A stretch of 64,000 bases of DNA from Halogranum rubrum (GTDB taxonomy: Archaea; Halobacteriota; Halobacteria; Halobacteriales; Haloferacaceae), in contig NZ_FOTC01000001.1 of assembly GCF_900114455.1 (NCBI RefSeq), positions 893,058 through 957,057 of the forward strand. The letters run 5' to 3'. This document shows, in pieces, positions 1-64,000 of this stretch. The notes under the pieces were generated by a model that saw only the letters and a list, made by a program, of their open reading frames with translations, had not been told where the DNA came from and did not search any database. Numbering within the stretch: the stretch's first letter is position 1; the number at the start of each line of letters is the position of its first letter. Both the position numbers and the translations under genes were made by a program.

Positions 1-17
1 GTTAGCGAATCAACGCA

Positions 18-854
18 TCACCGAATCTTTCGGACGTCGCTCACGTCGAAGCCGCCTTCGTTTATCTCCGTCTCGAAGCGAACGATGTTCTCCGACTCGA
101 GACGCGAGAGCACACCGCGGAACGACCGGACGACCATCGTTCGCGCCCGCTGTGACCCGCCGGACTCCCACTCGAACTGGAGCGTTCCACCCGCGGCGTC
201 CATCAAGTGACCGAGTTCTCTCGCGTCGAGCGTCTCGAGGTTCACCAGCGCGATGATGAGGCCGTCCCACTGGTGGGACGCTTTCATCAGCCCCCGCATC
301 ACCGTCGCGACTTCCGTCCACGTCACGTCGTCGCCGATGGTCCCGATGAGTTCGGTGATAGAGTCGATGAGTACGAGGTTCCCCGCGGCGTGTTCGGAGA
401 GATAGTCACCGAGCGCCGAGACGACGCCGTCGCGGTTCTGCTGCGAGCCGAGGTCCTGCAACGACGTCGTCTCGTCCATGTACCAGTCGCGCGGAATCGG
501 ACTCAACTGGAAGTACTCGGGCGAGAAGTCGCGGAACTGGATTCGGTCGACGGCGGCGTCGACGATTTCGTCGGTCATCGTGTAGGCCAGTTCCTGCTCG
601 ATGTAGTCGCGGTCGGCGGTGAACGAGAGGTAGTGTATCTCCGGTGGAATCCGGGCGTCGTCCGCGAGGTCACCGTAGTGCAAGTCGAAGCGCTCCGGGT
701 CGGCGTGTGCGAGGGCGTTCATCGCGGCGCTCGTGTACATGAACTCGCGTGCCCCCGCGCCCGCTTCGCCGACGAGCAACACGACGTTTCCGGAGGGAAC
801 TCCCCCACCGATGATGGAGTCGAGTCGTGGGACGCCGAAGGGGATGGTAGTCAT
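18..854 (-). CDS. KaiC/RAD55-like RecA-fold protein (HTR-like)
   Basis: This 278-residue protein has the fold pattern of KaiC/RAD55-type RecA ATPases: an opening FGVPRLDSIIGGGVPSG segment, a P-loop region at residues 28-36 and a Walker B strand (NLVLIDSITEL) near residue 160. The P-loop reads GEAGAGAR, so the invariant lysine of GxxxxGKT is missing, and ATP hydrolysis may be lost or altered. Haloarchaea carry many such proteins, often annotated as HTR-like and suspected of signalling roles. The start follows a TATA-like ACTATACGG about 28 bases upstream, which suggests a leaderless transcript. The family assignment is good; the function is unknown. Confidence 0.85.
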   Translation of the reverse strand: MTTIPFGVPRLDSIIGGGVPSGNVVLLVGEAGAGAREFMYTSAAMNALAHADPERFDLHYGDLADDARIPPEIHYLSFTADRDYIEQELAYTMTDEIVDAAVDRIQFRDFSPEYFQLSPIPRDWYMDETTSLQDLGSQQNRDGVVSALGDYLSEHAAGNLVLIDSITELIGTIGDDVTWTEVATVMRGLMKASHQWDGLIIALVNLETLDARELGHLMDAAGGTLQFEWESGGSQRARTMVVRSFRGVLSRLESENIVRFETEINEGGFDVSDVRKIR

Positions 855-970
855 GGAACTGTCTGTTCGGGCAGACCGTATAGTGGTTGCGCCGCTGGTG
901 GCGTCACGGACGCTACAGAGTCACGACCGAGCGACGAGTCGAACTCGGGGGAACCTGGGAATCTGTACAC

Positions 971-1399
971 TTACCGGGCGATGAGTAACACTCCGACAGC
1001 AGCGAATACGAGACCGAGGATTTTGCTCGCCGTGACGTCGTCCCCGAGGATTGTCATCCCGATGAGCGCCGCCACGACGAAGTACATCGCGCTGACCGTC
1101 GACACAGTCGTCGCCGTTCCCACGGAGAGACCCACGTAGGTCGAGATGAGGCCAATCGAGACGAACACCCCGGCAACGGCCGCGAGCAGTCCACCCCGCG
1201 GGGTGACGGCGAGCGACGCGTCGGAGAGGAAGACGTAAACCACGGTGAGTGTCGTCGCAACGACGTACGAGATAGCAGCGGCAGTCCTCGGGTCGATCGA
1301 ATCGGATGCAGCGTCCCCGAGGACCAGCCAGATACCCCACGCGACCATCGTAATCGCCCCGAAGAAGACCCCCGGTCCCGCCTCTGAGAAGTCAATCAC
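971..1399 (-). CDS. Single-domain EamA/DMT-family transporter
   Basis: The product is about 142 residues of hydrophobic protein with roughly five membrane segments and the EamA pattern: an opening FFGAITMVAWGIWLVLGDAAS and a closing segment in which ASKILGLVFAAVGVLLIAR resembles the end of EamA domains. Full DMT transporters have two EamA domains of about 140 residues each, so this is a half-size form that probably dimerises. I chose a GTG start at 1399 because a TATA-like CTTACTC lies about 29 bases upstream. The longer 179-residue frame would begin with an unlikely hydrophilic stretch. The substrate cannot be inferred. Confidence 0.8.
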   Translation of the reverse strand: MIDFSEAGPGVFFGAITMVAWGIWLVLGDAASDSIDPRTAAAISYVVATTLTVVYVFLSDASLAVTPRGGLLAAVAGVFVSIGLISTYVGLSVGTATTVSTVSAMYFVVAALIGMTILGDDVTASKILGLVFAAVGVLLIAR

Positions 1400-1533
1400 G
1401 TAGCAGGCGGTCGCCCCCCGTGGAGTAAGTGCTTCTGCTTGTCGAGTGGTCGTTCGGGTAGTTAGGGTTGTTCGTCCGAACGCAACTGTCTCTCGTTGCC
1501 ACTCGACCACCTAAGCCACTCGAGCAGTTCTCC

Positions 1534-2493
1534 TCACTCCACACGTGCGCCGACGTTCCGGCCACGGGCGACGAACGCGCGGCCGCCACCGACGGCGTCC
1601 AGTGCGTCTTCACCCACCTCCACGGCAGCGTCGGCGTGCGTCTCGTCCGTCACGCCGTAGACCGCCGGGCCCCACGATGACTGCCCCGCTCCGTACACCG
1701 CAGGCGACTCGGCGAGTCGTTCGACCAGTTCACCGACTGGTGGGCGGTAGACGCCACCCTGTTCGTCGGCGTACCACGCGCCGTTGAGTCGTCCGACTTC
1801 GGCGACGGCCTCGCCGAACCGCTCGGCCGACCCCGTCGCGACGGCGGGGAGGAGTCGCCGCGCGAGGATGCCAGCGATTCGGTCGGCGATAGCGGGGTCG
1901 GCGCGTTCGACGACGGAGCGCATGCTGGCGTCCTCGTCGTCGCCGCTCCGGCCGGGGTCGGCGTCCGGCACGCAGACGAGAAACCGCCAGTCGTCGGGGA
2001 CGGCGTGGCGGACGGCGACGGGCGGAACCGTCCACTCGCCGTCCATCGGCCGGTCCGTGGTGAACCGCGTCGTCGGGTGGCCGGCGTCGAAGACGAACCC
2101 ACCCTCTTCGAACGTCGCGACGCCGATACCCGAGCGACCGCCGCGACCCAGTTGAGGGGCGCACTCGCGAACGGACACGTCTCGGCCGTATGCGCGAGCG
2201 ACCGCGTCGAGCGTCGCCAACGCGAGTTGCGTCCCACTCCCGAGTCCGGCGTGTCGAGGCAGTCGCTCGTGGACTGTTACGTCTGCGCCGTCGACGCCGA
2301 GGAGGTCCGTCGCGCGGGTCGCGTACTCGCGAACCGTAGGGTCGTCGCAGTCGACGGCGTCGGCCTGTCGTGCCTCGACGACCACCTCCGGCGTGTCGAG
2401 TCCGACGCCGAGCGCACCGTAGAGTCGCTCGTGGGAGAGACTGAGGTTTCCGAAGCCGAAGTGGAGGCGTGCTCCGGCGGCGACTCGAACCAT
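1534..2493 (-). CDS. GHMP-kinase-like beta-RFAP synthase family protein
   Basis: The protein has 319 residues and the GHMP fold, with the ATP-loop motif HAGLGSGTQLALA near residue 84 and a glycine/serine-rich GAGQSSWGPAVYG motif near the C-terminus. Both are typical of beta-ribofuranosylaminobenzene 5'-phosphate synthase relatives, which join a p-aminobenzoate-type aromatic to PRPP in pterin cofactor synthesis. The actual haloarchaeal substrate is not proven. I placed the start at the ATG followed by VRVAAGARLHFGF, because a TATA-like box lies about 26 bases upstream and longer frames would overlap the divergent ADP-ribosylglycohydrolase gene. Confidence 0.82.
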   Translation of the reverse strand: MVRVAAGARLHFGFGNLSLSHERLYGALGVGLDTPEVVVEARQADAVDCDDPTVREYATRATDLLGVDGADVTVHERLPRHAGLGSGTQLALATLDAVARAYGRDVSVRECAPQLGRGGRSGIGVATFEEGGFVFDAGHPTTRFTTDRPMDGEWTVPPVAVRHAVPDDWRFLVCVPDADPGRSGDDEDASMRSVVERADPAIADRIAGILARRLLPAVATGSAERFGEAVAEVGRLNGAWYADEQGGVYRPPVGELVERLAESPAVYGAGQSSWGPAVYGVTDETHADAAVEVGEDALDAVGGGRAFVARGRNVGARVE

Positions 2494-2515
2494 ACCCCTC
2501 GCTACTAGCCCGCCG

Positions 2516-2580
2516 AGTAAGGTGGTTTCGACGGTGGCAACGACGTCCTGTGTCGACGCCTCGGAGGGACGCTTTTCTCC
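2516..2580. promoter_or_regulatory. Divergent leaderless promoter pair
   Basis: The 108-base gap between two divergent genes holds TTACTC, read leftward, about 26 bases before the GHMP gene start, and CTTTTCTC, read rightward, about 28 bases before the ADP-ribosylglycohydrolase ATG. Both positions match haloarchaeal TATA boxes of leaderless genes. Confidence 0.5.
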
Positions 2581-2601
2581 CCGGGCTGTGTCTTCGGCGA
2601 C

Positions 2602-3522
2602 ATGACTGCGCTCGATAACGCCCGCGGCGCGCTTCTCGGACTCGCCTGCGGCGACGCCCTCGGCCGACCCGTGGAGTTCCAGTCGGCAGAACAGATTCGG
2701 ACCACCCACGGCCGCGTCGAGGAGATGCTGTCGAACGGGACGCACGGTCAGCCGGCGGGAACGGTTACGGACGACACCGAGATGGCGCTCTGCATCGCCC
2801 GCAGTCTCGCCGAACGCGAGGCGTTCGCCCCGACCGACGTCGCCGCTCGCTTCGTCGAGTGGTACGAGTCGGGACCGTTCGACATCGGTCTCATGACCGC
2901 CGACGCCGTCCGCAACCTGCAAGACGGCCTCGCGTGGGACGAGGCCGGCCAGCGCGTCTGGCAAGCCCGCCCTGAAGGGTCGAACGCCGGAAACGGGAGC
3001 GTGATGCGCTGTGTCCCCTACGCGCTGGCCTTCGTCGACGACGAGGAGAGCTTAGACCGGGCGAGCAGGCAGTCCTCGGCCATCACCCACGCCGACCCGC
3101 GCTGTACCGCGGGCTGTGCCCTCCTGAACCGGACCGTGGCAGGGTTGATTCGCGGCGGTGACGACCCGCTCGCGCGGGCGCTCGACGCGACGGATCTTCC
3201 CGACGAGTTGGAGGCTGCGCTCCGACCCGTCTCGGAGAGCCAGCGGCCAAGCCCGCTCCGTTCGTCGGGCTACGTCGTCCACACGCTGCAGGCGGCGCTG
3301 TGGCTCGGACTCACGGCCGACTCGGCCGAGGAAGCCGTCGTCGACGCCGTCGCACTCGGCGAGGACACCGACACCGTCGGCGCGGTGACGGGGGCTATCG
3401 CCGGTGCACGCTTCGGTGCGTCCGCACTCCCGGAACGGTGGTTGGAGACGATTCCGGAACGCGAGGAACTCTCGTCGCTGGCGACGGTGCTGTACGAGAC
3501 GGAGTTCCCCGTCGTCGGCTGA
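2602..3522 (+). CDS. ADP-ribosylglycohydrolase (DraG/ARH) family protein
   Basis: The 306-residue protein has the ARH/DraG fold. The opening ARGALLGLACGDALG motif (residues 7-21) and the metal-binding TDDTEM motif near residue 57 are present, as is the closing GEDTDTVGAVTGAIAGARFG motif near residue 252, which supplies the second pair of magnesium-binding aspartates. Relatives remove ADP-ribose from proteins or small molecules. All key acidic residues are visible, so the protein should be active. The target is unknown; some family members act on free ADP-ribosyl compounds rather than on proteins. It is transcribed divergently from the GHMP-family gene. Confidence 0.9.
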   Translation: MTALDNARGALLGLACGDALGRPVEFQSAEQIRTTHGRVEEMLSNGTHGQPAGTVTDDTEMALCIARSLAEREAFAPTDVAARFVEWYESGPFDIGLMTADAVRNLQDGLAWDEAGQRVWQARPEGSNAGNGSVMRCVPYALAFVDDEESLDRASRQSSAITHADPRCTAGCALLNRTVAGLIRGGDDPLARALDATDLPDELEAALRPVSESQRPSPLRSSGYVVHTLQAALWLGLTADSAEEAVVDAVALGEDTDTVGAVTGAIAGARFGASALPERWLETIPEREELSSLATVLYETEFPVVG

Positions 3523-3545
3523 TTCGGGACGGGTTCGAGACCGAT

Positions 3546-3863
3546 TCAGGACGGAAGCGGACAGAGACTCGCCGTGAAGACGACTACCTCGTCGGTGTCG
3601 TTGCGTGCGCCGTGGACGACGCCGCGTTCGTGGAGGACCACGCCGGGTGCCTCTATCTCTTCTTCCTCCTCGTCTTGAATCACGGTCACCGTCCCCTGCA
3701 GCACGTGAAAGACGTTCGTACTGTCGTCGTGTTCGTGCGGCGAGAGTTCGGCACCGGGACCGAGCGCGAACGTCTTCACGAGCACGTCGTCGGTGACGAC
3801 CAGTTCTGCGGTCTCGACGTCGCCCGGGTCGGGCGAGAGGTCTGTCAAGCGATCGAGTGTCAC
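3546..3863 (-). CDS. Small cupin-domain protein
   Basis: About 105 residues form a single cupin barrel. The metal-binding motif 1 is recognisable as GAELSPHEHDDSTNVFHVLQG, and a second motif contains H and E residues around LHERGVVHGARN. A run of five glutamates lies between the two motifs. Single-domain cupins bind a metal or small ligand; no substrate can be assigned. A GTG start at 3863 is preferred because a TTAA box lies about 28 bases upstream. A longer reading (to 4037) is possible but would overlap the divergent gene on the other strand. Confidence 0.75.
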   Translation of the reverse strand: MTLDRLTDLSPDPGDVETAELVVTDDVLVKTFALGPGAELSPHEHDDSTNVFHVLQGTVTVIQDEEEEEIEAPGVVLHERGVVHGARNDTDEVVVFTASLCPLPS

Positions 3864-3975
3864 GGGACAGTCGTCGCTCGCGGGGCGGTTAAGCGTACGG
3901 TCGATCGAGCGTACGGTCACCGTCGGTGTGACCGGTGCGGCATATACAGGCATCGTGCGTATCCGTGATGCTCGT

Positions 3976-4254
3976 GTGAACCGTTCTATCGTCTCTCTAC
4001 CGGCGAACCCACCCGACGGCTGGCAGTCACTCTCCACCGAACGTGGTTCGAGATACAGCGCCGCCCAACGAGTACGATTCGTCAGCCCGAATGCCGGGTT
4101 GGCAGTCGCAGTGACGCTCGACGACGACGGCCCGGAATACCGCGTCGACAGACTCTGTGACGGCGATTGGACGCCGGTCGTTCGGAAGGCACCTCGGGAC
4201 GAGGCGCTCCGCTACGCACACGGGTTCATGCGAACGACGAGAACGACGAACTGA
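3976..4254 (+). CDS. Conserved-looking small haloarchaeal protein
   Basis: This is a 92-residue protein with alternating beta-type strands (VRFVSPNAGLAVAVTLDD, then GPEYRVDRLCDGDWTPVVRK) and acidic composition, consistent with a real soluble halophilic protein. I do not recognise the family. A GTG start at 3976 is suggested because CATATAC lies about 30 bases upstream; a GTG at 3955 is an in-frame alternative. It is divergent from the cupin gene and convergent with the DUF-type gene downstream. Confidence 0.55.
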   Translation: MNRSIVSLPANPPDGWQSLSTERGSRYSAAQRVRFVSPNAGLAVAVTLDDDGPEYRVDRLCDGDWTPVVRKAPRDEALRYAHGFMRTTRTTN

Positions 4255-4288
4255 GTCGGAGCGATTCGGAGAGAAAAGCGAGCGTCGA

Positions 4289-4618
4289 CTACGCGACGAG
4301 TTCTTCGGCGACGACGTCCGGCCCGAGCAGGTTCGGGTCGACGGCCAAGTCGGCCTGTCCCTTCGCGAACTCCGGGAGGGTGTCGTGTGCGTAGACGACG
4401 ACGCGGACGTCGGGGTTCAGTTCCTTCGCGAGCGGAATCGCCGTCGCGTCGTCGAGGTTGGTGAGGACGAACAGGTCGGCGCTCGCCAGCCCTGCTTCGT
4501 CCATGCTGTCTGCGGACGCGGGTGTGTCGATGTACGTCGTCTCGACGCCTTCGGCTTCGAGGGCACTGCCGAGTCCGTCGGCGTCGTCGCCGGCGACGAT
4601 GGCTGTCGTCACCGTCAT
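4289..4618 (-). CDS. Small Rossmann-like protein downstream of GMP synthetase
   Basis: The product is 109 residues, with a Rossmann-like half-domain (TAIVAGDDADGLGSALEAEG, then DLFVLTNLDDATAIPLAKELNP) resembling the NAD-binding or TrkA-N style of nucleotide binding, though cut short. A family of this size follows GMP synthetase in other haloarchaea (I believe DUF7126, from memory). Its ATG overlaps the stop of the upstream guaAb gene by one base (TGATG), so the two are probably translationally coupled. The role is unknown; the context suggests a link to nucleotide metabolism. Confidence 0.75.
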   Translation of the reverse strand: MTVTTAIVAGDDADGLGSALEAEGVETTYIDTPASADSMDEAGLASADLFVLTNLDDATAIPLAKELNPDVRVVVYAHDTLPEFAKGQADLAVDPNLLGPDVVAEELVA

Positions 4619-5535
4619 CACTCGTACTCGATGGTCGCCGGGGGTTTGTGCGTCACGTCGTAGACGACGCGAGCGACGTTCTCGTTCTGTCCGGTGATAC
4701 GGGACTGGATACGTTGGAGCGTCTCCCACGGGAGTTCCTGTGCGCGGGCGGTCATCCCGTCACGCGACTCGACGGAGCGAACTGAGACGATCCAACCGTG
4801 GACGCGGTTGTCGCCCTTCACGCCGGTCGCCTTGCCGACGACGGCGGCGAACGCCTGCCACGGTTCGTGTTCCTCCGTCTCTTCTTCGACGACGTGACAC
4901 GCGTCGCGGGCCACCTCGACCTTCTCCGGCGTGACTTCGCCGATGACGCGCACGGCGAGACCGGGGCCGGGGAACGGCATCCGCTCGGCGACGACCTCTT
5001 CGAGGTCCAGCGCACGAGCGACCTCGCGAACTTCGTCTTTGTAGAGGTCGCGGACGGGTTCGACGATGCCCTCGAAGTCGACGACGTCGGGGAGTCCACC
5101 GACGTTGTGGTGGGATTTGATGTTCCCCTCCGACTCGATGCGGTCGGGGTAGATGGTCCCCTGTACGAGGTACTCGGCGTCGGTGTCTTTCGCCTCACGC
5201 TCGAACTCGCGGATGAACTGCTCGCCGATGACCTTCCGCTTCTCCTCGGGGTCGGTGACGCCGGAGAGGGCGTCGAAGAATCGGTCTTGAGCCTCCACGA
5301 CTCGGAGGCTCTCCATGAACGCGAACGTCTCTCTGATTCCCTCGGTCTCGCCTTTCCGCATCAGTCCCGTGTCCACGTAGACCGGGGTGAGTTGGTCGCC
5401 GATGGCCTCGTAGGCCAGTGCGGCAGCGACGGAGGAGTCCACCCCGCCCGAGAGGGCGATGATGGCGTGTTCGTCGCCGACCTGTTCTCGAATCTCTGCT
5501 GTCGCCTCGTCGATGAAGCTGTCTACGTCTACCAT
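4618..5535 (-). CDS. guaAb: GMP synthase, ATP-pyrophosphatase subunit B
   Basis: The 305-residue protein is the synthetase half of GMP synthase, which in archaea is split from the glutaminase. It adenylates XMP and aminates it to GMP with ammonia from a separate GATase subunit. The PP-loop [13 protein letters not shown] (residues 29-41) and the [13 protein letters not shown] motif near residue 187 are intact. The C-terminal dimerisation region ending in KPPATIEYE is also present. The gene starts immediately after the pyrG stop codon and overlaps the next small gene, giving a pyrG-guaAb-small protein operon that couples CTP and GMP synthesis. Confidence 0.97.
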
Positions 5536-7179
5536 TTATGCTTGAATCTCTTTCTTCGCAACTTGTTCGAGGACGGCGTCGACGAGTCCGACGAACGGCG
5601 GACTCGCTCGGTCTGGTCGCGAGCGGAACTCGGGGTGGAACTGCGTCCCGAGGAAGAACGGGTGGTCGGTTCGTTCGACGATCTCCATCCGGTTTCCGGC
5701 CTTCCCGGAGAACACCATGTCTCCGGCTTCGAGTTCGTCGATGTACTCGGGGTTCACTTCGTAGCGGTGGCGGTGTCGTTCGGTACAGGAGTCCGCGCCG
5801 TACACGTCGGCGGCGAGCGAGTCGGCCTGGATGTCCGTGTCGTGTGCGCCGAGTCGCATCGTGCCGCCGAGGTCCTGCAGGTCGTACTGTTCGGGCAGGA
5901 GGTCGATGACGGGGTACGGCGTCTCGGGGTCGATTTCCGCGGAGTGTGCGCCCTCCCAGCCGAGGATGTTGCGGGCGTGTTCGACGACGGCCATCTGGAA
6001 GCCGAGACAGAGTCCCAAGAACGGAACGTCGTGCTCGCGAGCGTAGCGGATTGCCTCTATCTTGCCCCCGGTTCCCCGAGAGCCGAATCCGCCGGGGACG
6101 ACGATGCCGTCCGCCTCGCGGAGTCGTTCGGTGTGGGTGTCGCGCATCTCGTCGGAGTCGACCCACAGCACGTTGACGTCGACGCCCTGTTCGAGGCCAG
6201 CGTGTTTCAGCGCCTCGTAGATGGACATGTAGGCGTCTTCTAAGGCGTACTTGCCGACGAGCGCGATGTCGACGGACCCGTCACGCTCGCGGGTGACCAG
6301 TTCGCGCCAACTGTTGTCGCGTTCGCTCTTCGGGAGCGCCTCGCCAATGAGGCCGAGTCGAGCCATCACGTACTCGTCGAGGCCCTCGTCTTCGACCATC
6401 AGGGGGACGTGGTAGATGTCCTCGACGTCGGGGTTCGAGAAGACGGCCTCGGTGGGAACGTCACAGAACTGCGCGATTTTGGCCTTCGTCGCCTGCTCCA
6501 GATGCTCCTCGTTGCGGCCGACGAGGATGTCCGGTTGGAGGCCGATAGAACGCAGTTCCTTCACGCTGTGCTGCGTGGGCTTCGTCTTCTGCTCGCCGTT
6601 CTTCGAGTTCGGGACGAGCGTGACGTGGGTGAGCAGGAAGTCGTCGTCGTCCTCTTCGTGGGCGAACTGGCGGAGCGATTCGAGGAACGGCATCGACTCG
6701 ATGTCGCCGACCGTCCCGCCTATTTCGACGATACAGACGTCGGAGCCGTCGGCCGCCTCGCGGATGCGGCGTTTGATGTCGTCGGTGACGTGCGGGATAA
6801 TCTGGACCGTCTTTCCGAGGTAGTCACCGGCGCGTTCCTTCTCGATGACGTGCTGGTAGGTCTTGCCCGTCGTGATGTTGTGGTCGGAGGTCATGTCGAC
6901 CCCGAGGAACCGCTCGTAGTTCCCCAAGTCGAGGTCGACTTCGCCGCCGTCTTTGAGCACGTACACCTCGCCGTGCTCGTAGGGGTTCATCGTCCCTGCG
7001 TCGACGTTCAGATACGGGTCGACCTTGACGGCCGTGACGTCGAACCCGGCGTTCGCGAGCAGTCGGCCGGTACTGGCGGCCGTGATGCCTTTCCCGAGCC
7101 CGGACATCACACCCCCCGTGACGAAAATGAACTTCCTCCCCAAATCGGGGTCGTAACCTGTGTCAGGTTCCGTCGGCAT
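5536..7179 (-). CDS. pyrG: CTP synthase
   Basis: This 547-residue protein is a full-length CTP synthase that converts UTP and glutamine to CTP. The amidoligase domain opens with [21 protein letters not shown] (residues 16-36), including the P-loop, followed by the [13 protein letters not shown] motif. The C-terminal class-I glutaminase has the nucleophile elbow GLCLGFQ and a closing FHPEF histidine/glutamate pair. The length is normal for the family. A TTTTC-type box about 30 bases upstream probably serves as promoter for the whole operon with guaAb. Confidence 0.98.
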
Positions 7180-7281
7180 ACCGAGTGTGTGCGAGGGGCG
7201 CTGAAAACGGTTTCGGAGCGGTCAATCCTGTGGGAAGGAGCCGCAAGTTCATGGACATTAGGGTGTTTTTCACGCCGATTG

Positions 7282-8055
7282 TCAGAACAGAGGACCACCG
7301 CGTTCTGACCCGCCGAACGTGACGTCGATTGCGGGGTTGAACTCGCCACTCGTTACCTCGAACGAGGCGACGCTGTGGAACGACTGGCTGCGTTCTGTGG
7401 ACCCGCTCCACCTCGCACTGTGGACGTCCTCCCACGACTGTCCATCGTACCCCATCATGCTTGCGCGCTCGATACGTCCAGTTCCGAGCGGATACTGTAT
7501 CACTTCCCCGCCTAGCGAGACGGACGCCGGACCGGAGTCCACCGGCGGGCGCGGTTGCCACTCGGTCATCGTTCCCCACTCTGGATTGTACGCGATGTTG
7601 TGGCCGAGGTGCCGAAGGTTCGGTTCGTCTGCCAGCATCTCTCGGTCGTCGTTCGGCCTCCCGCCACTCCAGAGATAGAGATAGTACCGCGTTGGTGCCT
7701 CCGAATCACGGTACACCACCGCGATATGCCGAGTGTAGACGAACTGGTTGCGGACACGCCCTGGCTTGGCAAGCGCCCACTGGAACGTCGCGGTATCAGG
7801 AAACGGCGACCGACCGGTTCCGCTCCACGGAGCGTGCTCGCCAAACGACTCTCGCAGATAGTCGGCGAACTCGACGTACCACTCGTGAGAGCGTCGCTCC
7901 TCCTCGTCGTAGTTGGCGATGCGAAACCCAGCATGCGTCGACATTCCGGGACCGTTGTAGCCACCAGTACACCCCGATAGCGACGCGAGCGACCCAGCCG
8001 AGAGCGTCGCACCGACACGACGCAGAAACCGACGACGAGAGGAGGGACCAGTCAT
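7282..8055 (-). CDS. Tat-exported lipoprotein, function unknown
   Basis: The product is about 257 residues. Its N-terminus carries a twin-arginine signal (SRRRFLRRVG) and a lipobox ending in LSGC near residue 29, so it is predicted to be exported folded by Tat and lipid-anchored outside the cell. The mature part is hydrophilic, with many W, Y and R residues (for example YYLYLWSGGRPNDDREM), and shows no family I recognise. The ATG at 8055 is supported by a GTTATC box about 28 bases upstream. It is divergent from the PHP-domain gene. Confidence 0.8.
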   Translation of the reverse strand: MTGPSSRRRFLRRVGATLSAGSLASLSGCTGGYNGPGMSTHAGFRIANYDEEERRSHEWYVEFADYLRESFGEHAPWSGTGRSPFPDTATFQWALAKPGRVRNQFVYTRHIAVVYRDSEAPTRYYLYLWSGGRPNDDREMLADEPNLRHLGHNIAYNPEWGTMTEWQPRPPVDSGPASVSLGGEVIQYPLGTGRIERASMMGYDGQSWEDVHSARWSGSTERSQSFHSVASFEVTSGEFNPAIDVTFGGSERGGPLF

Positions 8056-8140
8056 GACGCGACTGTCGCCCACTCGACAGATAACTGTTCGCGTCTTACC
8101 CACCGACAACTACTATCTCCTCCACCCTGAACCACCCTTT

Positions 8141-8920
8141 GTGTCCCACGCCTACGACTATCACGTTCACTCGAACTACTCCGACGGGCGGTTTCTCTTC
8201 CAGATGCTTCGGGCGGCCGAAGAAGCAGGCCTCGACGGCGTCGGTTTCGCCGACCACTGTAACGTCTCCTCGCGCGAGGCGATGCAGGAGGCGAAGCGGC
8301 ATCTCGGATTCAACCTCGACCAGACGTACGAGCGACGACGGGAGGCAATCGACTCCCTGCAGGACCGATTCGACGTCGCCATCTTCGACGCCGTCGAGAT
8401 GGACTACGACCCACGGGATGAAGCGGAGATAGCCGACTTTCTCGACGAGGCCGACTTCGACTACACCATCGGGAGCGTCCACCACCTCGAAGACGTGAAC
8501 GTCCACTTCGAGGGCTACTTCGCGAAGAAAGACGAGGACGAACGGCGTGCGCTCGTCGACGAGTACTACGACACGCTCGTCTCGCTCGTCGAGTCCGAAC
8601 TGTTCGACGTCGCCGCACACATCGACCTGCTCGAACGGAACCCTGTGCTTCGAGGCTACGCGACCGAAGACCACTACGAGCGCGTCGCCGCGGCGTTCAC
8701 CGAGTCGCGGACGATTCCCGAGATAAACGGCGGGCGTATCCTCCGAGACTACGGCGAGTTCCATCCTGCGCCGTCGTTCCGCGACGTACTCGCCGCCCAC
8801 GACGTGGCATACACCGTCGGGTCGGACTCACACGACCCGGCGGCGCTGAAGAACTGTACGCCGGTGCTCACAGAGTTCTTCGAGGAGAAGAGAGAGGACC
8901 CGGTTCGAGTCGTTTCCTAA
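8141..8920 (+). CDS. PHP-domain phosphoesterase (histidinol-phosphatase-like)
   Basis: The protein has about 259 residues and shows the four PHP motifs: YDYHVHSNYSDG (HxH) at the start, GFADHCN, an ExD-type EMDYD near residue 90 with SVHHL following, and the closing VGSDSHDP. These coordinate a trinuclear metal site. Relatives include HisK-type histidinol-phosphatases and other phosphoesterases; either role is possible. A GTG start at 8141 is preferred, because TACTATCT lies about 27 bases upstream and a start at 8054 would overlap the divergent lipoprotein gene. It ends one base before the convergent gene's stop. Confidence 0.85.
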   Translation: MSHAYDYHVHSNYSDGRFLFQMLRAAEEAGLDGVGFADHCNVSSREAMQEAKRHLGFNLDQTYERRREAIDSLQDRFDVAIFDAVEMDYDPRDEAEIADFLDEADFDYTIGSVHHLEDVNVHFEGYFAKKDEDERRALVDEYYDTLVSLVESELFDVAAHIDLLERNPVLRGYATEDHYERVAAAFTESRTIPEINGGRILRDYGEFHPAPSFRDVLAAHDVAYTVGSDSHDPAALKNCTPVLTEFFEEKREDPVRVVS

Positions 8921-9958
8921 CTAGTCGTCGATGCGACGGACGCCGTCGATTTCGAGGACGAAGTCGGGACCGAACGCCCCAGCAGGCGTCTGATAGCCGA
9001 CCGGTGCGTCGCCGTCGAGGACACGCTGGGTAGCGAGTATCGCCGTCTCGACGGTGAGTTTGTAGGTGTGTGGCGTCCGGAGACGGCTGACCGCCGAGTC
9101 GTAGCCGTCGGCCGCCTCGCCCCACACCCAGACGAACCCGTCTTCGAGTTCCTCGTCGTCCGGGCCGTCGACAGTGCGGTCGACGAGCCACTTCAGCCCC
9201 GACTGGGCGACGTCGCTGTCGAGGACGCCGCCGAACGTCCGCTCGGCTTTGAGGAGCGTCCGAGCGATGCGCGGAAGCGCGGCGTACACCTCGATGTTAG
9301 GGATACCGGTCGTGTAGTAGGCGGTGGCGACGTCACCCCACGGGACGGTAGTCGCCTTCTTTCGCCCGCGTCCGAAGTCGACGGTCCGCGTCTTCCACGC
9401 CGCGGGCACCTGCTTGAGATGGCCTTCGCGGCGCACGACACAACCCTGGCCGAGTCCTTCGACGGCCGTCTTCAACGTTCCCGGCGAGAACGACCCGACG
9501 GCGTCGAAGCCGAGCGAGAGCGTCTTGGCCTCGGGTAGCCGGTCGTGGAGGTGGGCGGCGAGACAGTCGGTCGGGACGACGTCGAAGCCGACGCCGGGCA
9601 TGAGCGTCACGCCCTTCTCGGCGGCAGCCTCGTCCATCCCGTTGAGGCGGGTGAACACGCCCACTTCGCCGGTGATGTCGAGATAGTGGGTGTCCGTCTG
9701 GAGACACGCCTGTGCGAGCGGTGCGGCCGTCTGGGAGAACGGCCCGGCGCAGTTGAGCACGAGGTCGACGTCGTGGAGGCGGTCTGCGGCATCGTCGGCC
9801 TCGAAGATGCGCGCTCGGCAGCCGAGTTCGTCGGTCTGTTCGGTCACTTTCGATGCGGTTCGTCCGGCGAGGATGGGGTTCCAGCCCCGTTCGACCGCCG
9901 CGCGAGCGATGCGGTCGCCGGTGTAGCCGTACGACCCGTAGATGAGGACCTCCGACAT
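8921..9958 (-). CDS. Saccharopine dehydrogenase-like NAD(P)-binding protein
   Basis: The 345-residue protein opens with a Rossmann dinucleotide motif (YGSYGYTGDRIARAA), followed by the characteristic VLNCAGPFSQTAAPLAQACL and HYLDITGE segments of the saccharopine-dehydrogenase/trans-acting enoyl-reductase superfamily (COG3268-type). Some relatives reduce lipid precursors in mycobacteria. In haloarchaea the function is open, and lysine metabolism is unlikely given the architecture. The PGVGFDVVPTDCLA motif near residue 120 is intact. Transcription converges on the PHP gene with no spacer, and a 560-base noncoding region lies upstream. Confidence 0.88.
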   Translation of the reverse strand: MSEVLIYGSYGYTGDRIARAAVERGWNPILAGRTASKVTEQTDELGCRARIFEADDAADRLHDVDLVLNCAGPFSQTAAPLAQACLQTDTHYLDITGEVGVFTRLNGMDEAAAEKGVTLMPGVGFDVVPTDCLAAHLHDRLPEAKTLSLGFDAVGSFSPGTLKTAVEGLGQGCVVRREGHLKQVPAAWKTRTVDFGRGRKKATTVPWGDVATAYYTTGIPNIEVYAALPRIARTLLKAERTFGGVLDSDVAQSGLKWLVDRTVDGPDDEELEDGFVWVWGEAADGYDSAVSRLRTPHTYKLTVETAILATQRVLDGDAPVGYQTPAGAFGPDFVLEIDGVRRIDD

Positions 9959-10212
9959 GGTGGTTAATCGATGTGTCCGGCGGCGAGTCGGTAAACCCTG
10001 CCGGTCTGGGTCGTGAGTGGGTTCCTTCTTCGAGTCACGAGTGAGCTATGAGGTGGATGTGCGTTTACTTCCGGGAACGATACTGCGTCAAGCTTCTCGA
10101 AGGCCCACGCACTCTCGACTCCCGGGTCTCGCTGTGCTCCTCACTCACTTCGTTCGTTCCGGTGCTTACTTCGTCCGGGTTCGTCGAGAGCGCGTCCCCT
10201 TTCAGTCCCACT

Positions 10213-10230
10213 GGAAGAGCAAGCTCTTCC
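10213..10230. repeat. Palindrome GGAAGAGC-AA-GCTCTTCC
   Basis: Two perfect 8-base arms are separated by AA. The core AGAGCAAGCTCT recurs at 10339-10352. The unit could form a tight hairpin or cruciform, or be a binding site for a dimeric protein. Confidence 0.75.
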
Positions 10231-10336
10231 AAGCCCTCGTTCACTCCGCTCACGAGGACACCCGACAGCCTCAGTCCTCCCCAACCTCGCCGTCGGGACA
10301 AGACCCGATGGCTCTCTCGCACGAGTGACTCGCCTC

Positions 10337-10354
10337 GCGAGAGCAAGCTCTCGC
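10337..10354. repeat. Palindrome GCGAGAGC-AA-GCTCTCGC
   Basis: Two perfect 8-base arms around AA share the 12-base core of the palindrome 124 bases to the left. Confidence 0.75.
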
Positions 10355-10520
10355 TGTCCTCCGTTCGTTTTACTCACGGAGACGCCGAGACACGCCGCGA
10401 AGCCACGCGCCGGGGCGGTAGTTTCGTCTCGACGTACTCCGAAACCTCTCTCATCTCCGACTACTCCACGCTCCTGCCGCGGCCACAGCCTTTCAGGTGC
10501 TCCCCCGAGAACGAGCAGGT

Positions 10521-11336
10521 ATGGACGACATGCCACGACTCGGTCTGGGAACGTACGACAACACCGACCGAGAGCAGTGTATCGAGAGCGTGAAGACGGC
10601 CATCGAGATGGGCTATCGCCACGTCGACACCGCGCAGATGTACGACAACGAGGAGTACGTCGGCGAGGGTATCGAGCAAGGGCTGGAGGCCGCAGGTATC
10701 GACCGTGACGAACTCTTCGTCGCGACGAAACTCGACACCGACAACACCGGCCACGACGACGTCGTCGAGACGACGAAAGAGAGTCTCGACCGACTCGGCC
10801 TCGACTACGTCGACCTGATGTACGTCCACTGGCCGACGAACGCCTACGACCCCGAGGAGACCCTGCCCGCGCTCGACGAAGTCGTCGACGAGGGACTCGT
10901 CGACCACGTCGGTCTCTCGAACTTCCGCCCGGACCAGTTGGACGAGGCCCGCGAGATACTCGACACCGACCTCTTCGCCCACCAGGTCGAGATGCACCCG
11001 ATGCTCCCGCAGCGCGAACTCGTCTCCTACGCGCAGGAGCACGACCACTACCTCGTCGCCTACTGTCCCATCGCTCGTGGCGACGTCGCCGACAGCGACC
11101 GGATTCAGGAGATAGCCGAGCGACACGACGCCTCGCCGTATCAGGTGAGTCTCGCGTGGTTGCTCTCGAAGGACAACGTCGCCGCCATCCCGAAGGCGAC
11201 GGGCGAAGAGCACATCCGCGACAACTTCGGCGCACTCGACCTCACGCTCTCCGAGGACGACCTGGCGACCATCGACAACATCGGCGAGCGCGAGCGTATC
11301 GTCGACCCCGACGACGCGCCGTGGAACCAAGCGTAA
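10521..11336 (+). CDS. Aldo/keto reductase
   Basis: The 271-residue protein is a complete aldo/keto reductase, a TIM-barrel NADPH-dependent carbonyl reductase. It shows LGLGTYD near the N-terminus and the catalytic-tyrosine region HVDTAQMYDNEEYVGEGI (Asp and Tyr). The lysine region is FVATKLDTDN, the histidine region is DLMYVHWP, and the cofactor-binding IPKATGEEHIRDNFGALD lies near the C-terminus. The tetrad Asp, Tyr, Lys, His is therefore intact. The closest style is the 2,5-diketogluconate reductase/AKR group; the substrate is unknown. I chose the ATG at 10521 over one 24 bases earlier because the added residues do not match the family. Confidence 0.93.
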   Translation: MDDMPRLGLGTYDNTDREQCIESVKTAIEMGYRHVDTAQMYDNEEYVGEGIEQGLEAAGIDRDELFVATKLDTDNTGHDDVVETTKESLDRLGLDYVDLMYVHWPTNAYDPEETLPALDEVVDEGLVDHVGLSNFRPDQLDEAREILDTDLFAHQVEMHPMLPQRELVSYAQEHDHYLVAYCPIARGDVADSDRIQEIAERHDASPYQVSLAWLLSKDNVAAIPKATGEEHIRDNFGALDLTLSEDDLATIDNIGERERIVDPDDAPWNQA

Positions 11337-11381
11337 GAACCTGAACGCCACGGTTATCGGGCGACGTCTCGTAGGCAGACT

Positions 11382-11657
11382 ATGACTCTCCTCGAAGCGG
11401 TTTTCGTCTTCGTCGTCGGCTACGTGAGTGGCACCGTCACCCGCTGGTTCGCGGGACTCGCGGCCGTCGCCGCACTTCTGTTGGCCATCTTGGGGCTTGC
11501 CGCCCCGGCATCCTTCTTCGACTTGCTCGAACCAGTGGTCGACATCTACACGGGTAACGAACTGCTGTTCCTCTCGGGGTTCCTGTTCGCCATCAGCAAG
11601 GTACGACACAGCAGTCGAGCGCGAGCGAGTGGTTGGCGACGAGAGAGTAACCCCTGA
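11382..11657 (+). CDS. Small two-TM membrane protein
   Basis: The product is 91 residues with hydrophobic segments at about 3-18 and 24-41, then a third apolar stretch (ELLFLSGFLFAIS) and a basic tail. A GTTATCG box lies about 28 bases before the ATG, supporting expression. I do not recognise a family. It stands alone between the aldo/keto reductase and a lipoprotein on the same strand. Confidence 0.6.
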   Translation: MTLLEAVFVFVVGYVSGTVTRWFAGLAAVAALLLAILGLAAPASFFDLLEPVVDIYTGNELLFLSGFLFAISKVRHSSRARASGWRRESNP

Positions 11658-11695
11658 GACGGGGGCGATAGTTTCACACCGAGATGAAGACACAA

Positions 11696-11704
11696 AATAC
11701 TTAT
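11696..11704 (+). promoter_or_regulatory. TATA-like box AATACTTAT of the lipoprotein gene
   Basis: The element is centred about 27 bases before the ATG at 11727, the spacing expected for a leaderless haloarchaeal transcript. Confidence 0.6.
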
Positions 11705-11726
11705 CAGCAACGGGACACCTGCCCGT

Positions 11727-12290
11727 ATGAACCGCCGTTCGTACGTCGTTCTCGCCGGGTCCCTCCTCACTGCTGGCTGTACAGGGTCGAGTCCGACCGA
11801 CGCGTCTTCGAATACGTCGACGAGGAACTCGACGACTTCGACGAACTCGACGCAAACCGGCGCGTCGACGTCAGCCCAGTCGCTGAAGACGGCCGCCATC
11901 GGGTCGGAGTCCGACCTCCCGGAGAACGTCAACGACCGGACGATACAGCTCTTCGGGTCCAAAGACGCGGTCACCATCGTCGTCTCGAAGGCCGATAGCG
12001 ACGAATTCGAGGAACGCTACGACGTCCCGGCGAACACGAACTTCAGACTCGACGTCTTTGTCCCGGCCGACTACACGGTGATGGTCCAAGCGACCGAGGG
12101 TCGGTCGAAGACGGTCGAGGTCACGGAAGACTCGTTCACCTGCACCTCGTCGATAACCAACGTCTACGTCCCCGAGTCGGAATCGATTCGCGTGGTCGAA
12201 CACGACCCCGAAGCGTCGTGTGACGACACGGGTACCGACGCCGCAGCGAACGGAACCGCGACGACGACGGTGACCACTACTCCGAAGTAG
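11727..12290 (+). CDS. Secreted lipoprotein with Ser/Thr-rich linker
   Basis: The 187-residue protein begins MNRRSYVVLAGSLLTAGC, a lipoprotein signal with lipobox LTAGC, followed by about 35 residues of Ser/Thr/Asn-rich linker (probable glycosylation area) and a small beta-rich domain (FRLDVFVPADYTVMVQATEG). Two cysteines (in FTCTS and ASCDD) could form a disulfide. The end is again Thr-rich. No family is recognised; a surface-anchored binding protein is the most that can be said. Confidence 0.75.
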   Translation: MNRRSYVVLAGSLLTAGCTGSSPTDASSNTSTRNSTTSTNSTQTGASTSAQSLKTAAIGSESDLPENVNDRTIQLFGSKDAVTIVVSKADSDEFEERYDVPANTNFRLDVFVPADYTVMVQATEGRSKTVEVTEDSFTCTSSITNVYVPESESIRVVEHDPEASCDDTGTDAAANGTATTTVTTTPK

Positions 12291-12382
12291 CCGACGGTCA
12301 GAAACCAGCAGACTGCGCCGCGAAAATGAATCGAAGAGAGACCACGTCGAGAGCGTGTTTCCGCTCTAATGCGCCGCCGAGA

Positions 12383-15076
12383 TTAGCCGGTGTTCTTCAT
12401 CCCGGCCGCGATTCCTTTCACCGTCAGCCGAAGCGTCTTCTCCTCGGCGGGCGTCCGGTGGGTCTGGGCGAGCAGATGCGTCTGTAGCAGGTTCAGCGGG
12501 TCGACGTAGGGGTTACGTCGGCGCAGACTGTCACCGAGCCAATCGCGCTTCAAGAGGCGGTTACGGTCCGACACGTCCAACACGAGTTCGACCCCGCTCT
12601 CGTACTCTTCGGAGACGCGAGGGAAGAACTGCTCGCGGAGGTCCTCGTCTGCGAGGTCCGCGTACTCCGCGGTGATTTCGAGGTCGGTCCGCGCCAGCGA
12701 CAGCGCCGCGTTGTCGAGCGTCGTTCGGAAGAACGGCCACTCCTGATACATCTCCTTCAGCAGTTCGCGGTCGCCGCCGTCGTCGAGGTACGCCTCCATC
12801 CCCGAGGCCAGCGAGTACCAGCCGGGGAGGATACACCGCGACTGCGTCCACGAGAACACCCACGGGATGGCACGCAGGTCCTCGACGGTTCGCTCGCCGC
12901 TTCGGGAGGCGGGCCGCGACCCGAGGTTGAGGTTCTCGATGACCGTGATAGGTGTCGCCTGCTCGAAGTAGGAGACGAAGCCGTCGGTGTTGAGCAGGTC
13001 ACGATACTCCTCGCGCGCCGCCGCGCACATCGTGTCCATCGCGTCGACCCACTCCTCGGGGACGTGTTCTTCGGGTTCGAGCAGCGCGTTGTGCCGCGAG
13101 CGAATCTGCGCGTCGAGCATCTGTTCGAGGTTGCGCTCGGCGATTCGCGTGTTGCCGTACTTCTCGGCGATGGCCTCACCCTGTTCGGTGAACTTGATCT
13201 GCCCCGTCACTGTCTCGTTCGGGAGCGCGAGCATCGCCTGATTCATCGGGCCGCCACCGCGTGAGATGGACCCGCCACGCCCGTGGAACAGACGCATCGT
13301 CACGTCGTGGTCGTCGGTGATGTCCGCGAGTCGACGCTGGTTCTTGTAGAGGTCCCAGTTGGCGGCGAGCACGCCGTTCTCCTTGTTCGAGTCGGAGTAG
13401 CCGAGCATGATCTCCTGGACGCCGTTGCGGACTTCGAGCACCTGCGAGTAGGCCTCGTTCTCGAACAGCGTCCCCATGATGCGGCGCGCGCCGTTGAGCG
13501 CCGACTCGGTTTCGAGCAGCGGGACGATGTCCAGTCCACAGTGGTCGGGAAGGGAGACGACGCCCGCCTGGTCGGCGAGGAACAGCACTTCGAGGACGTG
13601 ACTCGGCTCCTCGGTCATCGAGATGGCGTAGGTGTCGATAGCACCGACACCGTACTCGCGCTGCCAGTCGGCGAGTTTGGCGAACCGCGTGAGGACGCGT
13701 TTCGTGTCGTCGGAGACGTCACCGGGCGATTCGAGGTCGAGAACTGGCTCTTCTTGCAGTACGGCGTCGGTCAGGAGGTCGACGCGCTCGTCCTCGTCGA
13801 GGCTCTGGTAGTCGAACCCCTCCTGTTCGAGCGCCTCGTGAATCGCCTGCGTGTGCATCTCGCGGTGGTCTCGGAGGTCGAGACTCGCGAGCGAGAAGCC
13901 GAAGGTGTCGACCTGTCGAATCAGCGGTTCGACGAACGCGTCTGCGACCTTGCCTGCGCCGTTGCGTTCCAGACTCTCTGCGATGGCTTCGAGGTCGTCG
14001 ATGAGTCTCTCGTGGTCTTCGTAGCCACCCGGACGCACGTCCTCGATGCGGTCGAGTCGTTCACGCATCAGCTTCAGTTTCTGGCGATACGGCTCGTCGG
14101 GGTAGCGCTCCTCGGCCTCGTCGGCGACGACCGGAAGTCGCTCGCGGTCGTCCGCCAACGACTCGGCGAACGCCTTGCCGGTCTCGATTCGGCTACCGTC
14201 TTGACTCAGCACACCGGAGAGTCGCTTGAGAGCCGTCCGGTACTTCCCGAGCACCACCGCACGCTGTCGTTCGAGCGTCTCCGTCGTCACCTCGGGTGTG
14301 ACGAACGGGTTGCCGTCGCGGTCACTGCCGGCCCACGACCGGAACTCGAACAGTTTCGGGACGTCGACGTTCGGATACTCCTCGGAGACGATCTCCTCTA
14401 ACTCGCTGTAGACTTCGCCGACGACGTCGAACAGCGTGTTCTCGAGGTACCACTGGACGTTTCGAGCCTCGTCGGTCGGTTCCGGTCGGCGATTGCGGAC
14501 CTGCGGGGTCTGCCAGAGACTCGTGACTTCGGCGTCGACGCGGGTCCAGACGTGTCCCTCCTCGCGGTCGGTCATCCGCCGCTCGTCGAGCGTTTCCAGG
14601 TCGTCGGCGATGGAGCGAAGCTTCGCCTTCACCGTCTTCCGACGGGCCTCCGTCGGGTGTGCGGTGAACGTTGGCTCGATGAGCACGTCGTCGAGGACCC
14701 CCTGTACGGTCTCGCTGTCGGCGTCGTCCGCTGCCAACTCGGCGATGGTCTCGTCGAGGCTGTCTTCGAGGGTTCCCTCCTGGGAACTCGTGCGGACGGC
14801 CCGGACGCGCTCGCGCTCTTCGGCGAGATTGATGAGTTCGAAGTAGGTCGTGAACGCGCGAGCGACGACGCTCTCGCGCTCGGGTTGAATCGATTCGAGA
14901 ACGTCGTGTAGTGGCTGTCGACTGGGTGCGGACCCGTCGCGGTAGGCGATCGCTGCCGTCCGCAGGTCCTCTACTGTCTCGAAGTCGGCAGTCGACGTCT
15001 GCGATTCGAGGACGGTACCCAGAAGCGCCCCTAGTTCGCGGACGTCTTGTCTGACGTTCCGGTTGTGGAGCTTCAT
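12383..15076 (-). CDS. ppc: Phosphoenolpyruvate carboxylase
   Basis: About 897 residues form a full-length bacterial-type PEP carboxylase, which makes oxaloacetate from PEP and bicarbonate to refill the TCA cycle. The catalytic histidine region FTAHPTEARR is at about residues 138-147, and GSDRDGNPFVTP follows near residue 250. The MLGYSDSNKENG motif is near 555, the GRGGSISRGGGP motif near 600, and the C-terminus ends KNTG as usual. The start was set at the ATG at 15076, because a TTTTATC box is centred about 27 bases upstream and the extra 12 residues of a longer frame would include that box. Confidence 0.97.
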   Translation of the reverse strand: MKLHNRNVRQDVRELGALLGTVLESQTSTADFETVEDLRTAAIAYRDGSAPSRQPLHDVLESIQPERESVVARAFTTYFELINLAEERERVRAVRTSSQEGTLEDSLDETIAELAADDADSETVQGVLDDVLIEPTFTAHPTEARRKTVKAKLRSIADDLETLDERRMTDREEGHVWTRVDAEVTSLWQTPQVRNRRPEPTDEARNVQWYLENTLFDVVGEVYSELEEIVSEEYPNVDVPKLFEFRSWAGSDRDGNPFVTPEVTTETLERQRAVVLGKYRTALKRLSGVLSQDGSRIETGKAFAESLADDRERLPVVADEAEERYPDEPYRQKLKLMRERLDRIEDVRPGGYEDHERLIDDLEAIAESLERNGAGKVADAFVEPLIRQVDTFGFSLASLDLRDHREMHTQAIHEALEQEGFDYQSLDEDERVDLLTDAVLQEEPVLDLESPGDVSDDTKRVLTRFAKLADWQREYGVGAIDTYAISMTEEPSHVLEVLFLADQAGVVSLPDHCGLDIVPLLETESALNGARRIMGTLFENEAYSQVLEVRNGVQEIMLGYSDSNKENGVLAANWDLYKNQRRLADITDDHDVTMRLFHGRGGSISRGGGPMNQAMLALPNETVTGQIKFTEQGEAIAEKYGNTRIAERNLEQMLDAQIRSRHNALLEPEEHVPEEWVDAMDTMCAAAREEYRDLLNTDGFVSYFEQATPITVIENLNLGSRPASRSGERTVEDLRAIPWVFSWTQSRCILPGWYSLASGMEAYLDDGGDRELLKEMYQEWPFFRTTLDNAALSLARTDLEITAEYADLADEDLREQFFPRVSEEYESGVELVLDVSDRNRLLKRDWLGDSLRRRNPYVDPLNLLQTHLLAQTHRTPAEEKTLRLTVKGIAAGMKNTG

Positions 15077-15099
15077 ACTCGTGACTACTGTTGGCATGT

Positions 15100-15106
15100 G
15101 ATAAAA
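15100..15106 (-). promoter_or_regulatory. TATA-like box TTTTATC of ppc
   Basis: Centred about 27 bases upstream of the ppc ATG. It fixes that start and indicates a leaderless mRNA. Confidence 0.65.
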
Positions 15107-15500
15107 GGACACGACTCGTTTCGAAAAATTGCCTCTGAGGCGAGTAAATCGTTAATGAACGTTCGTCGCGCTCGGCACGACGCGGCGGCCCACTGGGTCG
15201 GAGAGACAGAGAAGGGGCCGCGACAGGGGGGTAACTGTCGCGGCCACGGCTGTGACTGCAGACGATGGCTCGTTGGATGACAGGCTGTGTAGCGTAGCGG
15301 AACGGTAGTCTCGCGGGTGGTGGCGACTCCCTTCCGACGCCAGTTGGTCGCTCTCGGCGGACTGATAAATAGCTCGCTAAGTGAACTATATAGCACTCCG
15401 GTCCGCTCGCTCGGGCGGGCGTTCCACAGACGAAGATACCCCGTAAGCGTACCGCTAGCAGGGAATTTCGACCCGGCGAACGACCGCTCACTTCGTCACT
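15107..15500. other. 394-base intergenic region between ppc and the Rieske gene
   Basis: No gene is supported. It contains a strong 10-base inverted repeat (15216-15245) and AT-rich patches (GATAAATAGC, CTATATAGC near 15362-15392). The middle has mixed GC without halophilic coding character. Confidence 0.6.
15216..15245. repeat. Perfect 10-bp inverted repeat with 10-nt loop
   Basis: GGCCGCGACA pairs perfectly with TGTCGCGGCC around a loop of GGGGGGTAAC. The stem is very GC-rich and would be stable in high salt. It has no following T-run, so it is not a standard intrinsic terminator; it could be part of a small RNA or a protein-binding site. Confidence 0.75.
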
Positions 15501-15510
15501 CTTTTTACCA
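15501..15510 (+). promoter_or_regulatory. TATA-like box CTTTTTACCA of the Rieske gene
   Basis: Lies about 25 bases before the ATG at 15530, within the usual range for leaderless genes. Confidence 0.55.
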
Positions 15511-15529
15511 GTCGCTCCAAGCATCAGTC

Positions 15530-16378
15530 ATGAGCAACGACGACAAGTACCCGACCGAATCTGGTCGGCGGCGGTTCGTCAAGGGCGTCGTCGGGGGCGC
15601 GGCGCTCGCTGGCGTCGGCACCACTGGCGCGGTCGCCGTCAACAGCGCGACCACCTCCTCCGGTGCCGGTGGTGGGTCGACGCAGGCGATGGCTATCGAG
15701 AACACCGGTGGGCCCGCACCGCGTGGCATGCCGCAAATCCCCGTCGAAATCGACTCCGACGGCAACATCAAGGGCGTCTGGCCCGAGGTCCAAGAGGTGA
15801 CCGAGAGTGGGGTCACGTTCCAAGTCGCCGAGACCGAGAACTACAACGGCAGCGACGTCACCTACTCCTCCGAGTGGTTCCAGTACTGCGGTGTCGAATC
15901 GTACGAGGGAATCAAGCCTGACTACGAGAGCGAGAACTTCTTCCACTCTGGCGCGAACCCGGCCTACACGTGGCAACAGGACACCTACAGCGAGGGCGAC
16001 ACGCTCAACATCTCGGACTTCGAGGACTACCGAAGTTGGGGTAACGGTATCGGTGAGTCCGGCCTCGGCAAGCCAGCAACCGGGACGTGGCGCTCGCAGG
16101 ACTCCGAAGACACCATCCCGATTCAGGTCATCCGAAGTCCGCTCATCGAAGAGGCCGCGCAGAACGACCCGTGGCTCCAAGCGTCGACGTCACAGGGCGT
16201 CATCGCGTGGCTCAACAAGTGTACCCACTTCTGCTGTGTTCCCGGCTACAAACAGGCCGCAGACGCCGCGAAGTTCAACGCCGAGAACGACGTCTACTGT
16301 CAGTGTCACCAGTCGGTGTACAACCCGTTCAGCGTCGTCGAGACGCTCTTCGTCGCCCGTCCGCGCCCCGAAGAGTAG
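15530..16378 (+). CDS. Tat-exported Rieske [2Fe-2S] protein
   Basis: The 282-residue protein has a twin-arginine signal (GRRRFVKGVVGGAALAGVG) that also serves as a membrane anchor, as in Rieske subunits of cytochrome bc complexes. The cluster motifs are CTHFCC (C231, H233, C236) and CQCH (C257, C259, H260), giving two Cys and two His ligands and a Cys-Cys disulfide pair. The first motif has FC in place of the usual LG, a variant I associate with haloarchaeal Rieske proteins. No cytochrome b gene is adjacent, so its electron-transfer partner is encoded elsewhere. Confidence 0.92.
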   Translation: MSNDDKYPTESGRRRFVKGVVGGAALAGVGTTGAVAVNSATTSSGAGGGSTQAMAIENTGGPAPRGMPQIPVEIDSDGNIKGVWPEVQEVTESGVTFQVAETENYNGSDVTYSSEWFQYCGVESYEGIKPDYESENFFHSGANPAYTWQQDTYSEGDTLNISDFEDYRSWGNGIGESGLGKPATGTWRSQDSEDTIPIQVIRSPLIEEAAQNDPWLQASTSQGVIAWLNKCTHFCCVPGYKQAADAAKFNAENDVYCQCHQSVYNPFSVVETLFVARPRPEE

Positions 16379-16434
16379 ACGACCGGACCGAAGAGACGAC
16401 ATCGTTTTTCACCGCGTCGCCCGGTAGTAGACGT

Positions 16435-16743
16435 ATGGACGACGCCTTCCAGACCGAACTCGATGCTGCACGTGACCTACTCGACGACGACAGTCTGACC
16501 GCCTTCCACGTCGGTGTGGTCCGCGACGGCGTGGAGATAGACACCACGTACTCTTACAGAACCGACGACAGTGACGGCGATGGAGAACACGAAGGGTTGC
16601 AGGCGCTCTCGCTTCTCGCCACCCACCTCCGCATTGTCGCCGACGAGGCCGGTGTCGACTACGAAACCGTGGCTACCGACGCGGTGACGCTCGCGACACA
16701 GGTCGAAGAAGCACCGACCGACGAGACCGGAGAACGGGAGTAA
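16435..16743 (+). CDS. Small acidic haloarchaeal protein, unknown
   Basis: The 102-residue protein is acidic and predicted mostly helical, with a central DDSDGDGEHEG loop and no cysteines or signal peptide. A GTTTTTC box lies about 28 bases before the ATG, supporting expression. It follows the Rieske gene by 56 bases but with its own promoter. No family is recognised. Confidence 0.65.
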   Translation: MDDAFQTELDAARDLLDDDSLTAFHVGVVRDGVEIDTTYSYRTDDSDGDGEHEGLQALSLLATHLRIVADEAGVDYETVATDAVTLATQVEEAPTDETGERE

Positions 16744-16841
16744 CCACAGTCGAGGACGTTCGCAGAGCCATACAGCCGATACGGCCGTCTTCACGACAGC
16801 GGACACTAACTCTTTTCACGACGACGACGGGTGACTCTCCC

Positions 16842-17117
16842 TCACCCGCCGCTGACCGGCGGGAACAGCGCGAGTTCGTCCCCGCCGTCGAGGACCGTCT
16901 CCAGTCCGTCGTCGGCGAACACGTTCTCGCCGTTTCGGAGGACGTTGATGTGGTCTCGGAGGTCTCCGTCGTCGTCGAGGACGCGGTCGGCGAGCGGCGG
17001 ATGTGCCGACAACAGTTCGTCGAGGGCGTCGCCGACGGTGTCGCCCGCGTCGGCGTCGACAGAGACGTGCCGGTCGCCGGCGAGTTCTGCGAGGTCCGCA
17101 AACAGCTTCCACTCCAT
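16842..17117 (-). CDS. Ubiquitin-like MoaD/SAMP protein with C-terminal GG
   Basis: The 91-residue protein has a beta-grasp MoaD fold (MEWKLFADLAELAG opening, HINVLRNGENV middle) and ends ALFPPVSGG. The terminal Gly-Gly is the feature that lets E1-like UbaA adenylate such proteins, either to make a thiocarboxylate for molybdopterin/2-thiouridine synthesis or to attach the protein to lysines (sampylation). It starts five bases after the RCK_C gene stop, so it belongs to the potassium-regulator operon, an unusual place for a SAMP. A second MoaD/SAMP lies at 58902-59180. Confidence 0.88.
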   Translation of the reverse strand: MEWKLFADLAELAGDRHVSVDADAGDTVGDALDELLSAHPPLADRVLDDDGDLRDHINVLRNGENVFADDGLETVLDGGDELALFPPVSGG

Positions 17118-17122
17118 ATCAG

Positions 17123-18313
17123 TCACTCCCCGGCGGCGGGTGAAGAGGGTTGCGTCTGTGGCTGTGCCTCCGCCTCCAGTCGTCGCACGCCGTCGGGCCG
17201 AGCGATGACGTAGAGCGTGTCGCCCGCGGTGAGCGTCCGACTCCGGTGTGGAATCGCCTCGACGGTCCCTCGTTCGGGGCGGACTGCCGCGACGATTTCG
17301 CCGACGTCGGAGACGGCTTTGCCGTCGAGTGGACTCTCTGCACGAACCGTCACCACGCCCATCGTCTCCTCGGCGGCCCGCAGGAGCGAGGCGAACTCGT
17401 GTTCGGTCTTTGGCTCGGACGGGAGTGTCACCACGCGATACGACCGGGTCGTGTCGAGCGTCGTCGCGTCGGCGGCGTCGACAGCGAGTGTCGTGACGTC
17501 GTCGGTCGCTGCACGCAACTCCGCTGTGACGACGCGTTCGGGCGACTCGGTGTCGGTCCACACCTGTACGATGTCGCCGGGACTGGCCGTGGCGGCGGGG
17601 TCGGCCTCGATGGCGACGGCCGCCGCACCGGGAGTCAGCGTCGGACCGATTCCGGTCATCCGACTCCCGACGGCGAGATACTCGACGTCGCCGTCCTCGT
17701 CGATTTCGACGTCGACGTAGCCGACGCCGTAGTCGTCTTTCAGCCGCGTCGCCAGTCGGCCTCGAAGCTCCTCGACGGTCAACTTCCGCGGGAACAACAG
17801 CGTCTTGCCGGCCATCTCGGCCTTTCGCTCGGCCGAGACGGCGTCGTGTTCGTCTATGTCGCCAACCTCTTCGGGAAGCGTGATGGCCGTCACCCGACCG
17901 ACCGAGCGGACGACTCGACTCACTTCGCCTTCGAGTTCTCGGACGCCCGTGACGGCGAAGACGTTCGTCGCGAAGGCGTCGCCGACGCGCCACCCGACCA
18001 GCGAGATGGCGATGCCAATAGAGATTGCGGCGACGTTCTCCAACACCGCCTGTAGCTGGAAAATATCGGTCTCGTTGCCCTCGATGACGAGTCCGAGTTC
18101 TACGAACTGCAACGCTGCGACGACGGCGGCGACGCCGACGAGTGCAGCAACTCCCTTCGAGACTTGCTCCTTGAAGTACCACCGAAAGACCAGCGCGGTT
18201 ACCCCTGCTGCGACGGCCGCGGCAAGCGCGTAGCCGAGGAGGTCGCCGACGAACCCGACAGCGTCTGTTGCGAACTGAGCGAACGGAGCGCCGACCTGCA
18301 ACACGAGACTCAC
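17123..18313 (-). CDS. Membrane-anchored RCK_C (TrkA-C) regulator protein
   Basis: The 396-residue protein has an N-terminal region of about three membrane segments (residues ~20-45, 55-75, 88-108), a middle region resembling the next gene's product, and a clear TrkA_C/RCK_C domain near residues 315-383 (GEIVAAVRPERG, then LTAGDTLYVIARPDGV). RCK_C domains sense nucleotides or c-di-AMP in potassium transport. No RCK_N/TrkA-N domain is present. It starts with GTG in a 4-base GTGA overlap with the upstream paralogue, so the two are translationally coupled. Its partner may be the divergent channel at 19655. Confidence 0.85.
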   Translation of the reverse strand: MSLVLQVGAPFAQFATDAVGFVGDLLGYALAAAVAAGVTALVFRWYFKEQVSKGVAALVGVAAVVAALQFVELGLVIEGNETDIFQLQAVLENVAAISIGIAISLVGWRVGDAFATNVFAVTGVRELEGEVSRVVRSVGRVTAITLPEEVGDIDEHDAVSAERKAEMAGKTLLFPRKLTVEELRGRLATRLKDDYGVGYVDVEIDEDGDVEYLAVGSRMTGIGPTLTPGAAAVAIEADPAATASPGDIVQVWTDTESPERVVTAELRAATDDVTTLAVDAADATTLDTTRSYRVVTLPSEPKTEHEFASLLRAAEETMGVVTVRAESPLDGKAVSDVGEIVAAVRPERGTVEAIPHRSRTLTAGDTLYVIARPDGVRRLEAEAQPQTQPSSPAAGE

Positions 18314-19557
18314 GCGGCCACCTCCGCGAACGCGTCGAGCGCGCTGCGCGTCCCGACGACGAACAACTCGTCACCAGCGGTCAACTCGGTCGATCCGCGG
18401 GGAGCGAACTGCCACGTCTCGTGTCTCACTGCGAGGATGCCTACCTCGTAGGTGTCACGGACGCTCGCGTCGCCGATAGTGACGCCGTCGAGTGCCCCGC
18501 CGGTCTTCACCGAGACGCGGCGGAACCGACGTCCCGCACGACGTAACAACGTCGTGAGTTCGAACTCGCGGCGCGTCCCGCGTGCCTGCACGACCAGTCG
18601 CGGCGACGGTGACGAGAGGAGTGTCTTGGCTTCGGTTCGCGGAACGGCGACGGTCACTCGCCCGTCTCCACCGGCCGTTATCGGCGGCGGGGGCGTCTCG
18701 ACCGTCTCGGTCGTCTCGTCTGTGCCGCCGTCGGTAGCGGTCGCTTGCTTGGTCGCGTCACTGCTCGCCGCCTTTTCGGTCGCCTCGGAGCCAGTCGAAC
18801 GCACTGCAAGAACCGTCCCCGTCACCGTCGTCTCCGACGTGACGAGGTCGACGATGTCGCCTCGGGCCAACCCGGTCGGGACGAGCGCCTCGACGGAGAC
18901 GGCGCGCTTGCCCGATGGAACGCGTTTCGAGAGCGCACCGACCGGCGGGGCGGCGGCGATGGTCGCTCGCGCTCGCTCGTCGAGGTGGACCGACACCTCC
19001 GCGAGGTCGTGGTCGTTCCGCAGGCGGTCGGCGAGTCGTGTCTCCAGTTCGGTGAGTGGCACGTCGGCGGGGAACGTCCACTCGCCGTTCTGGAGCTCTG
19101 TACGCAACGCCGCAGGCATCGGCGGGTAGCCTTCGACGTCGGCGATTTCACCGGCGACGGTAATACGGACTTGGCCGCGCCCGCCGACGAGTTCGACCAC
19201 GTCCGTCGAGAGCGTTCGGTCGGTGATCTTCTTCAGCGTGAGTCGTTTCGGAAGCGCCGCCCCGAGTTTGTCACCCTGGGCGTGCGCATAGAGCGTAATC
19301 ATCAGCACGACGATGATAGCGACGACGATGGCGACGTTGTGTTCGGCGTTGATGACCGCTTCGTCGCTCAGTGCCAGGAGACCACCGTTGACACCTGCGA
19401 TGGCGAGTGCGAGGACGACGACACCGAACCCGGGGATGGTGACGTCCGTGAAGTACTTGAACACGAAACCCAACCCGCCCGCGATGAGTGCGGGGATGAT
19501 ACCTGCGAGGACACCGAGATAGATGCCGTAGAGGATTTCGACCGGAAGTGCAGCCAT
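18310..19557 (-). CDS. Membrane-anchored RCK_C regulator protein, first gene of operon
   Basis: The 415-residue protein has three membrane segments (about residues 5-30, 38-58, 68-88), a middle beta-rich part, and a Thr/Ala-rich acidic linker (~265-300). A canonical C-terminal RCK_C domain spans about residues 345-414 (YEVGILAVRHETWQFAPRG, then TAGDELFVVGTRSALDAF). It is paralogous to the downstream protein, and the two may form a hetero-oligomer. Promoter: TTTAATC about 26 bases upstream, back-to-back with the channel promoter, so channel and regulator genes probably respond together to potassium or osmotic stress. Confidence 0.85.
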   Translation of the reverse strand: MAALPVEILYGIYLGVLAGIIPALIAGGLGFVFKYFTDVTIPGFGVVVLALAIAGVNGGLLALSDEAVINAEHNVAIVVAIIVVLMITLYAHAQGDKLGAALPKRLTLKKITDRTLSTDVVELVGGRGQVRITVAGEIADVEGYPPMPAALRTELQNGEWTFPADVPLTELETRLADRLRNDHDLAEVSVHLDERARATIAAAPPVGALSKRVPSGKRAVSVEALVPTGLARGDIVDLVTSETTVTGTVLAVRSTGSEATEKAASSDATKQATATDGGTDETTETVETPPPPITAGGDGRVTVAVPRTEAKTLLSSPSPRLVVQARGTRREFELTTLLRRAGRRFRRVSVKTGGALDGVTIGDASVRDTYEVGILAVRHETWQFAPRGSTELTAGDELFVVGTRSALDAFAEVAA

Positions 19558-19579
19558 GAGCGGTGCCTCTCGCCGCTCG

Positions 19580-19631
19580 ATTAAACCAGTACCGCTGTAC
19601 GACATCGTCGTGGAGCCGTGAGGCTTTATAC
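19580..19631. promoter_or_regulatory. Divergent promoters of RCK_C operon and K+ channel
   Basis: TTTAATC (read leftward, centred about 26 bases before the RCK_C gene) and CTTTATA (read rightward, about 28 bases before the channel ATG) lie about 40 bases apart in a 97-base gap. Confidence 0.6.
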
Positions 19632-19654
19632 GTAGACGGCGTTTCGAGTCCGGT

Positions 19655-20836
19655 ATGGCACTGGGAGGAGTTCACGTCGACCGCGAGTGGATTGGCGCAC
19701 GCGCGTCGGTCACGTTTACGTTTCTCGTCGCCGTCCTCTCCGTCGCGACGGGTATCGCCAACATCTCCGCGGCACCGAGCGGCCCACTCGTCCAGTACGT
19801 CCCCGAACTCGTTCAGCAGACGGTCGGCTTCACCGGCGCACTCACCGGCTTTCTCATGTTGGGGAGTGCGTTCGGCCTGCGTAGCGGCCTGCGTTCGGCG
19901 TGGGTCTCGACGATTGTCCTCCTGCCCGTCACCGCCGCACAGGGGCTCCTCCAGGCGAGCGTCTACTCCTATCCGCTCGTCGCCCTCTCGGCTATCTCGC
20001 TTCCCGTCATCCTTCTCAACCACGGGCGGTTCACCCGTGAACTCGACCTCACGGCGACGCAACTCGCCGCTATCGTCTCACTCGTCGGCGCACAGCTTTA
20101 TGGAACCGCCGGCACCTACGCGCTCCGCGAGGAGTTCAACGGCGTCCAGTCACTGACCGACGCCTACTGGTACACCATCGTCACCGGCAGCACGGTCGGC
20201 TACGGCGACATCACGCCCGCGAGCGACCGCGCGTCGCTGTTCGCCATCTCCGTCCTCCTCGTCAACGTCGCCGCCTTCGCCGTCGCACTCGGTGTCCTGC
20301 TCACGCCCGCAATCGAAGCCCGCCTCTCGAAAGCACTCGGTAAAATGAACGAATCACAACTCGACCTCTTGGACGACCACATCCTCGTTCTCGGTTACGG
20401 GGAACTCACAGAACCGATTCTCGAAGAACTCGACGAGAAGACGCAGTTCCTCATCGTCACGCCCGAGTCCGAACGCGCACGCACGCTTTCGGAACGTGGC
20501 TACAGCGTCCTCACGGGCGACCCGAGCGACGAAGAGATGCTGGAGAAGGCGAAGATTTCGCTCGCTCGCGCCGTCGTCGTCGCCACCAACGAGGACGCAC
20601 AGGACGCACTCGCTATCCTCACGGCCCGACAACTCAACCCCGAGATTCGCATCGTCGCCGCGGCGACGCACCGCGAGAACGTGAACAAGATGAAACGCGC
20701 CGGGGCGGACACCGTCATCAGTCCGACCACCATCGGCGGCCATCTCCTCGTCGAGTCGGCACTCGGCGGTGAGGATTCGGAGGCCATCGCCGACCGAATT
20801 CTGGGCGAAGACGACGAGCGAAACCGTCAGCGGTAG
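19655..20836 (+). CDS. Potassium channel with RCK (TrkA-N) domain
   Basis: The 393-residue protein combines an N-terminal membrane domain of about five or six segments with a K+ selectivity filter TVGYGD at residues 180-185. A cytosolic TrkA-N Rossmann domain begins around residue 242 (DDHILVLGYGELTEPIL). It resembles MthK/Kch-like archaeal channels but with extra membrane segments before the pore and no obvious RCK_C domain of its own. That domain is offered by the two divergent RCK_C proteins, which makes a functional complex a reasonable inference. A TATA box CTTTATA precedes the start. Confidence 0.93.
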   Translation: MALGGVHVDREWIGARASVTFTFLVAVLSVATGIANISAAPSGPLVQYVPELVQQTVGFTGALTGFLMLGSAFGLRSGLRSAWVSTIVLLPVTAAQGLLQASVYSYPLVALSAISLPVILLNHGRFTRELDLTATQLAAIVSLVGAQLYGTAGTYALREEFNGVQSLTDAYWYTIVTGSTVGYGDITPASDRASLFAISVLLVNVAAFAVALGVLLTPAIEARLSKALGKMNESQLDLLDDHILVLGYGELTEPILEELDEKTQFLIVTPESERARTLSERGYSVLTGDPSDEEMLEKAKISLARAVVVATNEDAQDALAILTARQLNPEIRIVAAATHRENVNKMKRAGADTVISPTTIGGHLLVESALGGEDSEAIADRILGEDDERNRQR

Positions 20837-20859
20837 CGGTAGAACACCAGCGAGTCGCG

Positions 20860-22413
20860 TCAGAGACTGCCGCGGTCGACGACGGCGACGTCGCAGTCGA
20901 CGTCTCGGAGTCGCTCGAACGTCGGCGGGGCGATGAACCGCGAGGCGGTACTTCGCTCCCCGCTCGACCCGAGAACGACGAGGTCGTAGGCGCCGGCGTT
21001 CGACTGGATGAAGTCGCGAATGTCTGCTCTGGCGACGCGCGTCTCTATCGAACAGTCCACCGTCTCGACGAGGTTCGCCAACCGCGTCTCCGCCGGGCGG
21101 CGCTCGACTTCGTCGCTGATACAGGTACAGACGCTCACGTTGCCCGAGCGTCCGGCCAGCCGCGAGGCGAAGTCGATCATCGCGTGAGCGGTGTCGCCCG
21201 GCCGGGAGACGGTGACGAGGATGCGTTTCCAGCGTTGCGTGCCGGTCGTCGACCGGAAGGTGATGGCGTCGTAGGGGCCGCGAAAGACCGTCCGGACGAA
21301 CGGCGACAGCGACCCGTGGTCTGCCTCGTACGGCGTGACGATGAGGTCGCAGTTCGTCGTCCGTGCCGTGTCGATGGTGGCCTGTCCGGGGTCACCGCTG
21401 GCGACGACGACTTCACACGGGACGCCGACGCGAGTCCGGATGGTCGCGGCGTGTGCCTCCAGTCGAGATGCGGACTCCGCAGTCGCCCGCCGTGCCGCCT
21501 CGTCGGTGAGGCCTTCGCCGTCGTTCTCGACGTCGGCGGCGTCGACGGTGTTCACGTCACCCGCTCCGTTGTCTGCGGCGTCCTCGGAATCGTCGCGTCC
21601 GGCGATCTGGTCTTCGATAGACGCCACCGACTCCGGCGGTGTCTCGCCTTCGAGGATGGCCCGTTCGGCCGCCGCGACTCTATCGTCGTCGACGATGTCG
21701 AGGAGGACGACCTTTCCTGCGTCGTGGGCGGCCGCGAGTCGCGCGCCGAACATCGCTGTCGCCTCGGCGGTGTCGCCCCGCATCGGGACGAGCACGTGGT
21801 CGTCGCCGTAGGTCGTTCCGTAGAGGTAGTGTGCGCGCTCTTCGTAGAACTCGTCGCGCCAGATGGCGAAGGCGGTGGCGACGATGACGCTCCCGAGGAC
21901 GACGGTGATGACGTACTCCGAGGGTCTGGCTTGGTCGGTGACGAGAATGAGCAGGGCCGTCGAGAACGACGACGGTTCCTCCACGTCGAGCAGCCACGTC
22001 ACGCCCCCAGTCATGAAGACGGAGAGGGCGGCGCTCTCGGGTCGGAGGCCGAGTTCGGCGATCGTCACGCCGTAGGCGGCAGAGAATATCGACAGCGCCG
22101 CCCATCCACAGAGTGCGCCGACGGTGAGGCCGACGACGAACTTCGTCGGCGAGGCGTAGCGCCCTTCGGGGTCCGCGAACAGGGTGTAGGTTCCCGACGC
22201 GAGCGGCGGAAAGAGCAGGAACGAGAGCTCAGTCGTCGCGTTCGAGAGGAGCGTCACCAGCGCGAGGAGCGCCGGCACGACGAACAGAATCGTGAGGTGG
22301 ATGAGGTTGTCCGTGTTCTCGATCCATCGACCGAACTCGGCGAGTTCGCGGCGCTCTAGCCGCCGGAGACGACGGGCAGACCCGACGAGGCGCGCACGAA
22401 CTCGGTCGCGCAT
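20860..22413 (-). CDS. HPP-family membrane protein with universal stress domains
   Basis: The 517-residue protein has an N-terminal HPP-type integral membrane domain of four or five segments (about residues 38-180, including LLFPPLASGTYTLFADPEG with its PP motif). Two cytosolic UspA-like domains follow (about 205-380 and 395-515; the last shows AYDLVVLGSSGERS, a nucleotide-binding-type motif). An acidic linker near residues 275-310 separates the halves of the first. HPP proteins include nitrite transporters in plastids; whether this one transports is unknown. Its ATG directly abuts the stop codon of the upstream nucleoside phosphorylase. Confidence 0.88.
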   Translation of the reverse strand: MRDRVRARLVGSARRLRRLERRELAEFGRWIENTDNLIHLTILFVVPALLALVTLLSNATTELSFLLFPPLASGTYTLFADPEGRYASPTKFVVGLTVGALCGWAALSIFSAAYGVTIAELGLRPESAALSVFMTGGVTWLLDVEEPSSFSTALLILVTDQARPSEYVITVVLGSVIVATAFAIWRDEFYEERAHYLYGTTYGDDHVLVPMRGDTAEATAMFGARLAAAHDAGKVVLLDIVDDDRVAAAERAILEGETPPESVASIEDQIAGRDDSEDAADNGAGDVNTVDAADVENDGEGLTDEAARRATAESASRLEAHAATIRTRVGVPCEVVVASGDPGQATIDTARTTNCDLIVTPYEADHGSLSPFVRTVFRGPYDAITFRSTTGTQRWKRILVTVSRPGDTAHAMIDFASRLAGRSGNVSVCTCISDEVERRPAETRLANLVETVDCSIETRVARADIRDFIQSNAGAYDLVVLGSSGERSTASRFIAPPTFERLRDVDCDVAVVDRGSL

Positions 22414-23142
22414 CTACGCGAGCGTCGTCACAGCGTCGAGCGTCAGAGTGATTGCACGCTCGACGTTGTTCTTCGCCTTCTCGGGTAACTCCTCGTCGCT
22501 GTCGGCACCTTTCTGCGTCCCCTTCACGAGGTTGCCGTCGACGGTACAGATGGCACCGGCGTGCAGACCCTTGCGTCGAGCGAGCGAGAACACGGTGGCC
22601 GCCTCCATCTCGATGGCGAGCAGTCCGGCCTCGTTCCAGTCTTTCACGTAGTCGTCGTCTTCGTTGTAGAACGCGTCGTCGGAGACGATGGGGCCGACGT
22701 GGACGTCTTCGCCGTTGTCCTCGGCCGAGTCGACGAGCGCCGTGAGCACGTCGTAGTCCGGGACGGCCGGATACACTTCCGACTCGTAGCGCTTCGAGGT
22801 TCCCTCCTCTTTGGCTGCGCCCGTCGCGACGATCATGTCGCCGATTTCGACGTGTTCCTGCAGTGCGCCGATGGTGCCGACGCGGATGAACGTCTCGACG
22901 CCGACGCGCGAGAGTTCTTCGACGGCGATGGCGGCGGAGGGACAGCCGATACCGGTCGAACAGATGGTGAGCGGAACGCCTTCGTACTCGGCGTTGACGA
23001 CCTTGTACTCGCGGTTGGCGGCGACTTCCTCGACGTTCTCACACTGTTTGGCGATTCGGTCGACGCGACCCGGGTCACCGGGGATGAGCGCGATGTCCTC
23101 GACGTCACCCTCTTCGACGAGCAGGTGGGGTTGTTTGGCCAT
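22414..23142 (-). CDS. Nucleoside phosphorylase (uridine phosphorylase family)
   Basis: The 242-residue protein is a trimeric/hexameric-type purine or uridine phosphorylase, cleaving nucleosides with phosphate. The family motifs ALIPGDPGRVDRIA (residues 18-31), STGIGCPSAAIAVEEL, FIRVGTIGALQ and the MEAATVFSLARRKG active-site segment are all present. The motif set fits uridine phosphorylase best, but the specificity needs an assay. A TTTTTCT box sits about 26 bases upstream. It is the promoter-proximal gene of a pair with the HPP/Usp gene. Confidence 0.92.
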   Translation of the reverse strand: MAKQPHLLVEEGDVEDIALIPGDPGRVDRIAKQCENVEEVAANREYKVVNAEYEGVPLTICSTGIGCPSAAIAVEELSRVGVETFIRVGTIGALQEHVEIGDMIVATGAAKEEGTSKRYESEVYPAVPDYDVLTALVDSAEDNGEDVHVGPIVSDDAFYNEDDDYVKDWNEAGLLAIEMEAATVFSLARRKGLHAGAICTVDGNLVKGTQKGADSDEELPEKAKNNVERAITLTLDAVTTLA

Positions 23143-23198
23143 ACTGGCGGATGATGCGGTAGTGAGAAAAATGGCGCGATTGTGGGATGTGGGGGTCG

Positions 23199-23777
23199 TC
23201 AGTCGTCACAGGTTAACACCGACTTCCCGGGGTCGGGTTCGATTCGAAGGTCGGTGACGGCGTCCGTCGGGGCATCGTGACCGTTCAGGTCCCACCGTTC
23301 GAGGAAGACGAGGAGGCGGTCGCCACGAATCTCTTCGGGGTACTCCTCTAGTCGGAACGCGAAGGTGAACTCGTCGCCGTCGACGCTCGTGTCCGGACAC
23401 CAGCCGATGTTCTCGTTCGGTTCGGTCACCGCTTGTGTTGTCACGAAGACGGCGAGGAACTGCTCGTCGTAATCGATAGTCGCATACTCTTCCACCGCTG
23501 ACTGGGCAATCGGCATCGAAATCGCGTTCCATTCTATCTGCTCCTCGACGCTGTCGGGGTCCGAGAACACCTGTGCGGCGAACGCCGGACCGTCGTGCGT
23601 ATCTGAGGGGCCGTCACCGACTGTCGGGCCGCTCGCGATGAACTGTTGCTCGGCGGGTAATGTGAGGTCACTGTAGTGCTCCGGACCGCTCGTGAGGCTC
23701 CCGAACCCGGCACATCCAGCAAGCAGTCCGGAGAGACCAGCAGCACTCGTGGTGAGGAACTGTCGTCTGGAGGGCAT
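23199..23777 (-). CDS. Tat-exported lipoprotein
   Basis: The 192-residue protein has a twin-arginine signal (SRRQFLTTSAAG) and a lipobox LLAGC with the anchoring cysteine at about residue 22. The mature part is acidic and predicted beta-rich, with two further cysteines (in GWCPD and LTCDD) that may form a disulfide. No family is recognised, so only its location as an extracellular membrane-tethered protein can be stated. Confidence 0.8.
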   Translation of the reverse strand: MPSRRQFLTTSAAGLSGLLAGCAGFGSLTSGPEHYSDLTLPAEQQFIASGPTVGDGPSDTHDGPAFAAQVFSDPDSVEEQIEWNAISMPIAQSAVEEYATIDYDEQFLAVFVTTQAVTEPNENIGWCPDTSVDGDEFTFAFRLEEYPEEIRGDRLLVFLERWDLNGHDAPTDAVTDLRIEPDPGKSVLTCDD

Positions 23778-23854
23778 CAGTCAGTCGATATCTGGGTTGG
23801 CGAAAAAGTGTTCTGGAACTGAGAGTTGCTGCTCGCTACAGCGGAAACCCGCAC

Positions 23855-24841
23855 TCATCCCATCTGCTCCGGCGACAACTCTTCGACCGTCCCTTTCGTC
23901 AACTCCTCGTCCGCCTGCGCGGGGATGACGACGATGGGTTCGTCGATGGTCTCCAGCGCCGCAACCTCGCGGAACTGCTCGCGGGCGTCCTCTGGGGTTC
24001 CGGCCACACCGAGTTCAGAGACCATCTCGTCGGTGACGGCGTCTCGCGCGTCGCCACGGTTGCCGTCGCGCCACGCCTCGGCGACGGCGTCTGCCTCCTC
24101 CGGGAACGTCTGTGCGACCGACTTCCGGTAGCCTTCGCCGCTACCGACGTAGTAGGCGATGTGGCCCTTCACGGCTTTCGTCGCCGCCGCGGCGTCGTCG
24201 CTGACGGCCGAGGGGACGTACGGGGCGACCGAGATGTCGTCTGGGTCGCGTCCGGCCTCGCGGGCCGCGTCGGCGACGACTTCGAACGCCTCCGAGAGCT
24301 GTGAGAACGGAATCATGTGTGGAATCCAGCCGTCGGCGACGTGCCCGGTCGCTCGTCTATTTGCCGGGCCGAGGGCGGCGACGTAGAGCGGGACGTCGGC
24401 GTCGAGCGGCGGGAAGTCGGCGACGTCGAACAACTCGCCGTCGTACTCGACGCGCTCGTCTCCCCCCGACGTGTAGGCCTTCACGAGTTCGACCGTCTCG
24501 TGGATGCGCCGTGCCGGGCGGTCGAACGACTCGCCGTGGAGGTCCTCGATAGCTTTCGGCGTGCTCGTCCCGACGCCGAGTCGAAGCTCTCGGTCCGTCG
24601 TCGACTGCAGCGTCGCGGCGGCCGAGGCGAGCACTGCGGGCGAGCGCGAGAAGACGTTGACGATGGCCGTCCCGAGTCCGATGTCGTCGGTGTGGTGCGC
24701 CACGTGCGAGAGGTGGACGAACGCGTCGGTCCCCCAGAGTTCGCCCGTCCAGACGGTGTCGTAGCCGAGCGATTCCAGTCGCTTCGCGAAGTCGGGGGTG
24801 ACTACGTCGGTGACGCCGGGGAGGAGTACGCCGTGTGTCAT
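23855..24841 (-). CDS. F420-dependent LLM-class oxidoreductase
   Basis: The 328-residue protein is a luciferase-like monooxygenase-family TIM barrel of the coenzyme F420 type. It shows LESLGYDTVWTGELWGTDAF, GLGTAIVNVFSRSPAVLA, LRLGVGTSTPKAIEDLHG and VPLYVAALGPANRRATGHVADGW, the usual F420-binding and substrate-pocket segments of Mer/FGD-like enzymes. Haloarchaea make F420 but lack methanogenesis, so a role in redox conversion of an unknown substrate is most likely. The start at 24841 was chosen because CTATTTGT is centred about 28 bases upstream. Confidence 0.93.
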   Translation of the reverse strand: MTHGVLLPGVTDVVTPDFAKRLESLGYDTVWTGELWGTDAFVHLSHVAHHTDDIGLGTAIVNVFSRSPAVLASAAATLQSTTDRELRLGVGTSTPKAIEDLHGESFDRPARRIHETVELVKAYTSGGDERVEYDGELFDVADFPPLDADVPLYVAALGPANRRATGHVADGWIPHMIPFSQLSEAFEVVADAAREAGRDPDDISVAPYVPSAVSDDAAAATKAVKGHIAYYVGSGEGYRKSVAQTFPEEADAVAEAWRDGNRGDARDAVTDEMVSELGVAGTPEDAREQFREVAALETIDEPIVVIPAQADEELTKGTVEELSPEQMG

Positions 24842-24996
24842 GTGTCGTTTCCACACACCCCGACGACAAATAGCCACGGCCATGACTGTTCAGGGTCCAC
24901 CGACTCTCTCGCTTCAGTCGTCGTGTTCTCTCGTTAGAGGGTAGTTCGGGACCACCGGCGCACACAAGTAGTTGTCTCCCGTATCCGTAGCGAGTT

Positions 24997-26976
24997 ATGC
25001 CGTCAAACGGGCACTCGGAGACACGCGAACGTGGATTGCTCTCTCCCGAGGTGGTGTTCGAGAGGCTCCCTGGCGTCGTCTATGTGACCGACACAGCAGA
25101 CCGGCTACTGGCGTGGAACGACGGCTTTGCCGCCTTCACCGGCTACGACGACGACGCGCTAGCGTCGATGGAACGTTCGGACGTACTCAGGTCGACGACG
25201 GCCGACCATGCGGACGGAGACGAGACCACCGTCCACGGCACGGTTCGGACGGCATCGGGTGAGGAGGTTTCCTGTGAGTACACCGAACGTCAGTTGACGG
25301 ACGAGGCTGGCATCGTCGTCGGTCGGTGTGGAGTCGTTCACCCTCTCGACGTCCCTAGCGAGAGTGCTCCATCGACCCAACACGACGGCACTCGAGGGTT
25401 CGAGTCCGCCGTCGCGTCGATTCCCGACGTTGCGCTCGTCCATCTCACGTCGACCGGCGGGATTCTCACGTGGAACGAGGGTGCCCGGAGACTGCACGGC
25501 TACCGACCCGACGAGATTCTCGGCCAGCACGTCTCGGTGCTGTACACTCCCGACGACGTCGACGCGGGCGTACCCGACCGCCTGCTTGCGGAGGCCGAGA
25601 CGGACGGTCACGCCGAGGCCGAAGGGTGGTGCGTCCGCAAAGACGGGTCGTCGTTCTGGGCCACCGTCGGCCTGACTCCCGTGTCAGACGACCAGGGCCG
25701 ACACGGCGGGTTCACGCTACTGCTTCGCGACTCGACGTTCCAGCACGAACAGGCGATACGACTCCGTCGCCAACAGGACGAACTGGAGGCACTGAACCTG
25801 CTCTCTGATCTCGTTCGAACGCTCGTCAGACACGTCGCCGAGGGGTCGACACAGGAGAGTATCGAACAGGTCGTCTGCCAGCGACTCGCCGGCGCCGACC
25901 GCTATCTGTCCGCCGTCGTCGTCGAACTCGAACTCGACGGCGAACGACTCACGTCCCGAGTGTCTGCCGGCGACGACGGAGCGCACGACGCGATTACGCA
26001 GGCCGCACGCGACAGCGGATTGGCGATGTCTACCGGCGAAGTGTTCCGGACGAACCACTCGCTCGCGCCCGTGGCGTTCTCGACGGACAGCGAAGTTCCA
26101 GACTCCGTTCGACGGGTCGCCGCCGACTACGGGGTGTCTGCGGCGCTCGCCGTCCCCCTCTCGTTCGGCGACACCGTCTATGCGGTACTCGTCGTCTACA
26201 GTGCAGACTCGATGGCGTTCACCGAACGCGAGCAGAGTGGGTTCGAAGTGCTCGGCCGCACCGTCGGGTTCGCGATGAACGCGAGTCAGAACCTCGCACT
26301 GCTGTTCGCCGACTCGCTCGTCGAGTTGGAGTTCCGCTCGACCGACCGCTCGTCGTTCTTCGTCGACCTCTCGATACGCTACGCCTGCACCTGCCGTCTC
26401 GACGGACAGGTGCTCGCGGCCGACGACCGCCTCCTCCAGTACGTGACGGTGACCGGCGTCGACCCGACCACGGTACTCGAACTCGCCGAGGCACGCGAGG
26501 AGTTTCAGGCAGTCCGTCTCGTCACAGCAGAGGAAGACTCCTGTCTCCTCGAGATCGCCGTCTCGATATCGGGGTTGAAGCGCCTCCTCGATGTGGGCGC
26601 GTACGTTCGGTCGGCGGTCATCGAGGACGGCGTCGCCACCATCGTCGCCGACATCGCCAAAGGCCAGAACGTCCGGTCGGTCGTCCGGGCGTTCCAGTCG
26701 GTCTATCCCGACTCGACGCTGGTCAGCAAACGCGACTACGACCGGCCGACGCACACGGTCTCCGAGTTCCGCCAACAACTCGCCGGCAACCTGACTGACC
26801 GACAACGGGCCGCACTGCGAACGGCGTATCTCGCTGGCTACTTCGACTGGCCGCGTGGGAGCACGGCCGAAGAAGTCGCGACTGCCATGGATATCTCGTC
26901 GGCGACGCTCCACTATCACCTCCGGCGCGCTCAGTACGAACTGATCGAGATGTACCTCAACGAGGGAGACGGCTGA
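24997..26976 (+). CDS. Bat-like PAS-PAS-GAF-HTH transcription regulator
   Basis: The 659-residue protein resembles the bacterio-opsin activator: a first PAS domain (~20-120), a second PAS domain (~140-250, with the classic LHGYRPDEILGQHVSVLY and DGSSFWATVGLTPV), and a GAF domain (~270-420). A Bat middle domain follows (~430-590). It ends in a C-terminal HTH_10 (~605-655, LTDRQRAALRTAYLAGYFDWPRGSTAEEVATAMDISSATLHYHLR). Such proteins sense light, redox or oxygen and activate target genes. No opsin or carotenoid gene lies nearby, so its target is unknown. Confidence 0.92.
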   Translation: MPSNGHSETRERGLLSPEVVFERLPGVVYVTDTADRLLAWNDGFAAFTGYDDDALASMERSDVLRSTTADHADGDETTVHGTVRTASGEEVSCEYTERQLTDEAGIVVGRCGVVHPLDVPSESAPSTQHDGTRGFESAVASIPDVALVHLTSTGGILTWNEGARRLHGYRPDEILGQHVSVLYTPDDVDAGVPDRLLAEAETDGHAEAEGWCVRKDGSSFWATVGLTPVSDDQGRHGGFTLLLRDSTFQHEQAIRLRRQQDELEALNLLSDLVRTLVRHVAEGSTQESIEQVVCQRLAGADRYLSAVVVELELDGERLTSRVSAGDDGAHDAITQAARDSGLAMSTGEVFRTNHSLAPVAFSTDSEVPDSVRRVAADYGVSAALAVPLSFGDTVYAVLVVYSADSMAFTEREQSGFEVLGRTVGFAMNASQNLALLFADSLVELEFRSTDRSSFFVDLSIRYACTCRLDGQVLAADDRLLQYVTVTGVDPTTVLELAEAREEFQAVRLVTAEEDSCLLEIAVSISGLKRLLDVGAYVRSAVIEDGVATIVADIAKGQNVRSVVRAFQSVYPDSTLVSKRDYDRPTHTVSEFRQQLAGNLTDRQRAALRTAYLAGYFDWPRGSTAEEVATAMDISSATLHYHLRRAQYELIEMYLNEGDG

Positions 26977-27103
26977 GCGAGCAGCAACCGAGATGTGAGA
27001 GTGTGTGAAGACGATACACGAACGTGTACACCTCGATGCGGTCTCACGCAGAGATACGCACGAGAGTGAAAGGTTCTTGGTTCCCCGCTACGGCAGTCGA
27101 ACT

Positions 27104-28132
27104 ATGACCAGCGTCAAGGAGTTCCGAATCGAGGAGGAACCGACCGCGGACTCACTCGGGCGCGGCAGTTTCGTCTTCACCGACGACTACTCCGTGTTCG
27201 ACTGGGGGCCGATGCCCGACCAGATTCCGGGCAAAGGGGCGTCGCTCTGTACGATGGGCGCGTTCAACTTCGAACTGCTCGACGTCAACCACATCCCGAC
27301 GCACTATCGGGGTGTGGTGGAGGATAGCGAGGCGGGGACAGTCAAAGACCTCGGCGAGTGTCACAGCGCGCCGCGCGAGATGGCTATCGACCTCGTGCAG
27401 GTGCCGAACCTCCGCTACGTCGACGGCGGCTACGACTACGACGCCTTCTACGACGAAATCGGGACCAACTACCTCATTCCGCTCGAAATCGTCTTTCGGA
27501 ACACGGTCCCCATCGGGTCCAGCCTCCGGAAACGTGGGTCGCCCGCCGACTACGGTCTCGACTACGACGAGTGGCCCGACGAGGTCGTCGACCTCTCCGA
27601 GCCAATCGTCGAGTTCTCCACGAAGTACGAAGAGCAGGACCGCTACCTGAGTCGCACGGAAGCCGACGAGATTTCGGGACCGGCCTCTATCGACCAACTC
27701 GAAGAACTCGCACTCGCGGTCAACCACATCGTCACCGACCGCGCCGAACGCGCTGGGTTCGTCCACGAAGACGGCAAAATCGAGTGTTGCTACCACGACG
27801 GCACCATCAAAGTCGCCGACGTGCTCGGCACGTTCGACGAGAACCGATTCAGCTACGACGGCCAAGAAGTCTCGAAGGAAGTCGTTCGACAGTACTACAA
27901 ACGCGAACACCCCGAGTGGGTCGAGGCTGTCGGTGAGGCGAAGGTCGACGTCGAAGACCACGACATCGCCGACTGGCGTGAACTCTGCGACGTCGACCCG
28001 AATCCGCTCCCCGACGACGTGATTCAGACGGTCGCAGACCTCTACGCCGCCGGTGCGAACGCCTACACGGGTGACGAGTGGTTCGACGCACCCGAGATGG
28101 ACGACGCCGTCGACGCCGTCCGAAACCTGTAG
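27104..28132 (+). CDS. purC: SAICAR synthetase (purine biosynthesis)
   Basis: The 342-residue protein is phosphoribosylaminoimidazole-succinocarboxamide synthase, which joins aspartate to CAIR in purine synthesis. The family motifs appear as [11 protein letters not shown] with the KGASLC segment, the substrate region [21 protein letters not shown], and the LADTKFE-like region replaced by [16 protein letters not shown]. It is longer than bacterial PurC, as expected for the archaeal form. The start was placed at the ATG before [11 protein letters not shown]. Purine genes purU, purS and purQ follow within 5 kb. Confidence 0.95.
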
Positions 28133-28143
28133 TCCCCCAGACC

Positions 28144-28353
28144 CGTTTTTCCGACCGGTTCGTTACACGTCCGTTCGGCCGCGAGACGGCCTTCGAGGCG
28201 GTCGAACACTACACGCAGACGAAGACGCTCAACCTCTCGCTGCGGTGAGCGACTGAGGAAGGCGACGACGCCATCTACGTCGGCGCGGCGAGTGTCGACG
28301 GCGAGCGCTAGCGCGAACGCTGCTGGGTCGTCGATTCGAAGTCAGGAAGTTAG
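28144..28353 (+). pseudogene. Possible decayed gene fragment with in-frame stops
   Basis: Between purC and the next gene one frame reads RFSDRFVTRPFGRETAFEAV onward, with acidic coding-like composition, and hits TGA at 28246. It continues as ATEEGDDAIYVGAASVDGER to TAG at 28309, then RERCWVVDSKSGS to TAG at 28351. The two stops interrupt what looks like one protein tail. No start or family is recognised, so this is a tentative remnant. Confidence 0.35.
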
Positions 28354-28511
28354 GAGAGCAGCCACGGCAGTTGGTCGAACCACTCTGTCAGCGCGAGTCC
28401 GAACCCGTACGCGAGATAGGCGAAGAGCGCCGCGCCGACGAGGGCGATGACGAGTACCGATATCTCGTTGACGTTCTCTACTTGCCGAATGCGCCTCGCT
28501 ACCGGGTTCAT
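28350..28511 (-). CDS. 53-residue single-TM membrane protein, copy 1
   Basis: The product begins MNPVARRIRQVENVNEIS, has one membrane helix (about residues 19-41), and ends EWFDQLPWLLS. It is the same length as a paralogue 192 bases upstream and shares RRIRQV, the LVGAALFAYLA helix core, GFGL and EWFDQLPWL. Conservation in both copies is strong evidence of a real gene, even though it is below common size cut-offs. AGTATAC lies about 32 bases upstream. The function is unknown; size and topology suggest an accessory subunit or membrane anchor. Confidence 0.8.
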   Translation of the reverse strand: MNPVARRIRQVENVNEISVLVIALVGAALFAYLAYGFGLALTEWFDQLPWLLS

Positions 28512-28703
28512 GAGGCAATCAGAGGCGACGTAGGAACCTGAGTATACTGACCATACCCGTCTCTCGGCCGTCGGCAGGGACGCTCTCTCGGACTGTTCGA
28601 ACGCCTCGCACCCCGGTCGAACTACGTCAGTACGAACCGCGACGAGTGCGCTCGGTTCCTCCTCGGAGACGAAAAGCCACAATCGGTCTCGAAACTGTCC
28701 GAG

Positions 28704-28865
28704 TCAGGCGACCAGCCACGGCAGTTGGTCGAACCACTCCGAGAGCACGAGACCGAACCCGATTGCGAGATAGGCGAACAGTGCCGCACCGACGAGGAGA
28801 ACGAGCACTAACGCGACTTCGTTGACCCACTTCACCTGCCGAATACGCCTCTCGGTCGGATGCAC
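28704..28865 (-). CDS. 53-residue single-TM membrane protein, copy 2
   Basis: This tandem paralogue of the gene at 28350 starts with GTG (VHPTERRIRQVKWVNEV) and has one membrane helix, LVLVLLVGAALFAYLA, ending EWFDQLPWLVA. Its length equals the other copy exactly (162 bases). A TTATTATTC box centred about 26 bases upstream supports the GTG start and a leaderless transcript. The most conserved part is the C-terminal GFGLxLxEWFDQLPWL segment, probably outside or at the membrane surface. Confidence 0.8.
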   Translation of the reverse strand: MHPTERRIRQVKWVNEVALVLVLLVGAALFAYLAIGFGLVLSEWFDQLPWLVA

Positions 28866-28911
28866 GTCTGTACGATAGTCTGCCGAATAATAACGTTACG
28901 TCGGACAGACG

Positions 28912-29949
28912 TCAGTCGTCGGTCGGAACGGTTTCTTCAGCGTCTTCGGCTTCTTCGGCTTCTTCAGTTTCGTCGGCGTTCCCACTCTCTTCGCTGTCGT
29001 CGCTCCGAAGCACGTCCGCCTTGCCGTCGATGGGCCGGTCCGGCGTCGCGTCGATTGCCTCGCGGGAGAGCCCGAGTTGATACTGTTCGGGGTCGCTGTC
29101 GTCGCGGAGGCTGGTCCGCCCGCGGTGGACCGTGACGTCGTCGTTGAGGTGGAGTTTGACCGCCTCCAACAGTGCCTCGGCTTCGAGCGGTTGTCCGCGC
29201 TGTTTCAGTTCGTCGCGCTCGATATCGTCCGGTACGTCGAGCGCCCGCTGAGTGATTATCGGGCCTTGGTCGAGGTCCGTCGTCACGTAGTGGGCGGTGA
29301 CGCCCGTGACGCGGACGCCTTCCTCCAGCGCTTGCCGGTAGGCCGCGGCACCGGGGAACGACGGCAGGAGCGACGGGTGGACGTTGATGATGCGGTCCTC
29401 GTATCGGAAGACGACGCTCGGGCCGAGGATACGGATGTAACGCGCGAGGACGATGAGGTCCACGTCGTACTCTTCGAGGAGTCCGAGCAACTGGTCCTCG
29501 TCGGGCGACCCCTTCTCGTCGCCGACGTCGTGGAACGGGACGCCGTAGTGCTCGGCGAGCGGTTCGAGGTGGTCGTGGTTGCCGATGACGACGCCGATAT
29601 CTGCGCCGAGGTCACCGTTCGCCCACGCCTCGAAGAGGGCTTCGAGACAGTGCGACTCCTTCGTCACGAGGACGGCAATCTGTTTCGTCTCGCGGTCCGC
29701 AGGAAACCGCACCTGAATCTCGACGCCGAGTTCGTCGGCGAGGTCAGAGAGCGCGTCCTTCAGCGTACCTTCCGTACAGACCATCTCGGCGGTGTCGACG
29801 TGCATCGTCATCCGGAAGAGTCCCTCCCGAACCGCCTGGTCGATGTCCTCGATGTTGATTCCGCGCTCGAACAGGAGACTGGTGACTTCCGCGACGATTC
29901 CGGTCTTGTCTCCTCCGATGACCGTAATCTCGGTTAGTTCGCGCGTCAT
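28912..29949 (-). CDS. purU: Formyltetrahydrofolate deformylase with acidic tail
   Basis: The 345-residue protein has an N-terminal ACT domain (~1-85) and a formyltransferase-fold domain (~90-285) with IGNHDHLEPLAEHYGVPFHDV, VLARYIRILGPSVVF and the catalytic INVHPSLLPSFPGAAAYRQA, TAHYVTTDLDQGPI (Asn-His-Asp set). It releases formate from 10-formyl-THF for purine synthesis or C1 balance. About 45 extra residues at the C-terminus form an EEAEEAED-type acidic tail not found in bacterial PurU. A strong Shine-Dalgarno precedes the start. Confidence 0.92.
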   Translation of the reverse strand: MTRELTEITVIGGDKTGIVAEVTSLLFERGINIEDIDQAVREGLFRMTMHVDTAEMVCTEGTLKDALSDLADELGVEIQVRFPADRETKQIAVLVTKESHCLEALFEAWANGDLGADIGVVIGNHDHLEPLAEHYGVPFHDVGDEKGSPDEDQLLGLLEEYDVDLIVLARYIRILGPSVVFRYEDRIINVHPSLLPSFPGAAAYRQALEEGVRVTGVTAHYVTTDLDQGPIITQRALDVPDDIERDELKQRGQPLEAEALLEAVKLHLNDDVTVHRGRTSLRDDSDPEQYQLGLSREAIDATPDRPIDGKADVLRSDDSEESGNADETEEAEEAEDAEETVPTDD

Positions 29950-29953
29950 GCCA

Positions 29954-29961
29954 TCACCTCC
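29954..29961 (-). promoter_or_regulatory. Perfect Shine-Dalgarno GGAGGTGA of purU
   Basis: GGAGGTGA lies four bases before the purU ATG and matches the archaeal anti-SD fully. This is unusual here, because most genes in the window look leaderless. A TATA-like GTTTATCC about 58 bases upstream of the ATG (near 30003-30010) implies a leader of roughly 30 bases. Confidence 0.7.
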
Positions 29962-30147
29962 GGCTGTTCGAGCCTGGACATATCTCGGCTGGAGTCGGGG
30001 GAGGGATAAACCGCTGTCGTTCGCTACATGATTCGCGCGGCGAACGCTCCGAAACCAGACAGAAACTGGATTCGGTCCACGAAGTTACAGAAATATCACT
30101 CTGCTGATGCTTATTGCTTCGGAGGGTGTTCCTCTGGACGAAGAACG

Positions 30148-30387
30148 ATGAACGCTCACCACGACGCTCACCGCCACGAATCGAACCGCCTCCCGCCCGT
30201 CGCCTCCGTCGAATCAGTCCTCGTCGCCGCCGTCCTCGGGGCGTTCCTGGTCGCCATCGCGAACGCAGGACAACTCGCCGTCGCCGCACACGTCCTCGCA
30301 CTGGTCTGCGTGTGGTTCCTCGCCGTTGCACTCCTCGTCGGCGTGGCGTTCGGCGTCGTCCACGTCGTCGCTGCAGTCGAGATGTGA
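30148..30387 (+). CDS. Small two-TM membrane protein
   Basis: The 79-residue protein has a His-rich start (MNAHHDAHRHESN) and two closely spaced membrane helices (about 23-45 and 50-75). The His cluster could bind a metal. TTATTG lies about 37 bases upstream. No family is recognised. Confidence 0.6.
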   Translation: MNAHHDAHRHESNRLPPVASVESVLVAAVLGAFLVAIANAGQLAVAAHVLALVCVWFLAVALLVGVAFGVVHVVAAVEM

Positions 30388-30424
30388 GAGGACAGAGAAT
30401 GCATGAGAGTCACCAGCGCACACC

Positions 30425-30433
30425 GGTTAATAC
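30425..30433 (+). promoter_or_regulatory. TATA-like box GGTTAATAC of the HTH regulator
   Basis: Centred about 26 bases before the ATG at 30455, the spacing of leaderless promoters. Confidence 0.6.
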
Positions 30434-30454
30434 GTCGTCTCTCGTACCACTCGT

Positions 30455-31327
30455 ATGACACTCGACACGACAACCGCCCCGGAGGAGGTGTTCGCGCTTC
30501 TCGGCAACGACCTTCGGATGCGTATTCTCCAGGCACTGTTCGAGAACCCCTACGAACCGCTCTCCTTCTCGACGCTCCGCGAACGCGTCGACGAACGCGA
30601 CAGCGGGAAGTTCAACTACCACCTCGGCAAGTTAGTCGACCGGTTCGTCCGCAAGACCGACGAGGGCTACGAACTCACGCTCGCAGGGTGGCAAATCGTC
30701 GGCGCCATTCTCGCGGGGACCTACACGGATTCGGGTGCTATCGACCCCATCGACCTCGACGTCGCGTGTCCGGAGTGTGCTGGAACGACCCGTCTCACGT
30801 ACGAGGACGAACGGGCGACCGTCGCCTGTGTCGACTGTGACACACAACTCTCGTCGGCAGGCGTCCCACCGGGAGTCATCGAAGGGTACGACCGCGAGGA
30901 GATTCCCTACGTCTTCGAGCAGTGGATGCGTGCACTCATCGACCAAGCAGAGCGCGGTTTCTGCATCAGTTGCTCGGGTCGCATCGTCCCCGAAGTGCTC
31001 GTCGACTGTGAGGACGAACACTTGGGTCAGATAGACGAACCGCACGTCAAGTACTCCTGTCAGCGCTGTCCGGAGATCGTCTCGCTCGCACTCGGCTCCG
31101 CACTCTTGAGCCACCCCGCCGTCGTCGGCTTCCACTACGACCACGGCGTCGACCTTCGGACTGCCCGGACGTGGTCGCTCGATTGGGCACGCCGCGGTGC
31201 TGCCGTCACCGAATCACGTGACCCGCTCCGTGCGCGCGTCGACATCACCCTCGACGGTGATACCCTCACGCTCGTCGTCGACGACACACTCGAGGTCGTC
31301 GAGGTTCGCGACTCTCGGACTGCGTAA
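30455..31327 (+). CDS. ArsR-type winged-helix regulator with zinc-ribbon region
   Basis: The 290-residue protein has an N-terminal winged helix (~10-85; LLGNDLRMRILQALFEN, then GKFNYHLGKLVDRFVRK) followed by a region with several cysteine pairs: CPECAG, CVDCD, CISC and CQRC. The last two look like a treble-clef or zinc-ribbon module. The C-terminal domain (~210-285) is beta-rich and acidic. Haloarchaea have many regulators of this layout. It stands just before purS-purQ on the same strand but with its own promoter, so a link with purines is only possible. Confidence 0.87.
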   Translation: MTLDTTTAPEEVFALLGNDLRMRILQALFENPYEPLSFSTLRERVDERDSGKFNYHLGKLVDRFVRKTDEGYELTLAGWQIVGAILAGTYTDSGAIDPIDLDVACPECAGTTRLTYEDERATVACVDCDTQLSSAGVPPGVIEGYDREEIPYVFEQWMRALIDQAERGFCISCSGRIVPEVLVDCEDEHLGQIDEPHVKYSCQRCPEIVSLALGSALLSHPAVVGFHYDHGVDLRTARTWSLDWARRGAAVTESRDPLRARVDITLDGDTLTLVVDDTLEVVEVRDSRTA

Positions 31328-31401
31328 CCGCACACAACACGAACGTGTACAACAACAGGCATCCAAAAGCCCTATGATGCATGACCACGCACCGTCGACC
31401 G

Positions 31402-31659
31402 ATGACCGCCTACACCGCGACGGTGACTGTCCGCCTGAAGCGTGGCGTCCTCGACCCGGAAGCGGAGACGACGAAGCGCGCGCTCGACCGCCTGGGCTTC
31501 GAACTCCAGGGGTTACGAGCGACCGACCGCTACGAGATCGACCTCGACGCCGCCGACGCCGACGCGGCCGAAGAGCGCGCGAGTGAGATGGCCGACCGCC
31601 TCCTGGCGAACCCGACCATCCACGACTACGAGGTCGAGGTCGAGGAAGCCGAAGAATGA
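31402..31659 (+). CDS. purS: FGAM synthase subunit PurS
   Basis: The 85-residue protein is PurS, the small subunit of the three-part phosphoribosylformylglycinamidine synthase. It shows TVTVRLKRGVLDPEAETTKRAL and the following beta strand that assembles PurL and PurQ. Length and motif are normal. CCTATG about 28 bases upstream is a weak TATA-like element. It overlaps purQ by 4 bases (ATGA), so the two are translationally coupled. The PurL subunit is not in this window. Confidence 0.95.
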   Translation: MTAYTATVTVRLKRGVLDPEAETTKRALDRLGFELQGLRATDRYEIDLDAADADAAEERASEMADRLLANPTIHDYEVEVEEAEE

Positions 31660-32339
31660 CGATTGCCGTTATACAGTTCGGCGGGTCGAACTGCGACCGC
31701 GACGCCGTCCGCGCACTCGCCCACCTCGGCATCGACGCCGAACGCGTCTGGCACGAAGACGGTCTCCCCGAGGAGGTTTCGGGAATCATGCTCCCCGGCG
31801 GGTTCTCCTACGGAGACTACCTCCGCGCCGGTGCGATGGCCGCTCGCTCGCCAATCATGAACGAGGTACGCGAGGCGGCCGACGACGGCGTCCCCCTCCT
31901 CGGCGTCTGCAACGGTGCACAGGTCGGCTGTGAGTCGGGCCTCACCGACGGCGTCTTCACCACGAACGAGAGCGCCCGCTTCCAGTGTGAACACGTCTTC
32001 CTCCGCGTCGAGAACGCCGAGACGCCGTGGACCCGCGCCTACGACGAGGGCGACGTCATCGAGATTCCCATCGCCCACGGCGAGGGTCGCTTCGAGATTA
32101 CCGACGAGAAGTACGACGCACTCGTCGACGACGACCGAGTGCTCTTTCGCTACTGCGACGCCGAGGGGAACGTCACCGACGACGCGAACCCGAACGGGTC
32201 GACCGGCAACGTCGCCGGTATCCTCGGCGCACGCGAGACCGTCGCCGTGTTGATGCCGCACCCCGAACGTGCGACGCTCCCCGACGTCGGCGGCACCGAC
32301 GGACAGGGTATCCTCCGCGGATTTACGTCCATCGAATAA
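31656..32339 (+). CDS. purQ: FGAM synthase glutaminase subunit PurQ
   Basis: The 227-residue protein is a class-I glutamine amidotransferase supplying ammonia to PurL. It shows IAVIQFGGSNCDRDAVRAL at the start, the oxyanion motif MLPGGFSYGDYLRAGA and the nucleophile elbow GVCNGAQVG (Cys at about residue 86). The histidine/glutamate of the triad lie in the MPHPERA segment near residue 205. Complete and coupled to purS. Confidence 0.97.
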   Translation: MTIAVIQFGGSNCDRDAVRALAHLGIDAERVWHEDGLPEEVSGIMLPGGFSYGDYLRAGAMAARSPIMNEVREAADDGVPLLGVCNGAQVGCESGLTDGVFTTNESARFQCEHVFLRVENAETPWTRAYDEGDVIEIPIAHGEGRFEITDEKYDALVDDDRVLFRYCDAEGNVTDDANPNGSTGNVAGILGARETVAVLMPHPERATLPDVGGTDGQGILRGFTSIE

Positions 32340-32384
32340 CTGGCCCGCCTGCCTCAGTTTTCAGCCCCCGACTTCGCGCGTCGG

Positions 32385-33212
32385 TCACTCTTCGTCGGCC
32401 TCGCCCGTTACCGCGTCGTCCAGCGACGACCCGTCGACAGCGTCTGCCTCCTCGCTCACTCGGGCGAAGAGGTCGTTTCCCCACTCGAGGGCTTCGGTGC
32501 TCTCGTTGGTCAGTATTCCCCGTATCGAACCGGTATCCGTGTGGATGAGTACCTGCACCGTGGTTCCGTCGTCGCGGTCGATGAGGTGTAGCGTGAACGC
32601 CGGGACGTCGCCGACGGAGATGTCCATCCCGACGTCGAAGATCTGTTCGAGAGTCTCCGGATGGTGGTCGACGAGCGCCTCCCAGAGAGACGAGGTGAGA
32701 ACGCCGTCGACGGTCAACGACCCCCGTCGACACCGGTCGACGACAGCCTCGAAGTATCGTGGATGTGGAATCGCCTCCGAGAGCGTCCGCAGGTGAGTCG
32801 CGCCGTCGAGGCTCTCGACGAGGTGGTCGACCAACTCGTACGGTGCGACGTCGTCTGACCGGTGGACCGTCGACCCGCGAAACAGTCGCCCGTCCAGTGG
32901 TACGTCTGCCGGAATCGTATCGGCGACGTCCTGTGCTGCAATCGTGTCGAGCGCCGTCTCTACGAAGTTTTGGTACTGCTCTGCGCTCACCCGGCCGGAC
33001 AGCGTGACGACGTATCCACGCTCTTCTTTGTCGATGAGTCCGGCAATCTGGAGGTCACGGATCGCCCGGTCGACGGTCGACCGCGAGTAGGGGAGTTCGT
33101 CGATGACTTCCCGTTTACTCAGCGGCGACGTGGTGAGTAGTTCGAGAAAGTCGACCCGTTGTGTCACCACCCGAATGGCTTCGCGGTCCATATCTGTATT
33201 TTTATCTGACAT
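32385..33212 (-). CDS. Winged-helix transcription regulator
   Basis: The product is about 275 residues. The N-terminal winged helix (~15-75) reads FLELLTTSPLSKREVIDELPYSRSTVDRAI, a clear helix-turn-helix, followed by an effector domain of about 180 residues of the kind common in haloarchaeal HTH regulators (with PRYFEAVVDRCRRGSLTVDGVL). The C-terminus is acidic. The start at 33212 (MSDKNTD) is preferred; an internal ATG at 33191 is an alternative. It converges on purQ. The regulated genes are unknown. Confidence 0.85.
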   Translation of the reverse strand: MSDKNTDMDREAIRVVTQRVDFLELLTTSPLSKREVIDELPYSRSTVDRAIRDLQIAGLIDKEERGYVVTLSGRVSAEQYQNFVETALDTIAAQDVADTIPADVPLDGRLFRGSTVHRSDDVAPYELVDHLVESLDGATHLRTLSEAIPHPRYFEAVVDRCRRGSLTVDGVLTSSLWEALVDHHPETLEQIFDVGMDISVGDVPAFTLHLIDRDDGTTVQVLIHTDTGSIRGILTNESTEALEWGNDLFARVSEEADAVDGSSLDDAVTGEADEE

Positions 33213-33388
33213 CTGTGCCGTTCTGTTGTCGGTTGACCATTGGTTCTAGTTCTCTGAAACTACTCTCGGTCGGGTTACCGCTGGATGCGGAGTCGGAGAG
33301 TCGGGAACCGTCCGCTGAGCGGAGGAGGCGGAAGCGGGTCCGTGGGGGGTTGCCACTACAGGACCGCGGAACTGGTTCCTGAGCGGCG
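33213..33388. other. Intergenic region, no gene seen
   Basis: This 176-base stretch holds no frame with halophilic coding character. It has some local inverted words (GTCCGCTGAGCGGAGG) and presumably the promoter of the regulator at 32385. Confidence 0.5.
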
Positions 33389-33511
33389 TCACACCGCGAT
33401 ATCGTGTGGGGTGTCTGTTGCAATCCACGCTTCCGGGTTCGACTCTTCGCGGATTTCGAGCCAACCGCCCGAACAGTAGACCGCTTTACACCGAATCGTA
33501 TTTCGCGTCAT
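33389..33511 (-). CDS. 40-residue cysteine-containing small protein
   Basis: The product is 40 residues. It begins MTRNTIRCKAVYCSGGWLEI and ends with ESNPEAWIATDTPHDIAV. The AWIATDTP-type tail is a phrase I know from many very small haloarchaeal proteins, and a Cys-x4-Cys pair (C8, C13) could bind metal. Composition is acidic and codon use is GC-rich at third positions. No clear TATA element precedes it, so expression is uncertain. Confidence 0.55.
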   Translation of the reverse strand: MTRNTIRCKAVYCSGGWLEIREESNPEAWIATDTPHDIAV

Positions 33512-33716
33512 TGGAGGTTTCTCGGCACACCGTACTACTCCTCGTAGTTGGGTATGTCCACTCAGACGGACGATGGCAACCCTTGTGACTACGCACACCC
33601 TGCCGAATCGAAGGGAAGCCGTCGATTACGGGCGTCGAACCATAAGGTCTGCTTACGGCTCTCGACAGCGCTCCCTCTTTCCTCCAATCTCGGGCGAATT
33701 TCGCGGTATGCTGTGC

Positions 33717-34787
33717 CTACCGGGTCAGCGGCGCGCTGAAACTGGCCTCTTCGTCCATCACGAACTCCCACGTCGCCTCGCACTCACAGGAGACCTGTTC
33801 GAACACCGACGGGTCCTGTCTGAGGTCGAAGTCCTTGATGGCCTTCTGGACTAAGTCGTCGCACTCGCCGCAGTTGTGCGGACCGCGCTCGGAGCCGTGA
33901 CCGACGGGGTCCGAGACGACGATGGCGTCGGCGTCGGCGGTGTCTTCGAGGACTTCGGCGACCGACCACAGCCACGGCGGTCGGTAGCCGCCACGGAAGA
34001 ACAGGTCGTCGACCATCGTGTAGCGCTGGACGTTACACGGGTTCATCGACACCGTGTGGGCGTACTCCGCACAGCGGCGGACCGAGCGCTTCATGTCCTC
34101 GACGGCCTCCGGTTCCGAGAGGAACGGCGGCTTCATGAGCAGATACGCCTTGATACCCGCACCGGCGGCGTCGGCCTCCTCGCTCGCCGCGATGAAGTCC
34201 TCGAAGGCGAAGTACTTGTTCACGCAGTCCTTCCGAACGCGGTCGGTCGCGGTTTCGAGACCGATGGCGACGTCCGTCTTCAGCCCCTGCGACGTGAAGT
34301 CCTCCAGTTTCTCTTCGCTGACGAAGTCCGGTAGCGACTCGACGACGATTCGGTCGCGGTCGCCGAACGTCTCGGCGATGGCCTGCCGCGACTCGGCACC
34401 GACTTCTCGCTCGTCGAGGAAGCTTCCGGAGGTGTAGATTTTGATGAGTCCCGACTGCTCGTCGGCGTTCTCGTCTTCGTGGTCCAGACAGACCTGAATC
34501 TGGTCCATCAACTGCTCGTGGGTGACGCTGCCGCCCTCGACAGATTCGGAGACGTAGCCGCACATCGTACAGCCACCGGCACGCGCCCAGCGACAGCCAC
34601 CGGTGTTGAGGATGATGGTCAGCGACTGGTAGACGCCGTCGGGTGTGTTGTCTTCGTCCAACCAGACGCGGGTGGGTTCGTGCGGGTCGTACGTCTTGTC
34701 CTTCTTCGCTCGGATGTCGCGCATCACCTTGTTGTGCGCGTCCATCCCGCGCCCCTGTTCGTAGACTTCGGGACTCGGTTTACTCAT
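33717..34787 (-). CDS. raSEA: Archaeosine biosynthesis radical SAM protein RaSEA
   Basis: The 356-residue protein is the radical SAM enzyme that, with ArcS, converts the lysine-adduct of preQ0 in tRNA to archaeosine at position 15. The cluster-binding cysteines are in GGCRWARAGGCTMCGY (C-x7-C-x2-C, about residues 64-79), the spacing of this TIGR01210-type group rather than the common Cx3Cx2C. Further conserved segments are IKIYTSGSFLDEREV, VVESLPDFV, AIGLETATDRVR and a C-terminal Cys-rich HNCGECDD motif. The length is normal. ArcS is not in this window. Confidence 0.93.
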   Translation of the reverse strand: MSKPSPEVYEQGRGMDAHNKVMRDIRAKKDKTYDPHEPTRVWLDEDNTPDGVYQSLTIILNTGGCRWARAGGCTMCGYVSESVEGGSVTHEQLMDQIQVCLDHEDENADEQSGLIKIYTSGSFLDEREVGAESRQAIAETFGDRDRIVVESLPDFVSEEKLEDFTSQGLKTDVAIGLETATDRVRKDCVNKYFAFEDFIAASEEADAAGAGIKAYLLMKPPFLSEPEAVEDMKRSVRRCAEYAHTVSMNPCNVQRYTMVDDLFFRGGYRPPWLWSVAEVLEDTADADAIVVSDPVGHGSERGPHNCGECDDLVQKAIKDFDLRQDPSVFEQVSCECEATWEFVMDEEASFSAPLTR

Positions 34788-34810
34788 TGACGAGGATTAT
34801 CCAGTCGGCG

Positions 34811-34850
34811 GGTAAAGCGCCTTCGTCTCGTCGGGACGGGGTTATTTGTG
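34811..34850. promoter_or_regulatory. Divergent promoters of raSEA and a lipoprotein
   Basis: CTTTACC, read leftward (34811-34817), is centred 27 bases before raSEA. GTTATTTG, read rightward (34841-34848), is centred about 27 bases before the lipoprotein ATG at 34872. Confidence 0.6.
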
Positions 34851-34871
34851 TCGACCACTCCGAGTGTCGGT

Positions 34872-36050
34872 ATGCGCCGCCGTGCCCTCCTCGCGAGCCT
34901 CCCGCTTCTGTCCGGGTGCTCTGGGCTCTCGCCCAGTTCTGGCCCCGAAACCCGAACCTCGCATTCGACGACCGAACAGCCGTCACCGTCGCCAGCCGAG
35001 AACGTCGGCACTCCCGAGGAACCCTACACCGTCGAGGGAGCAGAGCGTATCGAACCTGTGGGGTTCGGGTTCGTGAACACGACAGAGCGCGACCAGTACG
35101 TCACTATCGTCGTCGAGCACGGAAGTGAGACGGTTCTCTACCGAAACTTGACGCTCCCCAGCCAGGAGTGGACACCGTTCGAGAACGTCGTCGCCAGTCT
35201 CGGTACGTTCCACATCACCGTCGAGACGCCCGACGGCGGCCACCTCGAACACACGTGGCTCGTCCGACGTGGAGCGAGTTCGCTGCGTCTCGAACTCACA
35301 TCCGACGGCCTCCAGAGTCGACAACACGTCACTTGTGACCCGAACTGCACCGCACTCGATGCGTCCGGTGAGTCGGCCGAGTTACCGTACACGGAGCGCG
35401 GCGACGCGACCGAATCGGCGTCGCGCGTCGTCCTCAAGAACGTCGGCACCGAGTCGAGACAGGTCGACCTCTCTGTCGGGTTCGACGACGAGACACTCGT
35501 CGACTACGCGTACGACCTCCCCGCGGGAATCGCGGCAGTCGTTCCCGTCTCGACGCTCTCGGGCGCTTACGACCTCACCGTCGCGTCGGCCGAGAGCGAG
35601 CGACACTACGAGTGGCACACGCCCGAAGAACGCACTGCACGGTTCGAAATCGACGAAATGGGGGCTATCCGCCCGAACTGTACGACCGTCGCCTCCCGGC
35701 GCGAAGCGGACAGCGAAGGGTTGCAACTGGACGAGATACGCAACTTCGGCGACCGCCCCCGTGACGTGACGGTTCGTATCGACGCCGACGGTGAACGCGT
35801 CGTCGACGAGACGGTGACTGCCAAGCCACACCGCGAGACGTATCTCGACCTCGACGTCTCCGCCGACGAACGACTCCACCTCGTCGTCGAACTCGACTCC
35901 GGCGCGCGCCTCGACGGTACGTGGGGCGTCTGTCCCGACGTCGGGAAACTGAGTCTCGACGTCGAAGCGGGCGAGATACGACTGCTTCGGGGCCGACACA
36001 CCGTGCTCACGAGTGCGCCCGACCGAATTGGCACCACGACGCCGCAGTGA
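34872..36050 (+). CDS. Multi-domain secreted lipoprotein, paralogue A
   Basis: The 392-residue protein begins MRRRALLASLPLLSGCSG, a lipoprotein signal with lipobox LLSGC, followed by a Ser/Thr-rich linker and about three immunoglobulin-like beta domains (strands such as QYVTIVVEHGSETVLYRNL and REVDLSVGFDDETLVDYAY-type). A conserved Cys pair VTCDPNC (residues ~156-161) matches VRCRDDC in the paralogue at 36242. Each domain pairs a tensile strand with an acidic turn. The function is unknown; a surface protein binding or shielding the cell envelope is plausible. Confidence 0.75.
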   Translation: MRRRALLASLPLLSGCSGLSPSSGPETRTSHSTTEQPSPSPAENVGTPEEPYTVEGAERIEPVGFGFVNTTERDQYVTIVVEHGSETVLYRNLTLPSQEWTPFENVVASLGTFHITVETPDGGHLEHTWLVRRGASSLRLELTSDGLQSRQHVTCDPNCTALDASGESAELPYTERGDATESASRVVLKNVGTESRQVDLSVGFDDETLVDYAYDLPAGIAAVVPVSTLSGAYDLTVASAESERHYEWHTPEERTARFEIDEMGAIRPNCTTVASRREADSEGLQLDEIRNFGDRPRDVTVRIDADGERVVDETVTAKPHRETYLDLDVSADERLHLVVELDSGARLDGTWGVCPDVGKLSLDVEAGEIRLLRGRHTVLTSAPDRIGTTTPQ

Positions 36051-36241
36051 CACTCGGACGCGACGAAGCGGTAACTTGGTGCTCACAAACCCTATACGAC
36101 GATAGCAACTCCGCTCCCATGTCTCACGCGACAGAGAGAGCAGGAGTTTTGTTGGACTCCTGTACACACTCGTAAGAGCGGAAGCCCGCACAGGCTCCCC
36201 TCGGCGCGACGCTTTTGTGACCTGCCGCCGAGGAGACACCA

Positions 36242-37291
36242 ATGCGCCGACGTCGACTGCTGGCGGCGTGCTCTACTGCCGTCGGACTCTCGGGATGTGG
36301 TGGGCTGCTACCGGAGTCCGGCGAGCACACAGCGACGTCACGAACGACGGAAGCGTCGGCGACGACACCCGGCACACCGACGAACGAGCAGTTCGTCTCG
36401 GTGAAGAACACCCGCCCGACTGCCGTCTATCTCACGCTCGGCGTCGGCGAGGCGTTCACCGAGAGCTTCGAACTCTTCCCGGGCGAGCAAGTTCGCTTCT
36501 CCACGACCCTCGCGCCGAACACCGAGCGAGACGTCGTCGTCGAGACGGCGGCGGGTGAGCGGGCGACGTTCCGGTGGACGGTCGACCCGACGCTCGACGG
36601 GTTGGCGACGTATCTGACCGTCGACGGGGTCGAGTTCTGGCGGCACGTCCGGTGTCGTGACGACTGTCTCCAGGCGAACGGCGAGATTTCCACCGACCTG
36701 CCACTCGTCGGCGACGGTATCGGTCGGTGGTACGCACCTGCAGGTGTCGTCGTCCAGAACCCGGCGTCGACGCCGCAGACGGCCGACCTCACCGTGGCAC
36801 TCGGCGACGAGACGCTGTTCACGACGCGTGCTCGTCTCCCAGCCGAGACGCAGATATCGGTTCCGGTGAGTTACCGAAGCGGCGACTACACCGTGACCGT
36901 CGCTATCGGCGGCCGGGAGGCGACCACCGAGTGGCCCGTCCCCGAGGTGCCGGAACGTCACGTCACTCTGGACGACTCGGTCGAGTTCGGCTGTGGTCCG
37001 GCGAACAGTACGCTCACGCTCTCGAACCGCGACTCGGTCGAGCACACGCTCGCCGTGACCGTCGCTCGCGACGGACGCGAGGTGTTCTCTCGTCGGGTGA
37101 CGCTGCCCGCGAAGACCGACGAGCGACTCACACCGGTCGCCGAGTCGGGTCCGTACGAAGTCACCGTCGAAACGGAGTCAGAACGCACGACTGCGACGTG
37201 GTGGTCCTGTCCACCGCGCGGTCCAGCGACGATGCTCGTCGACGCGACGGGGAGCGTCACGCTCCAGCAGGGTGGGCCACGACGAGGCTAG
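36242..37291 (+). CDS. Multi-domain secreted lipoprotein, paralogue B
   Basis: The 349-residue protein has the same layout as the preceding gene: lipobox LSGC near residue 16, Thr-rich linker, then a beta-sandwich with VRCRDDC, and further Ig-like domains (TADLTVALGDETLFTTRARLP, then HTLAVTVARDGREVFSRRVTLP). Pairwise identity to paralogue A looks low but the domain order and Cys pair match. The 190-base gap between them contains GGAGTTTTGTTGGACTCC (hairpin) and CTTTTGTG about 28 bases before this ATG. Confidence 0.75.
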   Translation: MRRRRLLAACSTAVGLSGCGGLLPESGEHTATSRTTEASATTPGTPTNEQFVSVKNTRPTAVYLTLGVGEAFTESFELFPGEQVRFSTTLAPNTERDVVVETAAGERATFRWTVDPTLDGLATYLTVDGVEFWRHVRCRDDCLQANGEISTDLPLVGDGIGRWYAPAGVVVQNPASTPQTADLTVALGDETLFTTRARLPAETQISVPVSYRSGDYTVTVAIGGREATTEWPVPEVPERHVTLDDSVEFGCGPANSTLTLSNRDSVEHTLAVTVARDGREVFSRRVTLPAKTDERLTPVAESGPYEVTVETESERTTATWWSCPPRGPATMLVDATGSVTLQQGGPRRG

Positions 37292-37301
37292 TCGGCGGGG
37301 C

Positions 37302-37769
37302 CTACTCGCTCGGTGTCGTCGAGTCGTCGTGGGAACGAGCGTCGACGAGTGGTGCGACCAGTCGACGACCGAAGTGGGCGGTGACGCCACCGAGGAGAGC
37401 ACCGAGTGTGTTGGCCAGTGCGTCGGTCGGGTCGGCGGCCCGCGCGGGAAGTGGTGCCTGCACGAGTTCGATGCCGACGCCGTAGAGGGCGGCAAAAACG
37501 ACGGCGGCGACGAACGCCCGTGTCGGTCGCCGTAGAGGGGCCAATGCGAGAAAGAGCGTACCACCGAGTGCAGCGTAGGCGACGGTGTGGAGCCACTTGT
37601 CGAAACCGACGAGTCCGAGCGGACCGAGTTCGGGGACGCCGCCGCTCGGCGGCGTCAGCACCGATGCGACGAAGAGGCCGCTGGCGACGACGACGACGGC
37701 ACTCCAGCGGAGCCACGTCGGTGGCGTCGGGAGACGAATCACGTCAGAGACGTCGAAACCAGCGTTCAT
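37302..37769 (-). CDS. VanZ-like membrane protein
   Basis: The 155-residue protein has four membrane segments and the VanZ signature: GFDKWLHTVAYAALGGTLFLAL in the middle (Lys-Trp-Leu-His), then AALYGVGIELVQAPLPARAADPTDALANTLGALLGG. Family members influence resistance to teicoplanin and lipopeptides in bacteria; in archaea the role is not defined. The start is the ATG before NAGFDVSD. The gene is convergent with paralogue B (10-base gap) and divergent from the aldehyde oxidoreductase. Confidence 0.85.
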   Translation of the reverse strand: MNAGFDVSDVIRLPTPPTWLRWSAVVVVASGLFVASVLTPPSGGVPELGPLGLVGFDKWLHTVAYAALGGTLFLALAPLRRPTRAFVAAVVFAALYGVGIELVQAPLPARAADPTDALANTLGALLGGVTAHFGRRLVAPLVDARSHDDSTTPSE

Positions 37770-37904
37770 AAACAGTGCGACACTCAGCGAACAGGTTCTC
37801 CCGGACGGCTCTCGACCCCCGTCACGACACGCAACCATTTGTGGTTACGCCGACGCGACAACGACTAACAGGATTCGGACCCTACATAACCAACGTACAT
37901 TACA

Positions 37905-39833
37905 ATGACTTCACTGGGTGGCTTTCAGGACCACGTCGCACGTGTCGACCTGACAGATGGGGACGTGCAGTACGAGGGTATCGACGACGAGGACGCGAAG
38001 AAGTATATCGGCGCACGCGGCCTCGGCGTGAAGTACGTGTTCGAGCAGGGGGCGGACGTCGACCCACTCGGACCCGACAACATGTTGGCGTTCATGAACG
38101 GCCCGCTGACGGGCACACAGGTGACGATGAGTGGCCGTATCGCACTCGTCACCAAATCGCCGCTGACCAACACTATCACCGACTCCCACCACGGCGGATG
38201 GAGCGGTGCACGACTGAAGTGGGCCGGGTTCGACGGTCTGCTGTTCACCGGCAAATCCGAGAAACCCGTCTACGCGCTCGTCGAAGACGGGAAGGTCGAA
38301 CTCCGCGACGCCTCCGAACTGTGGGGGAAGGGCGTCCACGAGACAATCGACATCCTCGGCGAGGAAGTCGACGGGTCTGTCGGCAAGAACCTCAGCGTGA
38401 TGGCCATCGGCGAGGGTGGCGAGAACCAGGTCAAGTACGCCTGCGTCATCAACGAGGACGACCGAGCGTCGGGTCGCGGCGGCACTGGCTGTGTCATGGG
38501 GTCGAAGAACCTCAAGGCCGTCGTCGTCAAATCCGGCACGAAGATGCCGAAGCCTGCCGACCCCGAGACGTTCAAGGAGGGGTACCAGCAGGCGAGTCAA
38601 CTCATCCGCGAGTCCGACGTCACCGGCCCGAACGAGGGCGGTCTCTCGCTCTACGGGACGAACGTCCTGATGAACATCGGCGAGGAGATGGACGGTCTTC
38701 CGACGAAAAACGGGAAGTACACGAGCACGGAAGCGTACCGTGACGCCGAAGGCGTCGACATCGACTCCGAACGCGTCTCCGGGGAGAACGTCCGCGAGAA
38801 CATCCTCGTCGACGAACCGACCTGCCACTCCTGTCCGGTCGCCTGTAAGAAGGAAGTCGAGGTCAACTACACCCACAAGGGTGAGGACATGAACGTCCGC
38901 ACGGAGTCCTACGAGTACGAGTCGGCCTACGCGCTCGGCCCGAACTCTGGACACACCGACCGCGACGCCATCGCCGTGATGATTCAGCGCTGTAACGACC
39001 ACGGTCTCGACACCATCGAAGTGGGCAACGTGATGGCCATGGCGATGGAGATGACCGAGGAAGGCAAACTCGACGGCCTCGGCGACGGTCTGGAGTGGGG
39101 CGACACCGAGACCATGATCGACATGCTCACGAAGATTGCCAACCGCGACGGTGACCTCGCGGACCACCTCGCCGGTGGCGCGAACCACCTCATCGAGGAG
39201 TTCGACGGCGAGGAGAACTCACTGGCAGTCAAGGGCCAGACCATCGCGGCCTACGACCCGCGCTGCATGAAGGGGATGGGCATCGGCTACGCCACCTCCA
39301 ACCGCGGTGCCTGCCACCTGCGTGGCTACACCCCGGCCGCCGAGATTCTCGGCATTCCGGAGAAGGTCGACCCGTACGCGTGGGAGGGGAAGGGCGAACT
39401 CACCGCCACCTTCCAGGACCTCCACGCCATCTCGGACTCCTTCGACATCTGCAAGTTCAACGCCTTCGCAGAGGGTATCGAGGAGTACGTGCTCCAGTAC
39501 AACGGGATGACCGGTCTCGACGTGTCCGAGGACGAACTGATGCAGGCGGGCGAGCGCATCTACAACCTCGAACGCTACTACAACAACCTCGTCGGCTTCG
39601 ACGGCGACGACGACTCACTGCCGGCGCGCTTCCTCGAAGGCGGCATCCCCGGACAGGGTGCCTCCGAGGGCGAGTACTGTGAACTCCCCGAGATGAAAGA
39701 GGAGTACTACACGCACCGTGGCTGGGTCGACGGCGTCGTCCCGGACGAGAAACTCGACGAACTCGGCATCGACATCGGGCCGGGAACGGGCGTCAGTTCG
39801 AGCGGCGACTCGCAGGCACCGGCCGACGACTGA
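37905..39833 (+). CDS. aor: Aldehyde ferredoxin oxidoreductase (W/Mo-pterin)
   Basis: The 642-residue protein oxidises aldehydes to acids with a tungsten or molybdenum bis-pterin centre and passes electrons to ferredoxin. Domain 1 shows RGLGVKYVFEQGADVDPLGP and GRIALVTKSPLTNTITDSHHGG. The [4Fe-4S] ligands are C307-x2-C310-x3-C314 (CHSCPVAC) and the fourth C516 (FDICKFNAF). The length is normal. Ferredoxin is not adjacent. TACATAACC lies about 19 bases upstream, closer than usual, so the start or promoter may be shifted. A T-tract terminator follows. Confidence 0.95.
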   Translation: MTSLGGFQDHVARVDLTDGDVQYEGIDDEDAKKYIGARGLGVKYVFEQGADVDPLGPDNMLAFMNGPLTGTQVTMSGRIALVTKSPLTNTITDSHHGGWSGARLKWAGFDGLLFTGKSEKPVYALVEDGKVELRDASELWGKGVHETIDILGEEVDGSVGKNLSVMAIGEGGENQVKYACVINEDDRASGRGGTGCVMGSKNLKAVVVKSGTKMPKPADPETFKEGYQQASQLIRESDVTGPNEGGLSLYGTNVLMNIGEEMDGLPTKNGKYTSTEAYRDAEGVDIDSERVSGENVRENILVDEPTCHSCPVACKKEVEVNYTHKGEDMNVRTESYEYESAYALGPNSGHTDRDAIAVMIQRCNDHGLDTIEVGNVMAMAMEMTEEGKLDGLGDGLEWGDTETMIDMLTKIANRDGDLADHLAGGANHLIEEFDGEENSLAVKGQTIAAYDPRCMKGMGIGYATSNRGACHLRGYTPAAEILGIPEKVDPYAWEGKGELTATFQDLHAISDSFDICKFNAFAEGIEEYVLQYNGMTGLDVSEDELMQAGERIYNLERYYNNLVGFDGDDDSLPARFLEGGIPGQGASEGEYCELPEMKEEYYTHRGWVDGVVPDEKLDELGIDIGPGTGVSSSGDSQAPADD

Positions 39834-39850
39834 GCGCAGAGAGCGCCGAC

Positions 39851-39860
39851 GTTTTTTTTT
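39851..39860 (+). terminator. T9 tract after the aldehyde oxidoreductase gene
   Basis: A run of nine T residues begins about 18 bases after the stop codon, within ACGTTTTTTTTTGGC. It fits the T-tract terminators known in archaea; there is no strong hairpin before it. Confidence 0.65.
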
Positions 39861-40256
39861 GGCTTCGCCGGAATCGCTCAATTAGCGACGAGTTTCTGTG
39901 GCCGTGCCGAATAGAGAGTGCGTGTGTGTCAGAGCAGTCAGATACGATGACCTTCTCACCAGAAGGTAGGAATGCGAACTGCCGATACCACTGAAGTATC
40001 AAACGTGTATCGGAGTCCGACCAGTGAATTGGCACCTAATAATTGAAACAAGCACAATCTACTAAATTCCCACATATTTGGACAATTGTACATTGTGGGG
40101 GCGTTTTCTTGGATGATGAGAATAGTTATCCCTTCACAGAATCACATTCATGTATGATACTGTGTGACATTGGCTTCCCTTCGAATCAACTCGTTGAAGA
40201 TACCAACGTGACAGTTGCGTCGTCATTAGGTAAGAGCGACTACGCAACTTCAGAGA
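39861..40256. other. AT-rich intergenic island, 396 bases
   Basis: GC drops sharply here (for example AATAATTGAAACAAGCACAA and ACATATTTGGACAATTG). A possible 40-codon frame (40154-40276) is not convincing. The composition differs from the neighbouring haloarchaeal genes and suggests acquired DNA. Confidence 0.6.
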
Positions 40257-40457
40257 ATGGTGACAGAGAAACCTGACTTGCTCGATGGTGACGAGAACGG
40301 TAGACCGCCCCATCCACGAGACGAGAATGGGAACTACCTCTGTTATCGGGAATGCGAGGACGGGTCTCCGTGTCAAAGAATCACATTTAGACCACAGAGT
40401 GCCTGTTACCAGCACTTCGGCCGACCACAGGTGGATGCGGATGGAGAGAACAAATGA
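40257..40457 (+). CDS. 66-residue Cys/His small protein in an AT-rich island
   Basis: The product is acidic with a cluster YRECEDGSPCQRI and SACYQHFG, that is C33-x5-C39-x10-C50-x2-H53, a likely zinc site resembling the small DGTPC...CxxH proteins of haloarchaeal viruses and mobile elements. Codon use is less GC-rich than in the neighbours. TTAGGTAA lies about 28 bases upstream. Its last four bases (ATGA) overlap the next gene, indicating a coupled pair. Confidence 0.55.
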   Translation: MVTEKPDLLDGDENGRPPHPRDENGNYLCYRECEDGSPCQRITFRPQSACYQHFGRPQVDADGENK

Positions 40458-40699
40458 CTCAATCGGAAGGCGGGGGGACAGTTTATCGATGCAGCGACGG
40501 CCGTTATTACGGTGATGTGGACGTGTGGTACCACCTCGAATCGGAAGCGTGGACCCCCTGTTGCTGGAACTCGGACTCTATGACAGAGTGGGTAGAGACA
40601 CAGGAAGGGGAACTGCTTGTTCTCGTCCCCATAATCCACAGTTCTCTGCCCGAACAGGTGCAAATCGAGCACACCGCTGCCGGTACTAGCGTGCTTTGA
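40454..40699 (+). CDS. 81-residue small protein coupled to the Cys/His protein
   Basis: The product has two adjacent cysteines (PCCW) and aromatic beta-type segments (DVDVWYHLESEAWT). It overlaps the upstream gene by 4 bases (ATGA). No family is recognised. The AT-richer codon use shared by both genes points to a foreign origin. Confidence 0.55.
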   Translation: MTQSEGGGTVYRCSDGRYYGDVDVWYHLESEAWTPCCWNSDSMTEWVETQEGELLVLVPIIHSSLPEQVQIEHTAAGTSVL

Positions 40700-40796
40700 G
40701 ATAACTCCACGAGTCGTGTGAAGTGACACTTACACCCTCTACGTTCAGCACTTGTCCCATGCCAACGACAGAACATCCCACTGGGCATTCTCGACT

Positions 40797-41147
40797 CTAC
40801 CCGACCAGGGGCACGACGAACCGAAGTAGCCACAACGTCCCCATGCCGACGGCGATGGTCGCAAAGACGTTCTCGGTGCGCCACGCGACGGCGGCGGCGA
40901 CGAGGCCAGCGAGGAGACGGTCCGCTGTGAGCGTGCCGACGAGTGTCGGCTGAATCGACACCAACGCCGGAGCCACGAGTGCGGCGAGCACCGCCGCCGG
41001 GACGTACGTCAGCGCCTGTTCGACGCGCGGCGGGATGTCGTCGATGCGGCCGAACAGCGCGATAAAGGAGAGACGAATCGCGTACGTGATGACACCGATA
41101 GCGACGATGACCACCCAAATCGAGAGTGGGCCGTACGCCGTCGTCAT
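40797..41147 (-). CDS. azlD: Branched-chain amino acid exporter small subunit AzlD
   Basis: The 116-residue protein has about four membrane segments with the AzlD motif VITYAIRLSFIALFG near the start and the closing RTENVFATIAVGMGTLWLLRF. AzlC and AzlD together export branched-chain amino acids. The ATG overlaps the azlC stop by 4 bases (ATGA), the usual order C then D. The substrate is inferred from the family. Confidence 0.9.
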   Translation of the reverse strand: MTTAYGPLSIWVVIVAIGVITYAIRLSFIALFGRIDDIPPRVEQALTYVPAAVLAALVAPALVSIQPTLVGTLTADRLLAGLVAAAVAWRTENVFATIAVGMGTLWLLRFVVPLVG

Positions 41148-41821
41148 CGCCACGACTCCGCGAGCATTCCGATTCCAACCCCGACGATGGCGGCGAGAAT
41201 CAACCCGAGGTTGAACGGTAACCCCGCCCCGGCGACGGCGACGACGCCCGCCGCAACGGCCGCCGCGAGCGACTCGTGGTCTTTCAGCGTCGGTACGAGG
41301 AGTGCGAGAAAGACGAGTGGGACGGCGAACTCCAGTCCCCACGCCTGTGGGACGCCCGCGCCCACGACGACGCCGACGACGGTGCCGACCTGCCAGACGG
41401 TCCACAGCGCCAGCGACGCGCCGACGTAGTACCACCGCTGTCCGGATTCGTCTGTGTCGTAGCGAGCGACGGTGAGCGCGAACGCTTGGTCGGTGAGAAA
41501 GTACGCGAGTACTGCTCGCACTCGTCCGGTGACGCTCCGAAACCGCGGGGCGATGGAGGCCGAGTACATCATCATCCGCAGGTTGATGATTGCGGCGGTG
41601 AGGACGACGACGGCGAGCGGCGCGTTCGATCCGAGCAAGTCGAGTGCAGCGAGTTGCGAGGCGCCGGCGAAGACGAAGACGGACATTCCGAGTGCCTGCG
41701 CCGTCGACAGTCCCGCCTCGGCCGCGGCGACGCCGGCAACGAGGGCGAACGGGACGATGCCGAGGAGCAGCGGCAACGAGTCTCGTACTCCGGTCGAGAA
41801 ATCGGAGGCGACGCGTGTCAT
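41144..41821 (-). CDS. azlC: Branched-chain amino acid exporter large subunit AzlC
   Basis: The 225-residue protein has about five membrane segments with the family motif LPLLLGIVPFALVAGVAAAEAGLS and FVFAGASQLAALDLLG (residues ~17-65), then NLRMMMYSASIAP. Length and motifs match AzlC/YgaZ. It forms an operon with azlD. A regulator for the pair is not adjacent. Confidence 0.93.
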   Translation of the reverse strand: MTRVASDFSTGVRDSLPLLLGIVPFALVAGVAAAEAGLSTAQALGMSVFVFAGASQLAALDLLGSNAPLAVVVLTAAIINLRMMMYSASIAPRFRSVTGRVRAVLAYFLTDQAFALTVARYDTDESGQRWYYVGASLALWTVWQVGTVVGVVVGAGVPQAWGLEFAVPLVFLALLVPTLKDHESLAAAVAAGVVAVAGAGLPFNLGLILAAIVGVGIGMLAESWR

Positions 41822-41938
41822 GTGACAGAGTGGCGATGCCGGGGCCGAAACGTCTATCGATGCAGCAGCGACGGTTGCCCAATCGTCTAGCAGTGAACAG
41901 TCGTCGGCAGCGAAAAGAGTGGTTCGTCTACTATTCGT

Positions 41939-43825
41939 CTACTGTTCGTTCGAGAACTGCGCGTCGTAGGCGTTCTGGACGGCGAGGTACTGCTCGCGCG
42001 TCAACTCCGAGGCGAGTTCACTCTCGTCGAGGTCGAGTTTGTAGAGGCGGAACGCCAGTTCCGTCCGGGTCTTGATGTGGACGAGGTCCTCTCGCGCCAC
42101 GTCGTCGGTGTACGGCTGGCGGTTGTAGATTGCCAGCACGTGCCCCGCCGTCTCGGCGCTCACTTCGTCGAAGGTGTAGTCCCAGTACTTCTCTCCGGTG
42201 ATGTCGTCGAGCGTGTAGGCCGGGTTGGTCGGCAGTGGGCCGAACTGGGCGTCGTAGCTGTTCTGTACTTCGAGGAGTTGCTCACGGGTCAGTTCGTCCG
42301 CCAGTTCCGACTCGTCGTAGTCCGTGCCGTACAGGCGGTTCGCAATCTCTTCGCGCGTCTCGATGTCGCCGGGCGTGACACCCGCAGGGAGGGGTTGACG
42401 GTTGGCGATAGCCTGCACCTGTCCAGCCGTCTCGGTGTCGAGTTCGGCGAAGTTCTGTCCGTACTTCATCTGGGCGATGTCGTCGACCGTGTACTCGGTC
42501 GAGTCGTCGTTGCTGGACGTTCGGCGGCCGTCTCGCTCGACGGTGAGCGACGACCCGGTCGCGTTGGTCACGGTGTAGGACTGTCCCTGTTCGTTTTCGA
42601 GCGACTCGACGGCGAGCGTCAGGTCGGTCTCTCCGTCGTCGTCGCCTTCGACGGTGACGGTGGCGAGGACGACGCTACCATTCTGGTCGGTGTCGACGCC
42701 CGTTGCGACGAATCTCACCGACGACTCGTCGTCGGCGATTTCGACGGTGGACGTGGAGTTCTCGGTCGTGCCCGAAAGCTCGACGCCCGTGACGACGGCG
42801 ACGTCGGAGTCGGTCACCGTGACGGTGACGTTGTACGCGCCGACGCCACCGCTGGCGTTGGTGACGACGACGTCGAACGTGGTCTCGTCACCTTCGTCGA
42901 TTTCGTCGGTCGCGGGGTTCATCGTCACCGACGTGGCGAGCGTCTCACGCTCGTCGTCGTCGTCGGTGTCTCGGACGTGGACTTCGACCGTGTCGGTGTC
43001 CGTCTCGTCGTCGTCGCTGACGGTCACGTCGAAGACGAGCGTCGTCCTCTCGCCGACGTTCGGCGCGACGAACGACGCCGTGCTGTTGTTCGTGCTGTCG
43101 AGTGTGACGTTCGGGCCCGCAGTCTGGTTCCACGAGTATCGGAGGTCACCGTCTGCCCCGCTGGAGGCGGAGGCGTCGAGCGTGACGTTCGCGCCCTCGT
43201 CGACCGTCAGGTCGTCGCCGGCGGCGGCCGTCAGCGGCTGGTCGACCGGTTCGGCCTCGACGACGCGAATCGACGTTCCGAGCACGTCGGTCACGGTGTA
43301 GTTCTGTCCGGCTTCGGTGTCGAGCGTCTCGACGTCGAGCGTCAGGTCGGTCGTGCCGACGCCGTCACCGCGGACGGTCACGGTCGCGACGACGACGTTC
43401 CCGCTGTCGTCGGTGTCGGCACCTGCCGCGCTGACAGTCGCCGTGGACCCACCGTTGGACGTCGACATGCTGGCCTGCTTCTGCGAGGGTTCGCCAGCGA
43501 GCGAGACGTCGTCGATGGTCGCGACGGCCGAGTCGTTGGCGGTGACGGCGAAGGCGTACGCGCCCACACCACCCGTCGCGTTCTCGACGACGACGTCGTA
43601 CGTCGTCGTGTCGCCCGCGTGGACGGCGTCGTCTGCGGCGACGAGGCTGACGACGGTGCGTGGCTGTTCTTCCTCGGCGGCGACGGCGCCGAGTGAGTCG
43701 TCGCTGCTGTCGAGTGCTCCGAGCGGGAAGCCCCCGACGGCGAACGCGCCGACGACGAGTGCAATCAGCGCGAGCACGCCGATGCGCTTCGTTGTGAGGA
43801 CGCTCCCGATGGTTTGTGAATTCAT
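41939..43825 (-). CDS. Secreted two-cohesin protein with tandem helical modules
   Basis: The 628-residue protein has a Sec-type signal (~1-50; RIGVLALIALVVGAFAVGG), a cohesin-like module (~57-190), a PKD/Ig-like module (~198-285; DEGANVTLDASASSGADGDL) and a second cohesin-like module (~297-430). A short polar linker leads to two copies of a 92-residue helical module (445-536 and 537-628). The module shows YTxDDI..KY at the start, ETAGxVxAIxNRQP in the middle and ELTREQxLxVQNxYDAQF at the end. Cohesins bind dockerins, and dockerin proteins are encoded 5-16 kb upstream. Many NxS/T sites suggest glycosylation. No C-terminal anchor motif is present. Confidence 0.85.
   Translation of the reverse strand: MNSQTIGSVLTTKRIGVLALIALVVGAFAVGGFPLGALDSSDDSLGAVAAEEEQPRTVVSLVAADDAVHAGDTTTYDVVVENATGGVGAYAFAVTANDSAVATIDDVSLAGEPSQKQASMSTSNGGSTATVSAAGADTDDSGNVVVATVTVRGDGVGTTDLTLDVETLDTEAGQNYTVTDVLGTSIRVVEAEPVDQPLTAAAGDDLTVDEGANVTLDASASSGADGDLRYSWNQTAGPNVTLDSTNNSTASFVAPNVGERTTLVFDVTVSDDDETDTDTVEVHVRDTDDDDERETLATSVTMNPATDEIDEGDETTFDVVVTNASGGVGAYNVTVTVTDSDVAVVTGVELSGTTENSTSTVEIADDESSVRFVATGVDTDQNGSVVLATVTVEGDDDGETDLTLAVESLENEQGQSYTVTNATGSSLTVERDGRRTSSNDDSTEYTVDDIAQMKYGQNFAELDTETAGQVQAIANRQPLPAGVTPGDIETREEIANRLYGTDYDESELADELTREQLLEVQNSYDAQFGPLPTNPAYTLDDITGEKYWDYTFDEVSAETAGHVLAIYNRQPYTDDVAREDLVHIKTRTELAFRLYKLDLDESELASELTREQYLAVQNAYDAQFSNEQ
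41942..42493 (-). repeat. Tandem 92-codon helical module pair
   Basis: Codons 445-536 (42493-42218) and 537-628 (42217-41942) are two consecutive units of exactly 276 bases, homologous to each other and to the pair at 44176-44718. Confidence 0.8.
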
Positions 43826-44172
43826 ACTCTTTGGAAATACTAGAGATACGGCTGTTTCGTTATACGTCCAGTAACAGACGGTTCGGTGCCCGTACCGACC
43901 GATTGGGCGTACTTACCGGTCGAAGCGTGCCGCTCCCCTCCCGAGAGAGTCGTCTCCCCTTCGTTCCCTCGCTGGAGGGTACTCAGCGGCGGGGAACGGG
44001 ACGATTACTCGACTGTTTCGGTGGCCGACGACGGCGGAGCGAGGCTCGACGCTGTCTGACACTCTTCGCGACGGTCGATTCGTCGCGACGCTCGTCGGAC
44101 TAGCTTGGCAAAAAATCCCGCGTCGACGGGTCCGAGCGGACCGCGTCTATCTCGACGCTGGGTGGTCGTTCG
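43826..44172. other. 347-base spacer between two cohesin genes
   Basis: No gene is supported. The part near 43826-43860 must hold the promoter of the gene at 41939. The part near 44110-44142 holds the terminator of the gene at 44173. Confidence 0.5.
44110..44142 (-). terminator. Hairpin and T6 downstream of the large cohesin gene
   Basis: Read on the minus strand, GGTCC-GCTC-GGACC (44129-44142) is followed 13 bases later by TTTTTT (44110-44115). The arrangement resembles an intrinsic terminator, though the spacing is longer than in bacteria. Confidence 0.5.
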
Positions 44173-47082
44173 CTAGTGCTCGAACTGTTCGTCGTAGGCG
44201 TTCTGGACGGCGAGGTACTGCTCTCGCGTCAGTTCCGAGGAGAGTTCGCACTCTTCGAGACTGAGTTTGTACAGACGGTACGCCAGTTCTTCGCGCGTCT
44301 TGACGTGGACGAGTTCGTCTTTCGTCACGTCGTCGGCGAACGGTTGGCGGTTGTATATCGCTACAACCTGTCCCGCGGTTTCGGTGCTCACTTCGTCGAA
44401 GGCGTACCCGTACTTCTCGTGCGTGATGTCGTCGAGCGTGTACGTCGGCTCCTCCGGGAGCGGGCCGAACTGCGCGTCGTAGGTGTTCTGCACTTCGATG
44501 AGCTGTTCGCGCGTCAGGTCCTTCGTCAGGTCGGACTCGTCGAGGCTCATACCGTACAGTCGCTCGGCAATCTCCTCGCGGGTCTCGACGTCTTCGGGCG
44601 TGACGCCGGCCGGGAACGGCTGGCGGTTGTAGATCGCCTGCACCTGTCCGGCCGTCTCGGTGCTCAGTTCGTCGAAGGCACGGTCGTACTTCGCGTGTGC
44701 GATCTCGTCGAGCGTGTACGTCGATGATTCGCCGTCGTCGGCGTCGCTGTCGTCTCCGTCGGCGTCGCCGTCATCGGCATCACCGTCGTCAGCGTCGCCA
44801 TTGTCGGCGTCACTGTCACCGTCGTCAGCGTTGCCGTCGTCAGCGTCGCCATCGTCAGCGTCGCCGTCATCGGCATCACCATCGTCAGCGTCGCCGTCGT
44901 CAGCGTCACCATCGTCGGCGTCACCATCGTCAGCGTCGCCGTCATCGGCATCACCGTCGTCAGTGTCGCCATCGTCGGCATCACCGTCGTCAGCATCACC
45001 GTCGTCGGCATCACCGTCGTCAGCGTCACCATCGTCAGCGTCACCATCGTCAGCGTCACCATCGTCGGCGTCGCCATCATCGGCATCGCCATCGTCGGTG
45101 TCACCATCGTCGGCGTCACCGCCGTCGTCTCCGTCGCTCACTGCCTCGACGGTGAGGGTAGCGGTCTGCGAGTCGTCGTCGGTGTAGACGCCGTGGGTGT
45201 ACGACCCGGGCGCGAGAGCGCTCGTGTCGACGTCCTCGAAGGAGACCATCTGGCTCGCGCCACCCGCGAGGGTCGCGTCTTGGCTCGCGACGACGGTACT
45301 ACCGACACGGAACTCGACCGTCTGGGTCGCTTCCTCGTCGCCAGTGTTCTCGACGGTCGCACTGACGTCGATGAGGTCACCTTGGGTGACCGTCACGTCA
45401 GTGGGGTTGAGGCCAGAGACCTCGAAGTTCGCCGGTTCCGGCTCTGGTTCCTCGTCGACTGCCTCGACGGTGAGGGTCGCAGTCGCGGACCCGTCTTCGC
45501 TGTAGATACCGTGCGTGTACGAACCGGGCGCGAGGGCGCTCGTGTCGACGTCCTCGAACCCGACCTGCGTACTCTGACCGCTTCCGAGGGTCACCTCTTT
45601 ACTGTCGATGACCGTGCCGTCCACGCGGAACTCGATGCTCTGGGTGTCCGACCTGTCGCCGGTGTTCTCGACAGTCGCGCCGACGTCGACGAGGTCACCC
45701 TGCGTGACCGTCACGTCGGACGGCTGGAGGTTCGAGACCTCGAAGTTCGCCGGGCCGGCGCTGCTATCGTCCGTGACAGTCAGCGTAGCGCCGGTCGCCT
45801 CGGTCACCGTGTAGCTCGCACCGGCTTCGGTTCCGACCGCCTCGACGTCGAGGCTCAGGTCGGTCTCACCGTCGCGTTCACCTTCGACGGTGATGGTTGC
45901 GATGGTGACCGCGCCAGTGTCGTCGGTGTCGGCAAGCGCCGCGACGACGTCCACGGAGGAGCCGTCGTCGGCGATGGTGACGTCAGACGTCTGGCTGGAG
46001 GGCGACCCCTGCAACTGGACGTCCGTGATGGTCGCGACGTTCGGGTCGTCGACCGTCACCGTGAAGTCGTAGGCGCCAACGCCGCCGTTGGCGTTCTGGA
46101 CGACCACGTCGAACGCGGTCTCGTCGTTCTCTTCGATCTCTTCGTTCGCCGGGTTGAGCGTCACCGACGTCGACAGATCGGGCTCTTCCGGTTCTTCGTC
46201 GTCGTCGGTGTCGACGTCTTGGACGAGGACCTCGACGGAGTCGGTGTCCGTCTCCTCGCCGTCGCCGACCGTGACCTCGAAGGTGAACGTCGTGTCTTCG
46301 GCGACGTCCGGAGCGGTGAACGACGCCGTACTGTCGTCGGCACCGTCGAGTCCGACGGCAGCCCCGCTCGTCTGCGTCCACGAGTAGCTCAGACTGTCTT
46401 CGTCGGGGTCACTGGAGCCAGAGGCGTCGAGCGTGACGTCGTCACCCTCGTCGACCGTCTGGTCGGCACCGGCGTCGGCCACCGGTGGCTGGTTGGTCGG
46501 TTCCGGTTCGTCGCCGGCGACCGTGAGCGAGGCACCGCTCTCTCCCGTGATGGAGTAGCTCTGTCCCTGGCTCGTCCCGAGTGCCTCGACGTCGAGGCTC
46601 AGGTCTGTCGTTCCGGCCGCGTCACCTTGGACCGTGATGGTCGAGATGACGACTTCGCCGTCCTCGTCGGAGTCAGCGAGCGCCGCGACGACGTCCACGG
46701 AGGAGCCGTCGGCTGCGATGTCTACGGTCGACGTCGACGCTGGCGGTGAACCGCCGAGTGCGACGTCGGTTATCGAGGCCACACTCGGGTCGTTCACCGT
46801 CACGGTGAAGTCGTACGCGGCGGCACCGCCCTGTGCGGTTTCGACGACGACGTCGTAGGTCGTCGTCTCGCCGGGTTCGACTTCGTCGCTCGCTGGTGAG
46901 AGGCTAACTGCGGTACTGGGCTGTGCTTGTTGCGCAGCGACAGCACCGAAGGAGCCTCCACCCCCGCCGAGCGCTCCGAGCGGAACCGCCCCTACCGCGA
47001 GCGCGCCGACGACGATTGCCGTCAACGCGAGCGCGACGAGGCTCTTCGTTGTGAGTACGTTGCTTGCTGTATTTGTGCTCAT
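44173..47082 (-). CDS. Giant secreted cohesin-CARDB protein with DADDG repeats
   Basis: The 969-residue protein has a signal (~1-50), a cohesin-like module (~57-185), a PKD-like module (~195-285), a second cohesin-like module (~300-430) and two CARDB modules (~436-650). An acidic spacer of about 20 DADDG pentapeptides (~655-785) then leads to two copies of the helical module (789-880, 881-969). It is a paralogue of the 628-residue protein, with CARDBs and the acidic spacer added. The spacer could bind calcium or keep the tail extended. No PGF-type anchor is seen; the helical modules may serve for attachment. Confidence 0.85.
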   Translation of the reverse strand: MSTNTASNVLTTKSLVALALTAIVVGALAVGAVPLGALGGGGGSFGAVAAQQAQPSTAVSLSPASDEVEPGETTTYDVVVETAQGGAAAYDFTVTVNDPSVASITDVALGGSPPASTSTVDIAADGSSVDVVAALADSDEDGEVVISTITVQGDAAGTTDLSLDVEALGTSQGQSYSITGESGASLTVAGDEPEPTNQPPVADAGADQTVDEGDDVTLDASGSSDPDEDSLSYSWTQTSGAAVGLDGADDSTASFTAPDVAEDTTFTFEVTVGDGEETDTDSVEVLVQDVDTDDDEEPEEPDLSTSVTLNPANEEIEENDETAFDVVVQNANGGVGAYDFTVTVDDPNVATITDVQLQGSPSSQTSDVTIADDGSSVDVVAALADTDDTGAVTIATITVEGERDGETDLSLDVEAVGTEAGASYTVTEATGATLTVTDDSSAGPANFEVSNLQPSDVTVTQGDLVDVGATVENTGDRSDTQSIEFRVDGTVIDSKEVTLGSGQSTQVGFEDVDTSALAPGSYTHGIYSEDGSATATLTVEAVDEEPEPEPANFEVSGLNPTDVTVTQGDLIDVSATVENTGDEEATQTVEFRVGSTVVASQDATLAGGASQMVSFEDVDTSALAPGSYTHGVYTDDDSQTATLTVEAVSDGDDGGDADDGDTDDGDADDGDADDGDADDGDADDGDADDGDADDGDADDGDADDGDTDDGDADDGDADDGDADDGDADDGDADDGDADDGDADDGDADDGNADDGDSDADNGDADDGDADDGDADGDDSDADDGESSTYTLDEIAHAKYDRAFDELSTETAGQVQAIYNRQPFPAGVTPEDVETREEIAERLYGMSLDESDLTKDLTREQLIEVQNTYDAQFGPLPEEPTYTLDDITHEKYGYAFDEVSTETAGQVVAIYNRQPFADDVTKDELVHVKTREELAYRLYKLSLEECELSSELTREQYLAVQNAYDEQFEH
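44176..44718 (-). repeat. Tandem helical module pair (paralogous to 41942-42493)
   Basis: Codons 789-880 (44718-44443) and 881-969 (44442-44176) are two copies of one module. Shared features are the YTLDxI..KY start, ETAGQVxAIYNRQPF, and LTREQxxxVQNxYDxQF. Confidence 0.8.
44731..45126. repeat. 15-bp tandem repeats encoding DADDG
   Basis: About 20 nearly identical 15-base units (variants of CGTCGTCAGCGTCGC on the plus strand) encode the acidic spacer. Such an array can change length by slippage. A few units are altered to T, N or S. Confidence 0.85.
45146..45435. repeat. 290-bp CARDB unit, copy 1
   Basis: Runs from TCGACGGTGAGGGT to GAAGTTCGCCGG. It is one of four equal-length CARDB-coding units at this locus. 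Confidence 0.75.
45464..45753. repeat. 290-bp CARDB unit, copy 2
   Basis: Same boundaries and length as copy 1, the most diverged of the four (contains GACTGTCGATGACCGTGCCG-type differences). Confidence 0.7.
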
Positions 47083-47174
47083 CCTGTTTGTTATCCTACT
47101 GATTTGGTTGGTTTCGTTATGAGTTCTGTAACGAATGTTTGACTATCGGTATCGAAGATTTAAGGCTTCATTTT

Positions 47175-48947
47175 CTACCCAGTGATGAGCATATTGTAGA
47201 GAGCCTGCACGTCGACGACGTCGATCTTCCCGTCACCGTTGTAGTCGAACTTCTCGACGTTCTCCGTCACGACTGGGTCGTTCAGGTTGGCGAAGGTGGC
47301 CTGGATGTCGACGATGTTGAACGTGCCGTCACCGTTGATGTCCTCGTAGATGCCGTCCCCGTCGAGGTCGTTCGGCGGGTTCTGGAAGTTGCCGATGGGT
47401 CCGAGGCTGACGACGGTTACCGTCGCTCCGGAGGTTCCGGACACCGTGTAGCTCTGACCGGTCTCGTCACCGAGCGCGGCGACGCCGAGCGAGAGGTTGG
47501 CCGAGCCATCGTCTCCGTCTGCGGCCGAGCCTTCGGCCTGCGTGGTCACTTCGATGGTCGCGATGGTGACTGCGCCGGAGTCCGCGGTGTTCATGAGCGC
47601 GGCGTTGATGGTCACCGAACTGCCGTCCTCACTGATCTGGACGTCAGACGTCTGAGCGCTCGGGTTGCCGAGTAGCTCGACGTTCGTAATCGTGACCGAC
47701 GGGTCGTCGGAACTGACGGTCGCAGTGTACGCACCGACGCCGCCGTCGACGTTCTCGACGACCACGTCGAACGTCTCGGTGTTGCCAACGACGACTTCGG
47801 ACGAAGTCGGCGAGAGGCTCACGTCGCTCGATTTGCCCGTCACCACTTCTTCCTCGACGGTGAGGGTGGCGGTCTGAGAGTCGTCGTCGGTGTAGACGCC
47901 GTGGGTGTACGAACCGGGTGCGAGACTGCTCGTGTCGACGTCCTCGAAGGAGACCGTCGTGCTCGCGCCGCCCGCGAGGGTCACGTCTTGACTCGCGACG
48001 ACGTTCCCGTCGACTTGGAACTCGACACTCTGGGTCGCTTCCTCGTCGCCGGTGTTCTCGACGGTCGCGCCGACGTCGATGAGGTCACCTTGGGTAACCG
48101 TCACGTCCGTGGGGTTGAGACCAGAGACCTCGAAGTTCGCCGGAGTCGTCGTGACTGGCTCTTCGACGGTGAGCGTCGCGGTCTGTTCGTCGTCGTCGGT
48201 GTAGACACCGTGGGTGTACGAACCGGCGTCGAGACTGCTCGTGTCGATGTCCTCGAAGGAGACCGTCGTGCTCGCGCCGCCCGCGAGGGTCACGTCTTGG
48301 CTGGCGACGACGCTCCCGTCGACTTGGAAGGAGACGCTCTGAGTCGCTTCTTCGTCGCCGGTGTTTTCGATAGTCGCGCTGACGTCGACGAGGTCACCCT
48401 GGGTGACCGTCACGTCCGTCGGGGTGAGACCCGACACCTCGAAGTTCGGCGGTTCGACGACTTCCTCTTCGACGGTGATGGTCGTCGAAGCGGAGTTGAC
48501 GAGACGTTCACTGGTCGATGGAACGATGACCGACCCTTCGGAGGTGACAACGTACTCGCCCGGTGCAGCGCTCTCGGGAACCTGCACGGTGTACGTGTGC
48601 GTGTAGGTCCCGGTCACACCGTCGCTGTCAGACAGAGAGAGTCCGCCGAGGAAGGCGTTCTGCTGGGCGAAGTAGTTCCAGCCGTCCCCCGCGTTCGCGG
48701 ACGTTACTGTCCACCCATCGGGCAGGAGTGGCTCCATCCCCGGTGCGTTGGTCTCCGTCTGTACGAACGTCGCCGTAATCTGGACTTCGTCTCCGGGGTT
48801 CGCTGTGATGCTATCAGTACCGTGCGTGACGACGACGTCGGGTGCCGCAGCCACGATGCCTACCGGTCCGAGGACCGAGAGGACGAGTGCGAGCGCGACG
48901 AGCGCGGCCGTTGTTTTTCTAAGTCGCTTCTGAATTGCGTGTTTCAT
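47175..48947 (-). CDS. Secreted CARDB-cohesin-dockerin protein
   Basis: The 590-residue protein has a signal (~1-34), a beta domain of unknown type (~35-160), two CARDB modules (~168-268, ~272-370), a cohesin-like module (~378-500) and a C-terminal type-I dockerin (~525-590). The dockerin has two intact calcium loops, DINGDGTFNIVD and DYNGDGKIDVVD, each followed by a helix. Carrying both a cohesin and a dockerin makes it a natural adaptor: its dockerin can bind cohesins of neighbours while its own cohesin can receive another dockerin. The start is the ATG before KHAIQKRLRKT. Confidence 0.9.
   Translation of the reverse strand: MKHAIQKRLRKTTAALVALALVLSVLGPVGIVAAAPDVVVTHGTDSITANPGDEVQITATFVQTETNAPGMEPLLPDGWTVTSANAGDGWNYFAQQNAFLGGLSLSDSDGVTGTYTHTYTVQVPESAAPGEYVVTSEGSVIVPSTSERLVNSASTTITVEEEVVEPPNFEVSGLTPTDVTVTQGDLVDVSATIENTGDEEATQSVSFQVDGSVVASQDVTLAGGASTTVSFEDIDTSSLDAGSYTHGVYTDDDEQTATLTVEEPVTTTPANFEVSGLNPTDVTVTQGDLIDVGATVENTGDEEATQSVEFQVDGNVVASQDVTLAGGASTTVSFEDVDTSSLAPGSYTHGVYTDDDSQTATLTVEEEVVTGKSSDVSLSPTSSEVVVGNTETFDVVVENVDGGVGAYTATVSSDDPSVTITNVELLGNPSAQTSDVQISEDGSSVTINAALMNTADSGAVTIATIEVTTQAEGSAADGDDGSANLSLGVAALGDETGQSYTVSGTSGATVTVVSLGPIGNFQNPPNDLDGDGIYEDINGDGTFNIVDIQATFANLNDPVVTENVEKFDYNGDGKIDVVDVQALYNMLITG
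47854..48143. repeat. 290-bp CARDB unit, copy 3
   Basis: Encodes the second CARDB of the dockerin protein. It is closely similar at DNA level to the unit at 45146 and to its own tandem neighbour. Confidence 0.75.
48163..48452. repeat. 290-bp CARDB unit, copy 4
   Basis: Encodes the first CARDB of the dockerin protein, separated by 19 bases from copy 3. Confidence 0.75.
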
Positions 48948-49269
48948 GTAATTTTGTTGTCGGCTATCGGTGTGTTAGTTAGTGTACTGTACGACTACGG
49001 AACCGAGTGGTTCCGAACCGTTCGACCGAAGAGAGATACCTCGGGTGCTCGACGTCGACGCGTGTGGCAGGTCCAGCGTGTGGAAAGTTACCCCCGGAAG
49101 CCGCCGCCCGGCGTCGGTAGTCGTCGTCCCAGGCCATCCTGGTCCGTCATCGGTCCCGCTCCACCCCGTGGCGTCACTCACCGGCGCGTCGACCACGCTG
49201 GTCGACTGCGGGCGGCCATCGACGACGGGTGTGGAGAGGGGTCTCATCGGTCTGTGTCCAGTCCCGCGA
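48948..49269. other. 322-base spacer in the cohesin-dockerin cluster
   Basis: No gene is convincing. A 90-codon minus frame (48975-49247) is Ser/Thr/Pro/Gly-rich without known motifs and is rejected. The AT-rich end next to 48947 should hold the promoter of the dockerin gene. Confidence 0.5.
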
Positions 49270-52200
49270 TTACGCGCTGGCCTCCACGATTTCGATGGCG
49301 TTGATCTGGGGGTTCTCCACGTCGTGGATGAACTCGATGTCGATGTCGCCGTCGGACCCGGCGGTCACCGTAATCGACTCCATACCCGCGTTCTGGTCAC
49401 CGTACGCGGCGATTGGGCTGAACCCGGAGAGTTCGGTCGTTCCCTCGATGTTCACGTCGAAGACGCGGTCACCGACTGCGCTGGTGCCGCTGTACCCGTC
49501 GTAGAAGTACAGACGGACCTCGTATGTCTGTCCGGCCTCGATCTGGTCAGCGAACTCCCACGCCATCTCGTCACCGCTGGGCTGGTCCCACCGCTCGCTG
49601 TTCCAGATTGTCGTCGGCGTCGACGACGGGACGGAGTCGTCGATGCTGTTCAGACCGCTTCCGTACGACCCGGTTTGGGTGCCGCCGGCGACGAGGTACT
49701 GGCTCGGTGAGCCACCCGTGTCGGCGCTCCAGTCCGGGCCGTCGTCGGTCGCCGTGACCGCAGACCCACCCGCGTTCACACGGTAGAGGACCTGCGGTTC
49801 GCTGGTCGCTTCACCGAGTTTCAACACGACGACGTTGGAGGTCGCGCCGGTGTCACCGCTGCCGTCCTCGACGGTGGCGATGAAGTGGTTGAACCCGCCC
49901 TCGGCGCCGGTACCCGTCGAGTCGAGGAGCGTCACCGGAACGGTCGCCTCGCCGTTCGAGTCGAGGGTAGCCGTCACGTAGTCGACGTTCTCCGCGGTGT
50001 TTGCTTCGAACTCTTCGAGTTCGTATCCGTTCGCCTGATTGGCGAGTTCGAGTTGGCCCTCGACGTGGAGCAACGTCACCGTCGCACCAGCCGGACCGGA
50101 GACCGTGATGGTCTGGTCGGTGTCAGTGACGACTGCGCCACTGTGTTGGCTGTGGAGGATGCCGCTGTCGAGCGAGACGCCGTCGACGCCGAGCGTCGGT
50201 GCGTCCGCGAGGTCGGCTTTCGCCGTCGCCTGCGAGCCACCGTTGCTTCCGTCAGCGAACAGGTTCGTCGTCTGCGTCGAGCCGTCGGCGTATTCGACCG
50301 TCACCGTCGCGCCCGAGAGTTCGAGACCCGAGACGGAGCCGGCTGCGCCGGACCCCTGTGCGTCTTTGATGCTCGTCGGGTCGATGTCCGTCGAGAAGGC
50401 GAACGACTCGCCCGCATCGAAGTCAGTGAAGTCGATGGTCAGTTCGTCGTAGCCGTCTGCGCCGTCGTTACCGTTGTGCGGTGCCGCGAACGACCCGGAG
50501 GGGCCGACCGCGCTCGTACCGCTGTCAGCGCTGAACCCTTTTCCAGTCGAGTCACCTGCGGTTCCGTCGGGGTCGAAGACCACGTCGGGGAACGCTGCAG
50601 TGCTCAGGTCGTAGGTGACCGACGAAATCTGCTTGTCGCCGGTGTTCGTGATCTCTATCGAGCTTCCGCTGAAGGTACTCGCGTCGATGCCGCCGTTCGC
50701 GTTGACGGCGAAGTCGGCGGAGCCGATATCGTCGCCGCCACTGCCACCACCGTTACCGTCGGCTTCGGTGACTTTGATGGCGGAAATCTTCGCGTTGTCG
50801 ACGACGTTCGAGAAGACGATGTTCAGTTCGCCGTCGTCGACGGTGGTCGTGAACGTCTCGGACGTCGCCGCCTGCGGACCGCCCGCAGTCGCGTAGATGT
50901 CGTAGTCGTTCAGGACCTGCTGTCCCTCGATGGCGACGTCGAACAGACGGTCGCCTTCGCCACCGTCGTTCGCGACGCCTTGGTAGAGTTCGGCGAACAG
51001 CAGTTCGACGTCGTAGTCGCCGTTGTCGACCGGGACGTCGTACGAGAAGGACCCGTACCGCTCGGTGTAGTAGAGCGTGTCGTCGTCCGTGTTCGTAATC
51101 TCCGGGGTGGATGGCGTTCCGGCACTGCCGGTCGTGAACGTGGTGCCGCCGTCGAAGTTCGTGTCTGCCGCGTAGACCGTGCCGTCGGTCGCCGTGTACT
51201 CCGGACCGCCGGCGTTCACCGCGAAGACGGTCTCAGCGCCGCTTCCGCTACCGGGTTCGTACTTCAGGACGACCACGTTCGAGGCGTCTCCCATATCGCC
51301 GGAGGCCTCGCCGTGGGCGGCCACGAAGTAGTTGAAGCCGGCTTCGTCGTCGTCGTCGGCACCGTCGGTCAGCGTGACCGGAACCGTCGCCTCGCCGTTC
51401 GAGTCGAGGGTGACCGTGTAGTACTCGACGTTGACCGCGTTGTTCGCTTCGAGCGCTTCGACGTCGTAGCCGCCGTTCGGGACGTTGCTCAACGAGAGTT
51501 CGCCCTCGACGCGCACGAGCGTGACCGTCTCACCGGGTTCGCCGGAGACCGTGATGGTCTGGCTGGCCTCGGAGACCGTCGCGCCGCTGTGGTAGCCGTC
51601 GAGAACGCCGCTGTCGAGCGAGACGCCCGCTGCTCCGATGGTCGGTGCCGGGGCTTCGTCGCCGTCGAGGACGGCCGTCGACCCGCCGACGCTACCGTCG
51701 CCCATCAGGTTCGCCGTCTGGACCGTCCCGTCGGAGTAGGTGACCGTCACCGTCGAGCGGGCGAGTTCCAGACCGGAGACCGGACCGGCCTCCTGCGAAG
51801 CAATCGTCGACCCCTTGATGCTGGTCGGGTCGTTGTCCGCCCAGAACGTCGCCGTCTCGCCGTTCTGGAAGTCGCTGAACTCGACGGTCATGACGTCGTA
51901 GCCGTCTGCGCCGTCGTTACCGTTGTGCGGCTGTGAGAACGCTTCGTCCGAGCCACCGCCGCTGGTCGTGATGCCCGTGCCACCGTCGCTGACGACGTTG
52001 AGGCCCTCACCGGTCGGGTCGCCCGCCGTGCCGTCGGGGTCGAAGACCATATCGGGCATGGTCGCCGTGCTCAGGTCGAACGAGACCGACACGATGTCCG
52101 TCTCGCCGGTGTTGGTCACTTGGTAGCTTCCGATTCCGTAGGTCGTCTGGTCGATGTTTCCGCTGTCGGGGGTCACCTCGACCAGCGACGAACTGCTGAG

Positions 52201-53208
52201 ACTGGACGCTTCCACCGTGACGGTGGCCTCGTCGGACGCCTCGGCGTTCGCGTACGCCGTGTGCGTCATGTCTGCGACGGCGACGGAGACAGTGTGTTCG
52301 CCCGCAGCGACGTTCTCGAAGGTGTACGAGCCGTCGAGGGGTTGCCCGCCGACGTAGTCGTTCTCGTCGAGTTGGACGTGGACGTGGTCCGTCGACTCCG
52401 CGGGAGTCGCCTGCCACGTGACGGTCACGTTGTTGCCGTCGACAGCGGTGTCGGTAATCTGGATTGACGCGTCGTCCGAGCCGGTGTCGACCGTCGCGCC
52501 GATGGCCCACGTGTTGATGAGCTGTTGAATCTCTTGGAACGCGATGGTCTGACCGCCGGTGTTGGGCACTTCTGCACCGGTCGCCCACCAGTTGATCGCC
52601 TGTTGAATCTCTTGGAACTCGATGAGCGAGTCGTCGCCGTCACTGGCGCTGGCAACCGCCTGTTCGACGGTCAGGTCACCGGTCGACGAGTCGGTGACCG
52701 TCACCGTCGCGTCGAGCGTGCCGGCGATGTCGTAGTCTTCTGCATCGTCCGTTCCGATGTCCACCGACTCTCCATCTATCGAGAGCGTGGCGTCGCCAGC
52801 GGACTGACCTTCGATGGTCACCGTCGCGAGCACGACTTCACCGGTGCCGGAGGTGTCGGAGAACCCGACTGCAGCGGACGCGGACGACCCGTCGGACGCC
52901 ACCGAGGTCGAACTGACACTAGTCGACGGGTTACCGGCGAGGTCGATCTCTGTAATCGTCGCGACGTTCGTGTCGTCGACGCTGACGGTGAACTCGTAGG
53001 ACCCGACGCCCTCCGATGCCGCCGTTGCGACGACGTCGACTGTTGTGGTGCTCCCGGGGCTAACCGACTGACTGGCCGGGGTAATCGCTATCTGTGTGCT
53101 CGCCGCGAGTGCGACACCGGACGCTCCCGCCGAGACGACGAGGAGGACCGCCATCACGACGACGGCGAGCTTGTTGAGTCTCTGTCTTGATGCTGAGTTT
53201 CGTTTCAT
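49270..53208 (-). CDS. Giant secreted cohesin and double-malectin protein
   Basis: The 1312-residue protein has a signal (~1-34), a cohesin-like module (~36-150), a duplicated EIQQxINxWA helical segment (~175-235) that looks like a dockerin without calcium loops, and an FN3-like domain (~240-330). It then has two copies of an unrecognised ~270-residue beta-rich domain, each followed by a malectin domain (VNAGGPEYTATDG, then VNAGGSAVTATDD with YGSFSYDVP or EMAWEFADQI). Malectins bind di- or oligosaccharides. The start is the ATG before KRNSASRQRLNK, since upstream extension overlaps the neighbour's dockerin. It is the likely sugar-binding scaffold of the cluster. Confidence 0.88.
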   Translation of the reverse strand: MKRNSASRQRLNKLAVVVMAVLLVVSAGASGVALAASTQIAITPASQSVSPGSTTTVDVVATAASEGVGSYEFTVSVDDTNVATITEIDLAGNPSTSVSSTSVASDGSSASAAVGFSDTSGTGEVVLATVTIEGQSAGDATLSIDGESVDIGTDDAEDYDIAGTLDATVTVTDSSTGDLTVEQAVASASDGDDSLIEFQEIQQAINWWATGAEVPNTGGQTIAFQEIQQLINTWAIGATVDTGSDDASIQITDTAVDGNNVTVTWQATPAESTDHVHVQLDENDYVGGQPLDGSYTFENVAAGEHTVSVAVADMTHTAYANAEASDEATVTVEASSLSSSSLVEVTPDSGNIDQTTYGIGSYQVTNTGETDIVSVSFDLSTATMPDMVFDPDGTAGDPTGEGLNVVSDGGTGITTSGGGSDEAFSQPHNGNDGADGYDVMTVEFSDFQNGETATFWADNDPTSIKGSTIASQEAGPVSGLELARSTVTVTYSDGTVQTANLMGDGSVGGSTAVLDGDEAPAPTIGAAGVSLDSGVLDGYHSGATVSEASQTITVSGEPGETVTLVRVEGELSLSNVPNGGYDVEALEANNAVNVEYYTVTLDSNGEATVPVTLTDGADDDDEAGFNYFVAAHGEASGDMGDASNVVVLKYEPGSGSGAETVFAVNAGGPEYTATDGTVYAADTNFDGGTTFTTGSAGTPSTPEITNTDDDTLYYTERYGSFSYDVPVDNGDYDVELLFAELYQGVANDGGEGDRLFDVAIEGQQVLNDYDIYATAGGPQAATSETFTTTVDDGELNIVFSNVVDNAKISAIKVTEADGNGGGSGGDDIGSADFAVNANGGIDASTFSGSSIEITNTGDKQISSVTYDLSTAAFPDVVFDPDGTAGDSTGKGFSADSGTSAVGPSGSFAAPHNGNDGADGYDELTIDFTDFDAGESFAFSTDIDPTSIKDAQGSGAAGSVSGLELSGATVTVEYADGSTQTTNLFADGSNGGSQATAKADLADAPTLGVDGVSLDSGILHSQHSGAVVTDTDQTITVSGPAGATVTLLHVEGQLELANQANGYELEEFEANTAENVDYVTATLDSNGEATVPVTLLDSTGTGAEGGFNHFIATVEDGSGDTGATSNVVVLKLGEATSEPQVLYRVNAGGSAVTATDDGPDWSADTGGSPSQYLVAGGTQTGSYGSGLNSIDDSVPSSTPTTIWNSERWDQPSGDEMAWEFADQIEAGQTYEVRLYFYDGYSGTSAVGDRVFDVNIEGTTELSGFSPIAAYGDQNAGMESITVTAGSDGDIDIEFIHDVENPQINAIEIVEASA
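49288..49570. repeat. 283-bp malectin-end repeat, copy 1
   Basis: Nearly identical to 53639-53921, with equal length and only scattered substitutions; encodes the last ~94 residues of the malectin. It may indicate gene conversion between neighbouring genes. Confidence 0.85.
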
Positions 53209-53383
53209 TGAGGTTGCTGTGGTTTCACTTTGGCTGTGTTCGTTTGCTGGTTCGCTGGGTGTGCGCTCCCCGGACGGTGGTCTGACGGACCTCTGGAGTG
53301 AGTCGCTCCGTCGTTCGTCTCGAAGTCGCACTGCCGAGATTCCGAGAGCGGGGATCAGCCACCCTCGGCGGTCGTGAGCCGTG

Positions 53384-56300
53384 CTACTCGCTCTGCGTCT
53401 CGATGAACAACGCCTGCACGTCGACGATGTTGACCTCGCCGTTGCCGTTGAAGTCGAACGCCTCTGGGTAGTTCTGGACGCCGTCGCTCTCGTAGTTCTG
53501 GAAGAGCGCCTGCACGTCGACGATGTTGAACTCACCGTTGCCGTTGACGTCCTCGTAGCGGCCGTCGCCGTCCGGGTCGGTCGGTGCATTCTCGAAGCTC
53601 CCGACCGGTCCGGGCGCGGAGTCGTCACTCACGGCGACGATTTCGATGGCGTTGACCTGCGGGTTCTCCACGTCGTGGATGAACTCGATGTCGATGTCGC
53701 CGTCGGATCCGGCGGTCACCGTGACCGACTCCATCCCGGCGGTCTGGTCGCCGTACGCCGCGATGGGGTCGAAGCTCTGCAGTTCGGTCGTTCCCTCGAT
53801 GTTCACGTCGAAGACGCGGTCACCGACTGCGCTGGTGCCGTCGAAGCCGTCGTAGAAGTACAGACGGACCTCGTAGGTCTGTCCGGCCTCGATCTGGTCG
53901 GCGAACTCCCACGCCATCTCGGGGGATGCCGATGGGTCGTAGCGTTCCTTCTGGAACACCTCGTTCGGCGTGCTCGAGGGCACCGACGCGTCGACGGCGT
54001 CGACGGTGTAGGTGCCGCCGGGGATAGCTCCGCCGGCGACGAGGTACTGGCTCGGTGAGCCATCCGTGTCGGCGCTCCACACGGGACCGTCGTCGGTCGC
54101 CGCGACTTCAGGTCCACCCACGTTGACGCGGTGGATGACGTCGCCGTCGACCGGCGGAGCGTCCGTGTCCTGAATCGTCACGTCGACCGTGTCGGTGTCG
54201 CTGAACTCGCCGTCGGAGACGCTGACCTGGAAGGTGAGCGTCGTGTCGCCGTCGACGTCCGGGGCGGTGAACGTCACCTGTTCGCTGTCGCTCACGTCGA
54301 GCAGTCCGTCGGGCGTGCCCGCCGTCTGCGTCCACGTGTAGCCGAGTTGGTCGCCGTTCGGGTCGCTGGAGCCGGACGCATCGAGCGTCACCGTCTGCCC
54401 TTCGTCGACTGTGACGTCGCCACCGGCGTCGGCCACCGGTGGCTCGTTCGTCGGCGCGTCGACGTACTCGACGTTGAGGTCGGTCCAGGTCGCGTCGAAC
54501 GTCGAACTGGCCTGGTAGGACGTCGCGATGACGCCGACTGCGAGACCGCTACCGTCGGTACTGTCGAGCCAACTGGCCGGGATGGCCGTCGTGCCGACCG
54601 TCGTCTTCGCCCCACCGTCGACACCGTACTCGGCGGTGAGTGCGACTTCGTCGATACCGTTGTCGGGGTCGGGGTCGGTCGTCGGGTCGACCGTCAAGTA
54701 GAGGTCGGTGTTCGTCGACGGACCCGTCACAGTGCTGTCGTCGGGCTGTGCGACGCCGGTGAAGGTCCCGTCGACCTCTTTGGCCAACTGGACACCACCG
54801 GTTCCGCCGTTAGCGGAGACGACGACTTTCGCGTAGTTGTCCTGGTCACCGGTTCCGACGTAGATACCTATCGCTTGGTAGTTCTGCGGACTGTCCGGGA
54901 ACCCGTTGACCGTCGTCGAGACGGTGAACGGTTCGCCTGGCGCGTCGATGCCGCGCTGGAAGGCGAACTGCTGGCTGTTCTGGTCGTTGACCGCGTCACC
55001 GCCCGGGACGCTCTCGACCGACAGCACCTGTGCCGCCCCACCGACCGTCATCTGGTCGGGGTCGTAGAGGTCGAGGTAGTCGTCCTGTCCGTTCGTCATC
55101 AGGCCCGTCCACCCCTGTCCGTTGTCGCCGAACAGCGTCGTCTCGGAGAAGTCCATCTCCACCGGGAGCGACGTGTCGACGCCGTTGTTCGCGTCGAGTG
55201 CGAACGGGTCCTGCGTGTCGTCGATACCGTCGTTGTCGTCGTCCGGGTCGTTCAGGTTGGACGTGCCGTCGTCGTCGAAGTCGGCCGGCGTCGACGCGGC
55301 CGAACATGGGTCGGTCCCGTTGTCGAGTTCGTCGGCGTTGTCGTAGCCGTCGTTGTCTTCGTCGAGGCTCGCGTCGTCGGCACCGGTACACTGCGTCCCG
55401 GTGTTTCCGTCGTAGTCGTTCGGCTCGAACACCGTGATGCCGCCACGAGCGGTCCAGACGGTCCCCGGGAAGGGACCCTCGTCACTCTGTGCGGCGATGC
55501 CGAGCGCGCTGATGTCGCTGAAGAAGTTTCCTTCCTGGTTCGTCACTCCGTCGCCTGCGGCGTTGAGTTCGACGCGCTCGACGGAGCCGCCGTTCTCGAC
55601 GACGAGCAGGTCGCCCTGCATCGCGCCGCCGAAGTTCGAAGCGGTGTACTCGTCGATACCGCCGGTCCAACCGAAGGTGTTCCCGAGGGAGTTGTCTTCG
55701 GTCGGGTCCTGGTAGTCACACTCGACCGGGTTGACGAGCGAGGCCGGAACGGGGCTGTTGCTCTCGGTGATGTCGAGAATCACGTTCCCGTCCTTGTCGT
55801 AGATGTCTGCGCCGGTCGGGTTCCCGCGAATCGGGGCCGCGTGGCCGCCGTAGGAACCCTGCGTGGCGAGGTGTAGCTGGTCGCCGGTGCTGTAACTGCC
55901 GTCCTCGTTAGGGGCGTTCGTACAGATGCCGGCGGGACCTTCGTCGACCGGTATCCCACCCCAGCCACCGTTCGGGCCGTTGTCGATGACGTAGAGCTGG
56001 TCGTCCTCCGAGAGGACGAGGTCGTAGGGGTTGCGGTAACCCGACGAGTAGACCTGAACCGGGCCGTTCTCGAGCCACTTCGCTTGGTTCAGTCCGTTGT
56101 TGCCACCGAACGGCAGGTCGTCGCCGTCCGTGGCGTCGTCGTTCTGGATGGTCGGGATGCCGTAGTAGAACGGCAGGTCCGGGTAGTTGCTGTTGTAGTT
56201 CTGGAGATTCTTCGCGCCGAAGCTCTCGACCTGTTGCAGGTCGATGGTCAGGACGGCGGCCGACAGGGCGTACTCGGGCGTGTGACCGAAGTTGTTACTC

Positions 56301-57763
56301 GGCGCTCCCTTGTTCGCGTGGCCACCCGATGCGACGTACAGCGTGTTGCCGTCGTCGCTCAGGTCCAGCCCGTTCGTCGCGTGGTTCTCCTCAGAGCGCG
56401 GAAGCCCGAGGACCAACACTTCGTGCGTGATTTCGCTGTCGGCGAGGACGCCGTCCCCACCCCAGTCGAGGGTGAGCCGCGAAATCGCACCGGAGTTGGT
56501 ATCGACGCTGTCGTCGTCGTCACCGACCTTGATGGTCGGGTCGCTCGACGAGACGTAGAGCACGGGCGTCGAAGCCGTTCCTCCGACCGTGATGCCGGTG
56601 ATCTGACGGTCGTTCTCACCCGAGTTGTAGCTCCCGTCGTCGTTGTGGTTCGGGATGTCTTGGACGAGGCCGATCTCCTTCTCGTAGACGACGGAGTAGG
56701 AGTTCGCGCCGTTGCGCTCGATTTCGAGCGCGTAGACCATCCCGTTCTGCTTGGTGACGTAGAGTCGGTCGTCGGGACCGAACTCCAACGCGGTCAGCGA
56801 CCCGTCACCGAAACCTTGGAGACTGCTCTTACCGAAGCCGATCTGCGCCGTGCTCGCCCCCTCACCCGAGAGTGAGACGGAGAGCGGCGAGTTGCTACCG
56901 GAGTGGCTGACTTCGAGCGTCCCCGACTTCGCCTGTGCGTCGGACGGCGTGAACGAGACGGGGATGCTGGCGGACTCGCCGGGTGCGAGCGTGTTCGTCG
57001 AAGCTGAGCCAGCGGAGAAGTCCCCGTCACCGGAGACGGAGACGTCCGTGATGTCGATACTCGGGTCACCGTCGCCGCCGAGGTTGGTCACCGTGACCGT
57101 GTTCGTCTCGGAGTCACCGACGAGAACGCTCCCGAAGTCGAGACTCGACTGCCCGCCGAGTTCGTTTGCTTGTGGCTCCGAGGAGACGACCTCGATAGCA
57201 GATATCTTGGCGTTGTCGACGACGGTGGTGAACTCGACGTCGAGCGTCCCGTCGGTGGGCGTGACAGTGTAGGACTTCATCGTCCCGACGTCGTGACCGA
57301 CGTCTGCGTGGATGTCGTAGTCGTTCAGAACCTGCTGGCCCTCGACGGAGACGTCGAACTCACGTGCGCCGTTAGATGTGGCGAAAATCTCTGCGAAGTA
57401 CAGTCGCACTTCGTACTGCTGGTTCGCGGTGACGTCGAAGTCCCACTGCGTGTCACCGTAGCGCTCCGTCTCGAACACCGCCGATGGTGTGCTACCGGGA
57501 ACCGTCCCGTCAGTCGAGACGGCGTCCGACGTCGAGTACGTGCTCGTACTTCCGCTGACGGTTACCCCGCTCGTCGATCCGGGCGACGTCCAGTCGGGAC
57601 CGCCGTCGGTCGCGGAGACGGTCGACCCACCCGCGTTCACTCGATAGAAGGTCCCCGTCTGTGCGCTCGCCGTCCCCGCAGCGAACGCGACGGTTCCTGC
57701 GAAGGTGGACGTGACGAGGAGGAGCGTCAACAGGAGGACGAAGGGTCGCTTCGCCCGACTCAT
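53384..57763 (-). CDS. Giant secreted sugar-dehydrogenase, malectin and dockerin protein
   Basis: The 1459-residue protein has a signal (~1-34), a malectin (~35-205), an ASPM/SPD-2/Hydin-like Ig module (~207-305) and a beta-propeller of the PQQ-type glucose/sorbosone dehydrogenase family (~307-775; LTALEFGPDDRLYVTKQNG, ENHATNGLDLSDDGNTLYVASGGH, SSGYRNPYDLVLSEDDQLYV). An Asp-rich TSP3-like calcium stretch (~780-850), a concanavalin-like domain (~855-1085), a PKD (~1090-1175) and a second malectin (~1185-1375) follow. A C-terminal dockerin (~1385-1455) has loops DVNGNGEFNIVD and DFNGNGEVNIVD. The conserved His of the propeller is a candidate catalytic residue. PQQ is not proven. Confidence 0.9.
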   Translation of the reverse strand: MSRAKRPFVLLLTLLLVTSTFAGTVAFAAGTASAQTGTFYRVNAGGSTVSATDGGPDWTSPGSTSGVTVSGSTSTYSTSDAVSTDGTVPGSTPSAVFETERYGDTQWDFDVTANQQYEVRLYFAEIFATSNGAREFDVSVEGQQVLNDYDIHADVGHDVGTMKSYTVTPTDGTLDVEFTTVVDNAKISAIEVVSSEPQANELGGQSSLDFGSVLVGDSETNTVTVTNLGGDGDPSIDITDVSVSGDGDFSAGSASTNTLAPGESASIPVSFTPSDAQAKSGTLEVSHSGSNSPLSVSLSGEGASTAQIGFGKSSLQGFGDGSLTALEFGPDDRLYVTKQNGMVYALEIERNGANSYSVVYEKEIGLVQDIPNHNDDGSYNSGENDRQITGITVGGTASTPVLYVSSSDPTIKVGDDDDSVDTNSGAISRLTLDWGGDGVLADSEITHEVLVLGLPRSEENHATNGLDLSDDGNTLYVASGGHANKGAPSNNFGHTPEYALSAAVLTIDLQQVESFGAKNLQNYNSNYPDLPFYYGIPTIQNDDATDGDDLPFGGNNGLNQAKWLENGPVQVYSSGYRNPYDLVLSEDDQLYVIDNGPNGGWGGIPVDEGPAGICTNAPNEDGSYSTGDQLHLATQGSYGGHAAPIRGNPTGADIYDKDGNVILDITESNSPVPASLVNPVECDYQDPTEDNSLGNTFGWTGGIDEYTASNFGGAMQGDLLVVENGGSVERVELNAAGDGVTNQEGNFFSDISALGIAAQSDEGPFPGTVWTARGGITVFEPNDYDGNTGTQCTGADDASLDEDNDGYDNADELDNGTDPCSAASTPADFDDDGTSNLNDPDDDNDGIDDTQDPFALDANNGVDTSLPVEMDFSETTLFGDNGQGWTGLMTNGQDDYLDLYDPDQMTVGGAAQVLSVESVPGGDAVNDQNSQQFAFQRGIDAPGEPFTVSTTVNGFPDSPQNYQAIGIYVGTGDQDNYAKVVVSANGGTGGVQLAKEVDGTFTGVAQPDDSTVTGPSTNTDLYLTVDPTTDPDPDNGIDEVALTAEYGVDGGAKTTVGTTAIPASWLDSTDGSGLAVGVIATSYQASSTFDATWTDLNVEYVDAPTNEPPVADAGGDVTVDEGQTVTLDASGSSDPNGDQLGYTWTQTAGTPDGLLDVSDSEQVTFTAPDVDGDTTLTFQVSVSDGEFSDTDTVDVTIQDTDAPPVDGDVIHRVNVGGPEVAATDDGPVWSADTDGSPSQYLVAGGAIPGGTYTVDAVDASVPSSTPNEVFQKERYDPSASPEMAWEFADQIEAGQTYEVRLYFYDGFDGTSAVGDRVFDVNIEGTTELQSFDPIAAYGDQTAGMESVTVTAGSDGDIDIEFIHDVENPQVNAIEIVAVSDDSAPGPVGSFENAPTDPDGDGRYEDVNGNGEFNIVDVQALFQNYESDGVQNYPEAFDFNGNGEVNIVDVQALFIETQSE
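53639..53921. repeat. 283-bp malectin-end repeat, copy 2
   Basis: Second copy, at the 3' region of the dehydrogenase gene before its dockerin. Equal length to 49288-49570 with very few differences. Confidence 0.85.
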
Positions 57764-58262
57764 AGTGTCCCTCCACGATGCTGTTCGTGTCCCTGTAAAG
57801 CATCTACGCCAGCTGCGAATCTGCGATAAGGTGCAGACGGTGGCCCGCGTAATTTATCAGTTTGTCGTATCATAGTAGACAACTCACCGACGAGTCGGGA
57901 GTTCGGCCTGAGTTACATGACAGGGTATGTAGGTACACACCAGCTAACTGCGTCTTAGCCGTATAATATACGAAAATAGTCTTGATAAACGACCAATATA
58001 ACGCGAATATAGCGAACAACTTCTATCTGACAGTAATAGACAAAACCGAGATAGGGAGACGACTTTCTCCGTGTCAGATAAAATTTCTCGAATTCGATTC
58101 TGTTTGTACACTCTGTACAATTTTATAATCTGTCAGAGGAGGGGAAGAGCCACTTCGAGAATATTTCACCATATCGAGAAAGTCACGTAAGCGAAGCGCG
58201 CCGGAAAGTCCGGCCACAATTCGTTTATAGACGGTACCGCGGTCGGTCGACGTTTGACATGA
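57764..58262. promoter_or_regulatory. 499-base AT-rich control region upstream of the cluster
   Basis: GC drops markedly here. It contains CTTTACA centred about 34 bases before the dehydrogenase start and many TATA-like runs (GTATAATATACG, TTTATAATC). TCTGACA occurs at 58026, with the inverse TGTCAGA at 58073 and 58131. A pair TGTACA-CTC-TGTACA lies near 58107-58119. These could be operator sites for the five-gene cluster. No gene is seen. Confidence 0.6.
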
Positions 58263-58634
58263 CTACTCGTTGACACCGACGACGACCGCAGACCGAATCT
58301 CCAGTGCGGTCTCGAACTCGTCACGACGGTCGAGACGCGAAGCGACTCGTCGAAGCTGTTCGGTGTGTGCGCGTTCGACGGCGTCGGTCTCGCGGCGGTC
58401 GAAGCCGAGTCTGTCGCCGATGGTCCGCCAGTGGTCGCGCGAGACGAGAAACGTCGCTCGCTCGCTGTCTTCGTCGACGAGTTCGAACGCCTGGTAGTAG
58501 TCGTCGAGTCGGGGGGCGAGGTCGGCCTGTACCCGACGGAGGAGGTAGGGGAGCGCCTTCGGTGGAACGCTCGCCTTCGCCGCCGTCAAGACGAGAATCT
58601 GTCCCTCGATGGGAATCTCGGTGGTCTCCTCCAC
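58263..58634 (-). CDS. Haloarchaeal protein of unknown function in SAMP operon
   Basis: The 123-residue protein is mostly helical and acidic, with VPPKALPYLLRRVQADLAPRLDDYYQAFELV at its centre and FETALEIRSAVVVGVNE at the end. It starts one base after the preceding gene's stop, so it is in the operon with SAMP1. No family is recognised. Confidence 0.75.
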   Translation of the reverse strand: MEETTEIPIEGQILVLTAAKASVPPKALPYLLRRVQADLAPRLDDYYQAFELVDEDSERATFLVSRDHWRTIGDRLGFDRRETDAVERAHTEQLRRVASRLDRRDEFETALEIRSAVVVGVNE

Positions 58635-58635
58635 G

Positions 58636-58902
58636 TCATCCTCCGGCGCGCATCGCCTTCTGCGAGAACTGTTCGATGAGCGGTTCCAGCGTCGCTTCGT
58701 CGCCCTGAAAGACGACGGTGACCTCCGTGAGCGAGACGGTCGGACCGATGCTCACCTTCTCGTTCGACAGCGACGCCTCCCAGTCGTCGCCCGTGACCGT
58801 GTCGTCGCCCACCTGCTCGCCGCCGAGGTTTTCGAGGTAGTGGATGGCGAGTCGCTGAGAGATGCCACGGAAGGCCTTCTCGCGGGTGACGGTGTCGGTC
58901 AT
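58636..58902 (-). CDS. 88-residue protein in SAMP operon, ends in Gly-Gly
   Basis: The product begins MTDTVTREKAFRGISQRLAI and ends with KAMRAGG. It resembles the MoaD-related C-terminal-domain proteins (DUF1952-like, tentative) often encoded beside MoaD. Its ATG overlaps the SAMP1 stop by one base (TGATG). The terminal Gly-Gly is striking: it might be a second conjugation or thiocarboxylation tail, or simply chance. Confidence 0.75.
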   Translation of the reverse strand: MTDTVTREKAFRGISQRLAIHYLENLGGEQVGDDTVTGDDWEASLSNEKVSIGPTVSLTEVTVVFQGDEATLEPLIEQFSQKAMRAGG

Positions 58903-59180
58903 CAGCCACCTGCGACGGGCGGGAAGACACTCAACGTGTCGCCGTCTTCGAGTTCCGTCTCGACACCGGCCATGTGGAGCACCTCGCGGCCGTTCTTCAG
59001 GACGTTTATCTGGGGTTTGAGCCCCCCGTTCTGGAGAATCTGTCCCTCAAGCCCGTCGAACTCGTCTTCGAGTGCACCGAGCACGTCGCCGACGAGCGCT
59101 CCGTCCTCGTACTCTCGCTCTATGGTCTTCGTGCCGACCGCTTCGCGAAAGGTCGCAAAGAACCGCAGTTCCAGTCGCAT
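58902..59180 (-). CDS. samp1: Small archaeal modifier protein SAMP1/MoaD
   Basis: The 92-residue protein is a beta-grasp MoaD/SAMP with MRLELRFFATFREAVGTKTI at the start, INVLKNGREV in the middle and a tail SVFPPVAGG. The FFATFREAVG pattern matches SAMP1, which in Haloferax is attached to lysines by UbaA and also supports molybdenum cofactor synthesis. A TTTTTAC box is centred about 27 bases upstream. It is the first gene of a three-gene operon with the two proteins below. Confidence 0.92.
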   Translation of the reverse strand: MRLELRFFATFREAVGTKTIEREYEDGALVGDVLGALEDEFDGLEGQILQNGGLKPQINVLKNGREVLHMAGVETELEDGDTLSVFPPVAGG

Positions 59181-59200
59181 ACCGTCTGATGCGTCCGCTC

Positions 59201-59210
59201 GGGTAAAAAG
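59201..59210 (-). promoter_or_regulatory. TATA-like box CTTTTTACCC of SAMP1
   Basis: Centred about 27 bases before the ATG at 59180, the spacing for a leaderless transcript. Confidence 0.6.
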
Positions 59211-59230
59211 ATACGCGGAGGTGTGCGCCG

Positions 59231-60157
59231 TCAGCGTCTCTCGCGGACCGAGAGCGCGAGCATCGACGCGACGAGTGCGACGGACCCCACGGTGATACCG
59301 AACCCGGGAATCGTCGTTTGCGTGCGCGAGCGTATCGTCTCGTCCGTCTGTCTCGTCGCGCTCGCCACCTGTGACATCTCCGAGGCCGAGTCGTCCCCGC
59401 CGACGACGGCAGTGGCCGTCGCCAACGTCGTCTCGTTGAGCGACACCGAGACGTTCAGCACCGTCCCACTGCGTACCGCAGAGAGGTCGAGTCGTTCGTC
59501 GAACCGACCACCCGCTCCGAGCGTCGTCTGCACCGAGAACAGTACGGGCCGTGGGCCGTCGTTGTGGAGTCGGAGGGTGATTTCGGTTCCCGCCGGGAGG
59601 TCCACCTGTCCAGCGAACTGTGCGTCCGTGTGCTGGTCGAGAGCCACCGTTCCGTCGGCGGTTTGGTCGTCGAACTGCGTGGTCACGTCGTCGTCGTCCG
59701 TCGTGACGGTCCATCCGGCCGCCGATAGGTTCGCCGTGGAGGCGCTCTCACCGAGCGACCCCCGTCCGTCGTCGACGTGGACGACGCGCTCCTCGTAGAC
59801 GAGGACGTACCGCCCGTCGAGTGGCGTGGTGTCGATGACGGCCGTTCCGCTCGGGTCGAGTGTCACTGTGTCGACGACCTGTCCGAGCGTGTCGTCTTCG
59901 CGGACGGTGTAGAGCGTAAAGCTGCGGTCGCTCTCTGCGACCTGCCTGAGACCGGCGTCGGCCGCCGCTTCGACGGCCGTCGCGCCGTCGAACGAGAGCG
60001 TCTGTCCCTGCCAAGCGGTCTGTCGGGAGTCCAATCGTACGTCGGCGTCGGCCACGTCGGCGGTCGGTTCCGCTGTGACGACACCACCGGGGAGGAGGAC
60101 AGCGAGGACCACGAGGGCGGCGAACATCGTGCGTCGGATATCGAATGCGTGTGCCAT
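59231..60157 (-). CDS. Surface protein with PGF-type C-terminal signal
   Basis: The 308-residue protein has an N-terminal Sec-type signal after FDIRRTMFAALVVLAVLLPGG, a mostly beta region resembling BGTF-type haloarchaeal surface domains, and a Thr-rich segment. It ends with IPGFGITVGSVALVASMLALSVRERR. The PGFG-hydrophobic-RER tail fits the PGF-CTERM signal cut by archaeosortase A, after which the protein would be lipid-anchored. The ATG before AHAFDIRR is chosen because upstream residues are not halophilic. Its cargo is unknown. Confidence 0.8.
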   Translation of the reverse strand: MAHAFDIRRTMFAALVVLAVLLPGGVVTAEPTADVADADVRLDSRQTAWQGQTLSFDGATAVEAAADAGLRQVAESDRSFTLYTVREDDTLGQVVDTVTLDPSGTAVIDTTPLDGRYVLVYEERVVHVDDGRGSLGESASTANLSAAGWTVTTDDDDVTTQFDDQTADGTVALDQHTDAQFAGQVDLPAGTEITLRLHNDGPRPVLFSVQTTLGAGGRFDERLDLSAVRSGTVLNVSVSLNETTLATATAVVGGDDSASEMSQVASATRQTDETIRSRTQTTIPGFGITVGSVALVASMLALSVRERR

Positions 60158-60460
60158 TGACCTGAGTTGGCGTCCCGCGGTACGTCGATTACCGCGAGAA
60201 CGGGCCGTACGAACCGGTTGGACGCCTATCATATAGCTGTTGTTCTCGCCCTCGAACAGTCGAGAATAAAATGAGTCCGACTGCTCGTCTCACTGCCGCC
60301 GCACGGAGTACGTCGCTCTCGGCGTACAGCATCGAGAAGCGAGAATCGACGTCGAGAACTGAGTCGAGGATCGACCAGTGAGAACGGACACACGAGAACG
60401 GAGTGAGAACAGCAATACGAGAACGGAAAACGAGACGCGAAGCGCGTACTGTACGCGGAC

Positions 60461-60847
60461 TCAGCGCTTGCCGAATCGAATCCCGTCCTCGACGAGACGG
60501 GCGTTTCGCTCACGGTCGAGGCGGTCTGCCAGCCAGTCGACTTCGTAGAGTTGTGCGACGAGGTCGGCGTAGAGGTTCCGCCACGCGATGGCGTAGATGG
60601 GTGACTGCCCCCACGCGCGGAGTTCGGGGACGAACTCGTCGTACGTCTCGAAGTTCGATTCGAGATGTTCGAGTGCGTCGGCGACGGCACCGACGGCCTC
60701 ACCCTCGTCGTCAGCCTGCTCGATGGCGCGGTTGAGACTCGCTTCGATACCCTCGACCGCTCGCATCATATCCTGCTCTGTGGCTTCGCTGCCTTCCGGT
60801 AGCGAGTCCAGAATCGGTCGGGGAACGCCGAGTGAGATGTCGTCCAT
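60461..60847 (-). CDS. Hypothetical helical haloarchaeal protein
   Basis: The 128-residue protein is acidic, all-helical in prediction, with SLPEGSEATEQDMMRAVEG and PIYAIAWRNLYADLVAQLYEVDWLADRLDRERN; no signal. A TTTTTAC box centred about 28 bases before the ATG supports expression. No family is recognised. It follows an MFS gene on the same strand with its own promoter. Confidence 0.75.
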   Translation of the reverse strand: MDDISLGVPRPILDSLPEGSEATEQDMMRAVEGIEASLNRAIEQADDEGEAVGAVADALEHLESNFETYDEFVPELRAWGQSPIYAIAWRNLYADLVAQLYEVDWLADRLDRERNARLVEDGIRFGKR

Positions 60848-60948
60848 GTCCGCGAGATTGGTCCGCCCGAGTAAAAAGCCGTGGGAGGCGACGTCGCGAG
60901 AGACGGTGTTCGGACACCGAAGCAGTTCGAGTGTTCGTTCGCCGCAGT

Positions 60949-62109
60949 TCAGACGCTCGCTTCCGTCAGCGACCACCGTGGCACGACGAGTACCGCGACA
61001 CCGGCGAGTGCGACGAGGTTCAGGGCGGCGAGGACGAGAAAGCCGCCCGTGTAACTCCCCATCGCGTCTCGGAGTGCACCCGTGAGGGCGGGGACCACCA
61101 GCGCGGCGACGTTGCCGGCGGCGACCATCGTCGCGATGGCCGTCCCTTCTCTGTCCGTCTCCCTCGTGGCGAGTGCGTACGTCGCGCCGAAGGGGAGCGA
61201 GACGGCGACCATCGCCACGAGCGGCAAGGCGAGCAGCAGCGCCGACCCGGACCCGAGTGCGAGCACACCGAATCCAACAGCACCCACCGCCGTCGACCCG
61301 GCGAGGAGTCCCTCGTCGCCGACGGGCCACGACCAGACGATGGTGCCGCCGAACGCTCGTCCCAGCGTCGCCATCAGCAGGACGGCGGCGTTCAGCGGAC
61401 CGACGACGCCGATGTCGGCGTAGTACGCCGTGATGAACGTCGACAGCGTGATGTAGGAGGCGATGACCGCGACGTAGCACAGCGAGGCGACGACGACGGT
61501 CGGATGCGTGAGGACGCGCCGAACGCTGTCCGTCGCGGCCGGGTCCGCAGTCGGACTCGTCGCGTCGGTCGATCGGTGACGCCACAAGAGGGCGAGTCCG
61601 GGAAGTGCCAGCACGCCGCCGAGGGCGTTCAATCCGACGGGCACGGTGACGAGCGTCGGTGCCGCGAGGAAGCCGATTGCGCCGCCGAGCGTGAGCATCC
61701 CGCCGTAGATGCCCTGTTCGCGGGTCGCCGTCCCGCCCGTCGCGAGTCGCGAAATCTGCGTCGCGCCGACGCTGAGGACGAACCCGCCGGTGAGACCCCA
61801 GAGGAACCGAAGCGCGAGGAGCGTCCCGAACGTCGTCGCGAAGTCGAGGGCGACGGCGAGGACGGCGTGGACCAGCGTCCCGTAGAGCAACAACTCCGTC
61901 GCACCGCGCCGGTCGAGGAGGCGACTCGTCGGCGCTTGCGCGACGACGAACGCGCCGAGTGCCGCGCTCATCAACAGGCCGAAGGCGGCGAACCCGACGC
62001 CCAACTCGTCCATGAGCACGCCGGGGACGGCGGCGTAGGCGAAGAGAACGTAGCCGACGCTCGCGACGACGAGATGTGGGGCGAGGCGGAGGCCGCGCGG
62101 TGCGCTCAC
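60949..62109 (-). CDS. MFS transporter
   Basis: The 386-residue protein has about twelve membrane segments. The MFS motif between helices 2 and 3 is seen as SRLLDRRGATELLLYG, and the helix-4 region reads LRFLWGLTGGFVLSVGATQIS. It starts with GTG at 62109. The C-terminus is short. The transported substrate cannot be inferred; it resembles small-molecule efflux or nutrient carriers of the family. Confidence 0.9.
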   Translation of the reverse strand: MSAPRGLRLAPHLVVASVGYVLFAYAAVPGVLMDELGVGFAAFGLLMSAALGAFVVAQAPTSRLLDRRGATELLLYGTLVHAVLAVALDFATTFGTLLALRFLWGLTGGFVLSVGATQISRLATGGTATREQGIYGGMLTLGGAIGFLAAPTLVTVPVGLNALGGVLALPGLALLWRHRSTDATSPTADPAATDSVRRVLTHPTVVVASLCYVAVIASYITLSTFITAYYADIGVVGPLNAAVLLMATLGRAFGGTIVWSWPVGDEGLLAGSTAVGAVGFGVLALGSGSALLLALPLVAMVAVSLPFGATYALATRETDREGTAIATMVAAGNVAALVVPALTGALRDAMGSYTGGFLVLAALNLVALAGVAVLVVPRWSLTEASV

Positions 62110-62174
62110 TGCGTGGCCTCTCGAATTGCGTCCCGACCAACCGCGTCCACGTCACACTCCGAAACCATACTGGC

Positions 62175-63014
62175 TCACAGACGAGAGGGAGTCAAAACAG
62201 TTCGCGAGTCAGCAGTCGCCGCCGGGTTCGACTTCGTCGAAGCGGATGTCAGTTCCAGAGGCGAGTCGTCGCCACCAACGGCGGATGTCGCGTGAGACGT
62301 CAGCCACGGGACGAGCACGTCGCCGAGTCGCCGATGCGCTTCGTCGTATGAGAGTGGCGCAGGCGAATCACCGCGTTGGCCGCGATACGAACCGAACTGG
62401 GTGTGGTTCATCCCTTGCACTTCGTGGGTCGTCGAATCCGGGGGGAGTCGAGTCGTCGCCTTCTGGTAGCTCTCTCGGTTGAGGACGGTATCTGCACTCC
62501 CGGTGACGCTGAGGACGGCGAACGACTCGTCGCTCACGTCGTCGTTGCAGTAGGAGGCGAACAAGACGAGACCCTGCACGTCGTTCGAATCAGCGTACTG
62601 ACAGGCAGCGACACCACCGAGTGAATGGCCTCCGACGAACCACGTCCGAATACTGGGATGCTGCGACCGAACGCTCCCAGCGGCGTCGGCGTCGAGAAGT
62701 GCAAGGTTGAGTGGCATCTCCGGGACGAACACCGTGACGTTCGCCTGTCTCACCACCGGTGCGAACGTGCTGTAGTAGGCGTCCGGAGCGACACGCGCAC
62801 CAGGATAGAAGACGACTCCGACGGTCGAGTCGGCGTTCGCTGGAGCGAGAACGTGGACTCCGTCTTCGGTTGTCACGGTCACGCTGGGGTCGTCTACGAC
62901 CTGTTGAATCGACGACGACCCGTGATACGGCATCGAGAAGTAGAGCGCGACACCACTGCTCGCGAGAACCAACACCACGACCACGACGACTACTCCTCGT
63001 TTCCACCGGTTCAT
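62175..63014 (-). CDS. Membrane-tethered alpha/beta hydrolase
   Basis: The 279-residue protein has an N-terminal membrane segment (residues ~6-28; VVVVVVVLVLASSGVALYFS) that acts as an uncleaved anchor, then an alpha/beta hydrolase domain. The nucleophile elbow is GGHSLGG (Ser at about residue 149), the oxyanion-type GVVFYPGARVAPDAY lies near residue 66, and a late HTQFG provides the likely histidine. A catalytic acid is not clear. It is predicted to work outside the cell on an ester or similar substrate. Confidence 0.85.
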   Translation of the reverse strand: MNRWKRGVVVVVVVLVLASSGVALYFSMPYHGSSSIQQVVDDPSVTVTTEDGVHVLAPANADSTVGVVFYPGARVAPDAYYSTFAPVVRQANVTVFVPEMPLNLALLDADAAGSVRSQHPSIRTWFVGGHSLGGVAACQYADSNDVQGLVLFASYCNDDVSDESFAVLSVTGSADTVLNRESYQKATTRLPPDSTTHEVQGMNHTQFGSYRGQRGDSPAPLSYDEAHRRLGDVLVPWLTSHATSAVGGDDSPLELTSASTKSNPAATADSRTVLTPSRL

Positions 63015-63225
63015 GTCCGAGCTAATAGCGTTCCCGTACGACTAACAACTGTTCGGTGGCTCTCCTTGGCGTCACGCTTCGACGCACTCGGTTACTGTCA
63101 GTGAGGAGCGCCCCGCCGCGAACAAGGGTTCGACGTGCGCTACTCTCGATGCAGTCGCACGTCACGGCCGAGTCGGTTGCGGCTATCGAGAGAGGCGACG
63201 CGAGTGTTACGTCACGGAGAACGAC

Positions 63226-64000
63226 CTAACACTCGTCTTCGTCGACGTCGACGCCGCCGTCTCCGTCGCTTCCGTCGCTTCCGTCGCTTCCGTTGCTCTC
63301 ATCTCCGCCTTCGGTTCCGTCGTCCCCGTCGGTCTGCGACGCCACCGTGACGGTGAACTGGTACTGGTGTTCCTCCGGGTCCGGCGCGATGTCGGCGTCG
63401 TCCGGTCGGATGTAGATGTAGTACTGTCCGGGTTCGCCCGCGTACTCTTCGACGTCGCCAGTCGACTCGCCGCTCGGCGTCCGGAGCCTGTAGTCGTAGT
63501 TCAGCGTCGCGTCCTCGGGCGAGGTGAGACTCCAGTCGATACTGACCGTCTCTCCCTGTTCGACGGGGAACGTGTACCAGTCTTGGTCGTAGGTTCCGGT
63601 GAGCGTGTCGGTCACCTGCTCGCCGGATTCGATTTCGGTCGCGTTCTGTCGCTGGTCGTCGCCGTCTTCACTGCCGCTGTCGACGAGCGTACGCGTCTTC
63701 GCCAGTACTGCGTCGGCATCGTCGCCGCCCGTCGTTCCGGCGATGACGACGCTCTCGTCGTACAGGCTGACGAGTGCGTGTGCCTCGCCGTCGTAGTCTT
63801 CGAACCGCTGTTTTACCCCCTCACTGTCCGTCTGGAGGAGGCCGAACTCGTCCGTCGAGAGGACGAAGTCGTCGTTCGTGAGTTCGGTGACGGCGCTCGC
63901 ACTGTCGGCGTCGATAGCGTCGTACTGCGTCGTGAACCGAACCGTTCCGTCCAGCGCGTACCGGGTGAGGTACGGTGAGAACCCGCCGCTGCCGACGACG
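63226..64000 (-). CDS. Secreted protein with PPC-like domain (3' part, runs off window)
   Basis: Only the C-terminal ~257 codons are in the window; the frame stays open to its end (VVGSGGFSPYLTRYALDG...). The part near the end of the gene, residues equal to 63300-63615, has the pre-peptidase C-terminal (PPC) pattern TDTLTGTYDQDWYTFPVEQGETVSI and PGQYYIYIRPDDADI, a calcium-tuned beta domain. The last ~30 residues are acidic, with SDGSDGSDGDGG and a closing cysteine two residues from the end. No PGF-type anchor is seen. It is probably a secreted protease or surface protein tail. Confidence 0.75.
   Translation of the reverse strand, partial: VVGSGGFSPYLTRYALDGTVRFTTQYDAIDADSASAVTELTNDDFVLSTDEFGLLQTDSEGVKQRFEDYDGEAHALVSLYDESVVIAGTTGGDDADAVLAKTRTLVDSGSEDGDDQRQNATEIESGEQVTDTLTGTYDQDWYTFPVEQGETVSIDWSLTSPEDATLNYDYRLRTPSGESTGDVEEYAGEPGQYYIYIRPDDADIAPDPEEHQYQFTVTVASQTDGDDGTEGGDESNGSDGSDGSDGDGGVDVDEDEC

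Follow-up and report, generated by a model that had tools for sequence, protein, structure and literature searches.

Complexes held together by cohesins and dockerins are known from the clostridial cellulosome, in which the cargo carries a dockerin, an adaptor bears both a cohesin and a dockerin, each dockerin has two calcium loops, and a cohesin protein is held at the membrane. Archaeal cohesin and dockerin proteins have been described in Archaeoglobus fulgidus (2XDH) and in ANME, scaffoldin-like proteins included (PMC9012536). Some ANME proteins combine several cohesins with a dockerin, and ANME dockerins occur on transporter binding proteins and S-layer proteins (PMC9012536). In haloarchaea, dockerins have been treated as substrate-binding modules and cohesins have gone unmentioned (PMC10963439, PMC13260240). 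Our literature searches for malectin, cohesin or PQQ glucose dehydrogenase in haloarchaea produced no relevant paper, and no report of haloarchaeal cohesins was found, an earlier mention being possible in a 2009 survey of non-cellulosomal cohesins. A second group of described relatives comprises sGDH of Acinetobacter (1C9U, 8RE0), the aldose sugar dehydrogenases (2ISM, 3DAS, 3A9G) and the AA12 pyranose dehydrogenases, all of which have a six-bladed propeller with a catalytic histidine and an Arg-Asn pair. The haloarchaeal gene cluster described here has likenesses to both groups.

The window analysed is a stretch of 64,000 nucleotides from Halogranum rubrum, and all of its features given below lie on the minus strand. 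A gene at 53384..57763 encodes a secreted multidomain protein of 1459 aa with an ATG start; the reading frame, coordinates and strand had been given exactly by an earlier sequence-only reading of the same DNA. Residues 10-34 weakly match a haloarchaeal signal-peptide model, and the protein contains 245 acidic and 37 basic residues, an acid-rich composition typical of haloarchaea.

Along the protein, the order of domains is malectin, ASH, six-bladed propeller, Asp-rich TSP3-like stretch, a domain at residues 871-1105, PKD, malectin and type I dockerin. The two malectins, the PKD domain and the dockerin, all previously claimed, were recovered by Pfam. In a scan of the whole protein the malectin family (PF11721, 5.7e-39) matched in two stretches, the first at 57194..57649 (residues 39-190) and the second at 53570..54142 (about residues 1208-1398), for which an in-house malectin HMM was also used. 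The PKD domain (about residues 1106-1205, 54149..54448) matches PF22352 and PF18911, and an ASH/choice-of-anchor-D Ig-like domain that was missing from the sequence-only domain list lies at residues 205-302 (56858..57151; Pfam PF22544 and PF15780, NCBIfam NF012200). The TSP3-like calcium stretch (residues 797-870, 55154..55375), which was on that list, is weakly supported by a single sub-threshold match to Pfam TSP3_bac (18.8 bits against a cut-off of 25). Residues 871-1105 (54449..55153), previously labelled as lectin-like, have neither a Pfam family nor a convincing PDB match, so that label finds no support and is unproven. The dockerin occupies residues 1399-1456 (53396..53569), with IV-type residues at positions 10-11; PF00404 matches residues 1403-1452 (9.4e-7, 29.4 bits, above the cut-off of 22.9), and both of its calcium loops, DVNGNGEFNIVD and DFNGNGEVNIVD, are intact.

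The propeller (residues 305-796, 55376..56851) gave no match when the whole protein was scanned with Pfam. As an isolated segment it reached 21.2 bits against Pfam GSDH, below the gathering cut-off of 25, in a match confined to 33 residues around the GYRNP stretch, and a phmmer search of the PDB returned nothing useful. A profile of 25 propeller relatives searched against the whole PDB found only two proteins at E<10, both of them GSDH enzymes, namely 2ISM (0.0015) and the Acinetobacter glucose dehydrogenase 8RE0 (0.094). Profile comparison by hhalign matched a family profile of 38 sequences to 32 canonical haloarchaeal GSDH over 337 columns with a probability of 96% and E=1.1e-9; a reversed profile used as control gave 0%, and the probability depends on profile depth, being 36% with 25 sequences and 96% with 38. 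The AlphaFold (AF2) model of the propeller has a pTM of 0.88 and a mean pLDDT of 78. When this model was compared with the PDB by Foldseek, ranks 1-16 were all PQQ sugar dehydrogenases (sGDH, aldose dehydrogenase and AA12), with E from 3e-12 to 4e-8 and TM-scores by target of 0.53-0.65, and generic WD40 propellers followed after rank 16. From hhalign together with AlphaFold and Foldseek, the homology of the propeller to GSDH is secure though distant, and the GSDH-type propeller proposed from the sequence is thus borne out as a remote relative.

Such propellers were found in 30 of 391 haloarchaeal genomes. The same subfamily is present in giant proteins of Hymenobacter, Rufibacter, Persicobacter, Rhizobium and Deinococcus, which have 25-45% identity to it and sugar-binding modules around it; these proteins are annotated by their binding modules only (malectin, CBM35 or NPCBM), and no dockerin or neighbouring cohesins were noted within the stretches read. 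Public annotation of the subfamily is limited to 'malectin domain-containing' or hypothetical proteins, and no report of it was found in the literature searched.

Alignment places H461 (56381..56383) at His144, the catalytic base of A. calcoaceticus sGDH, and R577-N578 (56030..56035) at R228-N229, which lie at the PQQ quinone oxygens. The counterpart of Gly247-Pro248, the calcium turn of sGDH, is G596-P597 (55973..55978), which has the same spacing from the arginine (+19/+20) and is mostly conserved in the family. All 38 family sequences, drawn from haloarchaea, Bacteroidota, Deinococcota, Pseudomonadota and Actinomycetota, have the catalytic histidine and the Arg-Asn pair; for two rows that the motif pattern missed, the alignment shows ARSEENH and ARSSEAH. 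By contrast, the canonical R-x-R near the C-terminus, which binds the PQQ carboxylates and is present in all five solved GSDH chains compared, was found by motif in none of the 38 sequences, a few of which are incomplete at that end. Its position is occupied by A753-L754-G755 in the window protein (55499..55507, located by hhalign) and, across the family alignments, by residues of the ALG, PLG or PLD type. A crude regular expression picked up the same motif in 21 of 32 canonical GSDH sequences, a count that is not usable as a rate. His144, Lys377 and Arg408 have been named for sGDH (PMC6881789), and the haloarchaeal alignment offers no basic residue in place of Lys377. Compared with the sGDH, aldose and AA12 dehydrogenases, the window propeller has the same six blades, histidine and Arg-Asn pair, but it shows only ~14% identity, lacks the R-x-R and the lysine for the PQQ carboxylates, contains long inserts and is set in a giant malectin protein. 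It also has family invariants of its own, NHxD at 372-375 and YGGHxxPxR at 638-646, which could re-make the pocket.

It is quite possible that the propeller no longer binds any cofactor and acts as a sugar-binding or adhesion module in a docked matrix complex, which is compatible with the assembly proposed below. The loss of the R-x-R pair and the invariants NHxD and YGGHxxPxR point to an altered pocket, and sugar-binding modules flank the propeller both in haloarchaea and in the bacterial homologues. However, the active-site His, Arg and Asn are invariant across archaea and four bacterial phyla, and a dead module would not obviously need them.

That the propeller functions as a PQQ-dependent aldose dehydrogenase, served by scavenged PQQ and delivered to a scaffold by its dockerin, is likewise compatible with the assembly, although we consider it doubtful. 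The sequence-only reading had proposed PQQ oxidation of aldoses, and inspection of the PQQ and calcium residues upholds this in part: the catalytic histidine, the Arg-Asn pair and the Gly-Pro turn are kept and every one of the closest solved structures is a PQQ sugar dehydrogenase, but part of the cofactor residues is missing, the R-x-R being gone in all 38 sequences and Lys377 having no basic substitute in the haloarchaeal alignment. The fungal AA12 enzyme offers a precedent, since it holds the PQQ carboxylates partly by other residues, with one arginine replaced from elsewhere, yet even this enzyme retains one conserved arginine, Arg621 (PMC6881789). As for cofactor supply, PqqC was above the cut-off in none of the 145 haloarchaeal genomes sampled, H. 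rubrum included, whereas a bacterium with a close propeller homologue (G391), used as positive control, carries PqqC at 360 bits. Canonical GSDH genes nevertheless occur in 88 of 97 haloarchaea, two of them in the H. rubrum genome, so an organism that makes no PQQ might still use it. With canonical GSDH common while PqqC is absent, PQQ may be scavenged, or another cofactor may be used. Because the R-x-R is absent from the 38 family sequences and PqqC from the 145 haloarchaea, PQQ-dependent oxidation is a candidate function only, and we lean slightly towards binding or changed chemistry.

Directly downstream of the propeller gene, four genes on the same strand contain six copies of a domain of ~135 residues, which are cohesins according to their modelled fold. 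Gene 2 (49270..53208, likely start ATG at 53208) encodes a secreted protein with one cohesin (52690..53100), further beta domains and two malectins. Gene 3 (47175..48947) encodes an adaptor with repeated beta domains, a cohesin (47406..47831) and a C-terminal dockerin (47187..47348; Pfam PF00404, 2.2e-7). The product of gene 4 (44173..47082) has two cohesins (46513..46917 and 45769..46173), a PKD domain, repeated beta domains, an acidic repeat and two C-terminal repeats of ~85 aa, and that of gene 5 (41939..43825) has two cohesins (43256..43660 and 42533..42937) and two such C-terminal repeats. The window thus holds two double-cohesin proteins and two dockerin proteins, and the six cohesins that the genome has of this family all lie inside the cluster. 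After the cohesin of gene 2, at 52441-52689, there are two helical repeats (FQEIQQAINWWATG and FQEIQQLINTWAIG) that resemble a dockerin without calcium loops and are unmatched by dockerin models.

None of the six domains, each scanned singly, matches the Pfam Cohesin family PF00963; weak PF00963 matches do exist in the genome, and these were ruled out as the six domains because they belong to other genes outside the window. The evidence for the fold comes from the fourth cohesin (45769..46173), whose AF2 model has a pLDDT of 97.6 and a pTM of 0.91. Foldseek ranks 1-46 of this model against the PDB are all cohesins, with top TM-scores of 0.72-0.77 (by query), and include the archaeal A. fulgidus cohesin at 20% identity. 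It could be argued that these domains are Ig-like repeats of the ordinary surface-protein kind and that the dockerin is a relic, considering that Pfam recognizes no cohesin and that a profile of 56 cohesin-like copies matches PDB cohesins weakly (E about 0.07-0.1), the matches including two cellulosomal scaffoldin cohesins over nearly their full length. The fold comparison is clear-cut, however, and here as well as at related loci the dockerin has kept its two calcium loops, which makes such an explanation improbable.

The arrangement recurs in other haloarchaea. Of 23 haloarchaeal loci spanning up to 20 kb each, 19 have the propeller gene followed on the same strand by a gene for a cohesin with a dockerin and then by a cohesin gene, and the first downstream cohesin gene in this set nearly always bears a dockerin. 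The same propeller-cohesin order was present in six of ten added loci, several of the others being cut by a contig or region end, so that the succession of propeller, cohesin-dockerin adaptor and cohesin anchor is seen in about 25 of 33 haloarchaeal loci in total. All 13 propeller-positive genomes that were also covered by the cohesin search contain cohesins of this family, compared with 86 of the 194 haloarchaeal genomes sampled overall. In many relatives, the last gene encodes a short protein in which a cohesin is joined through an acidic or Thr/Pro-rich linker to a C-terminal membrane helix, the helix having been located in eleven loci checked. It is absent from the last two cohesin proteins of the window (genes 4 and 5). 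The tandem repeats of ~85 residues at their C-termini (YTLDEIAHAKYD...) have no Pfam match, are also found at another haloarchaeal locus (L112) and are possibly the cell-surface anchor of the scaffold proteins. With regard to the propeller protein itself, the window and seven relatives of the first set have a terminal dockerin, and most other relatives end in a malectin; because roughly two in three propeller relatives lack a dockerin themselves, the family does not depend on docking of this protein.

Dockerins of the propeller proteins fall into two recognition types, IVDVQ (the window, L033 and L047) and VGDAQ (L044 and L048-L051), and the cohesins follow the same division. In a tree of 56 cohesins, one clade (98/84 support) consists only of cohesins from the five VG loci; members of this clade occur at 5/5 loci with a VG dockerin and 0/14 others, as raw locus counts that ignore kinship. 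The six added cohesin-bearing loci all fit the matching: L099, L109 and L113, which have a VG-type dockerin repeat, also have VG-type cohesins, and L110, L112 and L115, which lack the repeat, have no such cohesins, although L099 is almost a duplicate of L044 and so gives no independent support, and the L113 dockerin is mixed. At L109, a separate malectin protein (2346-5174) encoded beside the propeller gene bears the VG dockerin and the propeller protein lacks one; it looks as though the dockerin had been passed on to a partner. Subtype matching of this kind is what real binding partners would show. That the dockerin instead binds a carbohydrate substrate and no cohesin, an idea put forward for mannanases and a glycosaminoglycan lyase of haloarchaea (PMC10963439, PMC13260240), is very improbable here, considering that those papers make no mention of cohesins, that six cohesin folds adjoin this dockerin and that dockerin and cohesin subtypes change together.

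The five-gene cluster probably encodes a secreted, calcium-dependent, cellulosome-like surface complex in which the propeller protein is docked by its dockerin. Delivery to a scaffold, which the dockerin had already suggested to the sequence-only reading, is well supported by the six downstream cohesin folds, the conserved synteny and the co-changing subtypes. Domain make-up, cohesin fold, gene order, intact calcium loops and matched subtypes were all computed directly, and assembly of the complex is strongly implied; since the dockerin is matched by six cohesins in the next four genes, the propeller protein is probably part of a calcium-dependent multi-protein complex. From these data we infer dockerin-cohesin binding, a surface location in this organism and a sugar ligand. 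In the proposed scheme, the protein encoded at the head of the cluster would be secreted and would fold with calcium, its two malectins, and probably the propeller as well, would bind sugars, and its C-terminal type I dockerin would plug into cohesins of the next genes' products. The dockerin of the gene 3 adaptor would in turn plug into further cohesins on the products of gene 4 or 5, and the last cohesin protein, in many relatives, would be held in the membrane by its C-terminal helix, giving two tiers. A more specific reading, which we put forward tentatively, is a two-tier cohesin-dockerin machine whose main cargo, in place of a hydrolase, is a family of giant malectin proteins with a GSDH-derived propeller and a re-made pocket and whose subtypes co-evolve at each locus; the pocket may have a different cofactor or acceptor, or none.

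Compared to the clostridial cellulosome, the cluster is alike in the dockerin on the cargo, the adaptor with cohesin and dockerin, the two calcium loops per dockerin and, in relatives, the membrane-held cohesin protein. It differs in that no glycoside hydrolase was matched among the five clustered genes, the place of such enzymes being taken by one large malectin/propeller protein, and in that its cohesins are too diverged for Pfam. Like ANME, it has archaeal cohesins and dockerins, but the haloarchaeal dockerin is on a GSDH-like malectin protein, and conserved synteny and subtype matching distinguish the haloarchaeal system from those of ANME and A. fulgidus. A two-tier cellulosome-like complex has apparently not been described in haloarchaea before.

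Elsewhere in the H. rubrum genome, a calcineurin-like phosphatase with a C-terminal dockerin (L056 5966-8883; G000:C6 738965-741882) is directly followed by a cohesin protein with a Thr/Pro linker and a C-terminal membrane helix. Given this second, unrelated pair, the principle of an enzyme with a dockerin and an anchored cohesin is used twice in the genome. Many haloarchaeal cohesins of the propeller-cluster family are also located in other gene settings, such as proteins of about 890-930 aa, and since such cohesins are present in 86 of the 194 genomes, there may be further cohesin-dockerin systems still to be described.

For haloarchaeal dockerins, the cohesins lacking so far are provided by this locus and its relatives, together with a pairing that can be tested directly. 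The propeller subfamily defined here is common to archaea and several bacterial phyla, has been missed by database annotation and offers a way to see how the active site of a quinoprotein changes. If the proposed assembly is true, it would provide salt-stable dockerin-cohesin pairs of at least two subtypes and represent a cellulosome-like assembly at molar salt, which, judging from the 86 of 194 genomes with such cohesins, may be widespread.
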